NCBI GenBank assembly: GCA_016124585.1
Contig: WGNL01000026.1
Location: 1 to 64,000 of the forward strand
Length of the DNA stretch: 64,000 nucleotides
Source of the DNA: Bacteroidota bacterium
GTDB lineage: Bacteria > Bacteroidota > Bacteroidia > Chitinophagales > Saprospiraceae
Direction of reading: 5' to 3'
The notes below the pieces were generated by a model that saw only the letters and a program-made list of their open reading frames with translations, was not told the DNA's origin and made no database searches. Position 1 is the stretch's first letter. Each line of letters opens with the position of its first letter. Shown here piece after piece: positions 1 through 64,000 of the stretch. The position numbers and the translations under genes were made by a program.

Positions 1-1
1 A

Positions 2-301
2 GGCTCGCCCAAGACCGCCACGGTGCAGCCTCCTAAACTGCAAAAGGCCACTAGTCAACAGGTGAGGGGCCGTGTCAAGTTCATCCTAAAGGCTGAAAAA
101 CCACGTGAAGTAAAGGGCATTGTAGGCAGGCGCAGCCTTGACAACGGCATTAGCTGGGAGAACGGCATCTACGATTTCACCCTGAGCCTCACCTTGGAAG
201 GCCAGCCAAGCGGCACCCCTGTGCTTTATCAGTTCAAGTTCATGGCCACCTATGGGCGGGAAAGCGATTGGTCGGCAAGCTTCCGGGTGGATGTTTTCTA
301 G
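2..301 (+). CDS. C-terminal fragment of a protein cut by the window edge
   Basis: The reading frame is open from the first bases to a TAG at 299-301, so about 99 residues are visible. The only start-like codon is a GTG at 23, and the frame continues upstream of it, so this is most likely the tail of a longer protein. The visible part is rich in beta-prone residues (for example YDFTLSLTLEG, YQFKFMATYG) and ends in FRVDVF, like an immunoglobulin or fibronectin-like beta-sandwich. Codon use is more G+C-rich than in most of the window. A strong terminator follows 32 nt after the stop. I do not recognise the family and assign no function. Confidence 0.6.
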   Translation, partial: GSPKTATVQPPKLQKATSQQVRGRVKFILKAEKPREVKGIVGRRSLDNGISWENGIYDFTLSLTLEGQPSGTPVLYQFKFMATYGRESDWSASFRVDVF

Positions 302-333
302 GTTTCAGATGAATTAGCCCATCTAATAATGTT

Positions 334-367
334 CCCCAGCATGAAACCATGCTGGGGATTTTTTTTA
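334..367 (+). terminator. Rho-independent terminator
   Basis: A perfect 10-bp stem CCCCAGCATG / CATGCTGGGG (334-343 and 348-357) with an AAAC loop is followed by ATTTTTTTTT. It closes the transcription unit of the truncated gene ending at 301. Confidence 0.9.
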
Positions 368-417
368 GCAATCCATCAACCACTACTAGGGCCGTGGCGA
401 TACATTTTTTGGAAATA

Positions 418-450
418 ACTGACCGGGTGACTTCAAGTCACCCGGTCAGT
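418..450. repeat. Perfect 33-nt palindrome (REP-like or operator-like)
   Basis: Two 16-nt arms, ACTGACCGGGTGACTT and AAGTCACCCGGTCAGT, are perfect reverse complements around one central C. The core is G+C-rich in AT-rich surroundings. No T-run follows, so it is not a standard terminator. I see no second copy in the window. It could be a REP-type element, a small-element end or a protein-binding operator. The symmetry is certain; the role is unknown. Confidence 0.75.
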
Positions 451-608
451 AGGGGCACACAAGTATTGTTATCAATATTGAAAGCTCCTTGGTGCGGTAT
501 CGTGTCGGGTAGTTTTTTTATGCGTTTACCTGCTGCTACGAATATCAATGCTCTTTGTAAATAAAATGCTACACATTCATATAAAAACAAGAATTTTTAT
601 GAAAAAAT

Positions 609-622
609 CCCCCCCCCCCCCC
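609..622. repeat. C14 homopolymer tract
   Basis: Fourteen consecutive C residues follow an A6-T run in an intergenic region. Tracts of this length are prone to slipped-strand length change. There is no convincing gene around it whose frame or promoter it would switch. It is also a likely place for assembly length error. Confidence 0.8.
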
Positions 623-1211
623 GTTTGGAATTCAAAAATTAGAATTAACTTGCACCCGTAGTTTAGTAAAGGCCGCAAATTATAAGGCTGGCAACAACAC
701 CTGTATAAATAGTTAGGCTTACCCAGATGAAAGAATGACAAAGCAGAGGGCTGCTTTGGCCAATTGTCAATTGTTGTGAAATCATATTTGGTGGTCAATT
801 TATACCACCACATGACCAATGGCCAATGAAAATTGACCAACGTTAAAGGGCCAATGCTGACAACGACGTGCAAATCGAACAGCAAAGGCCCAATTGTTAA
901 TTAAAACTTACAAATCTATGGATTAAAACTTGAAAATAATAAATACCCACAACCGCCGATTACGGCCCTGCCAACAGGCTGGGTTGCCGACAGAAGCCGC
1001 TCAATCTGTTGTTTACGGAGTTGCCATTTCCTCTGGTGTTCGTTTTCTTGTTAATGCCAAGGCACACAATGCCTAGCACAAACGCCATAGGAAGCAACCG
1101 ACGACACAATCGCTATATATGATATTTCAAAAACAACTTTCCGGTGGCCGAGGCCGGGCAGAACCATGAAAACACTTGTCCTTGACCACGGGAGAGACAA
1201 CCATTTTCATC

Positions 1212-1766
1212 ATGAAAAAGGTATTTTTTATCGCCATTTTGGCATCGCTTTTTATTTGTTTCGGCTGCAACAAGACCGAACAGGAGCAGGAGTCAGTGAC
1301 TCCTACGACCACACCTAGCACCAACAACGAGGTTCACCCGGGCGACCCAAATGGCCCAGTCTCGCTCAGAAGCTGCGATGGTTGCGGTATAACACAATGC
1401 TGCTGCAAGCTCACCGTACTGGGCCCGAGCAGCGCCACGGTTAATGTTGGATTCTGTAGTTCTGTGTTTTCTACTGTGACCACGAACCCTTGTTTTTTAG
1501 GGAACGGTACATGTGGGTCAGGTACTCAAGTTTTTGAAGTCACTGACAACCTCCAGGTCGGTGTAATGGACGAGGACTTCAAGGAGTGGTGTTCCGGGGA
1601 TACCTCGGTCCCATTTGTAATCACGAACTATTATGGGGCTACTGTGGGTTATTCGCTTGACTGTGGTGGCCCTAATGACCCGATAACTTTTGCACTGGAT
1701 GCGGGCGAAAGTGCTTACATTGTTAAGGATGCGAACTGCAATTCGACAGTGGACTGCAAGTTTTAG
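1212..1766 (+). CDS. Cysteine-rich putative lipoprotein, unknown family
   Basis: 184 residues from the ATG at 1212. An in-frame start at 1176 is possible, but the Lys-Lys plus hydrophobic signal begins at 1212. The N-terminus MKKVFFIAILASLFICFGC followed by NK looks like a type II signal peptide with the acylated Cys at residue 19; the lipobox is loose (CFG-C). A Thr/Ser/Pro/Glu linker (about residues 20-45) follows. The mature part is unusually rich in Cys, including a CDGCGITQCCC cluster near residue 57 and a Cys close to the end (VDCKF). The regular Cys suggests disulfides or metal binding outside the inner membrane. It appears monocistronic, with a terminator 16 nt downstream. No family recognised. 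Confidence 0.7.
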   Translation: MKKVFFIAILASLFICFGCNKTEQEQESVTPTTTPSTNNEVHPGDPNGPVSLRSCDGCGITQCCCKLTVLGPSSATVNVGFCSSVFSTVTTNPCFLGNGTCGSGTQVFEVTDNLQVGVMDEDFKEWCSGDTSVPFVITNYYGATVGYSLDCGGPNDPITFALDAGESAYIVKDANCNSTVDCKF

Positions 1767-1782
1767 TATATTGTTATAATAG

Positions 1783-1817
1783 GGCCAAGCCAGAGTTTTC
1801 TGGTTTGGCCTTATTTT
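1783..1817 (+). terminator. Rho-independent terminator of the Cys-rich lipoprotein gene
   Basis: A 12-bp stem (1783-1794 with 1799-1810, one G-T pair) with a GTTT loop is followed by TTATTTT. It begins 16 nt after the stop codon at 1766. Confidence 0.85.
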
Positions 1818-2002
1818 ACTCGCCCGTTTCACGAAGTAATTTCTCTGTGACAATGTGCGATTAGCCTAGGCTTTGGGTATACACGAGTGTTCACATTGTT
1901 CAGTTTCTGCATTTTTTAATGGAATATATTGTAATTTTAGAGTCAGAACAAGTAACACAACTTCTGGAAGCTGAGGAGGTATGTAGTTACTGAAAATCAC
2001 AC

Positions 2003-2055
2003 CCCTGAGCTTTAATCAGGGATCAAAACATAATCAGCATCTTAGGCGAGATGCT
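2003..2055 (+). promoter_or_regulatory. Two short hairpins in the probable 5' leader of the giant adhesin
   Basis: CCCTGA/TCAGGG (2003-2008 with 2016-2021) and AGCATCT/AGATGCT (2036-2042 with 2049-2055) are two perfect short stems in a row. The second ends 14 nt before the ATG at 2070. Neither is followed by a T-run. They could shape translation or stability of the leader; no known riboswitch or leader family is recognised. Confidence 0.35.
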
Positions 2056-2069
2056 CTAAAGCGTGGCCA

Positions 2070-5000
2070 ATGAGAAAAATCCTATACTTCATTCTCATCT
2101 TCTTTTTTTCGGGCCTTGGTAATGCCGGAGCCAATAACACGCTTGATAGGCTTGCCAGTATTATGCCACTATCGGTCACTGGTATTACTTATATGGACAC
2201 CTGCGACCTCAACATGGGCGCCATCGATATTACTGTGAGCAATGGAACACCACCCTACACCTATGCCTGGAGCAATGGTGCCACGATGGAGGATCTATCC
2301 AACCTAATGAGCGGGATGTACACGGTGACCGTCACTGATGCAGTGGGCAGTACGCAGGTTGCCAGTTACATAGTGGGGAACATCACCAATGGCATACCTA
2401 TATACGTTCACTATTTTCATACTGTACATTTTACACCCAATACGATGTGCACCGCTCCCTACAATGGCAGTGTTTATTTTGACTCTATTAGTACTGCCCT
2501 TCCATTCATATGGAACTGGACAAACGGTGCGACGACATCCTATAATACGGGTCTTGCTGGCGGGTACTATAATCTTACAGTCACCTTGGGAACCTGCGTC
2601 ATGCCATATGGCCCAAACAGTTTTCATATCCTCGACGACCTCAACATCCCCGATATAACCGGCACGGCCACCAACGCCAGCTGCGGCCTATCGAACGGCA
2701 GCATCGACCAGACCATCGCCGACGGCACGCCGCCGTTCAGCTTCGCCTGGAACAACGGGGCGGGCACGGAGGACCTGGACGGCCTTCCGCCGGGCATCTA
2801 CAACGTCACGGTGACGGACGCCGGGGGCTGCACTTCCACGGCCAGCTACAGCATTTCGGACGTCATCCCGTACACCCTTTCCGCCACGGCCACTCCTGCC
2901 AGCAGCTGCACCACCGACAACGGCGGCATCGACCTCTCCGTGGACCCGCCCGGCGGGGGCTACACCTATACCTGGAGCAACGGGGCAATGACCGAGGACC
3001 TGTCCGACGTTCCCGCAGGCACCTACACCGTCACCGTGGGCGACGGGAACGGCTGCAGCGTCACGGCCACCTTTATCGTGGAGGACACGGCCATACCGCC
3101 CACGGCCACCGCATCGCCCGCCGCCGCCGCCTGCGGCCTGGGCAACGGCGGCGTGGACCTGACTGCATCGGGCGGCACACCACCGTACACCTACGCCTGG
3201 GACAACGGCGCTGTCACCGAGGACCTGGCCAACGTCCCAGCAGGCACCTACACCGTGACGGTGACCGGGGCGAACGGCTGCACGGCAACGGCCACGGCCA
3301 CCGTTGCGGACAGCGACATCAACATCGCCCTCGGCGGAACCGCCATGCCGAACACGGCCTGCACGGGCGCCAACGGAAGCGTCACCACCACGGTGTCCCC
3401 CGCCTCCCCGCCCACGGGCAGCTACACCTACGCATGGAACAACGGGGCGAACACGCCCGGCCTCTCGCCCGTCCCCGGCGGCACCTATGCACTGACGGTG
3501 ACGGTGGGCACCTGCACCTCCTCGGCCAGCTTCACGGTCCCCGACCAGCCGGAGGCGCTGGTGCTGGGCGCACAGCCCTCCCCGGCCACCTGCGGCGGCA
3601 GCGACGGCGGGGTGGACCTGACGGTGCTGGCGGGGCAGCCGCCCCTGGCCTTTGTCTGGGACAACGGCGCTGGCACCGAGGACCTGGCGGGCGTCCCAGC
3701 GGGCATCTACACGGTCACCGTGACCGCCACCGGGACGGGCTGCACGGCCACGGCGACGGCGTTCGTGGGCAGCGACACCATCGCCATCGGCGTGCCGGGC
3801 GACGTCACCGACAACACCTCCTGCACCTCGGCCAACGGAAGCATCGACATCAGCCCAGTGCCCGTCGTGCCGCCTTTGGGCGGCTACACCTACGCCTGGA
3901 GCAGCGGGGCCACAACAGAGGACATCTCCGCACTTTCGGCAGGCACCTACACCGTGACGGTGGGAATAGGAACGGGATGTTCGGCCACCGCCAGCTTCAC
4001 GGTCGGGAGCGGCCCACAGCTCCCCGGCATCACGCTCAACGCCACCCCGGCCGGGTGCGGCGGCCCCGGCAGCGTCGACCTGACGGCCACGGGCGGCACG
4101 CCGCCCTACAGCTACCTGTGGTCGAACACGGCCACCACCGAGGACCTCGGCTCCGTCCCGGCTGGCATGTACACGGTCACCGTGACGGGGACGGACGGCT
4201 GCTCGGCCACCGCCAGCGTCACCGTCCCGAACAGCGGCAGCGGTGCCGACACGACCGCCGTATATACCACCACCTGCGACCCGAACGGCGTGGGCATTTC
4301 GGAGCAGTTGTTCACGAACCAGCAGGGCTGCGACAGCCTCGTCATCACGACGGTGACGCTGCTTCAAAGCGACACGACCTACCTGTCCGGCACCTCGTGC
4401 AACCCCAACAATGTGGGCACCTTTGAGCAGACCTATGCGAACCAGAATGGCTGCGACAGCCTCGTCGTCACGACGGTGACGCTGCTGCAAAGTGATACCA
4501 CCTACCTGTCCGGCACTTCCTGCAACCCGGCCAACGTGGGCACCTTCGAGCAGACCCTGACGAACCAGGACGGCTGCGACAGCCTCGTCGTCACGACCGT
4601 CACGTTTGCGGCGGCGGACACGACGGCCATAGCACTTGCTTCGTGCAACCCCAACGATGTCGGCACCTTCGAGCAGACCCTGACGAACCAGTACGGCTGT
4701 GATAGTCTCGTCATCACGACGGTGACCTTGCTGCAAAGCGACACCACACAGCTTTTCGGTACTTCGTGCAACCCGGCCAACGTGGGTACCTTCGAGCAAA
4801 CCTTGACGAACCAGTTCGGCTGCGACAGCCTCGTCGTCACGACCATTGCCTTTTCGGCTGCGGACACGACGGCCATAACAAGTACCTCGTGCAACCCCAA
4901 CGACGTTGGCACTTTCGAGCAAACGTTGACGAACCAAGGCGGCTGCGACAGCGTGGTCATCACCACTATCACACTGCTTCAAAGCGACACGACCTACCTG

Positions 5001-6872
5001 TCCGGCACCTCCTGCAACCCGGCCAACGTGGGCACCTTCGAGCAGACCTTGGCCAACCAGTTCGGCTGCGACAGCCTCGTCGTCACGACCATTGCCTTTT
5101 CCGAGGCTGACACGACGGCGATAGCTGGCACCTCATGCGACATCAATGATGTCGGCACCTTTGAGCAGTCTTATACAAACCAGTACGGCTGTGACAGCGT
5201 GGTCATCACGACGGTGACACTGCTCCAAGGCGACACGGTACAGCTTTTCGGTACCTCCTGCAACCCAAGTGACGTGGGCGTCACGGTGCAGAACCTGACG
5301 AACCAACTTGGTTGCGATAGCCTCGTTTTCACGACTATCACCTTTGCTGAAGCGGATACGACAGCGATAGTTGGCACCACCTGCGACCCAAGCGGCGTTG
5401 GCGTCACCGAGCAGCTCTTCACCAATGCCAACGGCTGCGACAGCCTCGTCATCACGACGGTGACACTGTTGCCGAGCGCCACGACCTCGCTGGCCTCGAC
5501 GACCTGTGACCCATCACAGGCAGGCGTCTTCACCGAGAACCTAACCACATGGCAGGGCTGCGACAGCACCGTGACAACGACGGTGACGCTGTTGCCGAGT
5601 GAAACTACCTCGCTCATTACGACGACATGCGACCCGATGCAGGCTGGTGTTTTCACCGAGAACCTCCTGACGTGGCTGGGCTGCGACAGCATTGTCACCA
5701 CGACCGTGACGCTGCTGCCGAGTGCCATGACCTCTTTAAGTACGACGACTTGTGACCCATCACAGGCAGGTGTGTTTTTCCAAAACCTGACCACCTGGCA
5801 GGGCTGCGACAGCACCGTGACAACCACATTGGCATGGACGCCACCGCCAGCGCTGACGGTCACCGCCTCCGACTTCAACGGCTACGGCACGAGCTGCGAG
5901 GGTGCCTCCGACGGCTGGGTGCAGGCATCGGCCAACGGTTCGCCACCGCTGTCCTACGGTTGGGACAACGGCAGTATCTTGCCACTATTGGAAGGGCTGT
6001 CCCCCGGCAGCTATGCCGTCACGGTGACGGATGCCAACGGCTGTGCCTCGGTGGGTTCTGTTGCCCTGTTAGGCCCGGGAGAACTCTCGTTGGGGCTCTC
6101 GGTGACCGCACTTGCCTGTTTCGACAACAGCTCCGGCGGTGTCACCGCTTCGGCCACGGGCGGCGTGCCACCGTATTCCTACTCCCTCAATCCCACAGGG
6201 ACAGGCGTCGGTGCCCCACAGCCGTCGGGCACCTTCGGCGGGCTGGGCGCAGGCACCTACGAAATCACGGTGCAGGACGCCAATGGCTGCTCGGCCACGG
6301 AACTGGTGGCCATCAACGCCCCCGTGCCGCTCAGCGTGGAGCTTGGGGAAGACGTGTTCCTGGAACTGGGCGACGGGACGGCCCTGTCGGCCCTGACGAA
6401 CGTGCCGCTGGACTCGCTGGCGCAAGTGGACTGGACGGGGATTGGCAATGTGGAGTGCCCGGGGTGTCCAGACCAACAGGTGTTCCCGCTGGTGACCACG
6501 GCCTACACGGTGACGGTGGTGGACGGCCAGGGCTGCGTCGCCTCGGACGGCGTGACGGTGTACGTAGACCGCAGGAAGTCGGTGTACGTTCCGAACGCCT
6601 TCTCGCCGAACGGCGACGGCATCAACGACCTGCTGCAGGTCTTCGCCAGGGAGGGGCAGGTGCGGAAGGTGAAATCGTTCCTCGTCTTCGACCGCTGGGG
6701 GGAGAGCGTCTTCCGTTATTTCGACTTCCAGCCGAACGACCCGGCCTTTGGTTGGGACGGCACGCACCGTGGCCAGCCGCTCAACACGGCGGTCTTCGCC
6801 TGGTTTGCGGAGGTGGAGTTTGTGGACGGCACGGCGGAGCTGTTCGAGGGGGATGTGGTGCTCATGCGGTGA
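2070..6872 (+). CDS. Giant SprB-repeat adhesin with T9SS type B (CHU_C) C-terminal domain
   Basis: 1600 residues. Order: signal peptide (about residues 1-21, ending near NAGA); nine SprB-type repeats of about 70 residues (about 35-725) with the pattern GTPPYTYAWxNGA...EDL...AGTYTVTVT...GC; thirteen 41-residue repeats (727-1259), each with two Cys; two more SprB-type repeats; and a gliding-motility-associated C-terminal domain starting near YVPNAFSPNGDGIND and containing FDRWGE and a final GDVVLMR. That last domain is the T9SS type B sorting domain, so the protein is probably exported across the outer membrane and held on or released from the surface as an adhesin or gliding-type filament. Base composition changes sharply inside the gene: the first about 190 codons resemble the neighbours, then codons become strongly C- and G-ending. 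It appears to stand alone with a structured leader. Confidence 0.9.
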   Translation: MRKILYFILIFFFSGLGNAGANNTLDRLASIMPLSVTGITYMDTCDLNMGAIDITVSNGTPPYTYAWSNGATMEDLSNLMSGMYTVTVTDAVGSTQVASYIVGNITNGIPIYVHYFHTVHFTPNTMCTAPYNGSVYFDSISTALPFIWNWTNGATTSYNTGLAGGYYNLTVTLGTCVMPYGPNSFHILDDLNIPDITGTATNASCGLSNGSIDQTIADGTPPFSFAWNNGAGTEDLDGLPPGIYNVTVTDAGGCTSTASYSISDVIPYTLSATATPASSCTTDNGGIDLSVDPPGGGYTYTWSNGAMTEDLSDVPAGTYTVTVGDGNGCSVTATFIVEDTAIPPTATASPAAAACGLGNGGVDLTASGGTPPYTYAWDNGAVTEDLANVPAGTYTVTVTGANGCTATATATVADSDINIALGGTAMPNTACTGANGSVTTTVSPASPPTGSYTYAWNNGANTPGLSPVPGGTYALTVTVGTCTSSASFTVPDQPEALVLGAQPSPATCGGSDGGVDLTVLAGQPPLAFVWDNGAGTEDLAGVPAGIYTVTVTATGTGCTATATAFVGSDTIAIGVPGDVTDNTSCTSANGSIDISPVPVVPPLGGYTYAWSSGATTEDISALSAGTYTVTVGIGTGCSATASFTVGSGPQLPGITLNATPAGCGGPGSVDLTATGGTPPYSYLWSNTATTEDLGSVPAGMYTVTVTGTDGCSATASVTVPNSGSGADTTAVYTTTCDPNGVGISEQLFTNQQGCDSLVITTVTLLQSDTTYLSGTSCNPNNVGTFEQTYANQNGCDSLVVTTVTLLQSDTTYLSGTSCNPANVGTFEQTLTNQDGCDSLVVTTVTFAAADTTAIALASCNPNDVGTFEQTLTNQYGCDSLVITTVTLLQSDTTQLFGTSCNPANVGTFEQTLTNQFGCDSLVVTTIAFSAADTTAITSTSCNPNDVGTFEQTLTNQGGCDSVVITTITLLQSDTTYLSGTSCNPANVGTFEQTLANQFGCDSLVVTTIAFSEADTTAIAGTSCDINDVGTFEQSYTNQYGCDSVVITTVTLLQGDTVQLFGTSCNPSDVGVTVQNLTNQLGCDSLVFTTITFAEADTTAIVGTTCDPSGVGVTEQLFTNANGCDSLVITTVTLLPSATTSLASTTCDPSQAGVFTENLTTWQGCDSTVTTTVTLLPSETTSLITTTCDPMQAGVFTENLLTWLGCDSIVTTTVTLLPSAMTSLSTTTCDPSQAGVFFQNLTTWQGCDSTVTTTLAWTPPPALTVTASDFNGYGTSCEGASDGWVQASANGSPPLSYGWDNGSILPLLEGLSPGSYAVTVTDANGCASVGSVALLGPGELSLGLSVTALACFDNSSGGVTASATGGVPPYSYSLNPTGTGVGAPQPSGTFGGLGAGTYEITVQDANGCSATELVAINAPVPLSVELGEDVFLELGDGTALSALTNVPLDSLAQVDWTGIGNVECPGCPDQQVFPLVTTAYTVTVVDGQGCVASDGVTVYVDRRKSVYVPNAFSPNGDGINDLLQVFAREGQVRKVKSFLVFDRWGESVFRYFDFQPNDPAFGWDGTHRGQPLNTAVFAWFAEVEFVDGTAELFEGDVVLMR
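4248..5846 (+). repeat. Thirteen in-frame 123-bp (41-aa) tandem repeats
   Basis: Each unit runs from DTT to about LLQS and has Cys at unit positions 10 and 28 (consensus parts TSCNPxxVGTFEQ and NQxGCDSLVxTTVT). Units 1-9 show a two-unit rhythm: one type ends in LLQS/LLQG, the other in FAAA, FSAA, FSEA or FAEA, suggesting duplication of an 82-aa pair. The last three or four units (CDPSQAGVFTENLTTWQGCDS type) have diverged from the rest. Confidence 0.95.
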
Positions 6873-7071
6873 GTGTTGGTATTTATCCAAATTCTGGTTA
6901 TCTGCTAGTTTGCCAAAGAAATTGGAAGTTCATTTTGTTCAAAAGAAATTCTACTTCCTTTTTCCAAAAAAAGCAACCATGTTTGTTACCAAGCTGTCCT
7001 TGGTTTCGTTCTTGTTAAAATCACCTGGACTGTTGAAGTCCGCAAACTTTTCACAACAAAATTATACCGCA

Positions 7072-8442
7072 ATGAAAAGACTTTTCCTTTCTACGATTTG
7101 CACTTTGGCTTTGTTGGCTTTCGTGGGCCAAAGCCTTTTGGCGCAGGAAGCTACCACAGCCCCTTCTTCTAATGATAATGTCATCATTATCCAGAAAACC
7201 CAAAACGATGATGGAACTTGGACGGTGAAAAAGAAAAGCATCCAAAAAGGGCAGTCCGCGGATGCCTATTTGAATGAGGTTGACCTGGATAATGCCATCG
7301 ACCAGGTTTCTGAAATCACCATCAATACCAACGGTAAGGAAGGTAGTGATAATGCCGAGACAGTCATCATGATACGTAAGGGCGGCAACAAAACCGAAAT
7401 CAAGTGGAACGGCGAAAACGATGACGCCATGAATTTGGAAGGTTTGCATGGCTTGTCTAAACTGGCATTAATTGATGATGTGAGCAAAGAGGGGGAGAAG
7501 GCATTTCTAGGCATTTATCCTGAAACAAAGGATGATGGTGGTGTTTTGATAACAGAAATAGTGGCTGGTTCTGGCGCAGCAAATGCTGGACTGAAGGCTG
7601 GTGATGTCATAACAGCAATGGATGGCAAACCATTTACTTCGCATGGTGATATGTCTAAAACTTTGGCTTCTCACAAGCCAGGTGATGTAGTTCAAGTCAC
7701 CTATTTAAGAGATGGGCAATCGCTCACAACAACTGCCGTGTTGACGGGTAAAAAGAAAGAGAAATTCAACTACAACTACAACTACAATTATAATTATAAC
7801 TACAATTACAACTACAACTACACTGAAGAAAGAGACCCCTGCAAAGTCTTCATTGGTGTTGTGAACGGTAGCTGGGGCAACGGCGAAAAAGGCGTGGGCG
7901 TTAGCAGTGTCATCCCTGGCTGGCCAGCCGAAGAAGCCGGGCTGCAAAAAGGGGACCGCATTCTTTCTATGGATGGCATTGCGGTAAATAGCCACAGTGA
8001 ATTGGTTACTGAGCGGGATAAACATAAACCTGGAGAGCGTTTTACCCTGATCGTGTTGCGGGATGGAAATGAAATGAAGGTAAAGGCCCGTTTCAAAGCG
8101 TGCCCCAATGATGAGACCACTGATGAGGTGACATTAGAAGAGGCAGTGCAACCAACCTTGCCACAAATCAACAATACACTTGAATTGGAGGAATTGACGG
8201 CTTACCCGAACCCAACTTATGGGGATTTGAACGTGCAGTTCAAAGGAGAGGCAGTACCTACAACGGTGACAGTGAACGACATCAATGGCAAGCAGGTTTT
8301 CAGTGAGTCATTGCCAAATTTTGATGGCTACTATAGCCGCCAGTTGGATGTCAGCAATGGTACGCCAGGCACTTTGTTGGTGACAATTCGTCAAAATGGC
8401 AAGGTGGTAACTACGCCAGTCGTTTTGCTGACTAGAGCTTAA
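7072..8442 (+). CDS. Secreted two-PDZ protein with T9SS type A sorting domain
   Basis: 456 residues from the ATG at 7072. The frame is open further upstream, but the signal peptide MKRLFLSTICTLALLAF...LLAQ starts here. Domains: low-complexity N-terminal part; PDZ 1 (about 142-230, LGIYPE...GAANAGLKAGDVITAMDG); nine Asn-Tyr pairs (233-250); PDZ 2 (about 256-344, PAEEAGLQKGDRILSMDG); and a type A T9SS domain (about 373-456, starting LTAYPNPTYGDL). No protease domain accompanies the PDZ modules, so it is probably a binding or scaffold protein at the surface rather than a DegP-type protease. It is a distant architectural relative of the four-PDZ protein at 48264-50336. It is followed by a terminator. 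Confidence 0.85.
   Translation: MKRLFLSTICTLALLAFVGQSLLAQEATTAPSSNDNVIIIQKTQNDDGTWTVKKKSIQKGQSADAYLNEVDLDNAIDQVSEITINTNGKEGSDNAETVIMIRKGGNKTEIKWNGENDDAMNLEGLHGLSKLALIDDVSKEGEKAFLGIYPETKDDGGVLITEIVAGSGAANAGLKAGDVITAMDGKPFTSHGDMSKTLASHKPGDVVQVTYLRDGQSLTTTAVLTGKKKEKFNYNYNYNYNYNYNYNYNYTEERDPCKVFIGVVNGSWGNGEKGVGVSSVIPGWPAEEAGLQKGDRILSMDGIAVNSHSELVTERDKHKPGERFTLIVLRDGNEMKVKARFKACPNDETTDEVTLEEAVQPTLPQINNTLELEELTAYPNPTYGDLNVQFKGEAVPTTVTVNDINGKQVFSESLPNFDGYYSRQLDVSNGTPGTLLVTIRQNGKVVTTPVVLLTRA
7768..7821 (+). repeat. In-frame AAC-TAC hexanucleotide repeat coding (Asn-Tyr)9
   Basis: Nine copies of AAYTAY between the two PDZ domains encode nine Asn-Tyr pairs (residues 233-250). The synonymous changes (aat, tat) show it is not perfectly fresh. 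Length change by multiples of six would keep the frame. Confidence 0.95.
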
Positions 8443-8517
8443 TGAATATGATGATTGAGAAATGATTGAGCGGAAAGCTGGGAAACTCGAAGACCAATCA
8501 ATCAATACTTGGAAATC

Positions 8518-8556
8518 GGGCCAACAATGTACTATTGTTGGCCCGTTCCTTTTTTG
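8518..8556 (+). terminator. Rho-independent terminator after the two-PDZ gene
   Basis: A perfect 11-bp stem GGGCCAACAAT / ATTGTTGGCCC (8518-8528 and 8534-8544) with a GTACT loop is followed by GTTCCTTTTTT. Confidence 0.9.
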
Positions 8557-8614
8557 GTAGCTTTGCCACTGTGATTTTTTGTTAACTCAATTTTTACTAG
8601 TGAACAAGTTTACC

Positions 8615-10174
8615 ATGAGAAAAGCCAGCCAAGTGCTGTTGATGTGCTTCGCCATTTTTGCCCTAAATTCAAAACTGGAGGCGCAATCCCCTAAGCGGGA
8701 ATTCCGGGGTGCATGGGTGGCCACTGTCGCAAATATTGACTTTCCCTCCACACAAGGCCTTACCCAGCAACGATTTATGGATGAATGGGAAGAAACCGTT
8801 GACCTATTGAAAGAAGCTGGTTTCAATACAGTGATTGCGCAGGTTAGGCCCACTGGTGATGCGTTTTATCGTTCTAAAATATCTCCGTGGTCCAAATATC
8901 TTTCCGGCAAACAAGGCATGCCGCTGGCAGGTGATTTTGACCCACTTACTTTCATGGTTGAGTCAGCACATGAGCGCAACTTGGAATTTCATGCATGGCT
9001 TAACCCTTACCGTGCAAGTATGGACACCAGTACGCTTACGCTTTCCAACATGCACCCGTACAAGAGCCATCCTGAATGGATTATGAGTTATGGTGGGAAA
9101 TTGTATTTCAATCCTGCTTTGCCGGAGGTTCGAAACTATATCACGGAGGTTGTCACAGAAATCGTCATGGACTATGATGTAGATGGAATCCATTTCGACG
9201 ACTATTATTACCCATATCCTGCTGCGGGGGAATTGTTGCCAGATTCATTAGATTTTACAAAATACGGATTCGGTTTTTTCAGCATTGAAGATTGGCGTAG
9301 GCACAATGTGGACATGCTAATTGGACAAGTTTCAAGCATGATAAAATTGGTAGCACCTTCGGTTAAGTTTGGTGTCAGCCCATTTGGTGTTTGGCGTAAT
9401 TCCAGTAAAGATGCTGCTCTTGGTTCAGCCACCCGATCTAGCGTGGCCACTTATGACGACCTATACGCTGATGTGCGCAGTTGGCTGGAAAAGGGTTGGG
9501 TAGATTATGTCGTGCCCCAAATCTATTGGCATATTGGGTTCCCGGTAGCTGATTATGAAGTGCTCTTGAAATGGTGGGCAAAAAATTCTTTTGGCCGGAA
9601 TGTTTATGCTGGGCATGCTGCCTATAAAGTTGGGATAAACAAGGAACCAGAGTGGGGTAATGGAAGGGAAATACCAAAGCAAGTTCGACTCAATCGTTCC
9701 ACCCCCGAAATAGAGGGAAGTGTTTTTTATAATTTTACTTCGCTTCGCAAAAACCCTTTTGGAATCACAGATTCGCTTCGCAACAATTACTATAAAACAC
9801 CAGCATTGTTGCCAGAACTGGCCTATATGAAGCTTCCGCAGTCACCGACACCTGTATTAGATAAGCCAAAGTGCATAAAAACTGGTGGTTTGAAATTCAA
9901 TTGCTACCTCAAAGACCCTGATAAAACTGCTAAGAATTTGGTCATCTACCGTTTTGATGATCGCCGACCAGGTGATTACAATAACCCAGAAAATATCCTG
10001 CAAATAATAAGGCTGAACGGTGAAGAAAATTTGGAGATATTGGATGAAACAGCTGCAAAGAATAAAGAATATACTTACGTAGCATCCAGTATGAACGCCC
10101 AGCATACAGAGAGTATATTAAGTAATTGGAAAGCTGTAAAAATCGGTAAGTGGAGGGTTAAGAAACTCCGCTAA
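8615..10174 (+). CDS. GHL10 (YngK/DUF187-type) glycoside hydrolase, exported
   Basis: 519 residues from the ATG at 8615, where a signal peptide begins (MRKASQVLLMCFAIFA...LEAQ). The mature protein opens with EFRGAWVATVANIDFPS, the hallmark start of the glycosyl-hydrolase-like 10 (formerly DUF187) TIM barrel. It continues with AQVRPTGDAFY, AWLNPYR and DYDVDGIHFDDYYYPYP, where the acidic residues of the HFDDY segment are the usual active-site neighbourhood, and VDYVVPQIYWHIG. The barrel covers about residues 25-400. A shorter C-terminal beta-domain ends near AVKIGKW. The family is thought to act on cell-wall or related glycans; the exact substrate is not shown here. There is no T9SS tail, so it is probably periplasmic or outer-membrane associated. 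Confidence 0.85.
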   Translation: MRKASQVLLMCFAIFALNSKLEAQSPKREFRGAWVATVANIDFPSTQGLTQQRFMDEWEETVDLLKEAGFNTVIAQVRPTGDAFYRSKISPWSKYLSGKQGMPLAGDFDPLTFMVESAHERNLEFHAWLNPYRASMDTSTLTLSNMHPYKSHPEWIMSYGGKLYFNPALPEVRNYITEVVTEIVMDYDVDGIHFDDYYYPYPAAGELLPDSLDFTKYGFGFFSIEDWRRHNVDMLIGQVSSMIKLVAPSVKFGVSPFGVWRNSSKDAALGSATRSSVATYDDLYADVRSWLEKGWVDYVVPQIYWHIGFPVADYEVLLKWWAKNSFGRNVYAGHAAYKVGINKEPEWGNGREIPKQVRLNRSTPEIEGSVFYNFTSLRKNPFGITDSLRNNYYKTPALLPELAYMKLPQSPTPVLDKPKCIKTGGLKFNCYLKDPDKTAKNLVIYRFDDRRPGDYNNPENILQIIRLNGEENLEILDETAAKNKEYTYVASSMNAQHTESILSNWKAVKIGKWRVKKLR

Positions 10175-10345
10175 GCCCGTTGTTTGATGAACATATTTGT
10201 GCTTGTAATTTGGCAGACAGTTTAGTGTTTATTGGTAAAATGGCGTGCTTCCTAAGCAGCAGGCAATGTTGGAACCTACGTTTAATTCAATATAATTGTT
10301 CTAAATTGCAGTTGCGATATTCATGAAAGCTAAAACCTTGAAGTT

Positions 10346-12808
10346 ATGAAAAAAGCTATTACAACTATTCTATTCTCCACCTTATTGGCCATTGGAATAT
10401 TTGCCAACAATATCCATGACCCATTTTGGCAACAATCTTTTAATGCAAGCCTACCTATCACTTGGTCAGTAGGGGATGAATCAGGTCAAAATGTACTATG
10501 GCAACGCTGCGACAATCCATACAAGTGCCTACCTGCTGGCTTAACCAATGTCTCGTGTAAAGATAGGGACTTCCGTTCGTCTGGTTTTTATGATGGATAT
10601 ATGTTTGTGAATTCCTACGAAAATGGCATTCTGCCGACGCCAAGCAAAAGCTATCTGAGGTCAGAATTGATAGATTGCACGGATAAATCGGCCGTGTTTA
10701 TTCAATTCCAAACCTATATTCATGCAGGAAGCACTAATCCAAGTACAAATGCCGTGTTGAGAGTAAGGTCTGGAAATGGGCCTTGGACAACTTTTACTAT
10801 ATTTCCCTATTTGAATTCAAATGATGTAGATGTACTCCAATCTTGGAATGCACAGCCAGTATTGCTTGATATTTCTGCTGCGGCAGCAAACAAAACTGAC
10901 GTAACCATCGAGTGGAACTGGACTGCCAATTATGATGTAACTTGGATGATTGATGATGTAGCACTTTTCGACGTTGACCCTAAATTGGACAATGTTATAT
11001 GGGGGCAAACTCAAGGAACTTTTGCAGGCGGATTGAATGGTTGGACAGTAACCCAGCAATTGGATACTTGCCGTTGGAGGTGGATTTCAAATGGACTTTT
11101 CTATCTTCCGGTGGGTGGTGCTAAAGCAGACTACTATGCTTGTTGGCCTGGTGCTGAAAATGGTGCCATGTTGATGAATGCATCAAATTGTAACTTTCAT
11201 GACCCCTCTACCCCTTATTCGCTGAGTAGTTTGCTTTCGCCTACCATTAACCTCTCAAGCGTTCCAACTGGAACGAAGCTCGATTTAAAGTTTGACCAAG
11301 CGTTTGCCCTAGGTAATCAAGCTATTCCAAATTTTCCCATTACGTCAATTGCAGTGAGTATCAATAATGGTTCTACTTACATTGATACCCTTGAATTGAA
11401 CAATTTGCAGCCATTTTGGCAGGGGAAATGTGAAGAGATGAGCCTGAGATTGCCAATAGCTGTGGCAGGAAAACCTCAAGTCAGGTTAAAATTTGTTTTT
11501 TCAGGAGATACCCATTTTTGGATGATAGACAATGTCAGAATTGCTTACGCCAATGACCAAGACATGGCCATTAATTCTGCATTTTATAATGTATCCCCTG
11601 ATTTTAGCCAACCTAAAAACCAGCTTAGGCCAATTACCCTTTTTGCCCAAATAAAAAATATAGGCAACTTAAATATGGATGATGTAGTGGTAGTCGCTGA
11701 AGTCAGAAATATTCAGAATGACATAGTTTTTAGTGACTCATTATCATTAGGACAAGTTGAACCAGGTGATGATTGGATAGATATTTTCTTCCCTAATAAA
11801 TTCTTGCCTATTGCTGAAATTGATACGTTCCGAATTTATTACCGCATTCAGTCAAGTACACAAGATCAAAATCCTGCCAATAATCTATTGAATTGGGAAT
11901 ATAGGGTTACGGAAGGGGTGTATTCAAAAAATGAATTTTGCCCCACTAGCAATAGTTATTTCTTCCCAAGTGAGTCTGTTAAATACGAAATTGGCAATTG
12001 CTATTATATTTCAAATGGTAGTGGCTTAAAGGCAAAAAGCGTGAGTTTTGCCTATTCAAAAAATCAAAAACTTGATGAAGCCAATGCTGTGATTAGCATT
12101 AATTTATATAAATGGCGAAAGGAAAACAATATTGGAGATGTAAATAATGATACCATAGCCAATAATAATGAATTTGAACTGGTAGCCTATAATACATATG
12201 ATGCTGATTCAGACGATAAAGACAAGGTTGTAACTATTCCGATATCAGGTGAAATGGATTCGATTGATTTAGAAGACAATACTTATTACTTCGTTACGAT
12301 AGGCTATCTTGATCCAGTCGCAGATAACGGGAACGGGGCAATATTGCGGTTCCCAATTGCAGGCAGTGAGGAGATTAATTACACAGCAACGTTTTATAAT
12401 TCCTATGAAGATGGAATACCTGCGTACACTTCAATGCTACGGGAAGGAGACGACACTGATTTTAGGGCAAATGCATGGGCATTACGCCGGATACCCTTCA
12501 TTAATATGAATGTAGTCCCTTATGTTTCAGATACAAAGACTGTTTACGATTCTGCTAGCAATATCAAGGTCTTACCCAATCCGGCAAGTCAGACAATTAA
12601 CCTTAGTTGCGATTTTGTCAATTACAAACAATCAATTCAAGTGGAAATTTTTGACCTTTGCGGCCGCTTGGTACTGAGCAGGGAATTTCAGAACGGATTT
12701 GTCAGCCAGATGCCAATAGATGTTTCAGGACTAAGCAACGGTTCTTATACCTTACGTGTCGTTTCAGGAACATCTGTAGCCAGTAGCAAAATAATGGTTT
12801 TCCATTGA
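10346..12808 (+). CDS. Large secreted protein with T9SS type A sorting domain (paralogue of next gene)
   Basis: 820 residues with signal peptide MKKAITTILFSTLLAIGIFA. The mature part carries two MAM/cleaved-adhesin-like beta-sandwiches recognisable by WMIDDVALFD (about 205) and FWMIDNVRIAY (about 390), then CARDB-like segments (TLFAQIKNIGNLNMDDV) and a YSKNEF block. It ends in a type A T9SS domain (about 738-820: IKVLPNPASQTINL ... GSYTLRVVSG). It shares domain order and wording with the protein at 12920-14785, which lacks the second sandwich. It is probably a surface or released protein, of unknown ligand. A leader of about 170 nt separates it from the GHL10 gene; no clear promoter was found. 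Confidence 0.85.
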   Translation: MKKAITTILFSTLLAIGIFANNIHDPFWQQSFNASLPITWSVGDESGQNVLWQRCDNPYKCLPAGLTNVSCKDRDFRSSGFYDGYMFVNSYENGILPTPSKSYLRSELIDCTDKSAVFIQFQTYIHAGSTNPSTNAVLRVRSGNGPWTTFTIFPYLNSNDVDVLQSWNAQPVLLDISAAAANKTDVTIEWNWTANYDVTWMIDDVALFDVDPKLDNVIWGQTQGTFAGGLNGWTVTQQLDTCRWRWISNGLFYLPVGGAKADYYACWPGAENGAMLMNASNCNFHDPSTPYSLSSLLSPTINLSSVPTGTKLDLKFDQAFALGNQAIPNFPITSIAVSINNGSTYIDTLELNNLQPFWQGKCEEMSLRLPIAVAGKPQVRLKFVFSGDTHFWMIDNVRIAYANDQDMAINSAFYNVSPDFSQPKNQLRPITLFAQIKNIGNLNMDDVVVVAEVRNIQNDIVFSDSLSLGQVEPGDDWIDIFFPNKFLPIAEIDTFRIYYRIQSSTQDQNPANNLLNWEYRVTEGVYSKNEFCPTSNSYFFPSESVKYEIGNCYYISNGSGLKAKSVSFAYSKNQKLDEANAVISINLYKWRKENNIGDVNNDTIANNNEFELVAYNTYDADSDDKDKVVTIPISGEMDSIDLEDNTYYFVTIGYLDPVADNGNGAILRFPIAGSEEINYTATFYNSYEDGIPAYTSMLREGDDTDFRANAWALRRIPFINMNVVPYVSDTKTVYDSASNIKVLPNPASQTINLSCDFVNYKQSIQVEIFDLCGRLVLSREFQNGFVSQMPIDVSGLSNGSYTLRVVSGTSVASSKIMVFH

Positions 12809-12919
12809 TGCAATTGGTTGAAATAATTAGGATTTTTTTTAGTTAAGTAGTTGATAATTAACCATTTAGCGAAAATTTCCTTTAAAGATTTTGTATTTAT
12901 CATCAAATTAAACTTCAAC

Positions 12920-14785
12920 ATGAAAAAAATTACAAACGGTTTATTCTCGCTTCTTCTGACTTGCTTAGTTGGAAGCAACCTGAATGCACAAACTCCGTTT
13001 TGGTCTGAAGACTTTGCCGGGCAAATACCTGCTGATTGGACAGCCATCATGGACGCTGGAAATGGAAATGCATCCTCTAACTGGGTTTGGACAAATGTGG
13101 GCCCTACTGGACCAATTCCTACTGCACCATTAGCTTCTACTACAGCAGCTAACGGATGGATGATTTTTGACTCAGATTTGAATTGCAGTGGTAACCAAGA
13201 TGTTAGCCTCATCTCCCCAAAGCTTGACCTTTCTGGTCGCAATCAAGTTTTTCTTGAGTTTGAAACTTTGTTTCGTCGTTTTAACGATCAAACGACTTTG
13301 CTTGTAAGTACTGACAGCGTTAACTGGACTGAACTGACCTTGTTTGGATCCATCACAAATACGCAGTACGGTGATGGACAAACTAGTATCGCAAACACGA
13401 TAAACCCACAAACTATCACAATGGATATTTCTGCCAATGCAGCCAATCAATCTCAATTTTGGTTTGGTTTCCGGTTTTTGGCGGATTCAACAACAGTGAT
13501 GGCAGGTACAGATATTGGATGTGGCTACAGCTGGCAGATCGACGATGTGGCACTTTACGATACTGATCTTACACCATCCTTGAATATTGCTATTGGTGAT
13601 TTCTTTTTCCCACCTGCAAGTTTTGCACAGCCAGAGTCACAAATCAAAAGTGACACAATGGGCTTTTTTGCTGATTTGTCAAACTTGGGCTCTGAGCCAG
13701 TTACAAATGTGGTTCTCAAGGCACAAGTCAGGCAAGGTAGTGCAGTCGTCTGGTCAGACTCAATAATTATTGATGTGCTCGATACCAACGTTGCTGATTC
13801 TACTTTCTATCTTGATAATCAGTTTATCCCTGACATGCTCACGCAAGCCAATAACTACTCTATCCGTTACACGGCTTATAGCCTTGACGGTGATGATGAG
13901 GATCTATCGGACAATTCAAGGCAAGAAGCTTTTGTGGTAACGGATAATTTGTACTCTAAGGAAAATGGAATCACAACTGCTTACCGTCCAGGTGGTGGGC
14001 CTTCTGACTGGGCCGTTGCCAACGTTTACCAAACCAGCAAAAACTGGGTTGACCAATACAAGGCTTCCTCTGCAACGATGCGCCTGATTAAAGACTCTGC
14101 TGATGGAGCTTTCGCAGGAAATCAAGTTTCAGTAGGCTTTGTTGAAATTGACGATAATGTGGTGGACGTTGATTGGAATGGCTTTGATGATGCAAGCCCG
14201 TATTACAACAATGCATCAATGATTTTGAAGTCCGTTAATATTTACGACTTTACACAAAACACACAGGATGTGACCATTACTCAAGACATCACTGATTTTG
14301 ATGACCTTCCAGTTGCCTTGGAACCAGGCAAAAGGTATGTATTGATTGCTGAGTACCAAGGTGCTATGAACAATACCATTTACCATGGTTTCAGTGAAGA
14401 TATCAACTACTTCCAAATTTCAACTTTGGTGTACACTGACCAGTGGTATTTGGGTGGTTTTGGTCCAGAGCCAGCAGCTAGCCTACGTTTGACAATTGAC
14501 CTGTACAGCACTGCTGATGAGGTTAGCTTGCCAGATAATTCACTGACATTTTATCCGAACCCTGCTAGCACTAACTTAAATGTTGACATCAATTTGGATG
14601 AGCCTACCCTCGCCAATATCACTTTGGCTGACCTGAACGGACGGGTAATTCAAATTGACGAAGTTGAAAATGCTTTCCAAGAGAAGCGTCAGTATGATGT
14701 TTCCAGCTTGCCAAACGGTACTTACATCGTACGTATTGCCACAAAAACTGGCACAAAAACCAAGAAGTTTGTAGTACAGCACTAA
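12920..14785 (+). CDS. Secreted protein with MAM-like domain and T9SS type A sorting domain
   Basis: 621 residues from the ATG at 12920 (MKKITNGLFSLLLTCLVGS...LNAQ signal). The upstream in-frame start at 12851 would put extra residues before the signal and is rejected. It opens with FWSEDFAGQIPADWTA and contains a jelly-roll region ending in WQIDDVALYDTD (about 205-215), CARDB-like segments, a NLYSKENG block (about 350), and the T9SS type A domain (about 537-621: LTFYPNPASTNLNV ... GTYIVRIATKTG). It is clearly paralogous to the gene just upstream (FWQQSFNASLP and IDDVALFD there). The 111-nt gap and shared direction suggest duplication and possibly co-transcription. A strong terminator follows. 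Confidence 0.88.
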   Translation: MKKITNGLFSLLLTCLVGSNLNAQTPFWSEDFAGQIPADWTAIMDAGNGNASSNWVWTNVGPTGPIPTAPLASTTAANGWMIFDSDLNCSGNQDVSLISPKLDLSGRNQVFLEFETLFRRFNDQTTLLVSTDSVNWTELTLFGSITNTQYGDGQTSIANTINPQTITMDISANAANQSQFWFGFRFLADSTTVMAGTDIGCGYSWQIDDVALYDTDLTPSLNIAIGDFFFPPASFAQPESQIKSDTMGFFADLSNLGSEPVTNVVLKAQVRQGSAVVWSDSIIIDVLDTNVADSTFYLDNQFIPDMLTQANNYSIRYTAYSLDGDDEDLSDNSRQEAFVVTDNLYSKENGITTAYRPGGGPSDWAVANVYQTSKNWVDQYKASSATMRLIKDSADGAFAGNQVSVGFVEIDDNVVDVDWNGFDDASPYYNNASMILKSVNIYDFTQNTQDVTITQDITDFDDLPVALEPGKRYVLIAEYQGAMNNTIYHGFSEDINYFQISTLVYTDQWYLGGFGPEPAASLRLTIDLYSTADEVSLPDNSLTFYPNPASTNLNVDINLDEPTLANITLADLNGRVIQIDEVENAFQEKRQYDVSSLPNGTYIVRIATKTGTKTKKFVVQH

Positions 14786-14810
14786 TCAAATCACCATTGG
14801 TTTTGAGACA

Positions 14811-14847
14811 AAAACGCCTGAATGTTCCAACATTCGGGCGTTTTTGT
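14811..14847 (+). terminator. Rho-independent terminator
   Basis: AAAACGCCTGAATGTT (14811-14826) pairs with AACATTCGGGCGTTTT (14829-14844), including one T-G pair, and a T-run follows. It closes the paralogous T9SS pair. Its T-run abuts the -33 box of the next gene's promoter. Confidence 0.88.
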
Positions 14848-14876
14848 TTGGGATAATCAATATTTTGGTATGTTTG
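14847..14876 (+). promoter_or_regulatory. Bacteroidota-type promoter of the class V aminotransferase gene
   Basis: TTTG at 14847-14850 and TATGTTTG at 14869-14876 are 18 nt apart, matching the Bacteroidota sigma factor pattern TTTG / TAnnTTTG. The expected start site is near 14883, giving a leader of about 20 nt before the ATG at 14905. Confidence 0.55.
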
Positions 14877-14904
14877 GCAATAGATCAACCAACGTAACTT
14901 AAAT

Positions 14905-16194
14905 ATGCAGGATCGTAGAAAATTCTTAAATCGTATTGCTGGTGCAGCTGGATTGGCTGCCTTCTCCCCCTACATAAATTCGGTAAAAGCAGAAAGTCTT
15001 TTCAAAGCTATTGAGCGGAATGCTCACCGCTCTGCTTCTGACATTGCCACGGATGAGGATTTCTGGTATTTCATCCAGCAGGCCTTCACCGTTTCACCAA
15101 ATATTTTGAATTTAAACAATGGGGGAGTAAGCCCCCAACCTAAGGTTGTTCAAGACGCAGTTGAGAATTATAATAGACTGAGCAACGAAGCCCCCAGCTA
15201 TTATATGTGGCGAGTAGTAGATATGGGCAAAGAGCCGCTCAGGGCAAAACTGGCCGATATTGCTGGCTGCTCACCTGAAGAGGTTTCAATCAATCGCAAC
15301 ACAACGGAGGCATTGGCAAATGTGATTTTTGGGTTGAGACTGAAGCCTGGGGATGAGGTTGTGCTTACAAAACAGGATTATCCCAATATGATACATGCAT
15401 GGCAACAGCGTGAAAAACGAGATGGAATTGTTTTGAAGTGGTTGAATTTTGATTTCCCAATTGAGGACAATGATTTTATCGTCAAGCAGTTTGAGAATGC
15501 TTTCACGGCCAAAACCAAAGTAGTTCATGTTACACATCTAATAAATTGGAACGGCCAACTTTTGCCAGCCAAGCAAATCGCCCAGGCATCGCACCGTCGG
15601 GGTATTGAGGTGGTGGTTGACGCAGCGCATTCATTTGCGCATTTTGACTATAAAATACCTGACTTGGAATGCGATTATCTGGGTACAAGCCTTCACAAAT
15701 GGCTTTGTGGCCCATTTGGCAGCGGATTGTTGTATGTCAAAAAAGATAAAATTAAAAACTTGTATCCCTTAATGTCTGCAGGCGAACCAGAGAGCGAGGA
15801 CATCCGGAAGTTTGAAAACTTGGGCACTCGTTCGTTTGCGATAGAGGAGGCTATTGGCCATGCCATCAATTTTCACTTGATGATTGGCGCTGAACGTAAG
15901 GCAAAGCGACTTTTTTACTTGAAAAAATATTGGACAGACAAGGCGCTTCAAATCCCAGGTGTCAGTATTGGGTCTCCATTAAAACCTGAATTCAGCGGTG
16001 CAATCGCCTTGCTTCAAATTGCTGGAAAAGACCCTGGAGAAGTGAATGAGATGTTGTTTAACAAATACAAAATTCATGCTGTCGGCATAAATTGGGAAAA
16101 TATTCATGGAGTCCGAGTAACCCCAAATGTTTATACAACCTTACATGACCTTGATAGATTCGTAGCAGCAGTGGCAGAAATTGCCGAGACGTAG
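14905..16194 (+). CDS. Class V aminotransferase family protein with Tat-like signal
   Basis: 429 residues. The N-terminus MQDRRKFLNRIAGAAGLAAF has the twin-arginine pattern (RRKFL then a hydrophobic stretch), as seen in exported isopenicillin-N-epimerase-like proteins. The PLP fold follows: NRNTTEALANVIFGL (phosphate-binding region, about residue 131), VVDAAHSFAHFD (Asp that holds the pyridine ring, about 237) and the Schiff-base Lys in LGTSLHKWLCGP (about 262). Tat export would fit an enzyme that must fold around its cofactor first. The substrate cannot be read from sequence; cysteine desulfurase, kynureninase-like and epimerase activities exist in the family. It is transcribed from its own promoter. 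Confidence 0.82.
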   Translation: MQDRRKFLNRIAGAAGLAAFSPYINSVKAESLFKAIERNAHRSASDIATDEDFWYFIQQAFTVSPNILNLNNGGVSPQPKVVQDAVENYNRLSNEAPSYYMWRVVDMGKEPLRAKLADIAGCSPEEVSINRNTTEALANVIFGLRLKPGDEVVLTKQDYPNMIHAWQQREKRDGIVLKWLNFDFPIEDNDFIVKQFENAFTAKTKVVHVTHLINWNGQLLPAKQIAQASHRRGIEVVVDAAHSFAHFDYKIPDLECDYLGTSLHKWLCGPFGSGLLYVKKDKIKNLYPLMSAGEPESEDIRKFENLGTRSFAIEEAIGHAINFHLMIGAERKAKRLFYLKKYWTDKALQIPGVSIGSPLKPEFSGAIALLQIAGKDPGEVNEMLFNKYKIHAVGINWENIHGVRVTPNVYTTLHDLDRFVAAVAEIAET

Positions 16195-16213
16195 CAAAAA
16201 ATCAATAGTTTGC

Positions 16214-16221
16214 TACTTTTG
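16214..16221 (+). promoter_or_regulatory. Possible -7 element for slyD
   Basis: TACTTTTG matches TAnnTTTG, but no TTTG sits at the right distance upstream, so the call is weak. It lies 82 nt before the slyD start. Confidence 0.3.
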
Positions 16222-16303
16222 CGCCTCAAACATTCGGATGCAGTTCGTTGAATGCCCTGCCGCAATTCTTCGTTTTACATCCATCACTCCATAATTTTTC
16301 AAA

Positions 16304-16810
16304 ATGGTTATTGAACAAAACACCGTTGTCAGCTTGCATTATCGCTTGACAGAGAACACGGTTTTAGGTGATTTGGTAGAGGAAACGTTCGGCAGCGAGC
16401 CATTGGTCTTTTTGTTCGGTGCAGGGCAAATGATACCTGAGTTTGAGCGCCAGCTAGCTGGCAAAGCAGCTGGTGATCAGTTTTCTTTTGGCATAAAATC
16501 AGAAGAAGCCTATGGCCCACATGACCCTAATGCAGTGGTTTTATTGCCTATGTCCACATTTGAGGTGGATGGTGAGGTAGATGCCGATATGCTCAAGCTA
16601 GGAACTATTATCCCTATGTCAGACGACCAAGGAAATCGCCTAAACGGTATGGTGAAAGAAGTTAACAACGAGGGGGTTATCATCGATTTTAACCACCCGA
16701 TGGCAGGTACTGACCTTTATTTCACAGGCACTATTGAGTCATTGCGACCTGCAACGGCTTCTGAAGTGGAACATGGCCATGTACATGGCCCGGGTGGCCA
16801 TCATCATTAA
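16304..16810 (+). CDS. slyD: FKBP-type peptidyl-prolyl isomerase, SlyD type
   Basis: 168 residues. It begins MVIEQNTVVSLHYRLTENT, the usual start of SlyD-like FKBPs. The FKBP half-domain contains EPLVFLFGAGQMIPEFE and the inserted-in-flap segment runs about residues 70-125 (SFGIKSEEAYGP before it, IDFNHPMAGTDLYFTGTI after it). The C-terminus is His-rich (HGHVHGPGGHHH), as in SlyD proteins that bind Ni and related metals. It should act in the cytoplasm as a proline isomerase, chaperone and metal handler. It is monocistronic, with a terminator 36 nt downstream. Confidence 0.93.
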   Translation: MVIEQNTVVSLHYRLTENTVLGDLVEETFGSEPLVFLFGAGQMIPEFERQLAGKAAGDQFSFGIKSEEAYGPHDPNAVVLLPMSTFEVDGEVDADMLKLGTIIPMSDDQGNRLNGMVKEVNNEGVIIDFNHPMAGTDLYFTGTIESLRPATASEVEHGHVHGPGGHHH

Positions 16811-16846
16811 ATTAAAAATTAGAATAACAACTTCTTGGTTTTTAAT

Positions 16847-16880
16847 AAAACGGCATTGAAGCAATTCAATGCCGTTTTGC
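16847..16880 (+). terminator. Rho-independent terminator of slyD with GCAA loop
   Basis: A perfect 14-bp stem AAAACGGCATTGAA / TTCAATGCCGTTTT (16847-16860, 16865-16878) is closed by a GCAA (GNRA) tetraloop. The longer open frame of the next gene starting at 16835 runs through this hairpin, which argues for the later start at 16943. Confidence 0.9.
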
Positions 16881-16942
16881 ATTTCGGTAGTTTGTGCTTT
16901 TCTTTAAGCCAGAATTTAGGCTTTGCCTTTGCTTATTCAAAA

Positions 16943-18574
16943 ATGGATATGGATATAGAAAAAAATAAAAACGAAGATTCAATGAAACTTCAAATCTCCT
17001 TGATGAAGCACCGATTGGTGAAAATCAGGCTAGGAGGTGGCACTAAAAAATTAGAGAAGCTCCAATCAGAAGGAAAATTGTCGGCAAGGGAGCGTATCAA
17101 TTATTTAGTGGACAAAGGCACAGAATGGTTGGAAGTGGGCGCATTTGCAGGTTTTGAAATGTACCAAGAATATGGTGGTTGCCCCGCAGGTGGCGTAATT
17201 GTGGCGCTGGGTCATGTGAGTGGGCGGCTTTGTGTGATTGTCGCCAATGATTCCACAGTGAAAGCTGGGGCATGGTTTCCAATTACGGGAAAGAAAAACT
17301 TGAGAGCGCAGGAAATCTGCATGGAAAACCGGCTACCCATCATTTACCTTGTGGATAGCGCTGGGGTTTTCTTGCCAATGCAGGACGAAATTTTTCCGGA
17401 TAAGGAGCATTTCGGGCGCATCTTTAGGAACAATGCTAAAATATCCTCTATGGGTATTCCACAGATTTCTGCCATCATGGGAAGTTGTGTAGCAGGTGGG
17501 GCCTATCTTCCCATTATGTCGGATGAGGCGCTAATTGTGGAGGGTAGTGGCAGTATCTTCCTTGCGGGACCATATCTGGTAAAAGCGGCAATTGGCGAGG
17601 ATGTGGATAAAGAAACCCTGGGTGGCGCCACTACGCAGACTGAAATTTCAGGCATTTGCGATTATAAAATGAAAGATGACAAAGAATGCCTTGATACGAT
17701 CCGGGATTTAATGAACAAGCTGGGCAGTACCGAACAAGCTGGCTTTGACCGCATTGAGCCAGCAAAGCCTATATATAAAGCGGAAGAAATCTATCAAATT
17801 TTCCCATCAGATGCAGGCAAGCAATACAGTACCGACGAATTGCTAAAAAGGATTGTGGATGATTCTGAATTAACCTATTACAAAAAAGATTACGGGAAAA
17901 CGATCAGTTGTGCCTATGCCAGGATTGACGGGTGGGCGGTCGGAATCGTGGCAAATAACCGAACGGTAACCAAATCAGCAAAAGGGGAAATGCAATTTGG
18001 CGGTGTCATCTATTCCGATTCGGCAGATAAGGCTGCACGCTTTATCATGAATTGTAACCAAAAGAAAATCCCATTGGTCTTTTTGCACGACGTGACTGGA
18101 TTTATGGTGGGAAGTAGGAGCGAGCATGGTGGCATCATCAAGGATGGTGCGAAAATGGTCAATGCTGTTTCAAACTCAACGGTACCCAAATTCACTATCG
18201 TGATGGGAAATAGCTACGGTGCTGGCAACTATGCTATGTGCGGAAAAGCGTATGACCCTCGACTCATTGTAGCGTGGCCTACTGCAAAAATTGCTGTGAT
18301 GGGTGGGGCTCAGGCAGCAAAAACTTTACTCCAAATCCAGGTTGCATCTTTGAAATCAAAAGGGCAAGAAATTTCCGAAGAAGAGGAAACTAAACTGCTG
18401 GAAGGCATACAGCAAAAGTATGATGAACAGACCTCAGCTTATTACGCCGCATCACGACTTTGGGTGGATGCCATTATTGACCCTACGGAAACTCGACAGT
18501 GGATTTCAACGGGAATTGAAATGGCAAACCATTCGCCTATTGATCGGTTTAATGTGGGTGTTTTTCAAGTTTAA
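16943..18574 (+). CDS. Acyl-CoA carboxylase carboxyltransferase (beta) subunit
   Basis: 543 residues from the ATG at 16943; earlier in-frame starts lie in the slyD terminator, and ATGs at 16949 and 16982 are alternatives. It is a two-crotonase-domain carboxyltransferase: N-terminal half with LSARERINYLVDKGTEWLE, GGVIVALGHVSGR, LVDSAGVFLPMQDE and MGSCVAGGAYLP; C-terminal half with VGIVANN, FLHDVTGFMVGSRSEHGG, GNSYGAGNYAM and VMGGAQAAKTL. The glycine-rich loops form the oxyanion holes for the acyl-CoA thioester and carboxybiotin. It is most like the propionyl- or methylcrotonyl-CoA carboxylase beta subunits (amino- and fatty-acid breakdown). The biotin carboxylase partner is not in this window, so the substrate stays open. 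Confidence 0.9.
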   Translation: MDMDIEKNKNEDSMKLQISLMKHRLVKIRLGGGTKKLEKLQSEGKLSARERINYLVDKGTEWLEVGAFAGFEMYQEYGGCPAGGVIVALGHVSGRLCVIVANDSTVKAGAWFPITGKKNLRAQEICMENRLPIIYLVDSAGVFLPMQDEIFPDKEHFGRIFRNNAKISSMGIPQISAIMGSCVAGGAYLPIMSDEALIVEGSGSIFLAGPYLVKAAIGEDVDKETLGGATTQTEISGICDYKMKDDKECLDTIRDLMNKLGSTEQAGFDRIEPAKPIYKAEEIYQIFPSDAGKQYSTDELLKRIVDDSELTYYKKDYGKTISCAYARIDGWAVGIVANNRTVTKSAKGEMQFGGVIYSDSADKAARFIMNCNQKKIPLVFLHDVTGFMVGSRSEHGGIIKDGAKMVNAVSNSTVPKFTIVMGNSYGAGNYAMCGKAYDPRLIVAWPTAKIAVMGGAQAAKTLLQIQVASLKSKGQEISEEEETKLLEGIQQKYDEQTSAYYAASRLWVDAIIDPTETRQWISTGIEMANHSPIDRFNVGVFQV

Positions 18575-18600
18575 TTTTACCGCTCCAAAATCCAGGTTCA

Positions 18601-18741
18601 ATGAATAACGCTGAAGAAGGTACATCTGACAAAAAAACATGGTTCAAACGCCTTGGCATTGCTGGCATCCTCTTCTTCACCATCAAAGGGTGCATCACTT
18701 TGGGGTTGATGATTTGGGCTGGTAAATGCGCTATTGGTTGA
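18601..18741 (+). CDS. 46-residue single-pass membrane protein
   Basis: An ATG at 18601 opens a 46-codon frame ending TGA at 18739-18741, 26 nt after the carboxylase gene and 5 nt before the next start. It has a charged N-terminus (NNAEEGTSDKKTWFKR), then one hydrophobic helix interrupted by Lys-Gly-Cys (about residues 18-42, ILFFTIKGCITLGLMIWA), then a short tail GKCAIG. The position in a tight gene string and the clean protein layout support it as real. It is possibly a small bitopic protein of unknown function. Confidence 0.6.
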   Translation: MNNAEEGTSDKKTWFKRLGIAGILFFTIKGCITLGLMIWAGKCAIG

Positions 18742-18746
18742 TTTTT

Positions 18747-19061
18747 ATGAAAAAATGGGCAACAATCTTGGCATTTTTCATGGTAGTTGAGCTAGCAACA
18801 GCCCAAAATGCCAAGTTAAGATTTGACCCCAAATGGACGCAGCAAATGTTTGAACGAGATCATTTTTTATGGATGAATCATTTGGTAAGCAGTTCTCCAA
18901 CTCAGCTAAATGCAATACCTCGGGCTTGGTGCTATTCTGACCTTGCTTTTTTCTGTAAAATTGAAGTGAAAATGGAAAAAGCAGTCCGCTTCCCCATCAA
19001 ATTCCGACTTGGAGATGTACAATATGTTGACCAATTGGAAGGGAAACGATCAAGCTATTGA
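18747..19061 (+). CDS. Small exported protein, unknown
   Basis: 104 residues from the ATG at 18747; an in-frame ATG at 18726 would overlap the upstream small gene and precede the signal. Signal peptide MKKWATILAFFMVVELATAQ with cleavage after Gln. The mature 84 residues contain DPKWTQQMFERDHFLWMNHL and two Cys. No family recognised. It lies directly behind the 46-aa gene, so the two are probably co-transcribed with the carboxylase subunit, and converges with the next gene with only 9 nt between stops. Confidence 0.55.
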   Translation: MKKWATILAFFMVVELATAQNAKLRFDPKWTQQMFERDHFLWMNHLVSSSPTQLNAIPRAWCYSDLAFFCKIEVKMEKAVRFPIKFRLGDVQYVDQLEGKRSSY

Positions 19062-19070
19062 GAGGGGCTA

Positions 19071-19493
19071 TTATATTTGTCGAATCTCATGCGAACCCAT
19101 CCTGCACCCCTTTATCTTCCCATCCTCCTGTAAGAAAGTATCCAATGAAAGCTCACCTTGAGAACAAGTCTGAACGGGAAGTTCTTTGTTCAAATAGAGC
19201 TTTTTGCCTTTCGTTTCCAGTTCAAATGCGAAAATTCTAGTTCCATTTGATTCTGTGGCTAGAAGGTAATATGACAGTTCCGATTTCACGATTTTTGTGT
19301 TCTTGAAATTGGCTTCGTCATGATAATTTTTGTAAAAATCGTGCAGTTTTTGAGCTGAAACCAAAACATGTGTTGGCTGAACAGTAGTAGCGGCTTTAAC
19401 ACATTCAGGGGCTTTTTGGGCAGCCAAATTGACTGTACAAAAGCAAAGAAATACCACTAAACTAAAATTGACTATTTTATTGTAGATTTTCAT
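19071..19493 (-). CDS. Small exported protein, unknown
   Basis: 140 residues from the ATG at 19493. Signal peptide MKIYNKIVNFSLVVFLCFCTVNLAAQ. The mature protein has three Cys and a central part of KNTKIVKSELSYYLLATE and FAFELETKGKKLYL, beta-strand-like with charged edges. No family recognised. It is convergent with the previous gene and just upstream of the cca stop on the other side. Confidence 0.6.
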   Translation of the reverse strand: MKIYNKIVNFSLVVFLCFCTVNLAAQKAPECVKAATTVQPTHVLVSAQKLHDFYKNYHDEANFKNTKIVKSELSYYLLATESNGTRIFAFELETKGKKLYLNKELPVQTCSQGELSLDTFLQEDGKIKGCRMGSHEIRQI

Positions 19494-19537
19494 GATTCCC
19501 ATTTTTAAACAAAACTAAACTGGAAAATCTGTACGTT

Positions 19538-20989
19538 TCAGTTCGTTTCCAAAGTGCTCTCTGTTAGAATTTTTTTGGTTTTCAGGCCAATTGCAGTTCC
19601 TTTTTCAAGCATGAATTGATAGGCCTCTTCGAAATTGTTTTTCAAGTCCCCATCCAAAATCGCCTCTCGAATGGCGTTTTTTATGATGCCTACTTCCCGA
19701 CTTGGTGGAATTCCAAAAGTGTTCATAATGTCAATTCCACTCACTGGAGGCTGCCAATTGCGAAGGCGGTCACTTTCTTCAAGTTCAATGATTCGTTGCC
19801 GTAGGATTTCATAATTTTCAAGATAACGCCTCACTTTCGAGTCGTTCTTAGATGTAATGTCAGCCTGAGCGAGCAACATCAGTGCATCAATGTCCTCTCC
19901 CGCATCAAATAGTAGTCTCCGAACAGCGCTGTCCGTGATTTCTTCCTTAGTTAAAGCGATAGGGCGTAGGTGAAGTTGAACCATTTTTTGAACGAACTTC
20001 ATTTTTTCATTCGTAGGTAGTCGTAGTTTTTTGAAAATGCGAGGGACCATGGCAGCTCCCAATGTTTCGTGTCCATGGAAAGTCCAGCCTCCTTCATCTT
20101 TGTTGAAACGCTTTGTTGGTGGCTTGGCAATATCGTGCAGTACAGCTGCCCAACGAAGCCAGATATCATTGGAAGTACGGCAAAGATTGTCTACGACTTG
20201 CAGCGTATGGTAGAAATTGTCCTTGTGACCAATGCCTTCCCTGATTTCAACTCCTTTCAGAGCCACCATTTCCGGAAAAATTATTTCAAGCAGCCCTGTG
20301 TTGAGCAATAATTTGAACCCTGATGAAGGGGTTGGTTCAGCTAAGATTTTTTCTATTTCAGTGGTAATTCTTTCTTGAGAAACGATATGGATTCGGTTCC
20401 GGTATTTTGAGATTGCCCGCAATGTCTCATCTTCAATTTTGAACCCTAGCTGTGTCGAAAAACGGATGGCCCGCATCATACGCAATGGGTCATCGCTAAA
20501 AGTTCGGCCAGGCTCAGTTGGCGTTTTGATGATTTTTTCTTCCAAATGCTGTAAGCCACCAAACGGGTCAAGAATATTTCCAAAGTCTTCATCATTTAAA
20601 CTGATTGCTAGTGCGTTGATGGTGAAATCACGCCTTAGTTGGTCATCTTCCAAGGTTCCAAGTTCAACTTCTGGCTTACGACTATCTGAGCGGTAGCTTT
20701 CCTTTCTTGCCCCTACAAATTCAATTTCCATGTCCTTGTGGCGCAACATCGCCGTGCCAAATCTGCTGTAAAATGCAACCCTTGGCCTAGGACTAAGTAG
20801 TGCTGCCACTGCATTGGCCAATTTAATTCCATCACCTACGCAAACGATATCGATATCCTTCGTTGGGCGAGCAAGTAAACGGTCACGCACATATCCTCCG
20901 ACAACATATGCTGGAACATTGCAATTTTTTGCTGCTTTTGCAATGAGGTTGAACACCTCCCTTTCTTGTGGTAATATATTGAAAACCAA
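19538..20989 (-). CDS. cca: CCA tRNA nucleotidyltransferase / poly(A)-polymerase family with HD domain
   Basis: 483 residues. Class II nucleotidyltransferase head with AYVVGGYVRDRLL and the catalytic Asp pair in TKDIDIVCVG (about residues 27-51), RRDFTINALAIS (motif B, about 140), DPFGGLQHLEEKIIKTP and DPLRMMRAIRFSTQLGF (ribose/base recognition). Then an HD domain with LHDIAKPPTKRF (about 288) and HGHETLGA. It adds or repairs the CCA end of tRNAs in the cytoplasm; consistent with this, the one tRNA gene in the window has no encoded CCA. dusB lies 51 nt upstream on the same strand, so the pair forms a small tRNA-maturation unit. Confidence 0.92.
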   Translation of the reverse strand: MVFNILPQEREVFNLIAKAAKNCNVPAYVVGGYVRDRLLARPTKDIDIVCVGDGIKLANAVAALLSPRPRVAFYSRFGTAMLRHKDMEIEFVGARKESYRSDSRKPEVELGTLEDDQLRRDFTINALAISLNDEDFGNILDPFGGLQHLEEKIIKTPTEPGRTFSDDPLRMMRAIRFSTQLGFKIEDETLRAISKYRNRIHIVSQERITTEIEKILAEPTPSSGFKLLLNTGLLEIIFPEMVALKGVEIREGIGHKDNFYHTLQVVDNLCRTSNDIWLRWAAVLHDIAKPPTKRFNKDEGGWTFHGHETLGAAMVPRIFKKLRLPTNEKMKFVQKMVQLHLRPIALTKEEITDSAVRRLLFDAGEDIDALMLLAQADITSKNDSKVRRYLENYEILRQRIIELEESDRLRNWQPPVSGIDIMNTFGIPPSREVGIIKNAIREAILDGDLKNNFEEAYQFMLEKGTAIGLKTKKILTESTLETN

Positions 20990-21040
20990 GATTTTGTAGT
21001 TGGTGGTTTTTAATTGAATTTGAAAAGCAAAAAATGGTGT

Positions 21041-22042
21041 CTACCAACTTCTTTCAAATTCCATTTCGCTGTAAACTTCCAGGATTTCGTCTAAGATTTC
21101 ATTAATCACATTTGGCGAATATTCCTCTACCAAACGGCTTCGGTAGTTTTTGATATTGTGAAACCCCCTAAAATAATTTGTGTAGTGTCGGCGCATTTCA
21201 ACTACGCCTAATTTCTCACCTTTCCACTCAATGGAAGTTTGGAGATGCTGACGAGCTGCTGTAACCCGCTCTTCAGTCGTAGGCGGCGGCAATATTTCAC
21301 CCGTAGAGAAGAAATGTTTAATTTCTCTGAAAATCCAAGGGTAACCAATGGCGGCCCTTCCAACCATGATGCCGTCAATGCCATAACGGTTACGATATTC
21401 CAGTGCTTTTTGGGGAGAATCTACATCACCATTTCCAAAAATCGGGATGGTCATGCGTGGATTTTCTTTCACTTTCGCAATCCAAGTCCAATCTGCTTCT
21501 CCTTTGTACATCTGTTTTCGTGTGCGACCATGAATTGTGAGTGCCTTGATTCCAATGTCCTGCAAACGTTCGGCCACTTCAACGATGTTGATCGATTTCT
21601 CGTCCCATCCTAGTCGAGTCTTCACTGTAACTGGTTTTTCAGTGCTTTTGACAACAGCTGCTGTCAGTTCCACCATTTTGGGAATGTCCTGCAAGAGACC
21701 TGCGCCTGCCATTTTGCAAGCTACCTTGGCTACTGGGCAGCCATAATTTATGTCGATAACATCTGGGTTTGCACCTTCAACAATATGGGCCGCCTTTATC
21801 ATGCTTTCCAATTGCCCACCGAAATATTGGATACCAATTGGGCGCTCGTAGTCAAATACTTCCAGTTTTTTGAAACTTTTATCTGCATCATGAACCAACC
21901 CATCAGCGCTAATGAACTCAGTGTACATCATGTCAGCCCCTTGTTCCTTGCAAAGTCGCCGAAAAGGTGGGTCGCTGACATCCTCCATTGGTGCAAGGAG
22001 CAGCGGAAAGTCTGTAAGTTCTACGGTACCAATTTTTACCAT
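21041..22042 (-). CDS. dusB: tRNA-dihydrouridine synthase, DusB type
   Basis: 333 residues from the ATG at 22042; the frame is open to 22066 but the homologous start MVKIGTVEL is here. It is a flavin TIM barrel with LLLAPMEDVSDPPFRRL, DINYGCPVAKVACKMAGAGLL (catalytic Cys in the GCP motif, about residue 100), VKTRLGW, ALTIHGRTRKQMYKGEADW (tRNA-contacting segment) and GNGDVDS...GIDGIMVGRAAIGYPWIF (FMN phosphate site). It reduces specific uridines to dihydrouridine in tRNA. It is first gene of the dusB-cca pair. Confidence 0.93.
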   Translation of the reverse strand: MVKIGTVELTDFPLLLAPMEDVSDPPFRRLCKEQGADMMYTEFISADGLVHDADKSFKKLEVFDYERPIGIQYFGGQLESMIKAAHIVEGANPDVIDINYGCPVAKVACKMAGAGLLQDIPKMVELTAAVVKSTEKPVTVKTRLGWDEKSINIVEVAERLQDIGIKALTIHGRTRKQMYKGEADWTWIAKVKENPRMTIPIFGNGDVDSPQKALEYRNRYGIDGIMVGRAAIGYPWIFREIKHFFSTGEILPPPTTEERVTAARQHLQTSIEWKGEKLGVVEMRRHYTNYFRGFHNIKNYRSRLVEEYSPNVINEILDEILEVYSEMEFERSW

Positions 22043-22063
22043 GTCAACTTGAATATTGGGCCA

Positions 22064-22071
22064 CAAAGTTA
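22064..22071 (-). promoter_or_regulatory. Possible -7 element of the dusB-cca unit
   Basis: CAAAGTTA on the plus strand reads TAACTTTG toward dusB, matching TAnnTTTG, 21 nt before the ATG. No well-spaced TTTG was found further upstream. Confidence 0.35.
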
Positions 22072-22610
22072 AGTCTAATTAAACCAAAAAAAATTGGTGT
22101 CAGACAAATTGCAAAATTGGTCTGGTATGGAAGGTTTATTCAATTTATTAAAATAAGCAGTAAACAACTACGTTTAGCTTTCATCATTGCACCCAATTTT
22201 CACACACGCTATGGTTAAAAATTTACCTGCCAAGTTCAATATTCAAGATTAGCAAGGCAATTGCCGATGATTAAATCGATTTAACTTTTTAATCAACTAC
22301 TTGAATCTTCCTGTTTGAAAAATTCCAAAATTTAGTTCTCCGTTAAGCTTATTGAGGTAGGTTGGAGTCCTTGGATTGTTTTGAATCATATTATGAATTG
22401 GTTCATCTTTTCAGCCTTAGCATTTGGTTTAGTGCAGCTTTTTTTTTGCTAAAATTATTATTCTGACTTGTATCCTTTAAGCAGAACTGCGTTATTAAAG
22501 CCACTATCTATTTTTGAAATTATGTTTTGAAAGTAGATTTTTTTTAGAATTTAAATTACGTTATCTGTATTAATTTTCGGTTATTTTAAAATAAAATTTC
22601 AAAATAAAGG

Positions 22611-22641
22611 TTGTTATGCAATTCAAAACCGCACAACTTTG
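22611..22641 (+). promoter_or_regulatory. Candidate promoter of the 189-aa outer-membrane protein gene
   Basis: TTG at 22611-22613 and CAACTTTG at 22634-22641 (one mismatch to TAnnTTTG) are 20 nt apart. The expected leader is about 90 nt. Confidence 0.35.
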
Positions 22642-22736
22642 CGGCTTAAAATAAATCACATATCCACAACATTTAAGATTCTTGTAAATACCCAACACGC
22701 ATTTGCAAAGTCTGTTAAACCAAAACATTTTTATCC

Positions 22737-23306
22737 ATGAAGAACATCCATTTTATCATCGCTGCATTTTGCCTCACACTGGCAACTGCCCACTCCCAAT
22801 CTGGTAAGATTAACATCAGTGCCGGTCTCGGTTTCGAACCAACTACCCTGATGGACAAGGCTGAAGTTAACACATTGCCAATGACTTTCAAGTTAGGTTA
22901 TCAGATTAGCCCAATGTTCAGTTTGAATGCTATTGCGGGCTACAGTTCTACAACTTCACAACCAGCAGTAATAAACGATGGGCTCGCACTGAAAACCACT
23001 AACAAGCAAAGTTTCATCGGACTTCGTGGTGAGTTGAAGAAAGGCTTAGGCGAACGTTTTGAAGTGTACGGTGGAGGCTCTATTGGCTATTTGAACAAAA
23101 ATGTATCTGAAAAAACCACGACTGGGCGTGACTACATCCAAGTTAAAGGTGCCCCTTCTCCAAAGAATCCAGATGCAGCAAACGGTAGCTTGTTTTACGC
23201 AGGATTTGTTGGCACAACCTTTTTCCCAATAAAACATGTAGGTGTTTTTGCAGAGCTAGGTTATGGTGTTTCGCTACTGAATGGCGGCGTTACAGTAAGA
23301 TTTTAA
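22737..23306 (+). CDS. Outer-membrane beta-barrel protein
   Basis: 189 residues. Signal peptide MKNIHFIIAAFCLTLATAHSQ. The mature part alternates short amphipathic strands with turns (INISAGLGFEPTTL, TFKLGYQISPMFSLNAIAGYSS, QSFIGLRGELKKGL, FEVYGGGSIGYLNK, GLFVGTTFF-type strand, FAELGYGVSLLNGGVTVRF) and ends in an aromatic residue, as 8-strand OmpA/OmpW-like barrels do. No ligand-specific motif is visible. It has its own promoter and a shared bidirectional terminator. Confidence 0.8.
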   Translation: MKNIHFIIAAFCLTLATAHSQSGKINISAGLGFEPTTLMDKAEVNTLPMTFKLGYQISPMFSLNAIAGYSSTTSQPAVINDGLALKTTNKQSFIGLRGELKKGLGERFEVYGGGSIGYLNKNVSEKTTTGRDYIQVKGAPSPKNPDAANGSLFYAGFVGTTFFPIKHVGVFAELGYGVSLLNGGVTVRF

Positions 23307-23350
23307 GAATTAGAGGATTAGGTTAGTTTTTAACCCCAAGTTTTACAAAA

Positions 23351-23392
23351 AAGTCCTGGCACCAGATTTGGTGACCAGGACTTTGTTTTTTT
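23351..23392. terminator. Bidirectional terminator
   Basis: AAGTCCTGGCACC (23351-23363) pairs with GGTG-A-CCAGGACTT (23370-23383), one bulged A. T-rich sequence follows on both strands, so it can serve the barrel gene ending at 23306 and the lipoprotein gene ending at 23406. Confidence 0.85.
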
Positions 23393-23405
23393 GATGAACT
23401 TGAAT

Positions 23406-23996
23406 TTAGTCAACACCTATTGGAAGGGTGTTTTGTGCAATTTGAGCTGCAATAGTCAATGCTGAAATCGAGTGGTGAACATCACTGCGGTCAGCAAGAA
23501 TGATTTCAAGGTAGTCAAGTTCTTTATCCTTTGAGCCATTTTTAAGGATTTCAACCTTGGGCTGGCCAGGCAGTACTTTTACCTTAAACCCTGGGTGCTC
23601 GTTGCCTTGGCTGTCTGAAAGGATTTCAATATGCTTGAAATCAGTGTCAAGGCTTTTCAGGTTTACTTGCTTTGTAGTTGAGCCCGAACCAGATTTATTC
23701 TCGATGATTAAGTTCATGTTGTCATCGAGAAGAACAGTGACGTCATCAACGCCTGGCACTTTACCTTTTGAGGCGTTAAAACTAGTTTGAAGTGTTTGCA
23801 GCGCATTCGCCATCAATGCTTTTGGATCGCCGCCACTTGTTGAATTAGCTTTGAGTTCGTCAGTCTTCTTACCAGTGTCGGACTTGACCCAAACTTTGTC
23901 ACCTACTGGTGTTGCATTCACCACGTTTGGGTTCTCCCTTTTGCAGGAAAGCATCAAGCAGATAAAGGCAAAAAGGAAAATTGAATTTTTTACCAT
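23406..23996 (-). CDS. Lipoprotein, unknown family
   Basis: 196 residues. Signal peptide with lipobox: MVKNSIFLFAFICLMLSC, acylated Cys at residue 18. A Lys/Asn/Thr linker is followed by a part with DVTVLLDDNMNLIIENK and HIEILSDSQGNEHPGFKVKVLPGQPKVEILKNG, ending in a helix-prone tail (SISALTIAAQIAQNTLP). No recognised domain. Monocistronic; it converges with the barrel gene. Confidence 0.7.
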   Translation of the reverse strand: MVKNSIFLFAFICLMLSCKRENPNVVNATPVGDKVWVKSDTGKKTDELKANSTSGGDPKALMANALQTLQTSFNASKGKVPGVDDVTVLLDDNMNLIIENKSGSGSTTKQVNLKSLDTDFKHIEILSDSQGNEHPGFKVKVLPGQPKVEILKNGSKDKELDYLEIILADRSDVHHSISALTIAAQIAQNTLPIGVD

Positions 23997-24531
23997 GGGA
24001 TAAAATTTATCGGTTAAAAAAATTAATGCCTTGCGGATTTGCTCGGCTTCATATCATTGGCAAACTTAATGCCTTTTGTGGAGCTTGGTCAAAATTTTTG
24101 TTTTTGAAGGCATCACCAGCTTTGTTTTTTGCAATTTTTTCAAAATTACAATATGAACTTTTAGGGAAATTACAATGCACGACTTAAAAAATGCTTTTTT
24201 GGGTAGGGCAATCAAATTCTTGAAGTTTTGAAAATGAATTCTAATTCAAGAAGGTTCAACTTGTTTGAGATTGCATTTTACTTGACTAGTGGCTACTTTC
24301 CAGTAATAAAATGACATAAAAATTTCGAAAAAATAGGTTCTTTACATTTCGATTTTTCGAATCAAATTCTGCAACAAAAAATAGCATTTGATGCCAACTT
24401 TTTTCTCTTTCAACATTTGCTGTTGTGATTTTTTGAGTTTTGTTAGGTGATGAAAACTATTCTTAGAAATTACTCGTATTTATTTTGTGACATAGTTAAG
24501 CTATTGAAGTCATAACCTAAAAAATTAACTA
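23997..24531. other. AT-rich intergenic region
   Basis: About 535 bases with no credible gene; the 68-codon frame at 23981-24187 overlaps the start of the lipoprotein gene and has no protein-like features. I see no clear promoter or hairpin. Confidence 0.6.
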
Positions 24532-24852
24532 ATGGGTAGCCGCTCAATGACTGAAGAAATTTACATAGGAGATGTTCAAATTGAACAGAACGGTCTCGCA
24601 AAAATTGAATCCTCTTTCTCACAAGCTTTTAATGTCCAAATTATTTTGCATGATAAATTGGGTCGTTCGGTATTAACCGAAAACATCATTGTAGAGGAGC
24701 AATCTAATTGTATAAATTTTGATACTTCAAATCTTAAACCTGGCGATTATCATGCCTGGATTTATATTGAAGAGAAAGTCTTCGTTAAACATTTTCGAAT
24801 AGAAGAAGACAATTCCAGTTTTTGGAATAAGATTGTTTCAAAATTTAAGTAA
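24532..24852 (+). CDS. Small protein resembling an isolated T9SS C-terminal-domain fold, without signal peptide
   Basis: 106 residues from 24532; an ATG at 24547 is an equal candidate start. It has no signal peptide. The sequence follows the strand and turn order of type A sorting domains: FNVQIILHDKLGRSVL, INFDTSNLKPGDYHAWIY, KVFVKHFRIE. In exported proteins the same positions read like VxIxDxxGRxV, IDxSxLxxGxYxxxI and KKFVV. Here the fold stands alone, followed by a Lys-rich amphipathic end (SSFWNKIVSKFK). It may be a cytoplasmic relative of the fold or a decayed remnant. The resemblance is by eye. Confidence 0.5.
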   Translation: MGSRSMTEEIYIGDVQIEQNGLAKIESSFSQAFNVQIILHDKLGRSVLTENIIVEEQSNCINFDTSNLKPGDYHAWIYIEEKVFVKHFRIEEDNSSFWNKIVSKFK

Positions 24853-24893
24853 AGCGAGCTTCAGTAAGTTGTTTGTGGTTTATTTTTCAATGA

Positions 24894-25856
24894 CTAGCGG
24901 TGCATTTCATTCAGCCATTTTCCAATTGCACTTTCAATTCTGTTTTCAATTTCATTTGTATTAGCACGGTCAAACATGTTTCCAGTCAAAAGTTCATACA
25001 GCTCAATGTAACGTTCAGAAACGGATTCGACAAAAACATCAGGCATTGTAGGCATAATATCACCTTCATGACCTTGAAATCCATGTTCCATCAACCATTC
25101 CCGCACAAATTCCTTTGAAAGTTGTTTCTGTTGCTCTCCTTTTGATTGTCGTTCTTCATATCCTTCTAGATAAAAATACCGTGAGCTGTCAGGTGTATGG
25201 ATTTCATCAATCAAATGGATTACACCATCTTTTTTACCGAATTCATACTTAGTATCTACAAGGATTAGCCCACGTTCAGCTGCCATTTTGGTGCCTCTTT
25301 CAAATAATTCAAGGCTGTATTTTTCCATTAATTCGTAATCAGCAGCACAGATGATACCTTTCTGTATAATTTCATCTCTAGAAATGTCTTCATCATGTCC
25401 TTCGTCTGCTTTGGTGGCAGGCGTAATAATAGGGTGGGGGAAACGATCATGTTCCTTCAAACCTTCAGGCAATTCAACACCACAAAGTTCACGAAGCCCT
25501 GATTTGTAAGTCCGCCATGAATGGCCAGTTAGATATGCCCTCACCACCATTTCAACCCTGAATGGGTCGCATCTGTGTCCAATGGCAACATTGGGGTCAG
25601 GCGTTGCAATTAGCCAGTTGGGGCATATATCCCTAGTCTTTTCAAGAAAATGAGCGGCAATTTGATTCAGCACTTGACCTTTAAAAGGAATTGGTCGGGG
25701 CAATACATAATCAAATGCTGAAATCCGGTCAGAGGCTACCATTACTAATAAATCGCCGATTGAATAAACGTCTCTTACCTTCCCATGGTAAACTCCCTCT
25801 TGTCCTGGGAAATTAAAGTCGGTTCGCCTTACACTCTTTTTTTTGATGGAATCCAT
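24894..25856 (-). CDS. purC: SAICAR synthetase (phosphoribosylaminoimidazolesuccinocarboxamide synthase)
   Basis: 320 residues. Typical blocks: [27 protein letters not shown] split as GKVRDVY (ATP site) and SDRISAFDY, then [33 protein letters not shown] and [21 protein letters not shown] (Asp residues for Mg/ATP). It joins CAIR and aspartate using ATP, step eight of purine synthesis, in the cytoplasm. Length fits the long form found in Bacteroidota and yeast. No other pur gene is nearby. It stands between a terminator upstream and a plus-strand gene downstream. Confidence 0.95.
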
Positions 25857-25875
25857 GTTTTAAAATGATTTTCGG

Positions 25876-25883
25876 CAAATGTA
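25876..25883 (-). promoter_or_regulatory. Probable -7 element of purC
   Basis: CAAATGTA on the plus strand reads TACATTTG toward purC, 20 nt before its ATG; the same word forms the sdh promoter at 63892. TTG-type -33 candidates lie 23-26 nt upstream, a little far. Confidence 0.4.
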
Positions 25884-25903
25884 AATAGGAAATGGAATTC
25901 AGC

Positions 25904-25952
25904 TTTCAACAAAAAAGGCCCGACAAAACTTGTCGGGCCTTTTTTGTTGAAA
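25904..25952 (-). terminator. Strong Rho-independent terminator between the proC unit and purC
   Basis: A perfect 23-bp inverted repeat (25904-25926 and 25930-25952) with core GGCCCGACAA / TTGTCGGGCC and A6/T6 flanks. It terminates minus-strand transcription from the gene ending at 25963, and by symmetry could stop plus-strand transcription too. Confidence 0.92.
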
Positions 25953-25962
25953 GCGATGAGTG

Positions 25963-26400
25963 TCACAAATTTTTTACAGAGTTTCTATCTGAAATAATAT
26001 CTTTCAATTCTTTAAGCATCTCATACTGGTGTGGGGCCACACGCTTAAATGCTTCTTTAATGGCTACGAATGCGCCTTTATCCAGCGCATCTTGCCCAAT
26101 TTGCTTGATTTGAACCTTTACAAACTCAACATCCTCCATCAAAAGTGATTTAAGTGATGGGATGTCATGCCAGTCACCCTCAACTGCTAAACCAGTTTCA
26201 ACCTGACCATTGGATTGTGGGACTGGTTCTAGCTCAATAAATTTATCGTCACCTTCAAGTGGTAAGGCAGCAGCTTGGCTGATTTGGTGGTTTGGCAATT
26301 TCCAATTGCCGTCTTCTTTATCTTGGTCAAGCATAAATACTTCGAGTCCTCGTTCTCGAATCCTGTATATTATTAAGCTTGCTGTTTTTGAAAATTCCAT
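25963..26400 (-). CDS. NUDIX-like protein lacking a Nudix box
   Basis: 145 residues from the ATG at 26400; the longer frame to 26520 overlaps proC and is less likely. The first third, KTASLIIYRIRERGLEVFML then NWKLP, reads like the opening strands of a NUDIX hydrolase. The expected catalytic box (GX5EX7REUXEEXGU) does not follow; instead there is an acidic stretch and a helical C-terminus (FVAIKEAFKRVAPHQYEMLKEL). It may be a non-catalytic NUDIX-fold protein, as seen in some small Bacteroidota families. It follows proC by 116 nt in the same direction. Confidence 0.55.
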   Translation of the reverse strand: MEFSKTASLIIYRIRERGLEVFMLDQDKEDGNWKLPNHQISQAAALPLEGDDKFIELEPVPQSNGQVETGLAVEGDWHDIPSLKSLLMEDVEFVKVQIKQIGQDALDKGAFVAIKEAFKRVAPHQYEMLKELKDIISDRNSVKNL

Positions 26401-26516
26401 GCTTAAATGCTTTGTTCGAGTGAAACAGGCGAATAGCAGATTGGTTCTTAAAGCTGCAAAGAAAAAGGTTTTTTTGCCAAAACAAATGGATTTGTAAATT
26501 TGGAAGTCTACAGTGG

Positions 26517-27317
26517 TCAATTACCTAATTCTTTTGCCCGCTTATATGCTGCAATTGCCCCACTCACAATATCCTGAAAAACAGCATTTTGTGAAAACGA
26601 AGCTAAAGCTGCTTCTGTTGTTCCACCTTTTGAAGCAACTTTTTTAATCCATTCCTCACAAGTGAAATTTGATTGGTGAAATAAATCAATAGCACCTTGA
26701 AAAGTCTGGCTTACGAGCAATTCTGCTTCAGTGTCGTTGAATCCAACTTGCCTAGCTGCGGAAATTAATGCATTCATAAAAAACCACACGTACGCTGGCC
26801 CACTTCCCGAAATTGCTGTTGCCGCATCAATTAGCGTCTCGTTTTCAACATAAACGGTTTTACCTGTCGTGTTGAGCAGGTTTTGGACAGTCACCAGTTC
26901 AATTCGGGTGACTTCTTCAGTTGAAGTGAAAGCTGTCATCCCCATTCCAATTTGAGCTGGAAGATTGGGCATGGCCCTAATTATTTTGTGAATTCCTAAT
27001 GCGTTCGCAATGCTGCTCATCTTAACACCTGCCATGATGCTAAGAAAAACCTGTTGGGGGTCAACCATTGAACGGATCCTGTTAAAAAGTACACTTGCAT
27101 CTTGAGGTTTGACAGCTAGAATAACCAAATCAGCATGAGCTAGGCAATCTTCAGGATGCTTGCAAATTGAACCAATATCCAATGATTCCAACTCTGGCCA
27201 CTTCTCTTCAGATTTCTCTAAAATCATCAAATCCTTCTTAGTTGTAATGTGGGACCTTAGAAATGATTGAGCATAGGTAAGTCCCATGTTTCCGCCACCA
27301 ATGATTAATATTTTCAT
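26517..27317 (-). CDS. proC: Pyrroline-5-carboxylate reductase
   Basis: 266 residues. The N-terminal Rossmann motif is KILIIGGGNMGLTYAQSF. LVILAVKPQD and MAGVKMSSIANAL follow, then RAMPNLPAQIGMGMTAF. The C-terminal dimerisation domain contains the family signature around AISGSGPAYVWFFMNAL and KVASKGGTTEAALASF. It reduces pyrroline-5-carboxylate to proline with NAD(P)H in the cytoplasm. Divergently transcribed from the TPR histidine kinase gene. Confidence 0.95.
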   Translation of the reverse strand: MKILIIGGGNMGLTYAQSFLRSHITTKKDLMILEKSEEKWPELESLDIGSICKHPEDCLAHADLVILAVKPQDASVLFNRIRSMVDPQQVFLSIMAGVKMSSIANALGIHKIIRAMPNLPAQIGMGMTAFTSTEEVTRIELVTVQNLLNTTGKTVYVENETLIDAATAISGSGPAYVWFFMNALISAARQVGFNDTEAELLVSQTFQGAIDLFHQSNFTCEEWIKKVASKGGTTEAALASFSQNAVFQDIVSGAIAAYKRAKELGN

Positions 27318-27700
27318 AATTATTGAGCTATAAATTTAAAGCTGATAGCTTTTTTGAAGGTTGTTCAATTAAAAACTGGGCTGACATCAAAAATATTGAT
27401 TGTTTGTAATGAAGTCTTTTATTGAAGCATTATTGCAAGTGTTTTTAAACGTCCAGTTTTCTATTTTTTGTTTCATGTCTGAATAACAAATTGGATGTCC
27501 AATGCCAATTCTTGATATCTAATTGACTTTTTGCCAGCTCTGACCTATTTACAATTGTCCAGTTACCGAGTATGAAATTGACAGTTCACTTCCATTTTAA
27601 ATACAAGAAAATAAAACTAAAATTTTAAAGTCTTGCGGCACTGTATTTGCGCAAGTGGTTGGTACTGAATACATTTTGAGGAAAGGTGCCAAATCTACAC
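27318..27700. other. Divergent intergenic region between proC and the hybrid kinase gene
   Basis: About 380 AT-rich bases without a credible open frame. The closest promoter-like word for the kinase is TGTATTTG near 27645 (one mismatch to TAnnTTTG), too weak to list as a site. Confidence 0.5.
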
Positions 27701-30250
27701 ATGAAAAATTTTTTACTGTCAAGCCTGTTTCTGCTTATTGTCGCATCAATGTTTGGACAAGTTTCAAGGGTTGACAGTCTGGAGATTTCATTAAAAAGTC
27801 TGCATGGAAAACGTAGGGTTTGGGCATTGAATGAATTAAGTCGGCTTTTAGTGCCAACTGACGCAAAAAAGGCAGAGTCACTTGCCAATGAAGCCCAAAG
27901 ATTTGCCATTGCTTACAGTGATAAGGCAGGTCTAGCCACTGCTTTTGATTGCTTGGGTGAAATTTATTTTTCAAGAGAGGAGTATCTTAAAGCACTTGAC
28001 ACCTATCATAAGAGCTTAGAAATTAGACTTCAAACTGATGATGAAATTGGTCAGGCAAATTCTAAAATGCAGCTTGGCAATATCGTTTTTTACCTCTCTG
28101 ACTATATTCAGGCTGAAAAAGAATTGGAGGAGGCGCTTGAACTTTACAAAAAAAATGGAAAGCTCATCGGTGCGGCTCAATCCCATGATTTGCTCGGACA
28201 GGTTTTTGCCGCCAAGCATGAATTTACCTTGGCGAGAAGGCATTTTGCTGCAGCACTTGATTATTGGGGAGAACAAAATAATCTAGAGAGCGCAGAAAAA
28301 TCTGCTGCGTTTGCAGGTAATACGGCTTACCAACTTGGCGATTTGTTAGATGCACAAAAGCAGTATCAATTGGCGATTGAATATGCCGAACTGAATAAAA
28401 ACCTAGCAAGCACTGCTAAATATGAACTTGAACTAGCTAGAATTTTGCTGGAGCAAAACCAGTTGCAAGCTGCGAAAAATGCAAACCAGAAATCCTATTC
28501 TTATAATCTGAAGTTGGCCAACCTGCCAGGAATGACAACTAATAATTTAGTTTTTGGGGAAATTGCCCTAGCAGAAGGTGATGGGGAGGCTGCACTTCAA
28601 TTTTTTCAAAAGTCGGAGCAACTTCTTCAAAATCAACAAGATAAAAAATCGCAAATTGAAATACTTAAGCGGTTGTCTTCGGCTTATATTCAAATGGGAG
28701 ACCTGAAAAGTGCAAGCATTACCACAAAAAATGAACTTGATTTTGAACATCAATTAGCAGCTAGTGAACTGGCTAATTTTAGAAAAATCAGACACCAATT
28801 GTTATCGGATAGGCTTGATGTTTCAGTGCAACAAGAAAGAATTCTACAATTGGAAAAAGTGAGGTCGAACGATAGGAAAGTGAGGGCTTTGATGTTTGTC
28901 TTGATGGGGTTTGCAGGCCTCTTGGCAGCAATAGTTTATGTTTTTTACAGAAAAAATTTAAAAGATAACGAGCAACTTCAATTTCAAAATGAGGAAATTC
29001 TCCAACAAAAAGCCTGTTATGATGAGATAAACAAGGAACTGGGAATTAAAAACCTCAGCCTTGAAATGCTTAATAAAAAATTAGTGGAAGAAATAGCAGA
29101 GCGGGAAAGCATTGAACGTTCCTCGTTTGCTCGTGACCGTTTCCTTGCCACAATGAGCCACGAAATGCGCTCACCGCTCAACGTAATAACAGGCTTGACA
29201 CACCTACTCCTCGAAAACAATCCAAGGCAGGACCAGACGGAGCAACTTCGCACACTTCAGTTTTCAGCCAACGAATTAGTTGTTTTTATAAATGAAGTAT
29301 TGGATTTTTCAAAAATTGAAGCTGGAAAACTTGACCTACAAAGCCGAGAATTTGACTTGTGCCTTACTTCTGAAAATTTGTTCCAAAGTTTTGAGAAAAA
29401 AGCCAAAGCAAAGAACCTATTGTTTTATTGTTCTTTTGATGATCAAATTCCAAGGAAATTGCTGGGTGACGAATCCCGTTTTTACCAAATTTTGAGCAAC
29501 CTACTTAACAATTGTTTTGACCACACGGATGCTGGGATGATTCGAGCAGAGATTTTTCTTGAAGAGCAAAAAGAAAGGGAGGTAGTGGTTCGTCTGATTG
29601 TTGAAAGCACTGATGGAGGATTAGAGCGAAATACTAAACTGTCAAATTTAGAAACATGGAGAGACGAGAACAAACGATCTGAGTCGCTAGATTCGCAGCA
29701 ACTTTCGTTAGCCATAACAAAGCGATTAGTGGAGTTGCAGCAAGGACGTCTTGAAATCCAAAATGTGTACGGGGAGGCTACCCGCTTTACAGTATTAATG
29801 CCTTTCAAAAAAGCTATTTCCCTGAAAAACAATATTATTCAACTGGATTTAAATGATCATTCCCATTTGCGTGGCAGCCATATTCTCTTGGTTGAAGATA
29901 ACAAAATCAATCAGTTGGTGGTGGCGAAAATGCTAAGCAAATATGGCATCGCAGTCATTACAGCTGACAATGGTTTCGAGGCTTTGGAGCAAGTTGAACT
30001 TCATGATTTTGATTTGATATTGATGGACATACAAATGCCAGAGATGGATGGATATCGTGCAACTTCTGAAATCAGAAACCATGCTTCACCTTCAAAACAA
30101 TCGATTCCGATAATAGCGCTGACTTCCTCCGCTTTCTTAACTGAGAAAGAAAAAGCCGTTCTTTTTGGAATGAACGACTACGTAGGGAAGCCATTTAGCC
30201 CTGAGGAATTATTGGAAAAAATTTCAGCCTGCTTGGTCCCAAAACATTAG
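27701..30250 (+). CDS. TPR hybrid sensor histidine kinase with degenerate ATPase domain and intact receiver
   Basis: 849 residues from the ATG at 27701 (signal MKNFLLSSLFLLIVASMFGQ). Order: periplasmic TPR-type helical repeats (about 30-370), membrane helix (about 394-417), coiled coil, HisKA with FLATMSHEMRSPLNVITG (phospho-His 487), ATPase-like region (about 590-715), receiver (about 724-849) with EDN, acceptor Asp 776 in LMDIQMPEMDG, LTSSA and Lys 830. In the ATPase region the N-box is weak (NLLNNCFDHT), the DxGxG G1 box is replaced by ESTDGGLERN, and the GLGL G2 box by LDSQQLSLAITKRL. ATP binding is therefore doubtful: either a pseudokinase acting through its receiver, or phosphorylated by another kinase. 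No DNA-binding partner adjoins. Confidence 0.87.
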   Translation: MKNFLLSSLFLLIVASMFGQVSRVDSLEISLKSLHGKRRVWALNELSRLLVPTDAKKAESLANEAQRFAIAYSDKAGLATAFDCLGEIYFSREEYLKALDTYHKSLEIRLQTDDEIGQANSKMQLGNIVFYLSDYIQAEKELEEALELYKKNGKLIGAAQSHDLLGQVFAAKHEFTLARRHFAAALDYWGEQNNLESAEKSAAFAGNTAYQLGDLLDAQKQYQLAIEYAELNKNLASTAKYELELARILLEQNQLQAAKNANQKSYSYNLKLANLPGMTTNNLVFGEIALAEGDGEAALQFFQKSEQLLQNQQDKKSQIEILKRLSSAYIQMGDLKSASITTKNELDFEHQLAASELANFRKIRHQLLSDRLDVSVQQERILQLEKVRSNDRKVRALMFVLMGFAGLLAAIVYVFYRKNLKDNEQLQFQNEEILQQKACYDEINKELGIKNLSLEMLNKKLVEEIAERESIERSSFARDRFLATMSHEMRSPLNVITGLTHLLLENNPRQDQTEQLRTLQFSANELVVFINEVLDFSKIEAGKLDLQSREFDLCLTSENLFQSFEKKAKAKNLLFYCSFDDQIPRKLLGDESRFYQILSNLLNNCFDHTDAGMIRAEIFLEEQKEREVVVRLIVESTDGGLERNTKLSNLETWRDENKRSESLDSQQLSLAITKRLVELQQGRLEIQNVYGEATRFTVLMPFKKAISLKNNIIQLDLNDHSHLRGSHILLVEDNKINQLVVAKMLSKYGIAVITADNGFEALEQVELHDFDLILMDIQMPEMDGYRATSEIRNHASPSKQSIPIIALTSSAFLTEKEKAVLFGMNDYVGKPFSPEELLEKISACLVPKH

Positions 30251-30263
30251 GAGTGAGGTTTTA

Positions 30264-30887
30264 TTAAGATTTCGATGCAAGATTCATCTTAATGAAACCT
30301 TTTAAAACCTCTAGGCTTGCAGAAAAATTACTGTTGTTGTTGATGACAATATCTGCTTCTTCCATATAAGGTTCGATATACCGCTCGAAAGTAGGAAGTA
30401 CATGCTTCTCGTAACGGTAGAGCACATCTTCAATTGGATAGTTCCGCTCTATCTGGTCCCTTTTTATTCTTCGAATTACCTTGAGGTTTTCTTTGGCGTG
30501 AAGGAAAACTTTCAAATCGAGCAGTTTCCGGATTTTCTTAAAGTGAAACACAAAAATCCCTTCGACTATGATAATGGGAGCAGATTCAAATCGCAACATT
30601 TTCGGGTTTGCCTTTTCATTGTTGAAAGTGTATTCCAACCTGTCAACAGCTTCACCAGCCAATAATCGCTCAACATCCTCACGGAATGATTTTTTGTCAA
30701 TGGAACGTGGGAGGTCAAAGTTTTTCACACCCGCCTCGTCAGTCAACTGTAGATCACGAGGATGATAGTAGTCGTCTTGTGAAAGAATACAGACTTCCTG
30801 TTCCGTGAACGCCTTGCGAAGTTCCCTGATAAAGGTCGTTTTACCGCTACCGCTGCCGCCAGTAATTCCGATTAAAAATGGTTTCAC
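30264..30887 (-). CDS. udk: Uridine kinase
   Basis: 207 residues. P-loop GITGGSGSGKTT (about residues 8-19), LSQDDYYHPRDLQ (substrate site), NFDLPRSIDKKSF, PIIIVEGIFVFH, and the lid RIKRDQIERNYPIEDV. It phosphorylates uridine and cytidine for pyrimidine salvage. The stop lies 13 nt from the convergent kinase gene and no terminator separates them. Confidence 0.93.
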   Translation of the reverse strand: MKPFLIGITGGSGSGKTTFIRELRKAFTEQEVCILSQDDYYHPRDLQLTDEAGVKNFDLPRSIDKKSFREDVERLLAGEAVDRLEYTFNNEKANPKMLRFESAPIIIVEGIFVFHFKKIRKLLDLKVFLHAKENLKVIRRIKRDQIERNYPIEDVLYRYEKHVLPTFERYIEPYMEEADIVINNNSNFSASLEVLKGFIKMNLASKS

Positions 30888-30909
30888 GATTTGTTAATTG
30901 ATTTGGTGG

Positions 30910-30939
30910 CAAAGTTATCAAAACCCGGTTTTAACTTTG
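30910..30939. promoter_or_regulatory. Palindromic divergent promoter region
   Basis: CAAAGTTA (30910-30917, reading TAACTTTG toward udk) and TAACTTTG (30932-30939, toward the next gene) flank an inverted AAAACC-C-GGTTTT (20-32). Each strand thus has a -7-type word aimed at its gene. The plus-strand one lies 4 nt before the ATG at 30944, which would give a leaderless message. No matching -33 boxes were found. Confidence 0.4.
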
Positions 30940-30943
30940 AGCG

Positions 30944-31738
30944 ATGAAAAATATACTCGTAGCATTATTCCTTTTGTCTGTTTTTTCGGCCTTTGGCCAA
31001 TTGAACAGTGTGTCTCCCATTTCTGCGGGTATGGCTAATGCCGCCGTTGCCTTGCAATCACCGGTCTCCTTGTTCAGCAACCAAGCTGGGCTTGTTGGAA
31101 TAAAAAAGTTGGCAGTGATTGCTGGGGTTGAACAACGGTTTCTACTCTCTGAACTACAGTCGGCGGCCATTGGAGCTGCTTTGCCAACCCGCTCTGGAAC
31201 TTTTGGATTGATGGCGCAAAGTTTTGGTTATGAGGAATTTAGGCAACAGAAAATTGGCTTGTCTTATGCCAGAAAACTTTGGACTAACCTCTCGGTTGGT
31301 GCGCAATTTGACTATTTTCAAACCAGAATTCCAGAATACGGAAGTAGAGGCACTTTCACTTTTGAAGCCGGCTTGCAGGCCAATATTTCCAAATCTTTGA
31401 TGGTAGGGGCCCATGTTTTCAGCCCAGCCCAAGTTGAAATTGCCGAAGGAGAAAACCTACCAACCATTTTCCGACTTGGTGTTGCCTGGCAGACTTCAGA
31501 GCGGCTTCAAGTTTGTTCGGAATTAGAAAAAGACATCGATTTCAAACCCCGCTGGAGGACCGGCCTAAGTTACCAACCAGTGCAAGCATTTACCCTCCGG
31601 GCTGGTTATGCGACAGAGCCTTCCATGATGTTTTTTGGATTTGGGTTTGCCTTCGGGGCTGGTTTTCAAGCTGACTTAGCTGGTAGTTTTCACCAAAGTT
31701 TGGGCTTTACTCCTTCAGCCGGCATTGTTTGGAATTAG
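30944..31738 (+). CDS. Outer-membrane barrel of the PorV/PorQ-FadL-like group
   Basis: 264 residues. Signal peptide MKNILVALFLLSVFSAFGQ. The opening of the mature protein, GMANAAVALQSPVSLFSNQAGL, is the pattern of FadL/PorV-type barrels (N-terminal plug with 'NPA/NQAG' turn). Regular strands follow (SVGAQFDYFQTRI, GTFTFEAGLQANISKSLMVGAHVF, FRLGVAWQTSERLQV, WRTGLSYQPVQAFTLRAGY, FFGFGFAFGAGFQADLAGSF). It is shorter than PorV (about 380), closer to PorQ-like proteins. A role in T9SS or transport is possible but not proven here. The stop lies 2 nt from the convergent neighbour. Confidence 0.7.
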   Translation: MKNILVALFLLSVFSAFGQLNSVSPISAGMANAAVALQSPVSLFSNQAGLVGIKKLAVIAGVEQRFLLSELQSAAIGAALPTRSGTFGLMAQSFGYEEFRQQKIGLSYARKLWTNLSVGAQFDYFQTRIPEYGSRGTFTFEAGLQANISKSLMVGAHVFSPAQVEIAEGENLPTIFRLGVAWQTSERLQVCSELEKDIDFKPRWRTGLSYQPVQAFTLRAGYATEPSMMFFGFGFAFGAGFQADLAGSFHQSLGFTPSAGIVWN

Positions 31739-31740
31739 CT

Positions 31741-33204
31741 TTAATTTGTTAAGTTATTCAATTTCGCTTCCAACCAAGTTCTATTGAAGATGGGTTCAGC
31801 TTGGGCCATGTCATTCATTAGTTTTTGGTGTGCTTCCAACCATTTTTCTAGCTTCGATAAACTTGCCTGCATTTTAAGTTTGAATATCCGTTGAGAGAAA
31901 CGGATAAGGTTGAAATAACCTTTTTTCTGAAAATCGGTCAAGGATTTGTTCCGCTTCACAAATTGACTAAATGCCTCGGCATGCGCCAGCAGCGCCTCTT
32001 CTTCTTCCAAATCAAAATAGGTACGCAGTAAAAGTGATTTCGCATCGAGGTTGTACCTCAAGTCTGTGTACTCGACCTGAAGCAACAGCGGCAAAACTTC
32101 TGCAGGTTTCCCCACATGGTAAAACCAAGCTGCCAAATTGTAACTATAAGCATTTTCAGCAACGGCTTCAGCCAGTTTGGTGCTGTAGTTTTCAATAAAA
32201 TCCCGCACCCATTTCCGTTCATCGAGGCGAAGCCCAGTAGTCACAATGTTCTTGAAATGCCACTCTGGTAGCACCCCGTCAACAAGCAACAACTGGCGAT
32301 CAAGCTGGAGCTGATACAATTTGAAAACCTCATTTAAAAATTGTTGATACCCGTTGTTGATTTGCTGGATACAAAAGTTTTGCAAGTAGTTGTATAAGTT
32401 TTGAAGTTCCTCATGGCTGAAGTTGTTTTCATATTTCTGAATAGTTGCCTTACATTCTTCGTATTGAAGCAATTTGTTGTTTTTCAATAATTTGTAAAGT
32501 TGAAAATAGACCTTGACGGAAGGCGTTTCTGCTATTCCACTAGGCTTGTTCCCCAAAGTTTCCACTAAGCTTTCAACCATCTGGAAATGTGGTGGTGTAG
32601 CCTTTTGTAATCGGTATCGCTGGGTTCGTTCACAAGCATCCCGTAAGGTTTCAGTCAAATAGTAAGCGTCCAGGAATTGCTGTTTTTCTTCCAAGAATCG
32701 GGTTTCATTCCTGCCCAGTTTCATGCTGATGGCATCCAGTTCGACTGCGGTTCGTATTTTTTTGCCATAAAAATTGGCGGAAAAATTGCCAGACTCAGGT
32801 GTTTCAATATCTCGTTTGGCATTGTTGGAAGCCCAGTCCGTCTTAAGTTGATTGTTTAGGTTCCGCTTTCGCAATTGATTGTAATACAGAGCTTTATCGT
32901 CAAAGACTCCTTGTTCAGAAAGTTTTTCCATGATAAGAAATTGCTCCAACAATCGAAGCGTGTAAGTGAAAATAATGGCCAATTGTGCCTGCTGGTGAGT
33001 TTTGCCAGGAAAAAGCTGTTTGAAAATAACTACTCTGTCACAGCGCCGCTCCGAAAAATCAGGGTAAATTTCGCTCAAATAGTTGGCCAGCGCCAATACT
33101 TGTTTGTGTTTGTTGAAATAGGGCGAGGCAGCAAATTCATTAAATCGAGTCATTTCTTTGCGGGAAAGTGACGCCAATTGTACAATCAACGGGTTGTTTT
33201 TCAT
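31741..33204 (-). CDS. Helical cytoplasmic protein, unknown family
   Basis: 487 residues without signal peptide or membrane helix. It starts MKNNPLIVQLASLSRKEMTRFNEFAASPYFNKH. The whole length is alpha-helix-prone, with Leu/Gln/Lys-rich helices (for example ALYYNQLRKRNLNNQLKTDW, IQKYENNFSHEELQNLYNYL) and a TPR-like look toward the C-terminus (WFYHVGKPAEVLPLLLQV). I recall proteins with the 'ASPYFNKH' opening as common hypothetical proteins in this lineage, but no function. Convergent with the barrel gene (2 nt). Confidence 0.7.
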   Translation of the reverse strand: MKNNPLIVQLASLSRKEMTRFNEFAASPYFNKHKQVLALANYLSEIYPDFSERRCDRVVIFKQLFPGKTHQQAQLAIIFTYTLRLLEQFLIMEKLSEQGVFDDKALYYNQLRKRNLNNQLKTDWASNNAKRDIETPESGNFSANFYGKKIRTAVELDAISMKLGRNETRFLEEKQQFLDAYYLTETLRDACERTQRYRLQKATPPHFQMVESLVETLGNKPSGIAETPSVKVYFQLYKLLKNNKLLQYEECKATIQKYENNFSHEELQNLYNYLQNFCIQQINNGYQQFLNEVFKLYQLQLDRQLLLVDGVLPEWHFKNIVTTGLRLDERKWVRDFIENYSTKLAEAVAENAYSYNLAAWFYHVGKPAEVLPLLLQVEYTDLRYNLDAKSLLLRTYFDLEEEEALLAHAEAFSQFVKRNKSLTDFQKKGYFNLIRFSQRIFKLKMQASLSKLEKWLEAHQKLMNDMAQAEPIFNRTWLEAKLNNLTN

Positions 33205-33396
33205 GGATTTTCAAATTTTTTTCAAAAAAATATCCAAAAATAGACGAGGTATTTTTTTCTATAAATATTTGATAAACAATTATTTATAGAAAATTAAACT
33301 AAAAATTGACAAGTAAAATATCCAAAAATAAACCAAAAAAGTATTTCGTGCCATGCCAACATCGCTGCACTTTTGTACCATCAAATTTTGTCTAGC

Positions 33397-36300
33397 ATGA
33401 AAAACATCTTTTTTACCACCTTCTTATTCATTTTTAGTTGCTTCACAGCAATCCAAACCCAAGCGCAATGCAGCATTTATGACTTGGTTGCTACGCCTGG
33501 AGACTGCATGAACGGGGAATATTACGTTACCATAAATTTTCAATTTTCAGGAAACGGGAACGAAGGCTTCCACATTCAAGGTAATGGTAACAATTATGGC
33601 AATTTCGCTTACACTGCATTGCCTGTTACTTTAGGCCCTTTCCCCGGGAACGGCATCAATGTTTTTGAGTTTGTTGCTGTTGATAACCAGCATCCCGATT
33701 GCCATGATTTTGATACTGTTGGGCCAATTTCATGCGCAGGTGGTGCTTGTGCTGTTACCGATTTTGCGGCAACGCCTGGCGACTGCAATCCTGACGGTAC
33801 TTACCCACTAACCTTGAATTTCAACTATGCAAATCCCGTCAATGGCAATTTTCATGTGATTTATGAAGGACAAAACCTTGGGAATTTTGCTTTGGCAAAC
33901 TTGCCGATCACCTTGCCCCATTTTCAAGACAACGGGGAGCCAAGCCAGGTAATCAAAGTTTGTCTCAACGATGCACCAGACTGTTGCGCTATTGATGAAT
34001 TTTCATCACCTAACTGTGTGCCAGTAAGTGCCTGCGACATCAATGACTTGAGTGTGATTCCAGGCGATTGCAACAATGATGGCAATTATCCAATTACCAT
34101 CAATTTCAACTATGTGAATCCCGGCAATGACTATTTCAATGTAATTTTTGAAGGGCAAACAATTGGGACTTACCTTTTGTCGAACCTTCCTGTCACGATT
34201 CCTAATTTCAACGACAACGGACTAGGTACGCCTACGATTCATGTTTGCATCAATGATGTGCCAGATTGTTGCGCCCACAAAACCATCACTGCTCCAAATT
34301 GCACCCCAAGCAATAGCTGCCATATTTGGGATGTTTTTGCAGAGGCGCACCCCTGTGAGAATGGCCATTTTATGCTAGACGTGGAGTTTAACCATGAAAA
34401 TACGGGTAGTCAAGGTTTTAAAATCAAGGCTGGGAACCAAGTGTTTGGCCCTTTTGACTACGGAGAACCTTACTACACCATTGGCCCACTCAGCCCAGGT
34501 GTGGTTTACGAAATTGTGGTACGTGATGTGGAAAACGAGACTTGCAAAGGGGTTTATGTTTTCGGTCCGGTCAACTGTGGGGGCGACTGCCATATTTATG
34601 ACCTGACTGCAGAAGTATCTGACTGTAACGGTGACGGCCAGTTCTTTGTCACGATTGATTTCCAGCATGAAAATTCTGGAGGGGATGGGTTCAAAATTTA
34701 TGGCAACGGCAACGTTTATGGTTATTTTAATTACAATGAATTACCAGTAACAATTGGCCCGCTTACAAGCAACAATCAACAATTAGAATTTGGAGCAGCC
34801 GATGTGAACCATCCTGATTGCCACGCTTTTATGGTAGTTCAGGTGCCTGATTGCGATGGTAATGGAGGTGGGGATTGTCATATTTTCGACTTAGTGGCCG
34901 ATGTGCATCCTTGTTTGCCAAACGGAACTTTTTATGTCACATTGAATCTCCAGCATGAGAACACCAGTGGCTATTTCAAACTAAAAGGAAATGGTGTAAC
35001 CTATGGGATTTTTAGCTACGATGATTTACCATTGGAAGTTGGTCCACTGATTGGAAACGGTACTACGCCGTATGAATTCGTGGCAGTGGACATCCATAAT
35101 GAGAACTGCAAAGACGACATAAGCATTGGAACCATTGAATGCAATGGTGCTGGTGATTGTTTGGTGCATGATTTAATCGTCGATCCAAGTACTTGTAATC
35201 CTGATGATTCCTACAATTTGTGGGTATGGTTTCAGGTAGATTATCCAGGCAATAATTTTTACGATGTTTACCACAACGGGGATTTCGTGGGTTATTTCCC
35301 ACTTACCCATGTGCCAGTTACCTTGCCACATCTTTTTGCCAACAACGAGCCTATGCAAACCCTGACAATTTGCATTAATGATAATCCAGATTGTTGTTTA
35401 TCAATTAGTTATGAAGCGCCTAACTGCGATGGCTTGGTATATCCAGGTGATAGCAACCGGGACAATATTTGCAATAATTTCGATGTCCTGAACCTTGGCT
35501 TAGCCTACGGTAGTGAAGGGCCGCATCGTCCGGTGCAAGGTATTGAATGGGTGGGCCTTGAATCAGAAAATTGGACTTCCTTGTTCAGCAATGGCGTAAA
35601 CTTCAAAAATGCCGATTGCTCTGGTGATGGCATTGTGAACTCGGTTGACATCGCAGCCATACTGCTGAATTACGGTGACACACATGGTGAGCAACAGCCT
35701 GTAGCTTTTGTAGAGGGCAATGAATCAGACCCACCATTATATGTGGATTTGCCATCAGCTAATGACCTTCAGCCAGGCATGAGCTTCCAAGCTCCCATCA
35801 TGTTGGGTACAGTTGATGCGTCATTGGATAATGTGTACGGCATTGCTTTTACCATGAAATTTGACCCGGAAATCATCAAGCCGTCGAGCATTGATTTACA
35901 GTATGACCCTAGCTGGCTTGGTGTTCAAGGCATCAACCTGCTCAGTTTCGACCGTACTTTGGCTGACGAGGGCGAGGTGAAAGTCGCATTGGTCAGAACT
36001 GACCAAAACAATGTCTCTGGTTACGGGCAAATAGCGGGCATCATTGGCGTTATTGACAATATTGCAGGAAAGGAAAGCGTGGCCATCGAAATCAAAGACG
36101 TAAAAGCCATTCGAGAAAATGAGGAATTGATTTCACTTCGCAAACCAATCGAAGTAGTGGATTTGCTGGTAGAGGGCAGTCACGAACAGGTCGAGCCAGG
36201 GTTGGCAGTTTACCCTAACCCAGCCAAAGACGTGGTGTATTTCACCCTTCCCAATAATGCCAACCCAGATTTTGTCGAAGTAAAATCTGTAGATGGTAAG

Positions 36301-36420
36301 AGGATGCTGTTTGAAAAATCAAGCAACAATAAATTGAATATCAGTAATTTAGGTGATGGCGTTTATATTTTGAGGGTAAAATCCGGCGACCGGATTTACC
36401 AACAAAAAATCGTAAAGTAA
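33397..36420 (+). CDS. Secreted repeat protein with dockerin-like and cohesin-like parts and T9SS type A domain
   Basis: 1007 residues from the ATG at 33397 (signal MKNIFFTTFLFIFSCFTAI...TQAQ). Seven Cys-rich repeats of about 93 residues follow (residues 25-679), each starting C-x-(I/V)-x-D. Then two EF-hand-like segments with spacing typical of type I dockerins: PGDSNRDNICNNFDVLNLGL and DCSGDGIVNSVDIAAILLNY (about 682-760). Then a cohesin-like beta region (about 780-920, VYGIAFTMKFDPEIIKPSS ... GYGQIAGIIGVI) and a type A sorting domain (about 931-1007, LAVYPNPAKDVVYF ... GVYILRVKSGD). It is probably a surface-anchored, Ca-binding protein; ligand unknown. Preceded by a 190-nt AT-rich leader and followed by a terminator. 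Confidence 0.87.
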   Translation: MKNIFFTTFLFIFSCFTAIQTQAQCSIYDLVATPGDCMNGEYYVTINFQFSGNGNEGFHIQGNGNNYGNFAYTALPVTLGPFPGNGINVFEFVAVDNQHPDCHDFDTVGPISCAGGACAVTDFAATPGDCNPDGTYPLTLNFNYANPVNGNFHVIYEGQNLGNFALANLPITLPHFQDNGEPSQVIKVCLNDAPDCCAIDEFSSPNCVPVSACDINDLSVIPGDCNNDGNYPITINFNYVNPGNDYFNVIFEGQTIGTYLLSNLPVTIPNFNDNGLGTPTIHVCINDVPDCCAHKTITAPNCTPSNSCHIWDVFAEAHPCENGHFMLDVEFNHENTGSQGFKIKAGNQVFGPFDYGEPYYTIGPLSPGVVYEIVVRDVENETCKGVYVFGPVNCGGDCHIYDLTAEVSDCNGDGQFFVTIDFQHENSGGDGFKIYGNGNVYGYFNYNELPVTIGPLTSNNQQLEFGAADVNHPDCHAFMVVQVPDCDGNGGGDCHIFDLVADVHPCLPNGTFYVTLNLQHENTSGYFKLKGNGVTYGIFSYDDLPLEVGPLIGNGTTPYEFVAVDIHNENCKDDISIGTIECNGAGDCLVHDLIVDPSTCNPDDSYNLWVWFQVDYPGNNFYDVYHNGDFVGYFPLTHVPVTLPHLFANNEPMQTLTICINDNPDCCLSISYEAPNCDGLVYPGDSNRDNICNNFDVLNLGLAYGSEGPHRPVQGIEWVGLESENWTSLFSNGVNFKNADCSGDGIVNSVDIAAILLNYGDTHGEQQPVAFVEGNESDPPLYVDLPSANDLQPGMSFQAPIMLGTVDASLDNVYGIAFTMKFDPEIIKPSSIDLQYDPSWLGVQGINLLSFDRTLADEGEVKVALVRTDQNNVSGYGQIAGIIGVIDNIAGKESVAIEIKDVKAIRENEELISLRKPIEVVDLLVEGSHEQVEPGLAVYPNPAKDVVYFTLPNNANPDFVEVKSVDGKRMLFEKSSNNKLNISNLGDGVYILRVKSGDRIYQQKIVK
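33469..35433 (+). repeat. Seven in-frame repeats of about 93 residues
   Basis: Each unit begins C-x-(I/V)-x-D-(L/F/V), has a second Cys about 12 residues on (GDC/HPC/SDC), a middle YV(T)IxFxHEN/NY block, GNF/GYF, LPVTIGPL or LP(I/V)TLPHF, and two or three Cys near the end (HPDCH, PDCC, NC). Units 2, 3 and 7 form one subtype (PDCC, LNDAP/INDVP/INDNP) and 1, 4, 5 and 6 another (HEN, IxGNG). Confidence 0.9.
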
Positions 36421-36464
36421 ATTAGGTTACTACACTAACCTGTTAGGTTAAAATTGAATTAACT

Positions 36465-36498
36465 AGCCGAGGTCAATGCATGGCCTCGGCTTTTTTTG
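36465..36498 (+). terminator. Rho-independent terminator
   Basis: The stem AGCCGAGG / CCTCGGCT (36465-36472, 36484-36491) is followed by TTTTTTT. It ends the repeat-protein unit. Confidence 0.88.
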
Positions 36499-36578
36499 TG
36501 ACAAAAACTAACCAATAACCATCGAAGGACTGATTTTTGTGCAACGATCACATTTCATCACTAATTCAAATTCCCATC

Positions 36579-37127
36579 ATGGAAAACCCTTGGAAAACCC
36601 TTGATTCCGAAATTGTGTATGACAACCCATGGGTTCAAATTACGCATCGAAATGTGCTGAACCCCAATGGGAATCCAGGGATTTATGGAGTGGTTCATTT
36701 CAAAAACCTCGCTATCGCAATTGTCCCAATTGATGAGGATGGTTACACTTGGTTGGTCGGCCAATATCGCTATACCATCGGAAAATACAGTTGGGAAGTG
36801 CCAGAAGGTGGTGGTAGTTTTGAGGATTCACCATTAGATTCTGCCAAAAGGGAATTGGAAGAAGAGACTGGCATTACGGCGAAGACCTGGCTTGAAATTG
36901 GTGAAATACACACCTCCAACTCCGTGACGGATGAGCAAGGTGTCATTTTTGTAGCAAAAGGACTCACGTTTGGAAATGCTGCTCCAGAAGACACAGAGCA
37001 GCTAGAAGTTCGAAAAGTTCATCTCAATGAAGCTGTTGAAATGGTTTTGCAGGGTGAAATAACGGATGGACTTGCCCAAGTTGCTATTCTGAAAACGAAA
37101 ATGATGTTTGAAAAAGGGGTGATTTGA
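36579..37127 (+). CDS. NUDIX hydrolase, ADP-ribose pyrophosphatase-like
   Basis: 182 residues from the ATG at 36579 (MENPWKTLDSEIVYDNPW). An upstream TTG at 36537 is not needed. ADP-sugar pyrophosphatase layout: VVHFKNLAIAIVPIDEDG, LVGQYRYTIGKYSWEVPEGG, then the Nudix helix RELEEETGI. The usual first Glu of the box (GX5E) is Asp here (GGGSFED), while the RExxEE metal-binding core is intact. It probably hydrolyses a nucleoside diphosphate linked to a sugar or similar, in the cytoplasm. It ends 79 nt before the EAD11/iSTAND-like gene. Confidence 0.85.
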   Translation: MENPWKTLDSEIVYDNPWVQITHRNVLNPNGNPGIYGVVHFKNLAIAIVPIDEDGYTWLVGQYRYTIGKYSWEVPEGGGSFEDSPLDSAKRELEEETGITAKTWLEIGEIHTSNSVTDEQGVIFVAKGLTFGNAAPEDTEQLEVRKVHLNEAVEMVLQGEITDGLAQVAILKTKMMFEKGVI

Positions 37128-37206
37128 GTAAGCCAAGCTAAGTAGAATTTACATCCCATAAATTTGTTTTATCTTTCCCCCTCCGCTTTAGGCAAACCCA
37201 TTTCAA

Positions 37207-38292
37207 TTGGAAGAACTAAAACAACAACTGAAATCAATCTTGGTCGAAGACCCCCTCCAACTTTTTAAACAGTTGAAGGAACTGCTGCTGGCCACTTGTC
37301 CGGTTTATAACGAAGTCGTACTGCAAGAGGCCCGTTTCATTCGGACTGATAGTGATAAAAAAGCAAGGTTGATTTCCACAGATGATTCTGACCTACATTT
37401 CAACCAAATAAATGCCTGTCTTTCTCAAATCATAGACAACCTTGAGTCAAAAGACCTAAAATCCACTTCCGAAATTGGCCAAGGCCTGCACGATTATCAT
37501 CGATTTACTTGTGACCGGGTCGATCAAAGTGACAAGTTCCAGCAAATTTTTCAAGCCAAAAAAACAAGTAAAGCTCAATTCTTCTACCTCTACGGCCTCG
37601 ACCTTCAATCGCACAAGGGCATGTTTCGTCGAATCGCTTTTGACTTGGAAGGTAAGTTACAGGATTACCTCAACCCTGGATTGAAAAACTTGAACAAATC
37701 GCTGCAAGTGGAAATCACTTTCGACGTGAGTCGGGACCCTGAAATTTACAAGCAAAATGTCATCAAAAACCTGCTTTCTGCTTTTTCGGTTCGGGTAAAT
37801 GAAAGTGAGCCATTGCTGAAAAAGGACATCGCTTGGATGCAGCAATATAGCCCGATTCTACAAGGTCTACAAAATGGCGATTATGTCTGCATTTTCATCG
37901 CCATCAGTCAATGGGATTGGGACAAAGTGACTACTCCAGCCATGACCCGTTGGTTTATCACTGAATTTTGCGGAGCAACCTTGCCAGAAAATAGTCCTGA
38001 GTACCTCTTTTTCTTTGGAATAATTTACGAAGAAGATAATTCTCTTATCGAAAAAGAAGTAGAAGAACTGATTGTTCAAAGCGATCTTGTTCAGGCACTT
38101 CCTGAACTAGGCATGGTTCGCATGAATGATATTGGAGCTTGGTTCAACAAATATAGTTTCATAGCGCCAGGAACCAGAGAGTTGAAAGAATTAAGGAATC
38201 AATATTTTGGTGCCGCTGCCGAACATTATATGGAAGATGTGGAACTGTCGCTTCAGAAATTGATTGACGAATACAATAAAAAGTTCTTATAA
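37207..38292 (+). CDS. EAD11-like plus inactive-STAND-like protein (first gene of a MoxR/vWA system)
   Basis: 361 residues. The only start after the upstream TAG is TTG at 37207. The N-terminal about 85 residues are helical and follow the effector-associated domain 11 pattern: LKSILVEDPLQLFKQLKELL, NEVVLQEARF, then a helix ending INACLSQIIDNL. From about residue 120 an alpha/beta domain begins FFYLYGLDLQSHKGMFRRIA where a STAND ATPase would have its P-loop, but the GxxxxGK(S/T) motif is missing. Further on, YVCIFIAISQW occupies the Walker B strand and lacks the acidic pair. This is the layout of the 'inactive STAND' proteins described with EADs in NTP-dependent conflict systems. Such proteins are thought to relay signals through EAD-EAD contact. 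Both family assignments are by eye. The MoxR gene starts 54 nt downstream. Confidence 0.65.
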   Translation: MEELKQQLKSILVEDPLQLFKQLKELLLATCPVYNEVVLQEARFIRTDSDKKARLISTDDSDLHFNQINACLSQIIDNLESKDLKSTSEIGQGLHDYHRFTCDRVDQSDKFQQIFQAKKTSKAQFFYLYGLDLQSHKGMFRRIAFDLEGKLQDYLNPGLKNLNKSLQVEITFDVSRDPEIYKQNVIKNLLSAFSVRVNESEPLLKKDIAWMQQYSPILQGLQNGDYVCIFIAISQWDWDKVTTPAMTRWFITEFCGATLPENSPEYLFFFGIIYEEDNSLIEKEVEELIVQSDLVQALPELGMVRMNDIGAWFNKYSFIAPGTRELKELRNQYFGAAAEHYMEDVELSLQKLIDEYNKKFL

Positions 38293-38300
38293 CGAAGATT

Positions 38301-38327
38301 GGAAGCATTAGGAATGCTCCATTTTTT
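38301..38327 (+). terminator. Terminator-like hairpin inside the MoxR/vWA gene string
   Basis: GGAAGCATT (38301-38309) pairs with AATGCTCC (38313-38320) with one bulge and an AGG loop, followed by ATTTTTT. It lies between the first gene and the MoxR start and could reduce read-through into the second and third genes. Confidence 0.45.
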
Positions 38328-38346
38328 CCATCCTCAACCCATCAAG

Positions 38347-39291
38347 ATGAAAATTGAACTACATCCTCGTATTGCCCAGCCTTTTCGCCCTCAGGATTAT
38401 ATTTTGCACGAAGCTTTAAAAAATGCAGTTGAAGTGGCCATAGCACTTGGTCAACCGCTGTTGTTGACTGGGGAGCCTGGCACTGGAAAAACCAAATTGG
38501 CACAAAAAGTAGCCCTCGACCTTTCAGGACGTACTGGGTCGAATTTTGCAGACAAGCCATTGGTTTTCAACACCAAAACCACCAGTGCTGCCAGAGATTT
38601 ATTCTACACCTACGATGCGCTTTCGCATTTTCAGGCAGCAAATATCAAGCAAGTTGAAGGGGCTAAAGTGCACAAACTGGCTGATTTCATTGAGCTTCAA
38701 GCGCTGGGTAAGGCAATTGCTTACAGCAATCCAGCAACCGTGGATGGCTCAAAATTCAGCACAGCGCTTCCAGAAAAGGCTCAAAGTTCTGTGGTATTGA
38801 TTGATGAAATCGACAAAGCACCCCGTGATTTTACCAATGATATTTTGGACGAAATTGAGAATTTTCGCTTTTCCATCAAGGAGCAGGACAATTACTCCAT
38901 GTCGAAATCGGGCGATCAGCATATTGTGGTCATCATGACGAGTAATTCCGAGAAAAACCTGCCAGATGCCTTCCTTCGCCGTTGTGTTTTTTACCATATT
39001 CCATTTCCAAGCCCGGATTTGCTACGTGACATTGTGAAGACCCAACTGGGTTCCAGCACAAAATTTACCGAACAGATGCTGGACACCATGATTGAGAAAT
39101 TTGGTGAAATACGAAAGCGTACCGTTCGGAAACCACCCGCTACAGCAGAGCTAATCGCATGGCTTAGAATCCTTGAAATGCAAAATTTCATGGAAACCAA
39201 TGAGGCAAAGCAAAGGCTGCAATTACTTGACAATCTGTCCATTTTGGTGAAAACGAGGGAAGATTTAGAAGCCATAAAAGGGCTTTTTTAA
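38347..39291 (+). CDS. MoxR-family AAA+ ATPase
   Basis: 314 residues from the ATG at 38347; a TTG at 38299 is in frame but would put the terminator-like hairpin inside the gene. Walker A LLLTGEPGTGKTKLA (about 38-52), Walker B VVLIDEIDKAPRDF (about 155), sensor 1 VVIMTSNSEKNLPDAFLRRCVFYHIPF with the arginine finger region, then the lid helices with RKPPATAELIAWL. MoxR ATPases usually act as chaperones that remodel a vWA-domain partner; the next gene has a vWA-like region, so the two probably work together. Confidence 0.85.
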   Translation: MKIELHPRIAQPFRPQDYILHEALKNAVEVAIALGQPLLLTGEPGTGKTKLAQKVALDLSGRTGSNFADKPLVFNTKTTSAARDLFYTYDALSHFQAANIKQVEGAKVHKLADFIELQALGKAIAYSNPATVDGSKFSTALPEKAQSSVVLIDEIDKAPRDFTNDILDEIENFRFSIKEQDNYSMSKSGDQHIVVIMTSNSEKNLPDAFLRRCVFYHIPFPSPDLLRDIVKTQLGSSTKFTEQMLDTMIEKFGEIRKRTVRKPPATAELIAWLRILEMQNFMETNEAKQRLQLLDNLSILVKTREDLEAIKGLF

Positions 39292-39399
39292 TCTATGAAA
39301 CAATCTTTTGGGGAATGAACAATACAATTTTCACCTAATATTCAGGCCATTCAACCGAATTCATATAGCGTTTTTCCATTAGACACCTTCCTGCAAAGG

Positions 39400-42300
39400 T
39401 TGGAACTTGCTGGATTTACAATCAGCCCAGCTGAGCGGCTTCGAGTGATGAAATTGCTGGAAAGTCTGGGTCGTGCCAACCTGAATTCTCCTGAAAAACT
39501 TAAATATTTATTGTCCCCAATCATCGTGCAAAGAAGTGCTGAGCAGGAGCGGTTTTATGAAATTTTTGACCACTACTGGGAGGAGTTGCAGCAGCCTTGG
39601 CCGATGCCTGTCGAGACTCAAGCCAAAAAAAAGGAAGTTCCAGATTGGGTGCGGTGGTTGTTGGTTGCAGCTGTGCTTGGTGGGTTAGCATGGGCATCCG
39701 CAAAATATATTCAACAATCAAATCTTCCAGCCCCAATAATTTTCTTTCAACACCAAGAGAATGTCGCTATTGGTGACACGCTTCATTTTGATAATTTAAG
39801 TGAAAACATTGACTCCACAGCCCTTCGTTGGGAAATCGTGGATACAATGACTGGCCAAACAGAACTAGTTGATACCCAGTCATTTGACCTTGATTTTGTG
39901 CCTGCAAAAGCTGGTGAAAACCAAAACCGGGAAGTCCGGCTAAAATATCTCAAACCACTTGAGGGTAGTGACCAAACGCCAACTGTCCATGCTTCCAGTT
40001 TTCATATTCGCTGCAAAAATCCACCTGTAATTGACGCCATCTTGACTGTCCGTGAGGTAAACCCTAATACGAAAGCTGCTTTTGAAGCAAAAATCACAGA
40101 TGCTTCAGCGGTCGAATTAATATGGGATTTCGGCGACAGTTCCACTGCCAAAGGAGCAAAAGTGACACATAAATACGCTAATGCTGGTGAGTATCAAGTT
40201 AAACTGATAGCCACTCGGCTTGGCTTGGATGGCGATTGTTCCATTGTGAAAACCAGCACAATTAGTGTCGGACAAGACAAGGCCTATTTGGATGCCAAGG
40301 CAATGGTGCTTGACCAAGTGGAAGCGAGCGTCAATTTCTATTGGGGCACTTGGGTACTGATGGGCTTATTCGGGTTAGCGATGATTTGGTTTTGGGTAAA
40401 ATGGGTAGCGAGAAAACCACCACCCATGCCCGATGCAGCGGGGATTGACCTGTCTGCCATTTCTGAAAAATACAAAGCTGCTGATAAGGGCCCCTATTTT
40501 ATACCATTTCGCCCACAGGATGGGTTCGTTCGAATGGAGCCACAGTTTTTCAGGTTGGCCGATGTGTTTCGACAACGGCAAGAAGGATTGCGGAGAAACA
40601 TGGACGTGCCAGCTTCGGTCAAAAAAACCATACAAGAAGGTGGCTTTCCGAATTTGCTAAGGAAGGCGGATGCGGTTCCTACGGAATACCTTTTCTTGAT
40701 TGACGAACAATCACCCAGCAGCCACCTGTCAAAATTGTATTCTTTTTTGGTGGATTTTCTTCGTAAAAGGGAAGTGCTTGGCGAGGTTTTTTACTTCAAA
40801 ACTGAACCAATCCGATTTTGGAACAATCAATTCCCGGAAGGGATTACGCCCGACCAGTTACATAGACTTTTTCCTTTCCACCGACTCATCGTGATGGGAG
40901 ATGGTCATGGTCTGTTTGACCCTCACCAAGTTGGTAAATCTAGCCTTCCAGCATTACGTCCCGATGCATCTGCTTTTTTTGGCATGTGGAAACAACGGCT
41001 GCTTTTGACCCCAATCCCAGTTGTCTCTTGGACATATCGGGAGGGGGCTTTGCATGGCTACTTTGCCATTTTTCCAAGTGACACGGAAGGATTGGGTGAG
41101 GCCGTAAATTACGTGGAGCGTGGCATGAGCAGTGAGGATTTGCCTACTTATTCTCTTTGGTGCGAACAATTATTGGAAGGCCGCCGGGAAACAGACCTGA
41201 ACTACCGCCGCTGGCGCACGGCGCCTGACCACCGAGATTTCTTGAAAGATTATCCTGAACTGTATCGCTGGGTTTGTGCCTTGGCTGTTTACCCAAAACC
41301 TGATTGGAATATCACCCTAGCTATTGGACGGGCTTTGGCTCCTTTTGGAATTGAACTGAACTACGATAATATCTTGCGCATTGCTCGAATTCCTTGGCTT
41401 CAAACAGGTGATATTTCACCAAAGTTGCGTAAGGAACTTCTCAATGACATCGACCCAGAAGCAGAACGCCTTGCAAGGGAAGCGGTGAAAATAGAATTAG
41501 AGGCTGTGGTGGCGCTCGTGCAGGGCAGCCATGCGAATCAGGAACATAAAATCAATTTGGCCCTTCAAAATTTTGCGGTGGCACCTGATAATCCGGTTTC
41601 ACAAACTGCCATTCGAGAGTTGCTGGCATTGGGATTGATAACTCCTCGACAGCTAAACGATCTGAACCAAAATGTTGAGCGATTCACGGCACAAAAGGAG
41701 CAAGCAACATGGAAATCGAATCCAATATCACAGACTTTACAATCAACTTCGGCTGATAATGCGACTCTAGCACCTGATATTCATGCCTTTCTTGACGAAA
41801 ATAAACCGAAGCCAGTCACCCCTGAGAAACCGTTTTTAACTAAAGATTTTTGGCGGGCGTCCGTAGCTACTATTTTGTACCTGCTCATTTTCATTTTTGC
41901 TTGGCATTATGGCGGCACAAAAGAACTGTCAAACTGGACAAAGCCATTATTTTCCCAAAATGAGGATTGTCAGGTGGAATATGCAATGGTTTATGCTTTA
42001 ATAAAAGAATGCAATGCGGACAGCAATATTTTGTACAATAATGAAGGTGTAAGAAGTTTCAACAATTTTTTGGCTTCCCAAGAAGATAGTATCCCTGATC
42101 TGGAATATGGAAATACTGTGACGTGGCTTGAAGCAGAGGCTAATTTCAAAAAGGCACTGAAAATCAAGCCTGATTATGAATTGGCAAAGCGAAACCTTGG
42201 CAGCCTATATTTTAATTCTGGTAAACTAGTTTATGATTCAAAACTGCAAGCACTTGACTTCACCAATGTTGGGCCATATAGCCCAAGTATTGTCTGGGAT

Positions 42301-43707
42301 GCTGCTCTGCCACAGTTCCAACGATCGCTTGCCTTTGATTCCGTGAAAATTGACGCCCTGCACGCCCTTGGCTTGATACATTTTTATGCTGAACGCAAAG
42401 ACTCGGCTGAATCTTTTTACAACGCAATTCTTGAGGCTACAGATAGTCTTTACTTTGATACCTTACGTGCTTACCCGAACCTGCAATCACTACTTTATAA
42501 AAATGGTAAAGTAGTATTGGAGGAAGTTGCCATTACCGTTTTGGATGAAAAATCAGGCAATCCCTTGTCAGATGTTTTGGTTGTTTCTGATAGTATTTCC
42601 AAGATAACTGACATGACGGGTAATGCTACCTTAGAACAACCTCGAGGACAGTTGTCAACTTACCTTTTGACCAAAAAAGGTTATTATTCCTTAAGATTCC
42701 GACCCAAAGTCAAGTCGCTTGCCTACACTGTAAGTATGAAAAAGCAAATTATTGTGGAGAAAGTAATTGATTCGGATAGAGACGGTGTGCCAGATGTCAA
42801 TGACAAATGTCCCAAAGAACCAGGAGACCCAAAGAATGCAGGCTGCCCAAATATTACTCCCATACAAACATTCAAAGAACCAGTAATGATTTTTGTGAAA
42901 GGCGGCAGTTTCCAAATGGGATGCAATGAAAAAAGGGATAGTGCTTGCGAACCTGATGAATTGCCGATTCACCAAGTCAGACTTCGTGATTTTGAAATTG
43001 GAAAATACGAAGTGACAAATGAAGAGTTTGCAGAATTCTTGAACGACTATGGTGCCAACCCAACTTCCGTCAACAATAAAGAAGGTTCGTCATTGATAAA
43101 GGAGCACCCTTTTGGCATTCAATTCCCTAAACAGATTGTCAGCCAAAAGGAATTAGATGATTCCTCAAGTTCAAAATTTGCTCCTAGGAAAGGCTATGAA
43201 AAATACCCAGTTATCAATGTTAGCTGGTACGGAGCAGTGGCCTACATCCAATGGCTTTCAGAACGTACGGGCAAGAATTACAGGTTGCCAACCGAAGCAG
43301 AGTGGGAGTATGCGGCACAAGGCGGCAACAATTCACCTGGATTTAGATACAGCGGAAGCGATAAAATTGGTGAGGTCGCTTGGTATTCGAGAAATTCAAG
43401 TGGGCGCACACATGCTGTAGGCGGCAAAGCCCCCAATCAACTTGGCATTTTTGATATGACAGGGAATGCGGACGAATGGTGCTCTGATTGGTACGATGCC
43501 CGCTACTATCAAAATTTTGTGAAAGCAGAAGCTTATAACCCCGTTGGCCCTTCCTCTGGAGAGTTAAAAGTAATGCGGGGCAATCAGTTCAATGATTACT
43601 ATTCTGATATTCAGGTAGTTGACAGGATTGCCGTTAAGCCAGATTATATTGGCAATGAAACTGGCTTTCGAGTTGTGTTGGAAGTCAGGTATGAATCCGG
43701 AAAGTAA
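39400..43707 (+). CDS. Three-helix membrane protein with vWA-like, PKD, TPR, TSP3 and FGE-sulfatase-like domains
   Basis: 1435 residues counted from the TTG at 39400. No ATG exists between the in-frame TGA at 39316 and residue 16, and the N-terminal domain seems to begin further upstream (FPLDTFLQRL at about 39373-39402), so the true start is uncertain. Order: helical N-domain; TM helix (about 83-104); PKD-like domain (about 205-292, IWDFGDSS); TM helix (317-337); cytoplasmic region with vWA-like core YLFLIDEQSPSSH (430) and a helical part to about 790; TM helix (821-839); TPR-like part (907-1010); carboxypeptidase-regulatory-like strand domain (1040-1117); TSP3 Ca-binding repeat DSDRDGVPDVNDKCP; FGE-sulfatase-like domain (1160-1430). 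Positive charges flank the helices so that the vWA part is inside and PKD and FGE parts are outside. The MIDAS motif is imperfect (DxxSxS), and the FGE part lacks the catalytic Cys pair. Probably a transmembrane sensor or scaffold for the MoxR ATPase. Confidence 0.75.
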   Translation: MELAGFTISPAERLRVMKLLESLGRANLNSPEKLKYLLSPIIVQRSAEQERFYEIFDHYWEELQQPWPMPVETQAKKKEVPDWVRWLLVAAVLGGLAWASAKYIQQSNLPAPIIFFQHQENVAIGDTLHFDNLSENIDSTALRWEIVDTMTGQTELVDTQSFDLDFVPAKAGENQNREVRLKYLKPLEGSDQTPTVHASSFHIRCKNPPVIDAILTVREVNPNTKAAFEAKITDASAVELIWDFGDSSTAKGAKVTHKYANAGEYQVKLIATRLGLDGDCSIVKTSTISVGQDKAYLDAKAMVLDQVEASVNFYWGTWVLMGLFGLAMIWFWVKWVARKPPPMPDAAGIDLSAISEKYKAADKGPYFIPFRPQDGFVRMEPQFFRLADVFRQRQEGLRRNMDVPASVKKTIQEGGFPNLLRKADAVPTEYLFLIDEQSPSSHLSKLYSFLVDFLRKREVLGEVFYFKTEPIRFWNNQFPEGITPDQLHRLFPFHRLIVMGDGHGLFDPHQVGKSSLPALRPDASAFFGMWKQRLLLTPIPVVSWTYREGALHGYFAIFPSDTEGLGEAVNYVERGMSSEDLPTYSLWCEQLLEGRRETDLNYRRWRTAPDHRDFLKDYPELYRWVCALAVYPKPDWNITLAIGRALAPFGIELNYDNILRIARIPWLQTGDISPKLRKELLNDIDPEAERLAREAVKIELEAVVALVQGSHANQEHKINLALQNFAVAPDNPVSQTAIRELLALGLITPRQLNDLNQNVERFTAQKEQATWKSNPISQTLQSTSADNATLAPDIHAFLDENKPKPVTPEKPFLTKDFWRASVATILYLLIFIFAWHYGGTKELSNWTKPLFSQNEDCQVEYAMVYALIKECNADSNILYNNEGVRSFNNFLASQEDSIPDLEYGNTVTWLEAEANFKKALKIKPDYELAKRNLGSLYFNSGKLVYDSKLQALDFTNVGPYSPSIVWDAALPQFQRSLAFDSVKIDALHALGLIHFYAERKDSAESFYNAILEATDSLYFDTLRAYPNLQSLLYKNGKVVLEEVAITVLDEKSGNPLSDVLVVSDSISKITDMTGNATLEQPRGQLSTYLLTKKGYYSLRFRPKVKSLAYTVSMKKQIIVEKVIDSDRDGVPDVNDKCPKEPGDPKNAGCPNITPIQTFKEPVMIFVKGGSFQMGCNEKRDSACEPDELPIHQVRLRDFEIGKYEVTNEEFAEFLNDYGANPTSVNNKEGSSLIKEHPFGIQFPKQIVSQKELDDSSSSKFAPRKGYEKYPVINVSWYGAVAYIQWLSERTGKNYRLPTEAEWEYAAQGGNNSPGFRYSGSDKIGEVAWYSRNSSGRTHAVGGKAPNQLGIFDMTGNADEWCSDWYDARYYQNFVKAEAYNPVGPSSGELKVMRGNQFNDYYSDIQVVDRIAVKPDYIGNETGFRVVLEVRYESGK

Positions 43708-43734
43708 ACTCCTTCTTTCCAAAATAGCTATTCC

Positions 43735-45660
43735 ATGAAAAGTTTGCGCTTTTTCACTTTTTTCCTTCTTCCGCTTTTTTCGGCCTTATTGATGAATGCA
43801 ACATGGCGACATGCGCATCATCCACCAACTTGGAATCCAGATGCTGGCTATATTCCCTCTTGGACGGAAGGTGCCTCCGTCACCACTTCGTCCAATCAGA
43901 AAGATGCTTTCAATATCATTGATGGCGACCCAAACACGCACTGGCAGTCGGGTGGGGTAGTGCCTGGCAAAGATGAGGGGCTATTAGAAAACATGACCAT
44001 TGATTTTGGGCAACTCCGACCAGTTGGGCAAATACACACACGCCACTGGGCAGGTGAGGTGGGTACCGCCATTTCCACAACACTTTTGCTAAGTTCTGAT
44101 GGAATTTTCTGGCAAAAAGTGGCTGAGCTTGACCCCACATCCCTTCACATGGTCATTACTGTTTTACCGAAGGAAATTAATGCCCGCTACCTCCGTTTGG
44201 AGCACCAACTTGTAAGAAAAGATTGGAACAAGGCATACATATGGGAAGTCAAAGCCTACGATAGGTTTGGCCCCTATGGAGCAATGCCGCCGCCCTCAAA
44301 AGGGCATGTCAGCATCAAAGAAATGCTGGGTGTAAATGGTTATTGGAGCTTTGGTACTGACCAGTATTCCGATCAGCTTGCCCCGCTTGGAGGCCCCTAT
44401 CGTTTCAAGCCTGTTGCTTCGCACCTTCGCAATTACCATGACATGAGCTGGGATTTGAAAACCCCAAGTGACCTCATCGACTTCGTCAAAATGGCCAATG
44501 GCGGTGGTACACCTGCTACTGAGTGGCTCAATTGGGATAGGGAGTACAAGGCATGGCATGAAGGGGCAGGTATGAACGTACAAGCAAGCCTTCAATTTTA
44601 CAAGTTCAAGCCAGAAGACTGGAAAAATCCCAGGGAGGAAGGTCGGCGATATGCCTCGGCATTCACCCGGCATTTCGGTTCAAAAAATGGGAATGGCATG
44701 ATATGTTCCATCGAAGCTGGAAATGAACCTTGGCATTACCCGGCAGAAGTGTATCGGGAAATTTTGCTTGGCATGGCAGAGGGTGCTGAATCCAGCGACC
44801 CTACTGTGGAAGTTTTCCCATGTGCTTTGCAAGCTTTTGACCCAATGGCTGAAAAAAATGGCCCTTGGAAAAATTACATCGGCGACAGGATCACCCCGGA
44901 ATCAGCCAGATTACTTGATGGCATCAACGTCCACTGTTACAGTTACGCCACTAACCAGGATGCTAAAACTTCCTACAATTATGCCTTTGAAAAGGATGAC
45001 CACAAGCGCAGAGGGGTACAGCCAGAGCATAGCAACTCGACCTTTTGGGAAATATTGAATGCCATCCGCTGGCGCAACACAAATATGCCCGGCAAGAAGA
45101 TTTACCTTTCAGAATGGGGCTGGGACAGTGACGGGGCAGGAGAGGACTGTACACATGATGTTTGCGTAAGCGAAGACGCCGCTGCCAAATATGCTGTACG
45201 GGGAGCTTTGATAGCTTCCCGCTTGGGAATTGACCGAGCCACTTGGTTTTTTCATGCAAATGACAAATCGCCCTCCGGTCTCTACACTCGTAGCGGACTA
45301 CTTGGTTCCTCCAAAACAGGTTTTGCCAAGAAAAAAGCTTTTGAGGCATTGGAGTCCTTGGTCGCTATGTTGGGTGACAAATACTTCCTTTCAGTGTTGC
45401 AAGAAAACGAGCATGGCTGGGCTTACCTGTTTGGTAATGCAGGTGGGAAAGCTACCCATTTGGTGGCATGGCGCCCTGTAGACAGCAATGTGGTAGTTAA
45501 TCGTGTGGTAAGTATCAAATTAGGAAAGTGGAAAGCCAAAGCTGCCTATTCTTTGATGGATGAACCTGGCAGAAACGTTCTCCAATATTACGCCACTTAT
45601 AAAAATGGGGAACTGGTACTGAACATCAACGACACACCAATCGTGTTGGAACTGGAATAG
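43735..45660 (+). CDS. Exported glycosidase-like protein: discoidin (F5/8 type C) plus clan-A glycoside hydrolase
   Basis: 641 residues. Signal MKSLRFFTFFLLPLFSALLMNA. Residues about 40-185 form an F5/8 type C carbohydrate-binding domain (NIIDGDPNTHWQSGG ... ARYLRLEHQ). Then a TIM barrel (about 195-560) with IEAGNEPWHYP (acid/base Glu 331, preceded by Asn as clan A requires) and KIYLSEWGWDSDG (nucleophile Glu 460). A small beta-domain closes the protein (LVLNINDTPIVLELE). The GH family number cannot be fixed by eye (GH39- or GH5-like). There is no T9SS tail. It starts 27 nt after the vWA/FGE gene, so it is probably co-transcribed with the MoxR system. Confidence 0.8.
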   Translation: MKSLRFFTFFLLPLFSALLMNATWRHAHHPPTWNPDAGYIPSWTEGASVTTSSNQKDAFNIIDGDPNTHWQSGGVVPGKDEGLLENMTIDFGQLRPVGQIHTRHWAGEVGTAISTTLLLSSDGIFWQKVAELDPTSLHMVITVLPKEINARYLRLEHQLVRKDWNKAYIWEVKAYDRFGPYGAMPPPSKGHVSIKEMLGVNGYWSFGTDQYSDQLAPLGGPYRFKPVASHLRNYHDMSWDLKTPSDLIDFVKMANGGGTPATEWLNWDREYKAWHEGAGMNVQASLQFYKFKPEDWKNPREEGRRYASAFTRHFGSKNGNGMICSIEAGNEPWHYPAEVYREILLGMAEGAESSDPTVEVFPCALQAFDPMAEKNGPWKNYIGDRITPESARLLDGINVHCYSYATNQDAKTSYNYAFEKDDHKRRGVQPEHSNSTFWEILNAIRWRNTNMPGKKIYLSEWGWDSDGAGEDCTHDVCVSEDAAAKYAVRGALIASRLGIDRATWFFHANDKSPSGLYTRSGLLGSSKTGFAKKKAFEALESLVAMLGDKYFLSVLQENEHGWAYLFGNAGGKATHLVAWRPVDSNVVVNRVVSIKLGKWKAKAAYSLMDEPGRNVLQYYATYKNGELVLNINDTPIVLELE

Positions 45661-45787
45661 CACACAGTGGTTATGTTTTGAATTTGAATAAATCTGGCTA
45701 GCTTGCTTTTCTTTGAATTCAAATTCACCAAAATGAGGAGGGTTTCCCATCGTCGTTCTAGATTTTGGAATATCAAAATAATTTTCA

Positions 45788-46306
45788 ATGCCTGTCAAGC
45801 CACCAGTTGAAACTAGCCGAGACCTTAACCCAAAGGCTGTTAAATATTTACAAGATATTCAGTCTCCTTGGAAGCTTTGGCTGTATTTTTTCAAAAATCT
45901 TCCATCTGCGATTTGGTGGGGTATCAGGGTCAAAAGCGCTACAACCCAGCGGACGGAGGTCACAATACCTTTTAGTTGGCGAACGCAGAATCCTTTCCAA
46001 TCTATCTACTTTGCTGCACTTGCGGGCGCTGGGGAATTGTCCACAGGCATCATGGCCAACTTGGCACGTATGTCGGCAGGCAATGTTTCCATGCTTGTGC
46101 TGGAGCAGCGGGCAGAATTTGTAAAAAAAGCCAATTCCACCATCACCTTCACTTGCGAGGATGGTCAAAAGGTATTTGAGGCCGTTGACCTGGCCGTTTC
46201 CTCCCGACAACCTCAGACGGTTACCATGCTTGGCACTGGCCGCAATGAAAATGGCGAGGTCGTCGCACGCGTCTACATCACTTGGACCTTTAAGCTGAGA
46301 GCCTAG
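45788..46306 (+). CDS. DUF4442 hot-dog fold protein (thioesterase-like)
   Basis: 172 residues. IQSPWKLWLYFFKNLPSAIWWGIRV, then TIPFSWRTQNPFQSIYFAALAGAGELSTGIMA and TVTMLGTGRNENGEVVARVYITWTF split the usual DUF4442 blocks. This family has the 4HBT hot-dog fold; the acidic residue in GELSTG sits in the active-site helix. Substrate unknown, presumably an acyl thioester in the cytoplasm. Confidence 0.85.
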   Translation: MPVKPPVETSRDLNPKAVKYLQDIQSPWKLWLYFFKNLPSAIWWGIRVKSATTQRTEVTIPFSWRTQNPFQSIYFAALAGAGELSTGIMANLARMSAGNVSMLVLEQRAEFVKKANSTITFTCEDGQKVFEAVDLAVSSRQPQTVTMLGTGRNENGEVVARVYITWTFKLRA

Positions 46307-46487
46307 TTTATCAGCATTTTTTTGATAAAATCAGTGGTTTGAGTGATGTTGCTCACCAATGCCTATTAACTCCTATGGGTAATTTTGTTACATAAAAACT
46401 GAATCGCAATGCTCAAAAACACGGCAGATTGAACCATGGTTTTACGGTTTCGATGCAGTTCATTTTCTTAAACTAAATCCAAAGGAG

Positions 46488-46691
46488 ATGAAAAAGAACA
46501 TGGGGTCTATCGACAAAATTATCCGGCTCATTTTAGCAGCTAGTATAGCCGTTCTTTATTTTACAGGCACTGTTTCGGGTACTGTTGGCTTGGTATTACT
46601 TATTTTAGCCGTAGTATTTTTTCTCACCAGTCTTGTTTCATTCTGCCCACTATACGCACCGTTTGGCATTTCAACCCGCCCTAAAAAGTGA
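46488..46691 (+). CDS. DUF2892 small membrane protein
   Basis: 67 residues: MKKNMGSIDKIIRLILAA, two hydrophobic helices (about 10-28 and 33-53) and the family ending SFCPLYAPFGISTR. This matches the DUF2892 (YgaP-like inner-membrane) family. AAAGGAG directly precedes the ATG, rare for this window. Function of the family is unclear; it is sometimes linked to rhodanese-type sulfur handling. Confidence 0.88.
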   Translation: MKKNMGSIDKIIRLILAASIAVLYFTGTVSGTVGLVLLILAVVFFLTSLVSFCPLYAPFGISTRPKK

Positions 46692-46713
46692 ACATGCGTT
46701 TTGATGAGCAGTG

Positions 46714-48096
46714 CTAAAAACCTTTGACTGACATATTCAATTTGCCAGTCAATCCAATTCGCACCCGGATGGCGTTGGCAGCGATGAAAACATTGGAGAC
46801 CGTCAAGTCATCCAATAGGCCATTTAGTTGGATGCCTGGAGCGACTTCATAGCTTTGCAACGATTCCTGAATTGATTTTTTGGCATCGTCAAGGTTGTAT
46901 TTCAAATAGAAATCAAGGCTTTCCTGTACCTGCTTTTTTAAGGTTCCTTTGAACAGCCAACTGGTACTTTTCATAAGTGCTTTTTGTGTGCTGAAATCAA
47001 AATCTACATTCTTCAGCTTGATTTGGTTTGCTTTTGCATCGTATTCAGGTAGTGCAATTAAATAGACATCCCCATTGTAACTTCCATTCAGCGTAGTTCG
47101 CACGACAAGCTTGTTGCCTTGGCCGTATAAGCCCATGTCCACCACTTTCACTTGCTTATTTTTATAGGAAAAAACTTCCCCGACCATGTTTTGCTTTGAC
47201 AATTTTTCTGCTTCCTTAAACGGAACTTCGGTATCAAGATATAGTGAGAAATTATCGGCACCGGCATTGGCATAACTAAAATCAGGCAATTTGGAGACAG
47301 CAGAGGCAGCGGGTTTTTCACCTAAAGAAATCCGGGGCTTCGTGATCACGACAACTGTGCTTTCCACTGTAGTTCCATTTGATTTAAAGGGTGTCATGCT
47401 GATGGACTGCGGATTTAAGAGTAACCAAGTGGCGTACTCCTCGGATATTTGAAATGGGTCGTGCATCTCCTTCCAAGTGCGCTCCATTTCTTTTTTCAGG
47501 TCAAAAAGGTTTTTTACTTCTCTGTCAATTGATTTGGCAAATGTGGTACGGCTTTGATTGATGACAAGGTTTGCAATAGGCGTAATTGGCAAGTCAGCAA
47601 ATCCCAATTTGACCACAGGTTCCTTGAGCCATTTGTGGCCATCCAGCATGGTTTGTGTTTCCAAAGACCAATCTGGATTGATTTTGAAGCGAGTTGTAAA
47701 CTCCAACGCAAGCGCCCCGGTAGCTTCCACAGTCGAAAGCACAACGTCTTTTTTAATCCAAAGGTCAACTGGTACCCGGTACTTGATTTCCTGTTCATTG
47801 ATGTCAATTGTAATGTTTTCCTTCTTTTTTGCCCGAACAGCGAGGCCATCATCTTGTAGGTTGTTATCTTCGTAAAGCATGTCGCCAATTCGATCATTGA
47901 TGCTTTTGAGCAGCTCGGTCTTATAAAACTTAAGTGGGATATTGATGACTGAAGGCTCCGGCTCAAGGTTCAAATTGTTGTAGAATTCATCAGGTTTGGC
48001 GGGTTTCGTTGTCTTACAGGCCGGCAAGCATAGAACTAAGGCCAGCAATACTGGCAACTTGAACTTTTGAAATATACTTTTCCCGTTTTTGAGCAT
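46714..48096 (-). CDS. DUF4403 family lipoprotein
   Basis: 460 residues from the ATG at 48096; the frame is open to 48132, but the signal starts at MLKNGKSIFQKFKLP. Lipobox LVLCLPAC with acylated Cys at about residue 27. The body shows the DUF4403 pattern: repeated beta-strand and helix segments such as SVINIPLKFYKTELLKSIND near the start and GIQLNGLLDDLTVSNVFIA near the end. Similar folds (tubular lipid-binding / BPI-like) carry lipids, but no function is established for this family. Divergent from the four-PDZ gene. Confidence 0.85.
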   Translation of the reverse strand: MLKNGKSIFQKFKLPVLLALVLCLPACKTTKPAKPDEFYNNLNLEPEPSVINIPLKFYKTELLKSINDRIGDMLYEDNNLQDDGLAVRAKKKENITIDINEQEIKYRVPVDLWIKKDVVLSTVEATGALALEFTTRFKINPDWSLETQTMLDGHKWLKEPVVKLGFADLPITPIANLVINQSRTTFAKSIDREVKNLFDLKKEMERTWKEMHDPFQISEEYATWLLLNPQSISMTPFKSNGTTVESTVVVITKPRISLGEKPAASAVSKLPDFSYANAGADNFSLYLDTEVPFKEAEKLSKQNMVGEVFSYKNKQVKVVDMGLYGQGNKLVVRTTLNGSYNGDVYLIALPEYDAKANQIKLKNVDFDFSTQKALMKSTSWLFKGTLKKQVQESLDFYLKYNLDDAKKSIQESLQSYEVAPGIQLNGLLDDLTVSNVFIAANAIRVRIGLTGKLNMSVKGF

Positions 48097-48263
48097 TGTC
48101 TTTAATTTGAATTTTTTTTGGCAAAAATACACAGTGGTAATTCAGTGTGGTATGCAACATTTACAATCCTTTCTTGTCATTTCAAATCAATAAAAACAGT
48201 TTCAAGGAATTCCAATTCGTAGAAAATTCCACGCTGGGTTTCCGACACAATAATTTTTAGAAG

Positions 48264-50336
48264 ATGAAGAAAATATATCCAATTCCCTTGTTGGCTCTTT
48301 TAGCTTTTACTGGGCTTATTGCCCAGTCTGGTGGCACCAATTTCAATGTCAGATTGGAACGACTTTCAGAAAAAGTAGATGAATTGGCTGACCGTATTGA
48401 ACTAAGGGCAGAAATCACGGCTGACAATTGGGAGACCCGTGCTGAACGACTTGGTGATCAGGCTGAACGTTTGGGCGAACAGATGGAAGATAAATGGGAC
48501 AACAATTGGTCAATCCGAATTGGCGAACTTGGCAAGTCTATTGGCCAAAACATATGTCCTGAAGTAGCTTTCCTCGGTATCGAAACACATGAACTTTCCT
48601 TTGAAAAAGCTAAAAAACTTGGATTTGAAAACCGATACGGCAGCTATGTTTCCAAGGTAATGGCAAAATCTTCCGCCGAAAAAGCTGGGCTCCAAGCCTT
48701 CGATTATATTTATGGGATAAACGACCAGCGTACCAGCAATAATCAAAACCTTTCCGACATCTTGGAAGATTATGAAGTTGGTGATGAAATTAACCTCCAG
48801 TTTGTGCGCAAGGGCGAAAAAATGACGACCAAAATCAAGCTTGCCAAATACGAATATGAACCCTTTGAAGATGAATCAGCACATCCATTTTTAGGAATAA
48901 GCCCTACTGACGATGAGGACGAAGATGAGTTGAACGGCGTTTCAGTGGACATCGTTGAGAAATCAACTGCTGAAGAAATGGGGCTGAAAGTAGGCGATGT
49001 CATTACTTCAATCAATGGTTTTCCAATATTGGATTGGGATGATGTGACTACTGCCGTGCAAAACACCAAGCCGGGAGAATCCATTGAAGTCCAGTTCATG
49101 AGGGATGAAAAAGCACTCAGTGCCAAAGGTACAATCAAGTCATACGACGAGCTTTATCCAGAAGAGGAGCATGGAAACTGGAATTTGGATATTGATTGGG
49201 ATGAAATTGCAAACGTATCAATCATGCAAGGCGATGATTGGGAGCAACAAGAAGACCAAGACGAAAATAGAGCGTTCATTGGCATCTACACAGATATGAT
49301 TTCCAAAGAAAAGGCCGATAAATTAGGGTTTGACAACCCATTTGGTGCTTATATCACTGGGGTCATCCCAAATTCCGGTGCTGAGCGAGCAGGGCTCAAA
49401 CCATTCGATTATATCTATGGATTCGATGAGTACCGGGCCGGAGCCGAGCAACATCTAGGCCTGATTTTGAAAAAATACAAACCAGGACAAACTGCCACCG
49501 TACACTACATCCGTAGAAGTAAAAGCGCAAAAGCTTCAATCACTTTCACACAGCCGTTTACCGTTGAGAAAGCTGATATGAACAGTTGTGAAGATCCATT
49601 TTTTGGCATCATTCAACTTGACCTAAATGATGAAGGCGTTGTCATTCAGCCAGTTTCAAATTCAACTGCTGCAGAACTTGACCTAAAAGAAGGTGACGTT
49701 GTCACCCAAATCAATGGTTACCCAATGGTTGATTGGCAGGATGTCGCTACAGCCATCGACCTGATGAAGCCCGGTGAAACCATCTACGTAGATTACCAGC
49801 GGAATGGTCGGGCAATGAAGGCATCCAAGCCAATTAAAAGCTATGCACAAACCAAAAACTGTGCAGATTGCAACTGCGGTGGTAAGCCCACTGTTGTTAT
49901 TGCAACTACTCCCAAAATCAACACTGGCCGTGGTTGGGTTAATGAAATAACCACAACTTCTACAGCTCCAAGAGTAAACTTGAATAATGTAAAAACAACT
50001 ATCTCAAGTATCTCTGGCGATGAAACCAATTCTTTGCGAAGCAAGGGCGTACAACTTTCCGAAAGCAATAGTTTAAGTGTGGAAAATATCCAGCTCACAC
50101 CCAACACACAGACAGGGATGTTCAACTTGGACTTCAACTTGCCATCTTCCGGGAACACATTAGTCCGCATTTACAACCTCACTGGCAGGGTACTCTACGA
50201 ATATGATTTGGGTAATTTTAGTGGTAAGTTCAGCGACAGCGTGGATATTTCACAAAACGGAGTGGGAAACTATTTCCTTGAAATCTCCCAAAGTGGAAAA
50301 GTTTTTACAAAAAAAATAACCCTTACCAAGGGCTAA
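48264..50336 (+). CDS. Secreted four-PDZ protein with T9SS type A sorting domain
   Basis: 690 residues. Signal MKKIYPIPLLALLAFTGLIAQ; a helical charged region (about 30-90, RLSEKVDELADRIELRAEIT); four PDZ domains (about 98-190, 205-295, 335-430 and 440-530), each with a GLxxGDxIxxxNG- or GLxxFDYIYG-type binding loop; a Cys cluster CADCNCGG (about 535); a Ser/Thr linker; and a T9SS domain (about 615-690, with TGMFNLDFNLPSSGNTLV, NLTGRVLYEYDL and GNYFLEISQSG). PDZ 1 and 3, and 2 and 4, resemble each other, so the array likely arose by duplication of a pair. No protease domain. Probably a surface scaffold that binds protein C-termini. A terminator follows. Confidence 0.87.
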   Translation: MKKIYPIPLLALLAFTGLIAQSGGTNFNVRLERLSEKVDELADRIELRAEITADNWETRAERLGDQAERLGEQMEDKWDNNWSIRIGELGKSIGQNICPEVAFLGIETHELSFEKAKKLGFENRYGSYVSKVMAKSSAEKAGLQAFDYIYGINDQRTSNNQNLSDILEDYEVGDEINLQFVRKGEKMTTKIKLAKYEYEPFEDESAHPFLGISPTDDEDEDELNGVSVDIVEKSTAEEMGLKVGDVITSINGFPILDWDDVTTAVQNTKPGESIEVQFMRDEKALSAKGTIKSYDELYPEEEHGNWNLDIDWDEIANVSIMQGDDWEQQEDQDENRAFIGIYTDMISKEKADKLGFDNPFGAYITGVIPNSGAERAGLKPFDYIYGFDEYRAGAEQHLGLILKKYKPGQTATVHYIRRSKSAKASITFTQPFTVEKADMNSCEDPFFGIIQLDLNDEGVVIQPVSNSTAAELDLKEGDVVTQINGYPMVDWQDVATAIDLMKPGETIYVDYQRNGRAMKASKPIKSYAQTKNCADCNCGGKPTVVIATTPKINTGRGWVNEITTTSTAPRVNLNNVKTTISSISGDETNSLRSKGVQLSESNSLSVENIQLTPNTQTGMFNLDFNLPSSGNTLVRIYNLTGRVLYEYDLGNFSGKFSDSVDISQNGVGNYFLEISQSGKVFTKKITLTKG

Positions 50337-50355
50337 TTTTAAAGTCACATCCAAG

Positions 50356-50393
50356 AAAAGGCTTGATTGTCAGCGGGCAATCAAGCCTTTTTT
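50356..50393 (+). terminator. Rho-independent terminator after the four-PDZ gene
   Basis: AAAAGGCTTGATTG / CAATCAAGCCTTTT (50356-50369, 50378-50391) forms a perfect 14-bp stem with an 8-nt loop and a T-run. Confidence 0.9.
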
Positions 50394-50447
50394 GCTTCTA
50401 GGTTTCAGCAAATAATTGCTTTGCATAAATTTCTCTGCCACAAACAT

Positions 50448-50479
50448 TTTGATTTCAACCGGAACTATATTTACCTTTG
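50448..50479 (+). promoter_or_regulatory. Bacteroidota-type promoter of the tRNA-His gene
   Basis: TTTG (50448-50451) and TACCTTTG (50472-50479) with 20-nt spacing match TTTG / TAnnTTTG. The expected start site is near 50486, about 45 nt before the tRNA. Confidence 0.65.
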
Positions 50480-50530
50480 CCCCGCTTTAATAAAGCGACT
50501 ATGATTTTTTTCAAACATCATCATTAATAT

Positions 50531-50604
50531 CCCCTTGTAGCTCAGCTGGTTAGAGCGCCGGATTGTGGTTCCGGAGGTCAGCGGTTCGAACCCACTCGAG
50601 GGGA
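50531..50604 (+). tRNA. tRNA-His (anticodon GTG), A73 and no encoded G-1
   Basis: Cloverleaf: acceptor CCCCTTG / CGAGGGG (50531-50537, 50597-50603; one T-G pair), D arm GCTC/GAGC, anticodon stem CCGGA/TCCGG with loop TTGTGGT (anticodon GTG, His), variable AGGTC, T arm AGCGG/CCACT around TTCGAAC with one C-A mismatch at 51:63. The discriminator is A (50604) and CCA is not encoded. The base before position 1 is T, so the G-1 that normally marks tRNA-His is not encoded, and C73 is absent. hisS follows 142 nt downstream. Anticodon and fold are clear; the mismatch is odd. Confidence 0.92.
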
Positions 50605-50608
50605 CTTT

Positions 50609-50642
50609 AAAGCATTACTTCTTCGGGGTAATGCTTTTTTCT
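50609..50642 (+). terminator. Terminator after tRNA-His
   Basis: AAAGCATTAC / GTAATGCTTT (50609-50618, 50628-50637) with a loop containing TTCG, then a T-run. hisS probably has separate or read-through transcription. Confidence 0.85.
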
Positions 50643-50746
50643 TTTCTGAAAACAAGGATTGAATCATAGAACGATGGAAGTATTGAATGCCCTCGTGCCC
50701 TAAGTTCTTCTATCCTTTTGCCCTTCAATCCTTCAACCCATCCAAA

Positions 50747-52312
50747 ATGGAAAGAGGTAACATCCCACGCAAGATCAAAGGTTTTCGGGACATCGATGCA
50801 GACCTGAACGAACTTCGGCAAACTATCATTCGTGAGGCTGCCAAAGTTTATCGGTCCTATGGTTTTGAGCATTGGGATACCCCTGTGCTGGAATATGCCG
50901 ATGCTCTTGGCAAGTACATGCCCGACGAAGATACCGTTGACAAGGGTGTTTATAATTTCCGGAATCCTGAAGAAGAACCAGTATTGCTCGCAGATGGCTC
51001 CGAAATGCGAGACGCTGATGCCAAAGTTGTCATGGAATTTCATCCACTGGCAATGCGGTATGATTTGACTGCACCGCTTGCAAGGGTTTACTCTGAGCGG
51101 CTTTTCATGGATGTAAAACGAGGGCAAATCATGGAATCAAATGCGCCGTTGTTCCGCCGTTTCCAGTATGGGCCCGTGTATCGCTACGAATTGAAATTGC
51201 TGCCTGGCCGCTTTCGGGAGTTCTGGCAACTTGACTTTGACACAGTTGGAACTTCAGACGTAGCTGCTGATGCCGAGGCTTGCATGATTTTGTCCGATGC
51301 TCTTGAAGCTATTGGTTTGGAACGGAGTACATACATCGTGAAAGTCAACAATCGAAAGGTTTTGAAAGGCTTTTTGGAGTCGGTAGGAATCGAAAATGAG
51401 GAGCAGGAAGGTGCCGTTTTACGGGTCATCGATAAGCTGGACAAAATTGGTTGGGACGATGTGAAACTCGAACTTGGACAAGGTAGGATAGATGCTTCCG
51501 GTTCCAAAATTGATGGGCTTGGATTGGCAGAGGTGACGATTGATAAAATTGTTTCTTTTCTCAAATTGGCCACTGGCGTATCCACCCGGCTAGAAGTTTT
51601 GCAAAAGTTTGAAGCAGTAGCTGGCGGCAACCAAACTGCCGCTGAGGGAATTGCTGAACTGAAAAAAATGGATGCACTTTGGGCCAAGCTTGGCTTCGAT
51701 GAAAGCAGAATCACTTTTGACCCATCGCTAATGCGTGGAATGGCCTACTACACAGGCCCCGTTTTTGAAGTGGAATCTCTGCTGACTTACAAGGACGAAA
51801 AAGGTAGGGAACGCAAGGTTGGTTCTATCTGTGGAGGTGGACGTTATGATGGTTTAGTTGAAAAATTGCTCGGCCTGAAAGTGCCTGCCACTGGTGCCTC
51901 TATCGGTGTTGACCGATTGGCAGAGCTGTTGCGGATGGCAAAGCCTGGTGATGTAACGGCGCAAGGCCCTGTTTTCATTGCTTATTTTGACGATGAATTA
52001 CAAACTGAATACTATCGGATTGCTAGGTTATTGCGAAATGCAGGGATTGATGCGGAGGTCTATGTCGGCAATGCCAAAGGCTTCAAAAAAATGAAAAAGC
52101 AGATGTCCTATGCTGATGCAAAAAACTGCCCTTTGGCTATTTTGATAGGCACAGATGAAGCTGCTAAAGGCGTAGCCACAGTTAAAAACTTAAAACTCGG
52201 CAAGGAACTGGAAAGCACCACTACGGATAAACAAACTTGGATTAGTCAGGTCCAACAGGAAGTTGCAATGTCAGATTTGGTAGCATACGTTGAAAAACAA
52301 TTGGCAAAATGA
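50747..52312 (+). CDS. hisS: Histidyl-tRNA synthetase, alphaproteobacterial-like divergent type
   Basis: 521 residues from the ATG at 50747 (MERGNIPRKIKGFRDI); an upstream start at 50687 lacks family sequence. Class II core: motif 1 region RQTIIREAAKVYRSYGFE; motif 2 FRRFQYGPVYRYE then PGRFREFWQLDFDTVG (about 136-164); HisA motif RGMAYYTGPVFEV (about 328); motif 3/HisB GGGRYDGLV and VPATGASIGVDRL (about 363-391); C-terminal anticodon-binding domain. The protein is longer than the common 420-430-aa bacterial HisRS. The wording GRFR-F-Q-D-DTVG and VPATG-SIGV-RL resembles alphaproteobacterial HisRS, the type that recognises tRNA-His without G-1. The adjacent tRNA-His also lacks G-1. Overlaps gmhA by four bases. 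Confidence 0.92.
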   Translation: MERGNIPRKIKGFRDIDADLNELRQTIIREAAKVYRSYGFEHWDTPVLEYADALGKYMPDEDTVDKGVYNFRNPEEEPVLLADGSEMRDADAKVVMEFHPLAMRYDLTAPLARVYSERLFMDVKRGQIMESNAPLFRRFQYGPVYRYELKLLPGRFREFWQLDFDTVGTSDVAADAEACMILSDALEAIGLERSTYIVKVNNRKVLKGFLESVGIENEEQEGAVLRVIDKLDKIGWDDVKLELGQGRIDASGSKIDGLGLAEVTIDKIVSFLKLATGVSTRLEVLQKFEAVAGGNQTAAEGIAELKKMDALWAKLGFDESRITFDPSLMRGMAYYTGPVFEVESLLTYKDEKGRERKVGSICGGGRYDGLVEKLLGLKVPATGASIGVDRLAELLRMAKPGDVTAQGPVFIAYFDDELQTEYYRIARLLRNAGIDAEVYVGNAKGFKKMKKQMSYADAKNCPLAILIGTDEAAKGVATVKNLKLGKELESTTTDKQTWISQVQQEVAMSDLVAYVEKQLAK

Positions 52313-52884
52313 AATCAGCCATTGAGTCTATGTTGCTCGACAGCATTTCTATGAAAAAAGCAATGCTGCATGACGACCATCTGTTGACAATTATAGAAGG
52401 CGTGGTAAAACAAATAGTGGAGACTTTTGAAATTGGCGGTAAAGTGCTTTTTTGTGGAAATGGTGGCAGTGCTGCCGATGCACAACACTTAGCTGCTGAA
52501 CTCTCTGGAAGGTTTTATTTCAACCGCAAAGCCTTGTTCGCAGAAGCCCTCCATGTCAATTCCTCCTTTATTACTGCTGTTAGCAATGATTTCGGTTTTG
52601 AGGCAGTTTACGAAAGAGCCGTGGAAGCAATGGGCCGCTCCGGCGATTTGCTTTTTGCAATCTCAACCTCTGGTAATTCAATTAACGTGCTTCGAGCCAT
52701 CAAAAAAGCGCAGGAAATCGGGATGAAAATAGTTGGAATGACTGGAGAAGAAGGTGGCCAAATGGCCAGCCTCTGTGATTTTATTCTTAAAATCCCTTCA
52801 TCTGATACACCAAGAATCCAAGAAGGTCAGGTGTTGATTGGACATGCAATTTGCGCATTGGTGGAACGACAAATCTTTGGCTGA
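52309..52884 (+). CDS. gmhA: Phosphoheptose isomerase (SIS domain)
   Basis: 191 residues. The start overlaps the hisS stop in ATGA, so translation is probably coupled. SIS-domain blocks: KVLFCGNGGSAADAQHLAAEL (glycine-rich sugar-phosphate loop, about 46-66), LHVNSSFITAVSNDF, GRSGDLLFAISTSGNS (phosphate-binding Ser, about 104-119) and HAICALVERQIF (catalytic His). It converts sedoheptulose 7-phosphate to D-glycero-D-manno-heptose 7-phosphate for LPS core or other heptose glycans. Pairing with hisS is unusual; no other heptose gene is in the window. Confidence 0.92.
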   Translation: MKSAIESMLLDSISMKKAMLHDDHLLTIIEGVVKQIVETFEIGGKVLFCGNGGSAADAQHLAAELSGRFYFNRKALFAEALHVNSSFITAVSNDFGFEAVYERAVEAMGRSGDLLFAISTSGNSINVLRAIKKAQEIGMKIVGMTGEEGGQMASLCDFILKIPSSDTPRIQEGQVLIGHAICALVERQIFG

Positions 52885-52911
52885 AAAAATGCGCCAGCGT
52901 ATTTCAGGTTT

Positions 52912-53436
52912 TTATGGCATCAACCTAAATGAATCAAAAAACTTGGTTCCTTCTGAGTTGAGGCTTTTGTCCTTCCAAGCGATAGTTTGTAGCGCATAAT
53001 AACGACTTCCCACAAGATAAGCCCGGTTTTTAATAACTGCCTTGCCACCCAAATAATCAATGCGCCAAGTCTTTCCAGGGTAGCTATTTAATTGAATATC
53101 AGCAGAGTAGGTGAGTTCTCCTTTGACTGTTTCGGCAGCTGCTTCGATGGTTTCCTTAAAAAAATCATCGGCTAATCCTGTCGAGTCAGCGAACACGACA
53201 CTCGCTGGGTAGTCGCAATAGCTGACCATGTAGAAAAGGTTGTCGGCGGTTGAATCTTGAGTTTGAAAGAAAAAAGTATGGTAAACAAGGTCTCCGACAT
53301 CCGTTTTCACTGAATCGGTTTTTTCGGTAAAATCACCGGGAACTTGGATTTGAAAATGCCCATCTGGGCTATTGAATATTTGCCAAGTGTTTTGAATAAA
53401 TAAGGTTGTTGCCAACAAAAAAAGTACGGAATTCAT
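52912..53436 (-). CDS. Exported protein with PsbP/MOG1-like fold, unknown
   Basis: 174 residues. Short signal MNSVLFLLATTLFIQ. The mature part, WQIFNSPDGHFQIQVPGDFTEK then FFQTQDSTADNLFYMVSYCDYP and SYPGKTWRIDY, YYALQTIAWK, FFDSFRLMP, follows the beta-sheet order of PsbP/MOG1-type proteins that turn up as small periplasmic proteins in this phylum. Fold assignment is by eye. It is downstream of the giant adhesin on the same strand and convergent with gmhA. Confidence 0.65.
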   Translation of the reverse strand: MNSVLFLLATTLFIQNTWQIFNSPDGHFQIQVPGDFTEKTDSVKTDVGDLVYHTFFFQTQDSTADNLFYMVSYCDYPASVVFADSTGLADDFFKETIEAAAETVKGELTYSADIQLNSYPGKTWRIDYLGGKAVIKNRAYLVGSRYYALQTIAWKDKSLNSEGTKFFDSFRLMP

Positions 53437-53573
53437 GCAAAATTTAATTTGTACAATGCTGTAGAGAGGTTGCTAGCATCATTAAAGTTGTATGGCATTT
53501 ATTTTACGATTCATCAAAATGGGTTATAAAACTCATTTTTAAGATAGATCCGCCAGCATTTTAAGCCTGAATG

Positions 53574-56500
53574 TCAGTGATGAATCATAACCTTACCCTC
53601 AAAAACCATCTTTCCATTAGTCGTTGCTACCACTTGATAAATTCCAGTAGGCTGTGTCTGAAGATTAAATCTGTAATTTTCATTTTGAAGAGAAGCACCA
53701 TTTTCCTCAAAAACAATTTGCCCAAGTTGGTTGAAGACACGAAGGTCGAGCTTGGAGTGTGAGGACTTGGAGGTATTACCCAATGTGAAATTTCCGCTAG
53801 ATGGATTTGGGTAAAGTACAAAATCAGCACTTCCAACAGGATTGTCAATTGTTTTAGAAATAAAATCCACCGTCACGTAGCCAGTGATGTCACAACTATT
53901 TGCATCAACCGCTGTAACACTGTAAAGGCCGGAACTCAAATCGGAAATAGTTTCTCCAGTATTAGCATTGCTCCAGTAGTATTCAATGGGGGGCGTACCA
54001 CCTGATGCAACGGCAGTTGCAGAACCATTCGGTCCAATCAATTGGGTCTGAGGCGAGGAAGTAACGCCCATTTGCAGTGGTGGCGGTGTACCCAATGTGA
54101 AATGGGTGGTAAATGGACAACCTTGACTGTCAAAAATGACAAGCATGTAGCTGCCTGCGGGAACATCAGTAAGGTTTTGTTCAGCAGAAATTGCGTCCCA
54201 GTTGAAAATATAATTCGGTGTGCCCCCAGATACAGCAATATTGATGAAGCCATCGCTGTCTCCAAAACAGGTTACCCCTGCTGAGTCTAGGACAGTTACA
54301 GAAATAGCTGTATCCGGACTGCTAACTGTGTAAGTTCCATTGCGTTCACAACCATTATTGTCAAACACAGTGAGTTGATAATTGCCAGCTGGTAGGTTTG
54401 AAACTTCTTGAGTGGTAGCCATATTGCTCCATTCATAATGATAGGGCAAATCACCACCATGTGGCAGAGCGAAAATGCTACCAGTATTTCCACCAAAACA
54501 AGCAACATCATGCACCACGACTGAATCCAGCAAAAAAGTAGTTGTCGGTTCAAATACCGTAGTCATCGTAGTTCCTGTACACCCAATTTGGTCAGTGACA
54601 GTCACATGATAATTCCCTGCCGAGACCCCATTTAAATTCTGATCAATTGAAATGGAGTCTCCAGCGGCATTTTCCCAATAAAAGGAATATGGCACAAGGC
54701 CACCGCCTACCATCAGTGGGATTGCACCATCTGTCCCACCTTTACAGTGGACATCCATCACTTGGCTGCCCGCTATTGTTGGATTAACAGCTCCAAAAGT
54801 AGAAATCGGCATTAGTGGCGAAACTGCTGTGCAACCCGTATTGTCAGTGATAGTTACCCGATACTGTCCAGTTGGCAAGTTGTCGTTCATTAGGGTTTGA
54901 CTATCGGTGGTGCCGTGTACGCTGTTGCTCCAATTGAATTGATAGGGTACGGCACCTCCTTGTATGTCCACACTGAGCTGCCCAGAATTTGTTCCCGCAC
55001 AAATCACTTCGTTACCAGTCGAAACTTGCTGAACATTGATAGCAGTGTATTCAGGTGGCACTTTTACAGACATAAATTCAATAGTACAACCGGCTGCATC
55101 TGTGATAGTCACGTGGTAGTCCCCAGCAACTGGATTCATTAGACAGGTGGTAGTATCGCCTGTTTCCCAAGCAAACTGAAAAGGGGCAATTCCACCATTT
55201 ACATTGACGCAGACATTGTCCACTTGAACTGATTGGCAATTTCCTGTCGGAACCCCCAAGTTTGAAATTGGGACCAATTTGTCTGGTGCGTCTACGTAAA
55301 GTGGCGGCAGACTGGTTACACAGCCATTGCCATCTGTTACAACGACATTATAGCTTCCTTCAGAAAGACCACTTACGTCTTCCGTTGAAGAACTGAAAGT
55401 GGCAGAGGGGTTCGACCATTGGTAAGAATAGGGTAACGTGCCGCCAGAAACGCTGATATCAATTCCACCTTCGTTTCCTTGGTAGCAGGCGATATCTTCG
55501 ATGTTTTCCAAAGAAACCACTAATTCAGCTGGTTCTTGAAGTGTGATGATATTGAAAGAATTGGTGCAACCCAAAGCGTCGTGAACAGTGGCAGCAAAGT
55601 TTTGTGCTGGTAAATTGGTGGCTACTGGACCAGTTTGCCCATCGCTCCAAAGTATTGAATATGGTTCAGTGCCTCCCGAAACTGTCATGGCCAATTGCCC
55701 AGTTTGCCCAAAACAAAGCGGTGAAAATGCTTGGTAATCCAAAACAAGAACCTGAACTGAGTCAATGGTAGTAGTATGGATGCTTTTGCAGCCGTTAGCA
55801 TCAGTAATGGTTACTGAATATTGGCCATAAGATAGTCCTGGTAGGATAGGGCCAGAATCGTCCGTACTCCATTCATAAGAAAAAGGTGGCTGCCCGCCGC
55901 TTTGCACAAACGCCTCCAATTCATTTTCATCTCGCCCAATACAAAAAGGGCCTGTCTGGTTGATACCTGCAGTCATGATTTCGGGTGAAGCTATTGGCCC
56001 GAAACTAGCAGTTGCTGTGCAACCATAATTATCCGTCGCAGTAACCTCATAAGTACCATTGCCAATGCCCATTAAGTTCTGCATGGAAGAGCCATCGCTC
56101 CAAGAATAGCCAAAATTGCCAACACCTCCACTTGCATTGATATTCACATAGCCGTTAGTTTGTCCGGCACAATCCGGCGGATGGATTTCACTGGCAGTAA
56201 TACTTATCGGCTGAGGCTGTGTTAAATTGATGGATTGGTTAAAAATGCAGCTTTTTTGATCCCGTACGGTTACCGTATAGCTGCCTGCAGCAATATTGGA
56301 CAAGGTGGAACCCGAACCGCCATTGTTCCAAACATAGGAATATGGCGCCGTTCCACCTTCAGCTGTAACTGTTATGCTGCCATTGCTTTGTCCATTGCAA
56401 CTTGGCTGTTGAAAGCCCAAAGCGGCCAAGGAAATGGGGGATGGTTGGTCAACTAAAATTTGGGACAGTACAGTCGAACACCCATTTTCATCTGTAACAG

Positions 56501-59500
56501 TCAAATTGTATTCTCCAGCTGCCAACCCCGAAATAGAAGGTGAGGTAGCGTTGTAGGTTCCCGTTGAATTGCTCCATTGAAAATTCAAAGGGGGCGTTCC
56601 TCCAAAAATGGTCAAATTGATGGCTCCATCATTGCCTCCAAAGCAACTAATTGAACTTACTTCAGATTGCACGGATAAGATTTCAGGTTGGGTGACAGGG
56701 ATATTGCTTACCACATTCTGACAGTTGCCTTCCGTTACTGTCGCAGAATATGTGCCTGCAGTTAGGCCACAAATACTGGGCCCAGTCATATTATTGCTCC
56801 AGGTCACGGTGGTGTTTTGCCCTGCAATGATATCTAATGAAATACATCCATCTGACCCTCCTTGACAGCTCACGTGTTGTACGTTGTCCACTTCTACATT
56901 GGCTGCTGGCCCGTTCACAACAACGACAGGTACGACCACTCGGCACTGTTCAGGTGAACTATCTGTAACAGTAAAGGCATAAGAGCCTTGGGTCAAATCT
57001 GTCAGCATGAGCCCCCCAGCTTGTGGGGGAATTGGCGCACCTGCCCAAGTGTAATTGAAAGGTGGCGTTCCGTCCAATGGCGTAAGGTCGATTGTGCCGT
57101 CACTGCCAAGACAAGTGGTGACTGGGCTACTAGCTGTAACGATTTGGCTGATATTAACAATTGTAGTAACCGCCAAGGTATCAGCACTGGAGCAACCGCC
57201 AGCATCTGTGATAGTCACTGCATAGGTATTTACTGTGCCAAGATTGTTGTCACTGAAAATTTGGATAGAGTCATTGATTGAGCCTGTGTTCCAAATATAT
57301 TGGTAAGGTCCAGTACCCGTCCCCATATTTTCTACTGAAATGAATTTGGTTGAGTTTCGGCAAAGTGTGGGGGCATCTGGAATGAAGGCAGCGGGACCTG
57401 GCTGGACTGTGTAAGTCACCATCAATGTATCACGACAACCATTTACAGCTTCTGAGACGAAATAATAGTCAGTTGTTGCATTTGGGGTTACCACAGGTCC
57501 AACTTCTTCACCTGGCAAAAAAGGTAAATGGTCAAAATAGGAAAGACTGCCGTTCAGGCCGTTCTCGTCGTTAACGTTAACTGAGTTTAGGTCAAAAGTT
57601 TTACCAAGGCACTCTCCTGGAGTATCCGAAGTAACCAGTTTTGGGCCGGGTAAAATAATGATACTGGCTGGAGTCCGTTCATTCGAAACACAGCCTGCGA
57701 GGGTGTTTTCCTCAGCATAAAAGACCAGTTCCAAAGTGTCCAAACTGTGGTTGACAAGTAAGGTTGGGCCTGGGAAGAGCGTATCACCAATCCCAATTGC
57801 AGTACCACCTGTTAACGATTCATACCAGCTTATTTGCCCAAAATTCACTGGTTGAGCAGATACAAAACCATTACCGCCACTACAAACGATGCTACCTTGT
57901 GTAGTGACTGGCATTACAAAATACTCGTCAACATCGCCGTTGCAATTGCTGTCGAAATCATCGCAGAGTATCTCCTGTTCGCCTGGGTTTTGGTAAAATT
58001 CCTGGTCGTTGCAATCAGTATCATTGTCTACGTAACCTGGGAAATTAGCTGGCTGGCAAGAGGCAATGTATTGGTCAGGTGTGCCGTAGCCATCACCGTC
58101 TGCATCCCGGTAGTACACATAGTTGGGAAATCCCAAATCAATGGAGCCGTAAAAAACAATATTGTCAATGGCGAGATCGGCAAATTTACCATTGCCGCCC
58201 TTGCCATTGAACCTGAACTGAACGGTCTGGCCGTTGTAATCGTCAAGGTCAATGAATTTACGATGCCACTTGTTTCCCTTATTTCCTGCAACTGTCCACA
58301 ATGTCGCCCAAGTCACCCCCCCATCTATACTGGCCTCAAATGACAAACTGCCGATATGTACCCCGAAAAGATGGTAGTCGAAAGACATATCGCAGGAGTC
58401 AGGATTTGCAACAACTTGAATGCAATCGGAAACAAGCATAGCCCGCTTACCATTGGTACAACCGCTTCCTGATGCTTCCAAGTAAATGTAATTTCCGCCA
58501 CCAGGATTGTCACCGTTAGGCCCAGTATTTTCGGTGATAGTGGTATCCGTATTTACCAACCAGTCGAAATTATCGTTGAGTGCATTTCTCCAAGGTCCAG
58601 TGATAGGACATGTTGCGCCGCAAAACGGTGTGCAAAGTGCCTGATTGTTGAAGTTTTCGACAATGGTTGCAGGTGGTGGAGAACAGGTCGTGCTGACCTG
58701 CACCGGACACGAGTTGATGGAATAAACTCCCGGAGCACAATTTTCTCTCAGGTAAACTTCATAGGTTGAGTTTGGAGCCAAGCCGCTAATCTTGGGCATT
58801 GCGCAGCTACCTATTATGACGGTACCGTTTGCTCCAGGTTGGTCATCGTTTCCAGGTGTAAATCCTACTGGGCCATATTCAAAAATCAGGTTGGAGCAAG
58901 TTGAGCCTTTAGTCCAACTGAAAACAGCTGAGGTGGAATCAACTTCCTCCACTGTCACGTCCGTAGGGGGCTGGCAGTCCGTCGTTTCAAATACCAACTC
59001 TACGAATTCCAAATAACCATAATTGGCGATTCCATCATCACAGACCATCAGCGTCCAATGGCCAATGGGGGAGGTGCCGTCATTGAAGTCGGCGAAATTG
59101 CCTTCTGGCAAATAAGCCCCAAGGAACGGGGCAGCGGCGTTGCGAATGTTTTGGAGGTTGCACGCACCAGGTGAAGTACTTGCTCGAAAAACAGTGTATT
59201 CGTCGCAGTTCCCGTTAGGATTTCCATAATTGCTGTTCACATCACCATTGTCTGTGCTTACTTCAACAAGGACTCCTGAAGGCGATTTTAGGTAAATGTC
59301 AAGGTCAGCATCCCAGTCGTGTTGTATAATAAGTCGCAATTCTTTTAAATAAACATTTGTGCCAAGCGTAGTGCCAGGAGCAGTGGTCACATCGACCTGG
59401 AATTCGTTGAGCGGGCCGCAGGACTGCTCGATGAAAAGCCCGAGTCCGCAAGCTGATGGGTTGGTCAACACTGGAGGGTTTGCATCGGCCAGCAACATAG

Positions 59501-59558
59501 AAGCACTGGTGAGCAGGCATGTCCAAAGGAGGAAAAATCGTTGGGTCAAAACGGTCAT
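53574..59558 (-). CDS. Giant multidomain SprB-repeat adhesin with T9SS type A domain
   Basis: 1994 residues. Signal MTVLTQRFFLLWTCLLTSASMLLA. Order: proprotein-convertase P-like domain (about 40-195, IIQHDWDADLDIYLKSPSG ... IGHWTLMVCDDG); fibronectin III (about 197-290); MAM-like sandwich (about 295-470); Asp-rich metal-binding motif (about 481-548, RDADGDGYGT, DNDTDCND, DFDSNCNG); Ig-like segments (WYESLTGGTAIG); fourteen SprB-type repeats (about 804-1900, GGTPPLNFQWSNS ... GLAAGEYNLTVTDENGC type); type A sorting domain (about 1909-1994, FVLYPNPSSGNFTLG). Probably a long surface filament or secreted adhesin. Unlike the 2070-6872 adhesin it has ordinary base composition and uses type A rather than type B sorting. 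Confidence 0.9.
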   Translation of the reverse strand: MTVLTQRFFLLWTCLLTSASMLLADANPPVLTNPSACGLGLFIEQSCGPLNEFQVDVTTAPGTTLGTNVYLKELRLIIQHDWDADLDIYLKSPSGVLVEVSTDNGDVNSNYGNPNGNCDEYTVFRASTSPGACNLQNIRNAAAPFLGAYLPEGNFADFNDGTSPIGHWTLMVCDDGIANYGYLEFVELVFETTDCQPPTDVTVEEVDSTSAVFSWTKGSTCSNLIFEYGPVGFTPGNDDQPGANGTVIIGSCAMPKISGLAPNSTYEVYLRENCAPGVYSINSCPVQVSTTCSPPPATIVENFNNQALCTPFCGATCPITGPWRNALNDNFDWLVNTDTTITENTGPNGDNPGGGNYIYLEASGSGCTNGKRAMLVSDCIQVVANPDSCDMSFDYHLFGVHIGSLSFEASIDGGVTWATLWTVAGNKGNKWHRKFIDLDDYNGQTVQFRFNGKGGNGKFADLAIDNIVFYGSIDLGFPNYVYYRDADGDGYGTPDQYIASCQPANFPGYVDNDTDCNDQEFYQNPGEQEILCDDFDSNCNGDVDEYFVMPVTTQGSIVCSGGNGFVSAQPVNFGQISWYESLTGGTAIGIGDTLFPGPTLLVNHSLDTLELVFYAEENTLAGCVSNERTPASIIILPGPKLVTSDTPGECLGKTFDLNSVNVNDENGLNGSLSYFDHLPFLPGEEVGPVVTPNATTDYYFVSEAVNGCRDTLMVTYTVQPGPAAFIPDAPTLCRNSTKFISVENMGTGTGPYQYIWNTGSINDSIQIFSDNNLGTVNTYAVTITDAGGCSSADTLAVTTIVNISQIVTASSPVTTCLGSDGTIDLTPLDGTPPFNYTWAGAPIPPQAGGLMLTDLTQGSYAFTVTDSSPEQCRVVVPVVVVNGPAANVEVDNVQHVSCQGGSDGCISLDIIAGQNTTVTWSNNMTGPSICGLTAGTYSATVTEGNCQNVVSNIPVTQPEILSVQSEVSSISCFGGNDGAINLTIFGGTPPLNFQWSNSTGTYNATSPSISGLAAGEYNLTVTDENGCSTVLSQILVDQPSPISLAALGFQQPSCNGQSNGSITVTAEGGTAPYSYVWNNGGSGSTLSNIAAGSYTVTVRDQKSCIFNQSINLTQPQPISITASEIHPPDCAGQTNGYVNINASGGVGNFGYSWSDGSSMQNLMGIGNGTYEVTATDNYGCTATASFGPIASPEIMTAGINQTGPFCIGRDENELEAFVQSGGQPPFSYEWSTDDSGPILPGLSYGQYSVTITDANGCKSIHTTTIDSVQVLVLDYQAFSPLCFGQTGQLAMTVSGGTEPYSILWSDGQTGPVATNLPAQNFAATVHDALGCTNSFNIITLQEPAELVVSLENIEDIACYQGNEGGIDISVSGGTLPYSYQWSNPSATFSSSTEDVSGLSEGSYNVVVTDGNGCVTSLPPLYVDAPDKLVPISNLGVPTGNCQSVQVDNVCVNVNGGIAPFQFAWETGDTTTCLMNPVAGDYHVTITDAAGCTIEFMSVKVPPEYTAINVQQVSTGNEVICAGTNSGQLSVDIQGGAVPYQFNWSNSVHGTTDSQTLMNDNLPTGQYRVTITDNTGCTAVSPLMPISTFGAVNPTIAGSQVMDVHCKGGTDGAIPLMVGGGLVPYSFYWENAAGDSISIDQNLNGVSAGNYHVTVTDQIGCTGTTMTTVFEPTTTFLLDSVVVHDVACFGGNTGSIFALPHGGDLPYHYEWSNMATTQEVSNLPAGNYQLTVFDNNGCERNGTYTVSSPDTAISVTVLDSAGVTCFGDSDGFINIAVSGGTPNYIFNWDAISAEQNLTDVPAGSYMLVIFDSQGCPFTTHFTLGTPPPLQMGVTSSPQTQLIGPNGSATAVASGGTPPIEYYWSNANTGETISDLSSGLYSVTAVDANSCDITGYVTVDFISKTIDNPVGSADFVLYPNPSSGNFTLGNTSKSSHSKLDLRVFNQLGQIVFEENGASLQNENYRFNLQTQPTGIYQVVATTNGKMVFEGKVMIHH

Positions 59559-59925
59559 ACTGGTTGTTCAGAAGTGTAAAATGTTCGATTCGTTATCAAC
59601 TTAAGGTTTGTGGTGTGGTGGGTTTAGGTGTCTAAAGTATTCAAGCGTTTCCAGGAAATTGTTAGGCTAAGGTACTGATTTGCAACAAATTGCAAAAGTA
59701 AAGCTGTGATTGCAGCTGCTTTTTAGTCGGGTACTTTGCCTTTTATTCAGTAAACTCCTGTCGTTAACCATTTGTAACATACAGGTCTAAAATGTTCAGG
59801 TAGGATTGCCTATTCTAGGCTGGACAAAGGTAGGGAATTTGCCTCGAAATACTGGATACCAGCTTATCGGTATTTCTATTTCCATAAAATTGGCTTGCCT
59901 CTGTTACGAAATTTTATTTTTGCAA
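59559..59925. other. Divergent intergenic region
   Basis: About 370 bases between the giant adhesin and a 57-aa gene. A -7-type word CAAAAGTA (59693-59700, reading TACTTTTG toward the adhesin) is present without a good -33 box. TATTTTTG at 59915-59922 lies 3 nt before the ATG of the small gene. No other gene was seen. Confidence 0.5.
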
Positions 59926-60099
59926 ATGGCAAAATATGAATCATTTCAACAACAATCACCAAATGAAGGCCCTCCAAATCCGAACAAACCACATTGGCTA
60001 TTGTATGTTATTGGCGCTATCATCATTATGTTTTTACTTCAAAAAATAGGATGTGGCCCCTTGAGGACTGAGGAAAAAATGGAGTGGATAGATAGGTAA
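59926..60099 (+). CDS. 57-residue single-pass membrane protein
   Basis: From the ATG at 59926: MAKYESFQQQSPNEGPPNPN, then one helix (about 26-41, LLYVIGAIIIMFLLQK) and a tail IGCGPLRTEEKMEWIDR. The longer frame from 59806 has no features. A TATTTTTG word ends 3 nt before the ATG, and a shared terminator follows. Unknown function. Confidence 0.6.
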   Translation: MAKYESFQQQSPNEGPPNPNKPHWLLYVIGAIIIMFLLQKIGCGPLRTEEKMEWIDR

Positions 60100-60183
60100 G
60101 CTTGTAAAGCCTGATGCATGGCAAAAGTTGTATTTTTAGTTTGCGAAAGCTTTAAAAATGCTTGATTTTCACGATAGGAATAA

Positions 60184-60219
60184 AAAAAAGGAACCTGCCA
60201 AGTGGCAGGTTCCTTTTTT
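60184..60219. terminator. Bidirectional terminator
   Basis: AAAAAAGGAACCTGCCA pairs with TGGCAGGTTCCTTTTTT (60184-60200, 60203-60219). A- and T-runs on both sides let it stop the small gene and the sdh operon. Confidence 0.9.
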
Positions 60220-60242
60220 AGTTTTCAATACTACTTCTTGGA

Positions 60243-60992
60243 TTACTTATCCTGTGAAGTAAACGAAGAACCAATATATTCCCGGTTCATCCGAGCGATA
60301 TTTTCCACAGAAATTTCTTTTGGACATTCTGCTTCGCAAGCGGTGATATTGGAACACATACCGAAACCTTCTTCATCCATCTGGTGAACCATTTTTTGTG
60401 CACGTTTCTTTGCTTCCACTTGCCCCTGTGGCAATAAGGCAAGGTGCGAAACTTTAGCGCTCACAAACAACATGGCAGAAGCGTTAGGGCAGGCCGCTAC
60501 ACAGGCACCACAACCAATGCAGGCAGCTGCTTCGAAAGCTTTACCAGCAACATCCTTACCAATGGGAATTGTATTGCCATCGGGGGCTTGGCCAGTATCC
60601 ACGCTCACATATCCGCCTGATTGGATGATGCGGTCGAATGCAGAGCGGTCAACTACGAGATCTTTTAACACCGGAAATGCTTTCGCCCGAAAAGGCTCGA
60701 TGACAATTGTTTCACCATCCTTGAAATGGCGCATGTGCAATTGGCAAGTAGTAGTGCCGTTCATCGGACCATGTGGTTGTCCGTTGATGACAAGGCTACA
60801 TGTTCCGCAGATGCCTTCCCGACAATCATGTTCAAAAGCTACTGGCTCTTTTTGGTTGGAAACAAGGCTCTCGTTCAACACATCGAGCATTTCAAGGAAC
60901 GACATATGCTCGTTGGCTACCACTTGAAAAGTCTCGAATTGGCCTTTAACTTTTGCGTTTTTCTGACGCCAAACTTTTAGGTTCAGTCTCAT
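60243..60992 (-). CDS. sdhB: Succinate dehydrogenase / fumarate reductase iron-sulfur subunit
   Basis: 249 residues from the ATG at 60992 ([12 protein letters not shown]); the frame continues to 61046 through the repeat region, which is not conserved coding. [2Fe-2S] site CREGICGTC and later CQLHM (about 64-85); [4Fe-4S] [12 protein letters not shown]; [3Fe-4S]/[4Fe-4S] Cys in [12 protein letters not shown]. It transfers electrons from the SdhA flavin to the quinone in SdhC. It is last gene of sdhCAB, separated from sdhA by the 61001-61084 repeat. Confidence 0.94.
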
Positions 60993-61000
60993 TTTGATAT

Positions 61001-61084
61001 GGTTGATAAGGGTTGATAGGGGTTGATAAGGGTTGATGAGGGCCAATTATCAACCTCATCAACTTTTATCAACCTTTATCAACC
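61001..61084. repeat. Tandem GGTTGATAAG repeat forming a long inverted repeat between sdhA and sdhB
   Basis: Four 10-bp units (GGTTGATAAG, GGTTGATAGG, GGTTGATAAG, GGTTGATGAG; 61001-61040) are followed after GGCCAA by four reversed units (TTATCAACC, TCATCAAC, TTTATCAACC, TTTATCAACC; 61047-61084). The two halves can pair over about 36 bases. It fills the whole 93-bp gap between the sdhA stop and sdhB start, starting 8 nt before the sdhB ATG. Confidence 0.92.
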
Positions 61085-61085
61085 A

Positions 61086-63086
61086 CTACTTATAGCTTCT
61101 AGCCGCTACTTTGATGTTTTCATAAATCAACAGCTCTTTGTTCAATTCAGGCTCTTGAGAGGTATCCTGCCAGCCCCATGCTGCCACATACATGTAGTGC
61201 TCATCGTCTCGCAGTGCTTCGCCTTCTTCCGTTTGGTATTCCTCCCGGAAGTGGCCACCACAACTTTCATTACGGGTGAGGGCATCAAGGCACATGAGTT
61301 CACCTAGTTCTAGGAAGTCAGCTACACGAGTCGCTTTTTCCAACTCAGGATTATACTCATCCGCTGAGCCAGGTACGTAGAGGTCGGCATAAAATTCTGC
61401 TTTAAGTTCCTGAATCATGCGGCGGGCAGTAGCCAAGCCTTCAGCAGTGCGAGCCATACCACAGTGATCCCACATGATTTTGCCAAGGCGACGATGGAAA
61501 CTTTCGGCAGATTGTTTTCCGCCATTATTGATGAAGCCTGTCAAGCGTTGGCGTACAGACTGCTCTGCCTCCTCAAATTCTGGAAGGTCAGTCTTGAACT
61601 TTGGCGTCCTGATTTCTTTTGACAAAAATGTGCCGATGGTGTAGGGAATTACGAAGTAACCATCTGCCAAACCTTGCATGAGCGCAGATGCGCCCAGACG
61701 GTTGGCGCCGTGGTCACTGAAGTTGCATTCCCCGAGGGCGAACAAGCCAGGTATGTTCGTTTGCAAATTATAATCCACCCAAAGTCCGCCCATTGTGTAA
61801 TGGACTGCTGGGTAAATTTTCATCGGGTGCGTGTACGGGTCTTCGCCTGTGATTTTCTCGTACATTTCGAAGAGGTTGCCGTATTTCTCTTCTACTACCG
61901 CCTTCCCTAAATCATAAATTTGTTGTGAAGATGGGTTCTCCATGTTCATGGAATGTGCCTTGGAGTGGCCGTAGCGGTCAATTGCTGCTGAAAAATCAAG
62001 GTAAACACCCAAACCAGTCGGTACGATGCCGTGGCCTTTGTCGCATTCCACTTTTGCAGCACGGCTGGCCACGTCACGGGGTACGAGGTTGCCAAAGGCA
62101 GGGTAGCGGCGTTCCAAATAGTAGTCACGGTCGGCCTCAGGGATGTCTCTGCCCTTCTTTTTGCCTTCCCGAATTGCCTTAGCGTCCTCAATATTTTTTG
62201 GTACCCAAACCCTGCCATCATTGCGCAAGCTTTCCGACATCAATGTCAGTTTGCTTTGATAGTCACCATACTGTGGTATGCAGGTTGGATGTATTTGTGT
62301 GTAGCATGGATTGGCCATGTAAGCGCCACGGCGAACTGCTCGCCATGCGGCAGTCACGTTGCACATCATGGCATTTGTGGAGAGGTAAAAGACGTTACCG
62401 TAGCCACCTGTTGCTAAAACAACAGCATGGGCTGCATGTCGCTCAAGTTTTCCCGTCACCAAATTTCGTGTGATGATACCTCTAGCCTTTCCGCCCACTA
62501 AAACAACGTCAAGCATTTCGTGGCGGTTATACATTGTCACATTACCCAAGGAAATCTGACGGCTGAGGGCTTGGTATGCCCCGATGAGTAGCTGCTGGCC
62601 TGTTTGGCCTCTGGCGTAGAATGTCCGCTGAACTTGTACGCCACCGAAGGAGCGGTTATCCAGCATACCACTATACTCTCTAGCGAAAGGAACACCCTGT
62701 GCCACACATTGGTCAATAATGTCCACACTGACTTCAGCTAGGCGATGGACGTTGCCTTCACGTGCCCGATAGTCGCCACCTTTGATTGTGTCATAAAAAA
62801 GGCGGTAAATGCTGTCGCCATCATTTTTGTAGTTTTTTGCAGCATTGATGCCACCTTGCGCAGCAATAGAGTGTGCTCGGCGTGGGCTATCATGAAAAGT
62901 AAAGCATTTGACATTATAGCCAAGCTCGCCCATAGAGGCTGCTGCGGCTGCCCCTGCCAATCCGCTGCCCACCACAATGACTTCGAGTCGGCGCTTGTTA
63001 TCAGGCGAAACAAGCGGCATGCTGCTCTTGTATTTCGTCCATTTTTCGGCGAGTGGGCCAGAAGGTACGTTACCGTTGAGTTCCAT
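61086..63086 (-). CDS. sdhA: Succinate dehydrogenase / fumarate reductase flavoprotein subunit
   Basis: 666 residues. FAD site [22 protein letters not shown]; flavin-linking His in [13 protein letters not shown] (about 73); active-site blocks [52 protein letters not shown] and [17 protein letters not shown]. It oxidises succinate to fumarate in the TCA cycle on the cytoplasmic side of the membrane. The protein is the longer form used by Bacteroidota. It sits between sdhC (36 nt upstream) and sdhB. Confidence 0.95.
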
Positions 63087-63122
63087 ATTGTTGAAGTAAA
63101 AAATTCAAAATAAAAGGTAAAG

Positions 63123-63830
63123 TCAAGCGTGGCGTAAGTAAAACACAATCGGAATCACCGCAAAACCAAGAGGGACCAATACCGAATAAGCAGCTCCCAA
63201 GAATTTTATGATTGGGGTATATTTTGGATGATTTAATCCCATGGTTTGGAAAGCCGATTGAAAGCCATGCCAAAGGTGAATGCCAACCACAACCATACAA
63301 ATCACATAGAAAAGCACAAAGCCCAGGCTTGAAAAGGTCCTTTCTACAATGGCATAAAGGTTTCGGACCTCTTTGCCATCAATGTTAACAAGTTCGACTC
63401 CGTACCCTATTTCCCCGTAATGTTGCATTGCCCAAAACTGGATCAGGTGTATAATTATGAAAACAAAAATGACCAAGCCATAAGCCCACATGAATTTAGC
63501 TACACCGGGAGAAGTTTGTGTAGCACGGGTTTTAACTACTGCATAACCTTGTGTGCCTCTGGCTGACCGGTTTTTTGACCAAAGGAAAATTCCTAAAACA
63601 GCGTGTAACAAAATGAAAAAGAAATTGCCCTTTGAAATAAACTGAATCAACGGGTTGTGCCCCATGAATTCAGCATAGGTATTGAAGGCTTTTCCACCGT
63701 CGTCGTGTAATAATTGAAGGTTTCCGGCAAGGTGAACGGCCAGAAAGAGAATCAGAAAAAGTCCTGTCAAGGCCATCAACAGCTTTTTTCCGATGGAGGA
63801 TGTGAGAAATCCGAAAAACCAATTGTTCAT
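63123..63830 (-). CDS. sdhC: Succinate dehydrogenase cytochrome b subunit (b558 type)
   Basis: 235 residues from the ATG at 63830 (MNNWFFGFLTSSIGKKLLMA). Five hydrophobic helices with His residues placed for two haems: AVHLAGNLQLL, ILLHAVLGIFLW, FIIIHLIQFWAM, VVVGIHLWHGFQSAFQTMG. This single-subunit, five-helix layout is the type found in Bacteroidota and Epsilonproteobacteria. It anchors SdhAB and passes electrons to menaquinone. First gene of sdhCAB. Confidence 0.93.
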   Translation of the reverse strand: MNNWFFGFLTSSIGKKLLMALTGLFLILFLAVHLAGNLQLLHDDGGKAFNTYAEFMGHNPLIQFISKGNFFFILLHAVLGIFLWSKNRSARGTQGYAVVKTRATQTSPGVAKFMWAYGLVIFVFIIIHLIQFWAMQHYGEIGYGVELVNIDGKEVRNLYAIVERTFSSLGFVLFYVICMVVVGIHLWHGFQSAFQTMGLNHPKYTPIIKFLGAAYSVLVPLGFAVIPIVFYLRHA

Positions 63831-63891
63831 CTTCAACTTCGTTTTGTTGATTTTAGCGCCATGCAAGCAACTCACCTTACATACCGCCGGG

Positions 63892-63922
63892 CAAATGTAT
63901 CTACTTAAATGATTTTAACAAA
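63892..63922 (-). promoter_or_regulatory. Bacteroidota-type promoter of the sdhCAB operon
   Basis: Read on the minus strand, TTTG (63922-63919) and TACATTTG (63899-63892) are 19 nt apart, an excellent fit to TTTG / TAnnTTTG. The expected start site is near 63885, giving a leader of about 55 nt before sdhC. Confidence 0.65.
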
Positions 63923-64000
63923 AACGAGTTGCTCAGGAAAGCCTGGGTGGTCTTATTTAGAATGGATAAAAATTTGGTTATTGGTAATTGCGGACTATTG

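Follow-up and report, generated by a model that had tools for sequence, protein, structure and literature searches.

The CoxD-CoxE and NorQ-NorD pairs of a MoxR ATPase and a vWA protein are described as chaperones of metal-centre maturation. PorK and GldK, lipoproteins with an FGE fold in the ring of the type IX secretion system, sit outside the cytoplasm. In the iSTAND ternary systems of Kaur 2020 (PMC7159879; subsystem 2), an EAD-inactive STAND protein and a MoxR ATPase occur with a vWA protein that has a CoxE-type N-domain, membrane segments and a variable C-terminal domain. The passages of that paper on these systems give N-terminal membrane segments for about 28% and FGE-sulfatase-like (FGS) domains, a common C-terminal type, for about 22%, with a membrane segment ahead of some envelope domains. 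The VMAP MoxR-vWA systems, as presented in parts of Dore 2024 (PMC10907252), also join a vWA and a lectin-fold (FGS/CLec) domain in one protein, with MoxR adjoining. There the CLec/FGE domains are diversified by diversity-generating retroelements (DGRs) and proposed to be sensors, and some CLec domains are predicted to be periplasmic. In the passages of both papers considered here, the counter-invader role of such systems is a prediction.

The three-gene locus analyzed here lies in the window, a stretch of 64,000 nucleotides from a Saprospiraceae genome (Bacteroidota; contig WGNL01000026.1). Judged by its predicted domains, the trio is very probably a membrane-spanning form of the iSTAND-type ternary system (Kaur 2020, PMC7159879), as an inactive STAND domain, MoxR, a CoxE-type N-domain, a vWA region, an EAD and variable C-terminal domains were all found. 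We favour the explanation, with a probability of roughly 0.55, that binding outside the cell acts through a MoxR-vWA-iSTAND switch on EAD11-tagged effectors. The sequence-only reading had considered the fusion of sensor, membrane anchor and vWA in one polypeptide to be undescribed; that claim is not supported, given the membrane segments and FGS domains already recorded in the iSTAND passages of Kaur 2020. Two features are apparently new relative to those systems. One is a PKD-bearing loop that separates the CoxE-type N-domain from the vWA region; a similar loop occurs in only 15 of 26 relatives. The other is an outward slot, filled by FGS, OmpA, amidase or other domains, which a third helix places on the outside for the majority of relatives (24 of 27 sequences). 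Neither PKD nor amidase occurs in the main text of Kaur 2020 (source data aside).

Compared with the VMAP systems, iSTAND here replaces VMAP, and neither a reverse transcriptase match nor a template repeat was found in the genome. The locus resembles CoxD-CoxE and NorQ-NorD in combining an AAA+ MoxR with a CoxE-type vWA partner, whereas its vWA protein is a predicted three-pass, receptor-like membrane protein with an EAD-iSTAND partner. It likewise shares an FGS-fold domain, similar in sequence, with PorK/GldK (GldK under cut-off), but here that domain forms the C-terminal portion of a membrane protein that bears a vWA. A literature search found no paper joining at least three of MoxR, vWA, PKD domain and Saprospir. 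The term effector-associated domain was not found among the matches listed for it, and among those listed for iSTAND/EAD11, EAD11 appeared only in a mitochondrial disease model paper.

Domain content of the three genes

Three same-strand open reading frames were found where they had been claimed, with the following features.

36537-37127: NUDIX gene, upstream boundary of the cassette
37128..43734, + strand: three-gene cassette, between the NUDIX gene and the F5/8-type C gene
37207..38292, + strand: gene 1, EAD11-iSTAND protein, 361 aa, TTG start
37216..37446, + strand: EAD11 adaptor domain, aa 4-80 (Pfam, 41.5 bits; cut-off 26)
37507..38019, + strand: inactive STAND (iSTAND) domain, aa 101-271 (Pfam, 57.7 bits; cut-off 24)
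38347..39291, + strand: gene 2, MoxR-type AAA+ ATPase, 314 aa (AAA_5, 41.8 bits)
39400..43707, + strand: gene 3, vWA component, at least 1435 aa, three predicted membrane helices
39412..39594, + strand: CoxE-type helical N-domain, predicted inside, aa 5-65 (36% over 61 aa, E 1e-9)
39655..39711, + strand: predicted membrane helix 1, aa 86-104
39724..39999, + strand: beta-rich, possibly Ig-like region, predicted outside, aa 109-200 (model strands)
40018..40215, + strand: PKD domain, predicted outside, aa 207-272 (PKD_4, E 5e-15)
40342..40410, + strand: predicted membrane helix 2, aa 315-337
40552..41199, + strand: CoxE-type vWA region, predicted inside, aa 385-600 (profile comparison; D435 and D501 at MIDAS positions)
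41200..41739, + strand: helical linker after vWA, predicted inside, aa 601-780 (conservation; helices in model)
41848..41904, + strand: predicted membrane helix 3, aa 817-835
42130..42441, + strand: TPR-like region, predicted outside, aa 911-1014 (all TPR matches under cut-off)
42877..43677, + strand: FGS (C-type-lectin-fold) domain, predicted outside, aa 1160-1426 (Pfam, E 4e-50)
43582..43662, + strand: highly divergent C-terminal FGS loop, aa 1395-1421
43735-45660: downstream boundary gene, with F5/8-type C and weak glycosidase matches

Gene 1 had been read as a helical N-domain followed by an alpha/beta domain lacking a P-loop, and Pfam identifies these two parts as EAD11 and iSTAND. They were the only matches over cut-off; as VMAP was not among them, assignment of the trio to the VMAP MoxR-vWA ternary systems was rejected. 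EAD11 forms four helices in the structure model. The G-x4-GK[ST] pattern was absent from all 30 related iSTAND ORFs, nine of which have no recognised EAD11 (these 30, and the 43 MoxR ORFs below, each include two duplicates, L064 and L075, equal to L039 and L041). A profile of gene 1 gave a single, chance-like match to PDB sequences (E 0.65).

Gene 2 is predicted to be an intact MoxR-type ATPase on the basis of its AAA_5 match, Walker A and B patterns and context, in agreement with the earlier MoxR AAA+ call. Simple Walker A and B patterns were present in 43/43 related MoxR ORFs, and the NCBIfam MadB_ATPase match (E 8e-24) was under its cut-off. The ORF tool started the gene at TTG 38299; the start is probably ATG 38347, because relatives have ATG at the equivalent position.

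The start of gene 3 is unsettled and its 1435 aa are a minimum, as clear homology continues beyond TTG 39400 for about 9 upstream codons, none of them ATG or GTG. The N-domain, which has four helices in the gene 3 model, matched a CoxE-family protein adjoining an iSTAND-MoxR pair (that protein's own VWA_CoxE match has an E value of 1.3e-56). A profile of the CoxE-like protein of locus L060 had no match to PDB sequences at E 0.01. For the vWA region, direct VWA_CoxE matches were weak (E 0.28 with the whole protein, 0.056 with the region alone), and reached E up to 0.1 in 5 of 27 sequences (best 7e-4). Profile-profile comparison with the CoxE family (16 proteins, from 16 of the 18 CoxE-family loci) gave a score of 39.3 and an E value of 3e-4, with an HH-suite probability of only 39%; the best of 40 column-shuffled controls scored 20.5. 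In the model, strands alternate with helices across the region. The MIDAS aspartates D435 and D501, the second placed via a low-confidence extension of the alignment, are each kept in 20 of 27 sequences, and the MIDAS serines are not conserved. The vWA profile had no match to PDB sequences. In a fold search with the gene 3 model (whole-model pLDDT 65, pTM 0.35), matches mainly covered residues 109-293, PKD filled the list and no vWA chain was among the best 50. The aa 109-200 region, with a block pLDDT of 65-83, gave two-domain Ig-like matches at high rmsd. Of the parts proposed earlier for gene 3, the vWA (CoxE-type, by sequence profile), PKD and FGE-sulfatase parts are supported, and the TPR and TSP3 parts are weaker (TPR_11 at E 1e-5, just under cut-off; TSP_3 at E 0.05 only).

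Membrane topology and the changeable outside slot

Among 27 sequences, helix 1 was seen in 25, helix 2 in 26 and helix 3 in 24. The K+R-richer flank lay towards the N-domain at helix 1 in 15/25 (4 against, 6 ties) and towards vWA at helix 2 in 24/26 (1 against, 1 tie) and at helix 3 in 17/24 (1 against, 6 ties). This charge pattern supports the topology first suggested for gene 3, with vWA inside and the PKD, TPR and FGS parts outside. We therefore predict, with good confidence, that the N-domain, vWA and linker are inside and that the PKD loop and the C-terminal part are outside. Placement of the C-terminal slot draws both on the charge pattern and on fillers that belong outside (OmpA, Amidase_2).

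The C-terminal domains of the vWA protein vary between relatives. FGS was found in gene 3 of 15 of 29 relatives (13/26, plus 2/3 in a later set), and other fillers were OmpA (L120, same genus), Amidase_2 (L065) and Fib_succ_major. In L082, a caspase-like domain follows helix 3 and fits an outside slot poorly.

The FGS domain of the window matched FGE and variable protein 2y3c in the PDB, as well as PorK 9mzu (E 2e-12); NCBIfam GldK (E 8e-23) was under cut-off. A C-x4-C near the C-terminus is the active-site cysteine pair of formylglycine-generating enzyme. This pattern was absent from the last 90 aa of 17/17 FGS domains, so an active formylglycine-generating enzyme was rejected. The missing pair, together with the divergence of the loop at aa 1395-1421, suggests a role in binding rather than catalysis. 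That loop, the least conserved stretch relative to the closely related loci L040 and L043, is 11% identical to both, compared with 57% and 61% over the rest of the domain, and loop pairs that include the window's copy average 13% versus 30% for other pairs. Most relatives share an RGGSW...CR...R pattern that the window's copy has lost, and the divergence could be decay. By gene 1, L039 (71%) ranks directly behind L043; its gene 3 ends at the contig end and has no FGS to compare.

Signalling could instead run outwards. Following the logic of Kaur 2020 (PMC7159879), whose passages on vWA C-terminal domains term them effectors, iSTAND/EAD11 would sense inside, MoxR would remodel vWA, and the outside domain would act on the envelope, with FGS binding to it, OmpA serving as an anchor or an amidase cutting peptidoglycan. 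The slot is indeed swapped among relatives as effector slots are, and one filler is of the amidase family. However, the majority of the recognised fillers do not look plainly enzymatic (OmpA, Fib_succ_major, and FGS lacking the cysteine pair), and gene 1 bears an adaptor and no enzyme, with EAD11-linked enzymes coded elsewhere, so that the natural output would be inside. Kaur 2020 also argues, where it treats export, that effector export is unsupported for most of these systems. We consider such an outside effector rather unlikely.

Occurrence of the cassette and of EAD11 proteins

The trio is a discrete cassette, as gene 1 matched in 8 of 14 genus genomes and an empty site was found in two. 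In these two genomes (L123 in G203, L124 in G204) both cassette-flanking genes adjoin with no trio between them, and conserved genes continue past them; G204 has the trio at a different locus. NUDIX loci fetched from other genus genomes (n=5) comprised the two empty sites and three with other neighbours, and five further genus genomes had no NUDIX match at E 1e-20. The distribution is patchy: 42 of 199 family genomes have iSTAND over cut-off, and a phylum sample gave 2 of 395, this genome being one of the two.

Conservation of the trio as neighbours, which the sequence-only reading had asked for, was observed: among 44 distinct iSTAND loci, leaving out the repeats L064 and L075, MoxR was present in 41, a related vWA protein in 32 and all three in 26, and order and strand agreed in 24/24 evaluated loci. 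Neither of the outcomes named in advance as refuting the sequence-only reading was observed. Some of the 12 loci without a related vWA protein and 3 without MoxR are at contig ends. L118 and L119, identical to L043 and L040, were counted once. Pairwise distances of the iSTAND part, MoxR and the vWA core correlate at 0.89-0.91 across 27 loci selected for having all three, with 12-14 of 24 tree splits in common; vertical inheritance alone could produce this correlation. Gene 1 had no match in either the plasmid or the phage record collection (E 1e-5), and a plasmid or phage origin was rejected on this basis. There is no sign of a mobile defence island around the trio. A PADLOC scan returned no family for genes 1 and 3 and 17 weak families for gene 2.

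A non-defence role would make the trio a CoxD/CoxE-like or NorQ/NorD-like chaperone that assembles or monitors a Saprospiraceae envelope complex, with the FGS, PKD, TPR and OmpA parts holding the client or the cell wall. The conserved chromosomal setting of the trio in L040 and L043 fits such a role, as do the CoxE-type N-domain plus vWA of gene 3 and the resemblance of FGS to the gliding/T9SS ring proteins PorK/GldK. Presence and absence as a cassette, movement inside one genus, the patchy occurrence, the swapping of outside domains and an EAD11 adaptor common to TIR and Roc-COR proteins all argue against it, and we regard it as quite improbable.

Fifteen EAD11 matches in the genome exceed the cut-off, alongside just one iSTAND. 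The 14 EAD11 genes beyond gene 1 include FGS fusions, and the search proposed earlier for EAD11 joined to effector-type domains found TIR, nucleosidase-like, kinase and Roc-COR fusions among them. Across the 199 family genomes, EAD11 was present in 40/42 with iSTAND and 56/157 without, the EAD11 of gene 1 relatives included. As these relatives often carry EAD11 themselves, one EAD11 was removed per iSTAND match, giving 39/42 versus 56/157 (Fisher p 6e-12, among related genomes). In EAD11-bearing genomes, with the own copy removed, the median was 11 with iSTAND versus 5 without, and 10 genomes had counts of at least 26. With genome size removed, the partial correlation was 0.20 (p 0.047); the association overlaps to a large extent with that of genome size. 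EAD11 proteins are independent of the trio core, which speaks against a simple hub, since G203 has no gene 1 match yet 19 EAD11 matches, and EAD11 occurs in each of the six genus genomes where gene 1 had no match. The suggestion that gene 1 recruits an effector coded elsewhere is thus compatible with the 14 further EAD11 genes, and is weakened by the occurrence of EAD11 sets without the trio.

The divergent FGS loop falls in a region that we take to be the equivalent of the DGR variable region in lectin-fold proteins, and RVT_1 matches were found in 4 of 8 genus genomes searched, including G199, the source of L043, on a contig other than that of its trio. That a reverse transcriptase mutates the loop, in the manner of the Dore 2024 systems, is nevertheless disfavoured and very improbable, as RVT_1 had no match at E 1e-5 in this genome, nor any in G205, G154 or G061, no template-like copy was found, either of the end of the window's FGS domain in this genome (assembly gaps aside) or of the FGS loop in the window, L040 or L043, and the NNY codon excess in the window's loop (p 0.05) is stronger in several other FGS loops.

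A proposed membrane-spanning switch

In the inward-acting switch that we favour, the variable FGS domain, and possibly PKD too, would bind an envelope or incoming-phage molecule, and this binding would shift both of the gene 3 parts that lie inside. MoxR, as an ATP-using hexamer, would then remodel vWA and the bound iSTAND protein, thereby freeing or clustering the EAD11 domain of gene 1. Freed EAD11 would recruit EAD11-tagged effectors coded elsewhere (TIR, nucleosidase-like, protein kinase, Roc-COR and others), and the cell would probably respond to invasion by containment or suicide. Defence is the probable purpose of the trio. The direction from outside to inside has about even odds, and recruitment of effectors by gene 1 through EAD11 is put forward tentatively. 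More speculatively, gene 3 might be the transmembrane receptor of a MoxR-vWA immune switch, in a family whose changeable binding domain, be it FGS with a quickly changing loop, OmpA, amidase or another, mostly points outwards. That domain would signal across the membrane to the CoxE-type vWA/MoxR engine, which would call EAD11-tagged effectors from across the genome.

Published models disagree on the lectin-fold domain of MoxR-vWA systems, which is an effector in Kaur 2020 and a sensor in Dore 2024. As the predicted membrane separates this domain from the ATPase, iSTAND and the adaptor, topology and ligand tests could discriminate between the models. A cassette with empty sites in close relatives, together with a list of candidate EAD11 partners, would also make pull-down and deletion testing easy. 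If the proposed receptor is correct, such systems could detect infection while it is still at the envelope, ahead of entry, in contrast to the inside sensing proposed for most of them.

A three-gene cassette and its empty sites

The window covers 64,000 bases in a genome of 6.63 Mb (45 contigs), and the trio lies on one strand:

37207-38292, same strand as genes 2 and 3: gene 1, EAD11-iSTAND protein
38299-39291, probably from the ATG at 38347, same strand as genes 1 and 3: gene 2, MoxR-type ATPase
39400-43707, same strand as genes 1 and 2: gene 3, vWA component

Gene 1 starts with TTG where its relatives have ATG or GTG. The gene 3 frame is open upstream (39348-39400), with about nine codons homologous to relatives and neither ATG nor GTG; the equivalents in two related loci, L042 and L044, have an ATG start 18-19 residues earlier. 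For gene 2, first read as a MoxR ATPase, AAA+ identity was borne out by an AAA+ match and by Walker A and B patterns, which recur in all 43 related open reading frames (two of them duplicates).

Conservation of the three genes as neighbors in Saprospiraceae, which the sequence-only reading had put up for checking, was also observed. MoxR was found at 41 and a related vWA protein at 32 of the 44 distinct iSTAND loci; 26 showed all three, with identical order and strand in 24/24 loci evaluated. iSTAND exceeded the cut-off in 42/199 family genomes and in 2/395 of the phylum sample, the window's genome included; gene 1 was found in 8/14 genus genomes (8/10 of those of good quality). Distances of the iSTAND part, MoxR, and vWA core were correlated (0.89-0.91; 27 loci), and 12-14 of 24 tree splits were common to them. 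Vertical inheritance alone could be the source of both patterns.

Two relatives with the window's gene order, Saprospiraceae bacterium UBA6168 (L040) and Saprospiraceae bacterium Tobar13m-G26 (L043), carry the trio at the same site, with conserved genes on both sides. Identity to L043 is higher for gene 2 (90%) than for genes 1 (75%) and 3 (54%). In L123, from a genome without the trio (G203), and L124, from one with the trio elsewhere (G204; locus L120), the NUDIX gene directly adjoins the counterpart of the 43735-45660 gene, with no trio between. Three other NUDIX loci fetched from the genus had different neighbors. The trio thus acts as a self-contained cassette, moved or lost whole, without a fourth member gene at the window's site. 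At another locus (L060), a plain CoxE-type protein (11597-12757; VWA_CoxE E 1.3e-56) adjoins an iSTAND-MoxR pair on the opposite strand, with no membrane-spanning vWA relative within the fetched 19 kb; this arrangement is possibly ancestral-like.

Elsewhere in the window, a 487-aa protein (31741-33204, minus strand) had no Pfam family over the cut-off and belongs to a large paralogous family, with up to 20 copies per genome (G207) and 13 in G203 among ten genus members. Two large SprB-repeat proteins (2070-6872, plus strand; 53574-59558, minus strand) carry type IX secretion-type C-terminal signals.

The predicted outward slot of gene 3

Among 27 vWA components, membrane helices 1, 2, and 3 were found in 25, 26, and 24, respectively. 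The vWA side was richer in positive charge at helix 2 in 24/26 (1 against, 1 tie) and at helix 3 in 17/24 (1 against, 6 ties), as was the N-side of helix 1 in 15/25 (4 against, 6 ties). The C-terminal slot of 29 relatives held the FGE-sulfatase-like lectin-fold domain (FGS) in 15, OmpA (L120), Amidase_2 (L065), and Fib_succ_major (L061) in one each, caspase in two (L082, L084), CarboxypepD_reg-type matches, with none of these five domains, in four, and TSP3/PKD matches in one; four showed no family at E 0.001. Beyond the charge pattern, these domains lend further support to the predicted topology. However, the caspase-like stretch of L082 follows helix 3, which counts against it; L084 lacks a third helix. 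The L065 component (8013-12989, minus strand), whose predicted outside slot holds an N-acetylmuramoyl-L-alanine amidase domain, is possibly a cell-wall-acting variant.

FGS residues 1395-1421 of the window were only 11% identical to those of L040 (57% in the rest) and of L043 (61%), and none of 181 and 185 equal-length stretches, respectively, was as low. The same loop reached 33% between L040 and L043 (67% elsewhere; 0/181 as low) and 22% between L121 and L122 (59% elsewhere; 12/161). Across 17 FGS domains the loop is variable in general (30% for pairs without the window), with the window's extreme (13%). In Lewinella-type relatives it was kept or only mildly variable; identities were 93% for L070-L042 (81% elsewhere), 59% for L070-L044 (67%), and 52% for L042-L044 (69%). 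The window's genome had no reverse transcriptase match and no template repeat; reverse transcriptase matches occurred in 4/8 genus genomes, G199 included. The divergence could reflect selection for new binding, or decay.

Relation to published systems

Known MoxR-vWA pairs remodel partner proteins (Kaur 2020, PMC7159879). That paper assigns sensing to the third component and the effector role to the C-terminus of the vWA protein. In a passage of Dore 2024 (PMC10907252), the lectin-fold domain is the sensor and the third component the output. The latter reading is somewhat favored, short of proof, by the predicted outward FGS, which lacks the cysteine pair, and by the fact that gene 1 carries an adaptor instead of an enzyme.

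The first impression that the fusion of sensor, membrane anchor, and vWA is undescribed is not supported: passages of PMC7159879 and PMC8195603 already cover this type of system, its membrane segments, the FGS domain, and the coupling to EAD. Neither a term search of the main text of PMC7159879 nor our literature searches yielded the PKD loop that separates the N-domain from the vWA, a predicted outward slot as the rule within one family, the cassette with empty sites, or the EAD11 inventory. A passage of PMC12839542 portrays MoxR-vWA iSTANDs as fast-evolving systems that use peptidase effectors; the present membrane-spanning form is absent from that passage.

A possible EAD11 network

The window's genome has 15 EAD11 matches over the cut-off (of 16) and one for iSTAND. 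Eight of the 14 EAD11 genes beyond gene 1 had partner domains over the cut-off (Pfam). Of the protease, nuclease, or TIR fusions proposed earlier as search targets, TIR_2 was found; partners were otherwise PNP_UDP_1, TonB_C, protein kinase, FGE-sulfatase, TPR, LRR-Roc-COR, and TRADD-like_N. Six loci (L049-L052, L054, L055) had no Pfam partner over the cut-off. Hydropathy indicated one likely membrane helix each in L046, L048, L051, L053, and L058, several in L054, and a single weak hydrophobic stretch, within the enzyme domain, in L045. L046 (3641-5566, plus strand) combines EAD11, its helix, and TonB_C, a predicted inside adaptor joined to an envelope domain. Directly after the EAD11-nucleosidase (PNP_UDP_1) gene of L045 (3471-4571, plus strand) comes a gene whose early part carries a P-loop-like motif, GDGGIGKTTL; the pair is possibly a two-gene system of its own.

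Family-wide, EAD11 occurred in 40/42 iSTAND-bearing genomes versus 56/157 others, and in 39/42 after one EAD11 was subtracted per iSTAND match. With the own copy subtracted, median copies in EAD11-bearing genomes were 11 versus 5 (10 genomes counted as at least 26). With genome size removed, the link was weak (partial r 0.20, p 0.047; 0.31 with gene 1's own EAD11 still counted). G203 had 19 EAD11 matches and no gene 1 match, and EAD11 was present in 14/14 genus genomes. EAD11 proteins must therefore be able to act through other cores as well, or by themselves, which leaves gene 1 as one hub at most.
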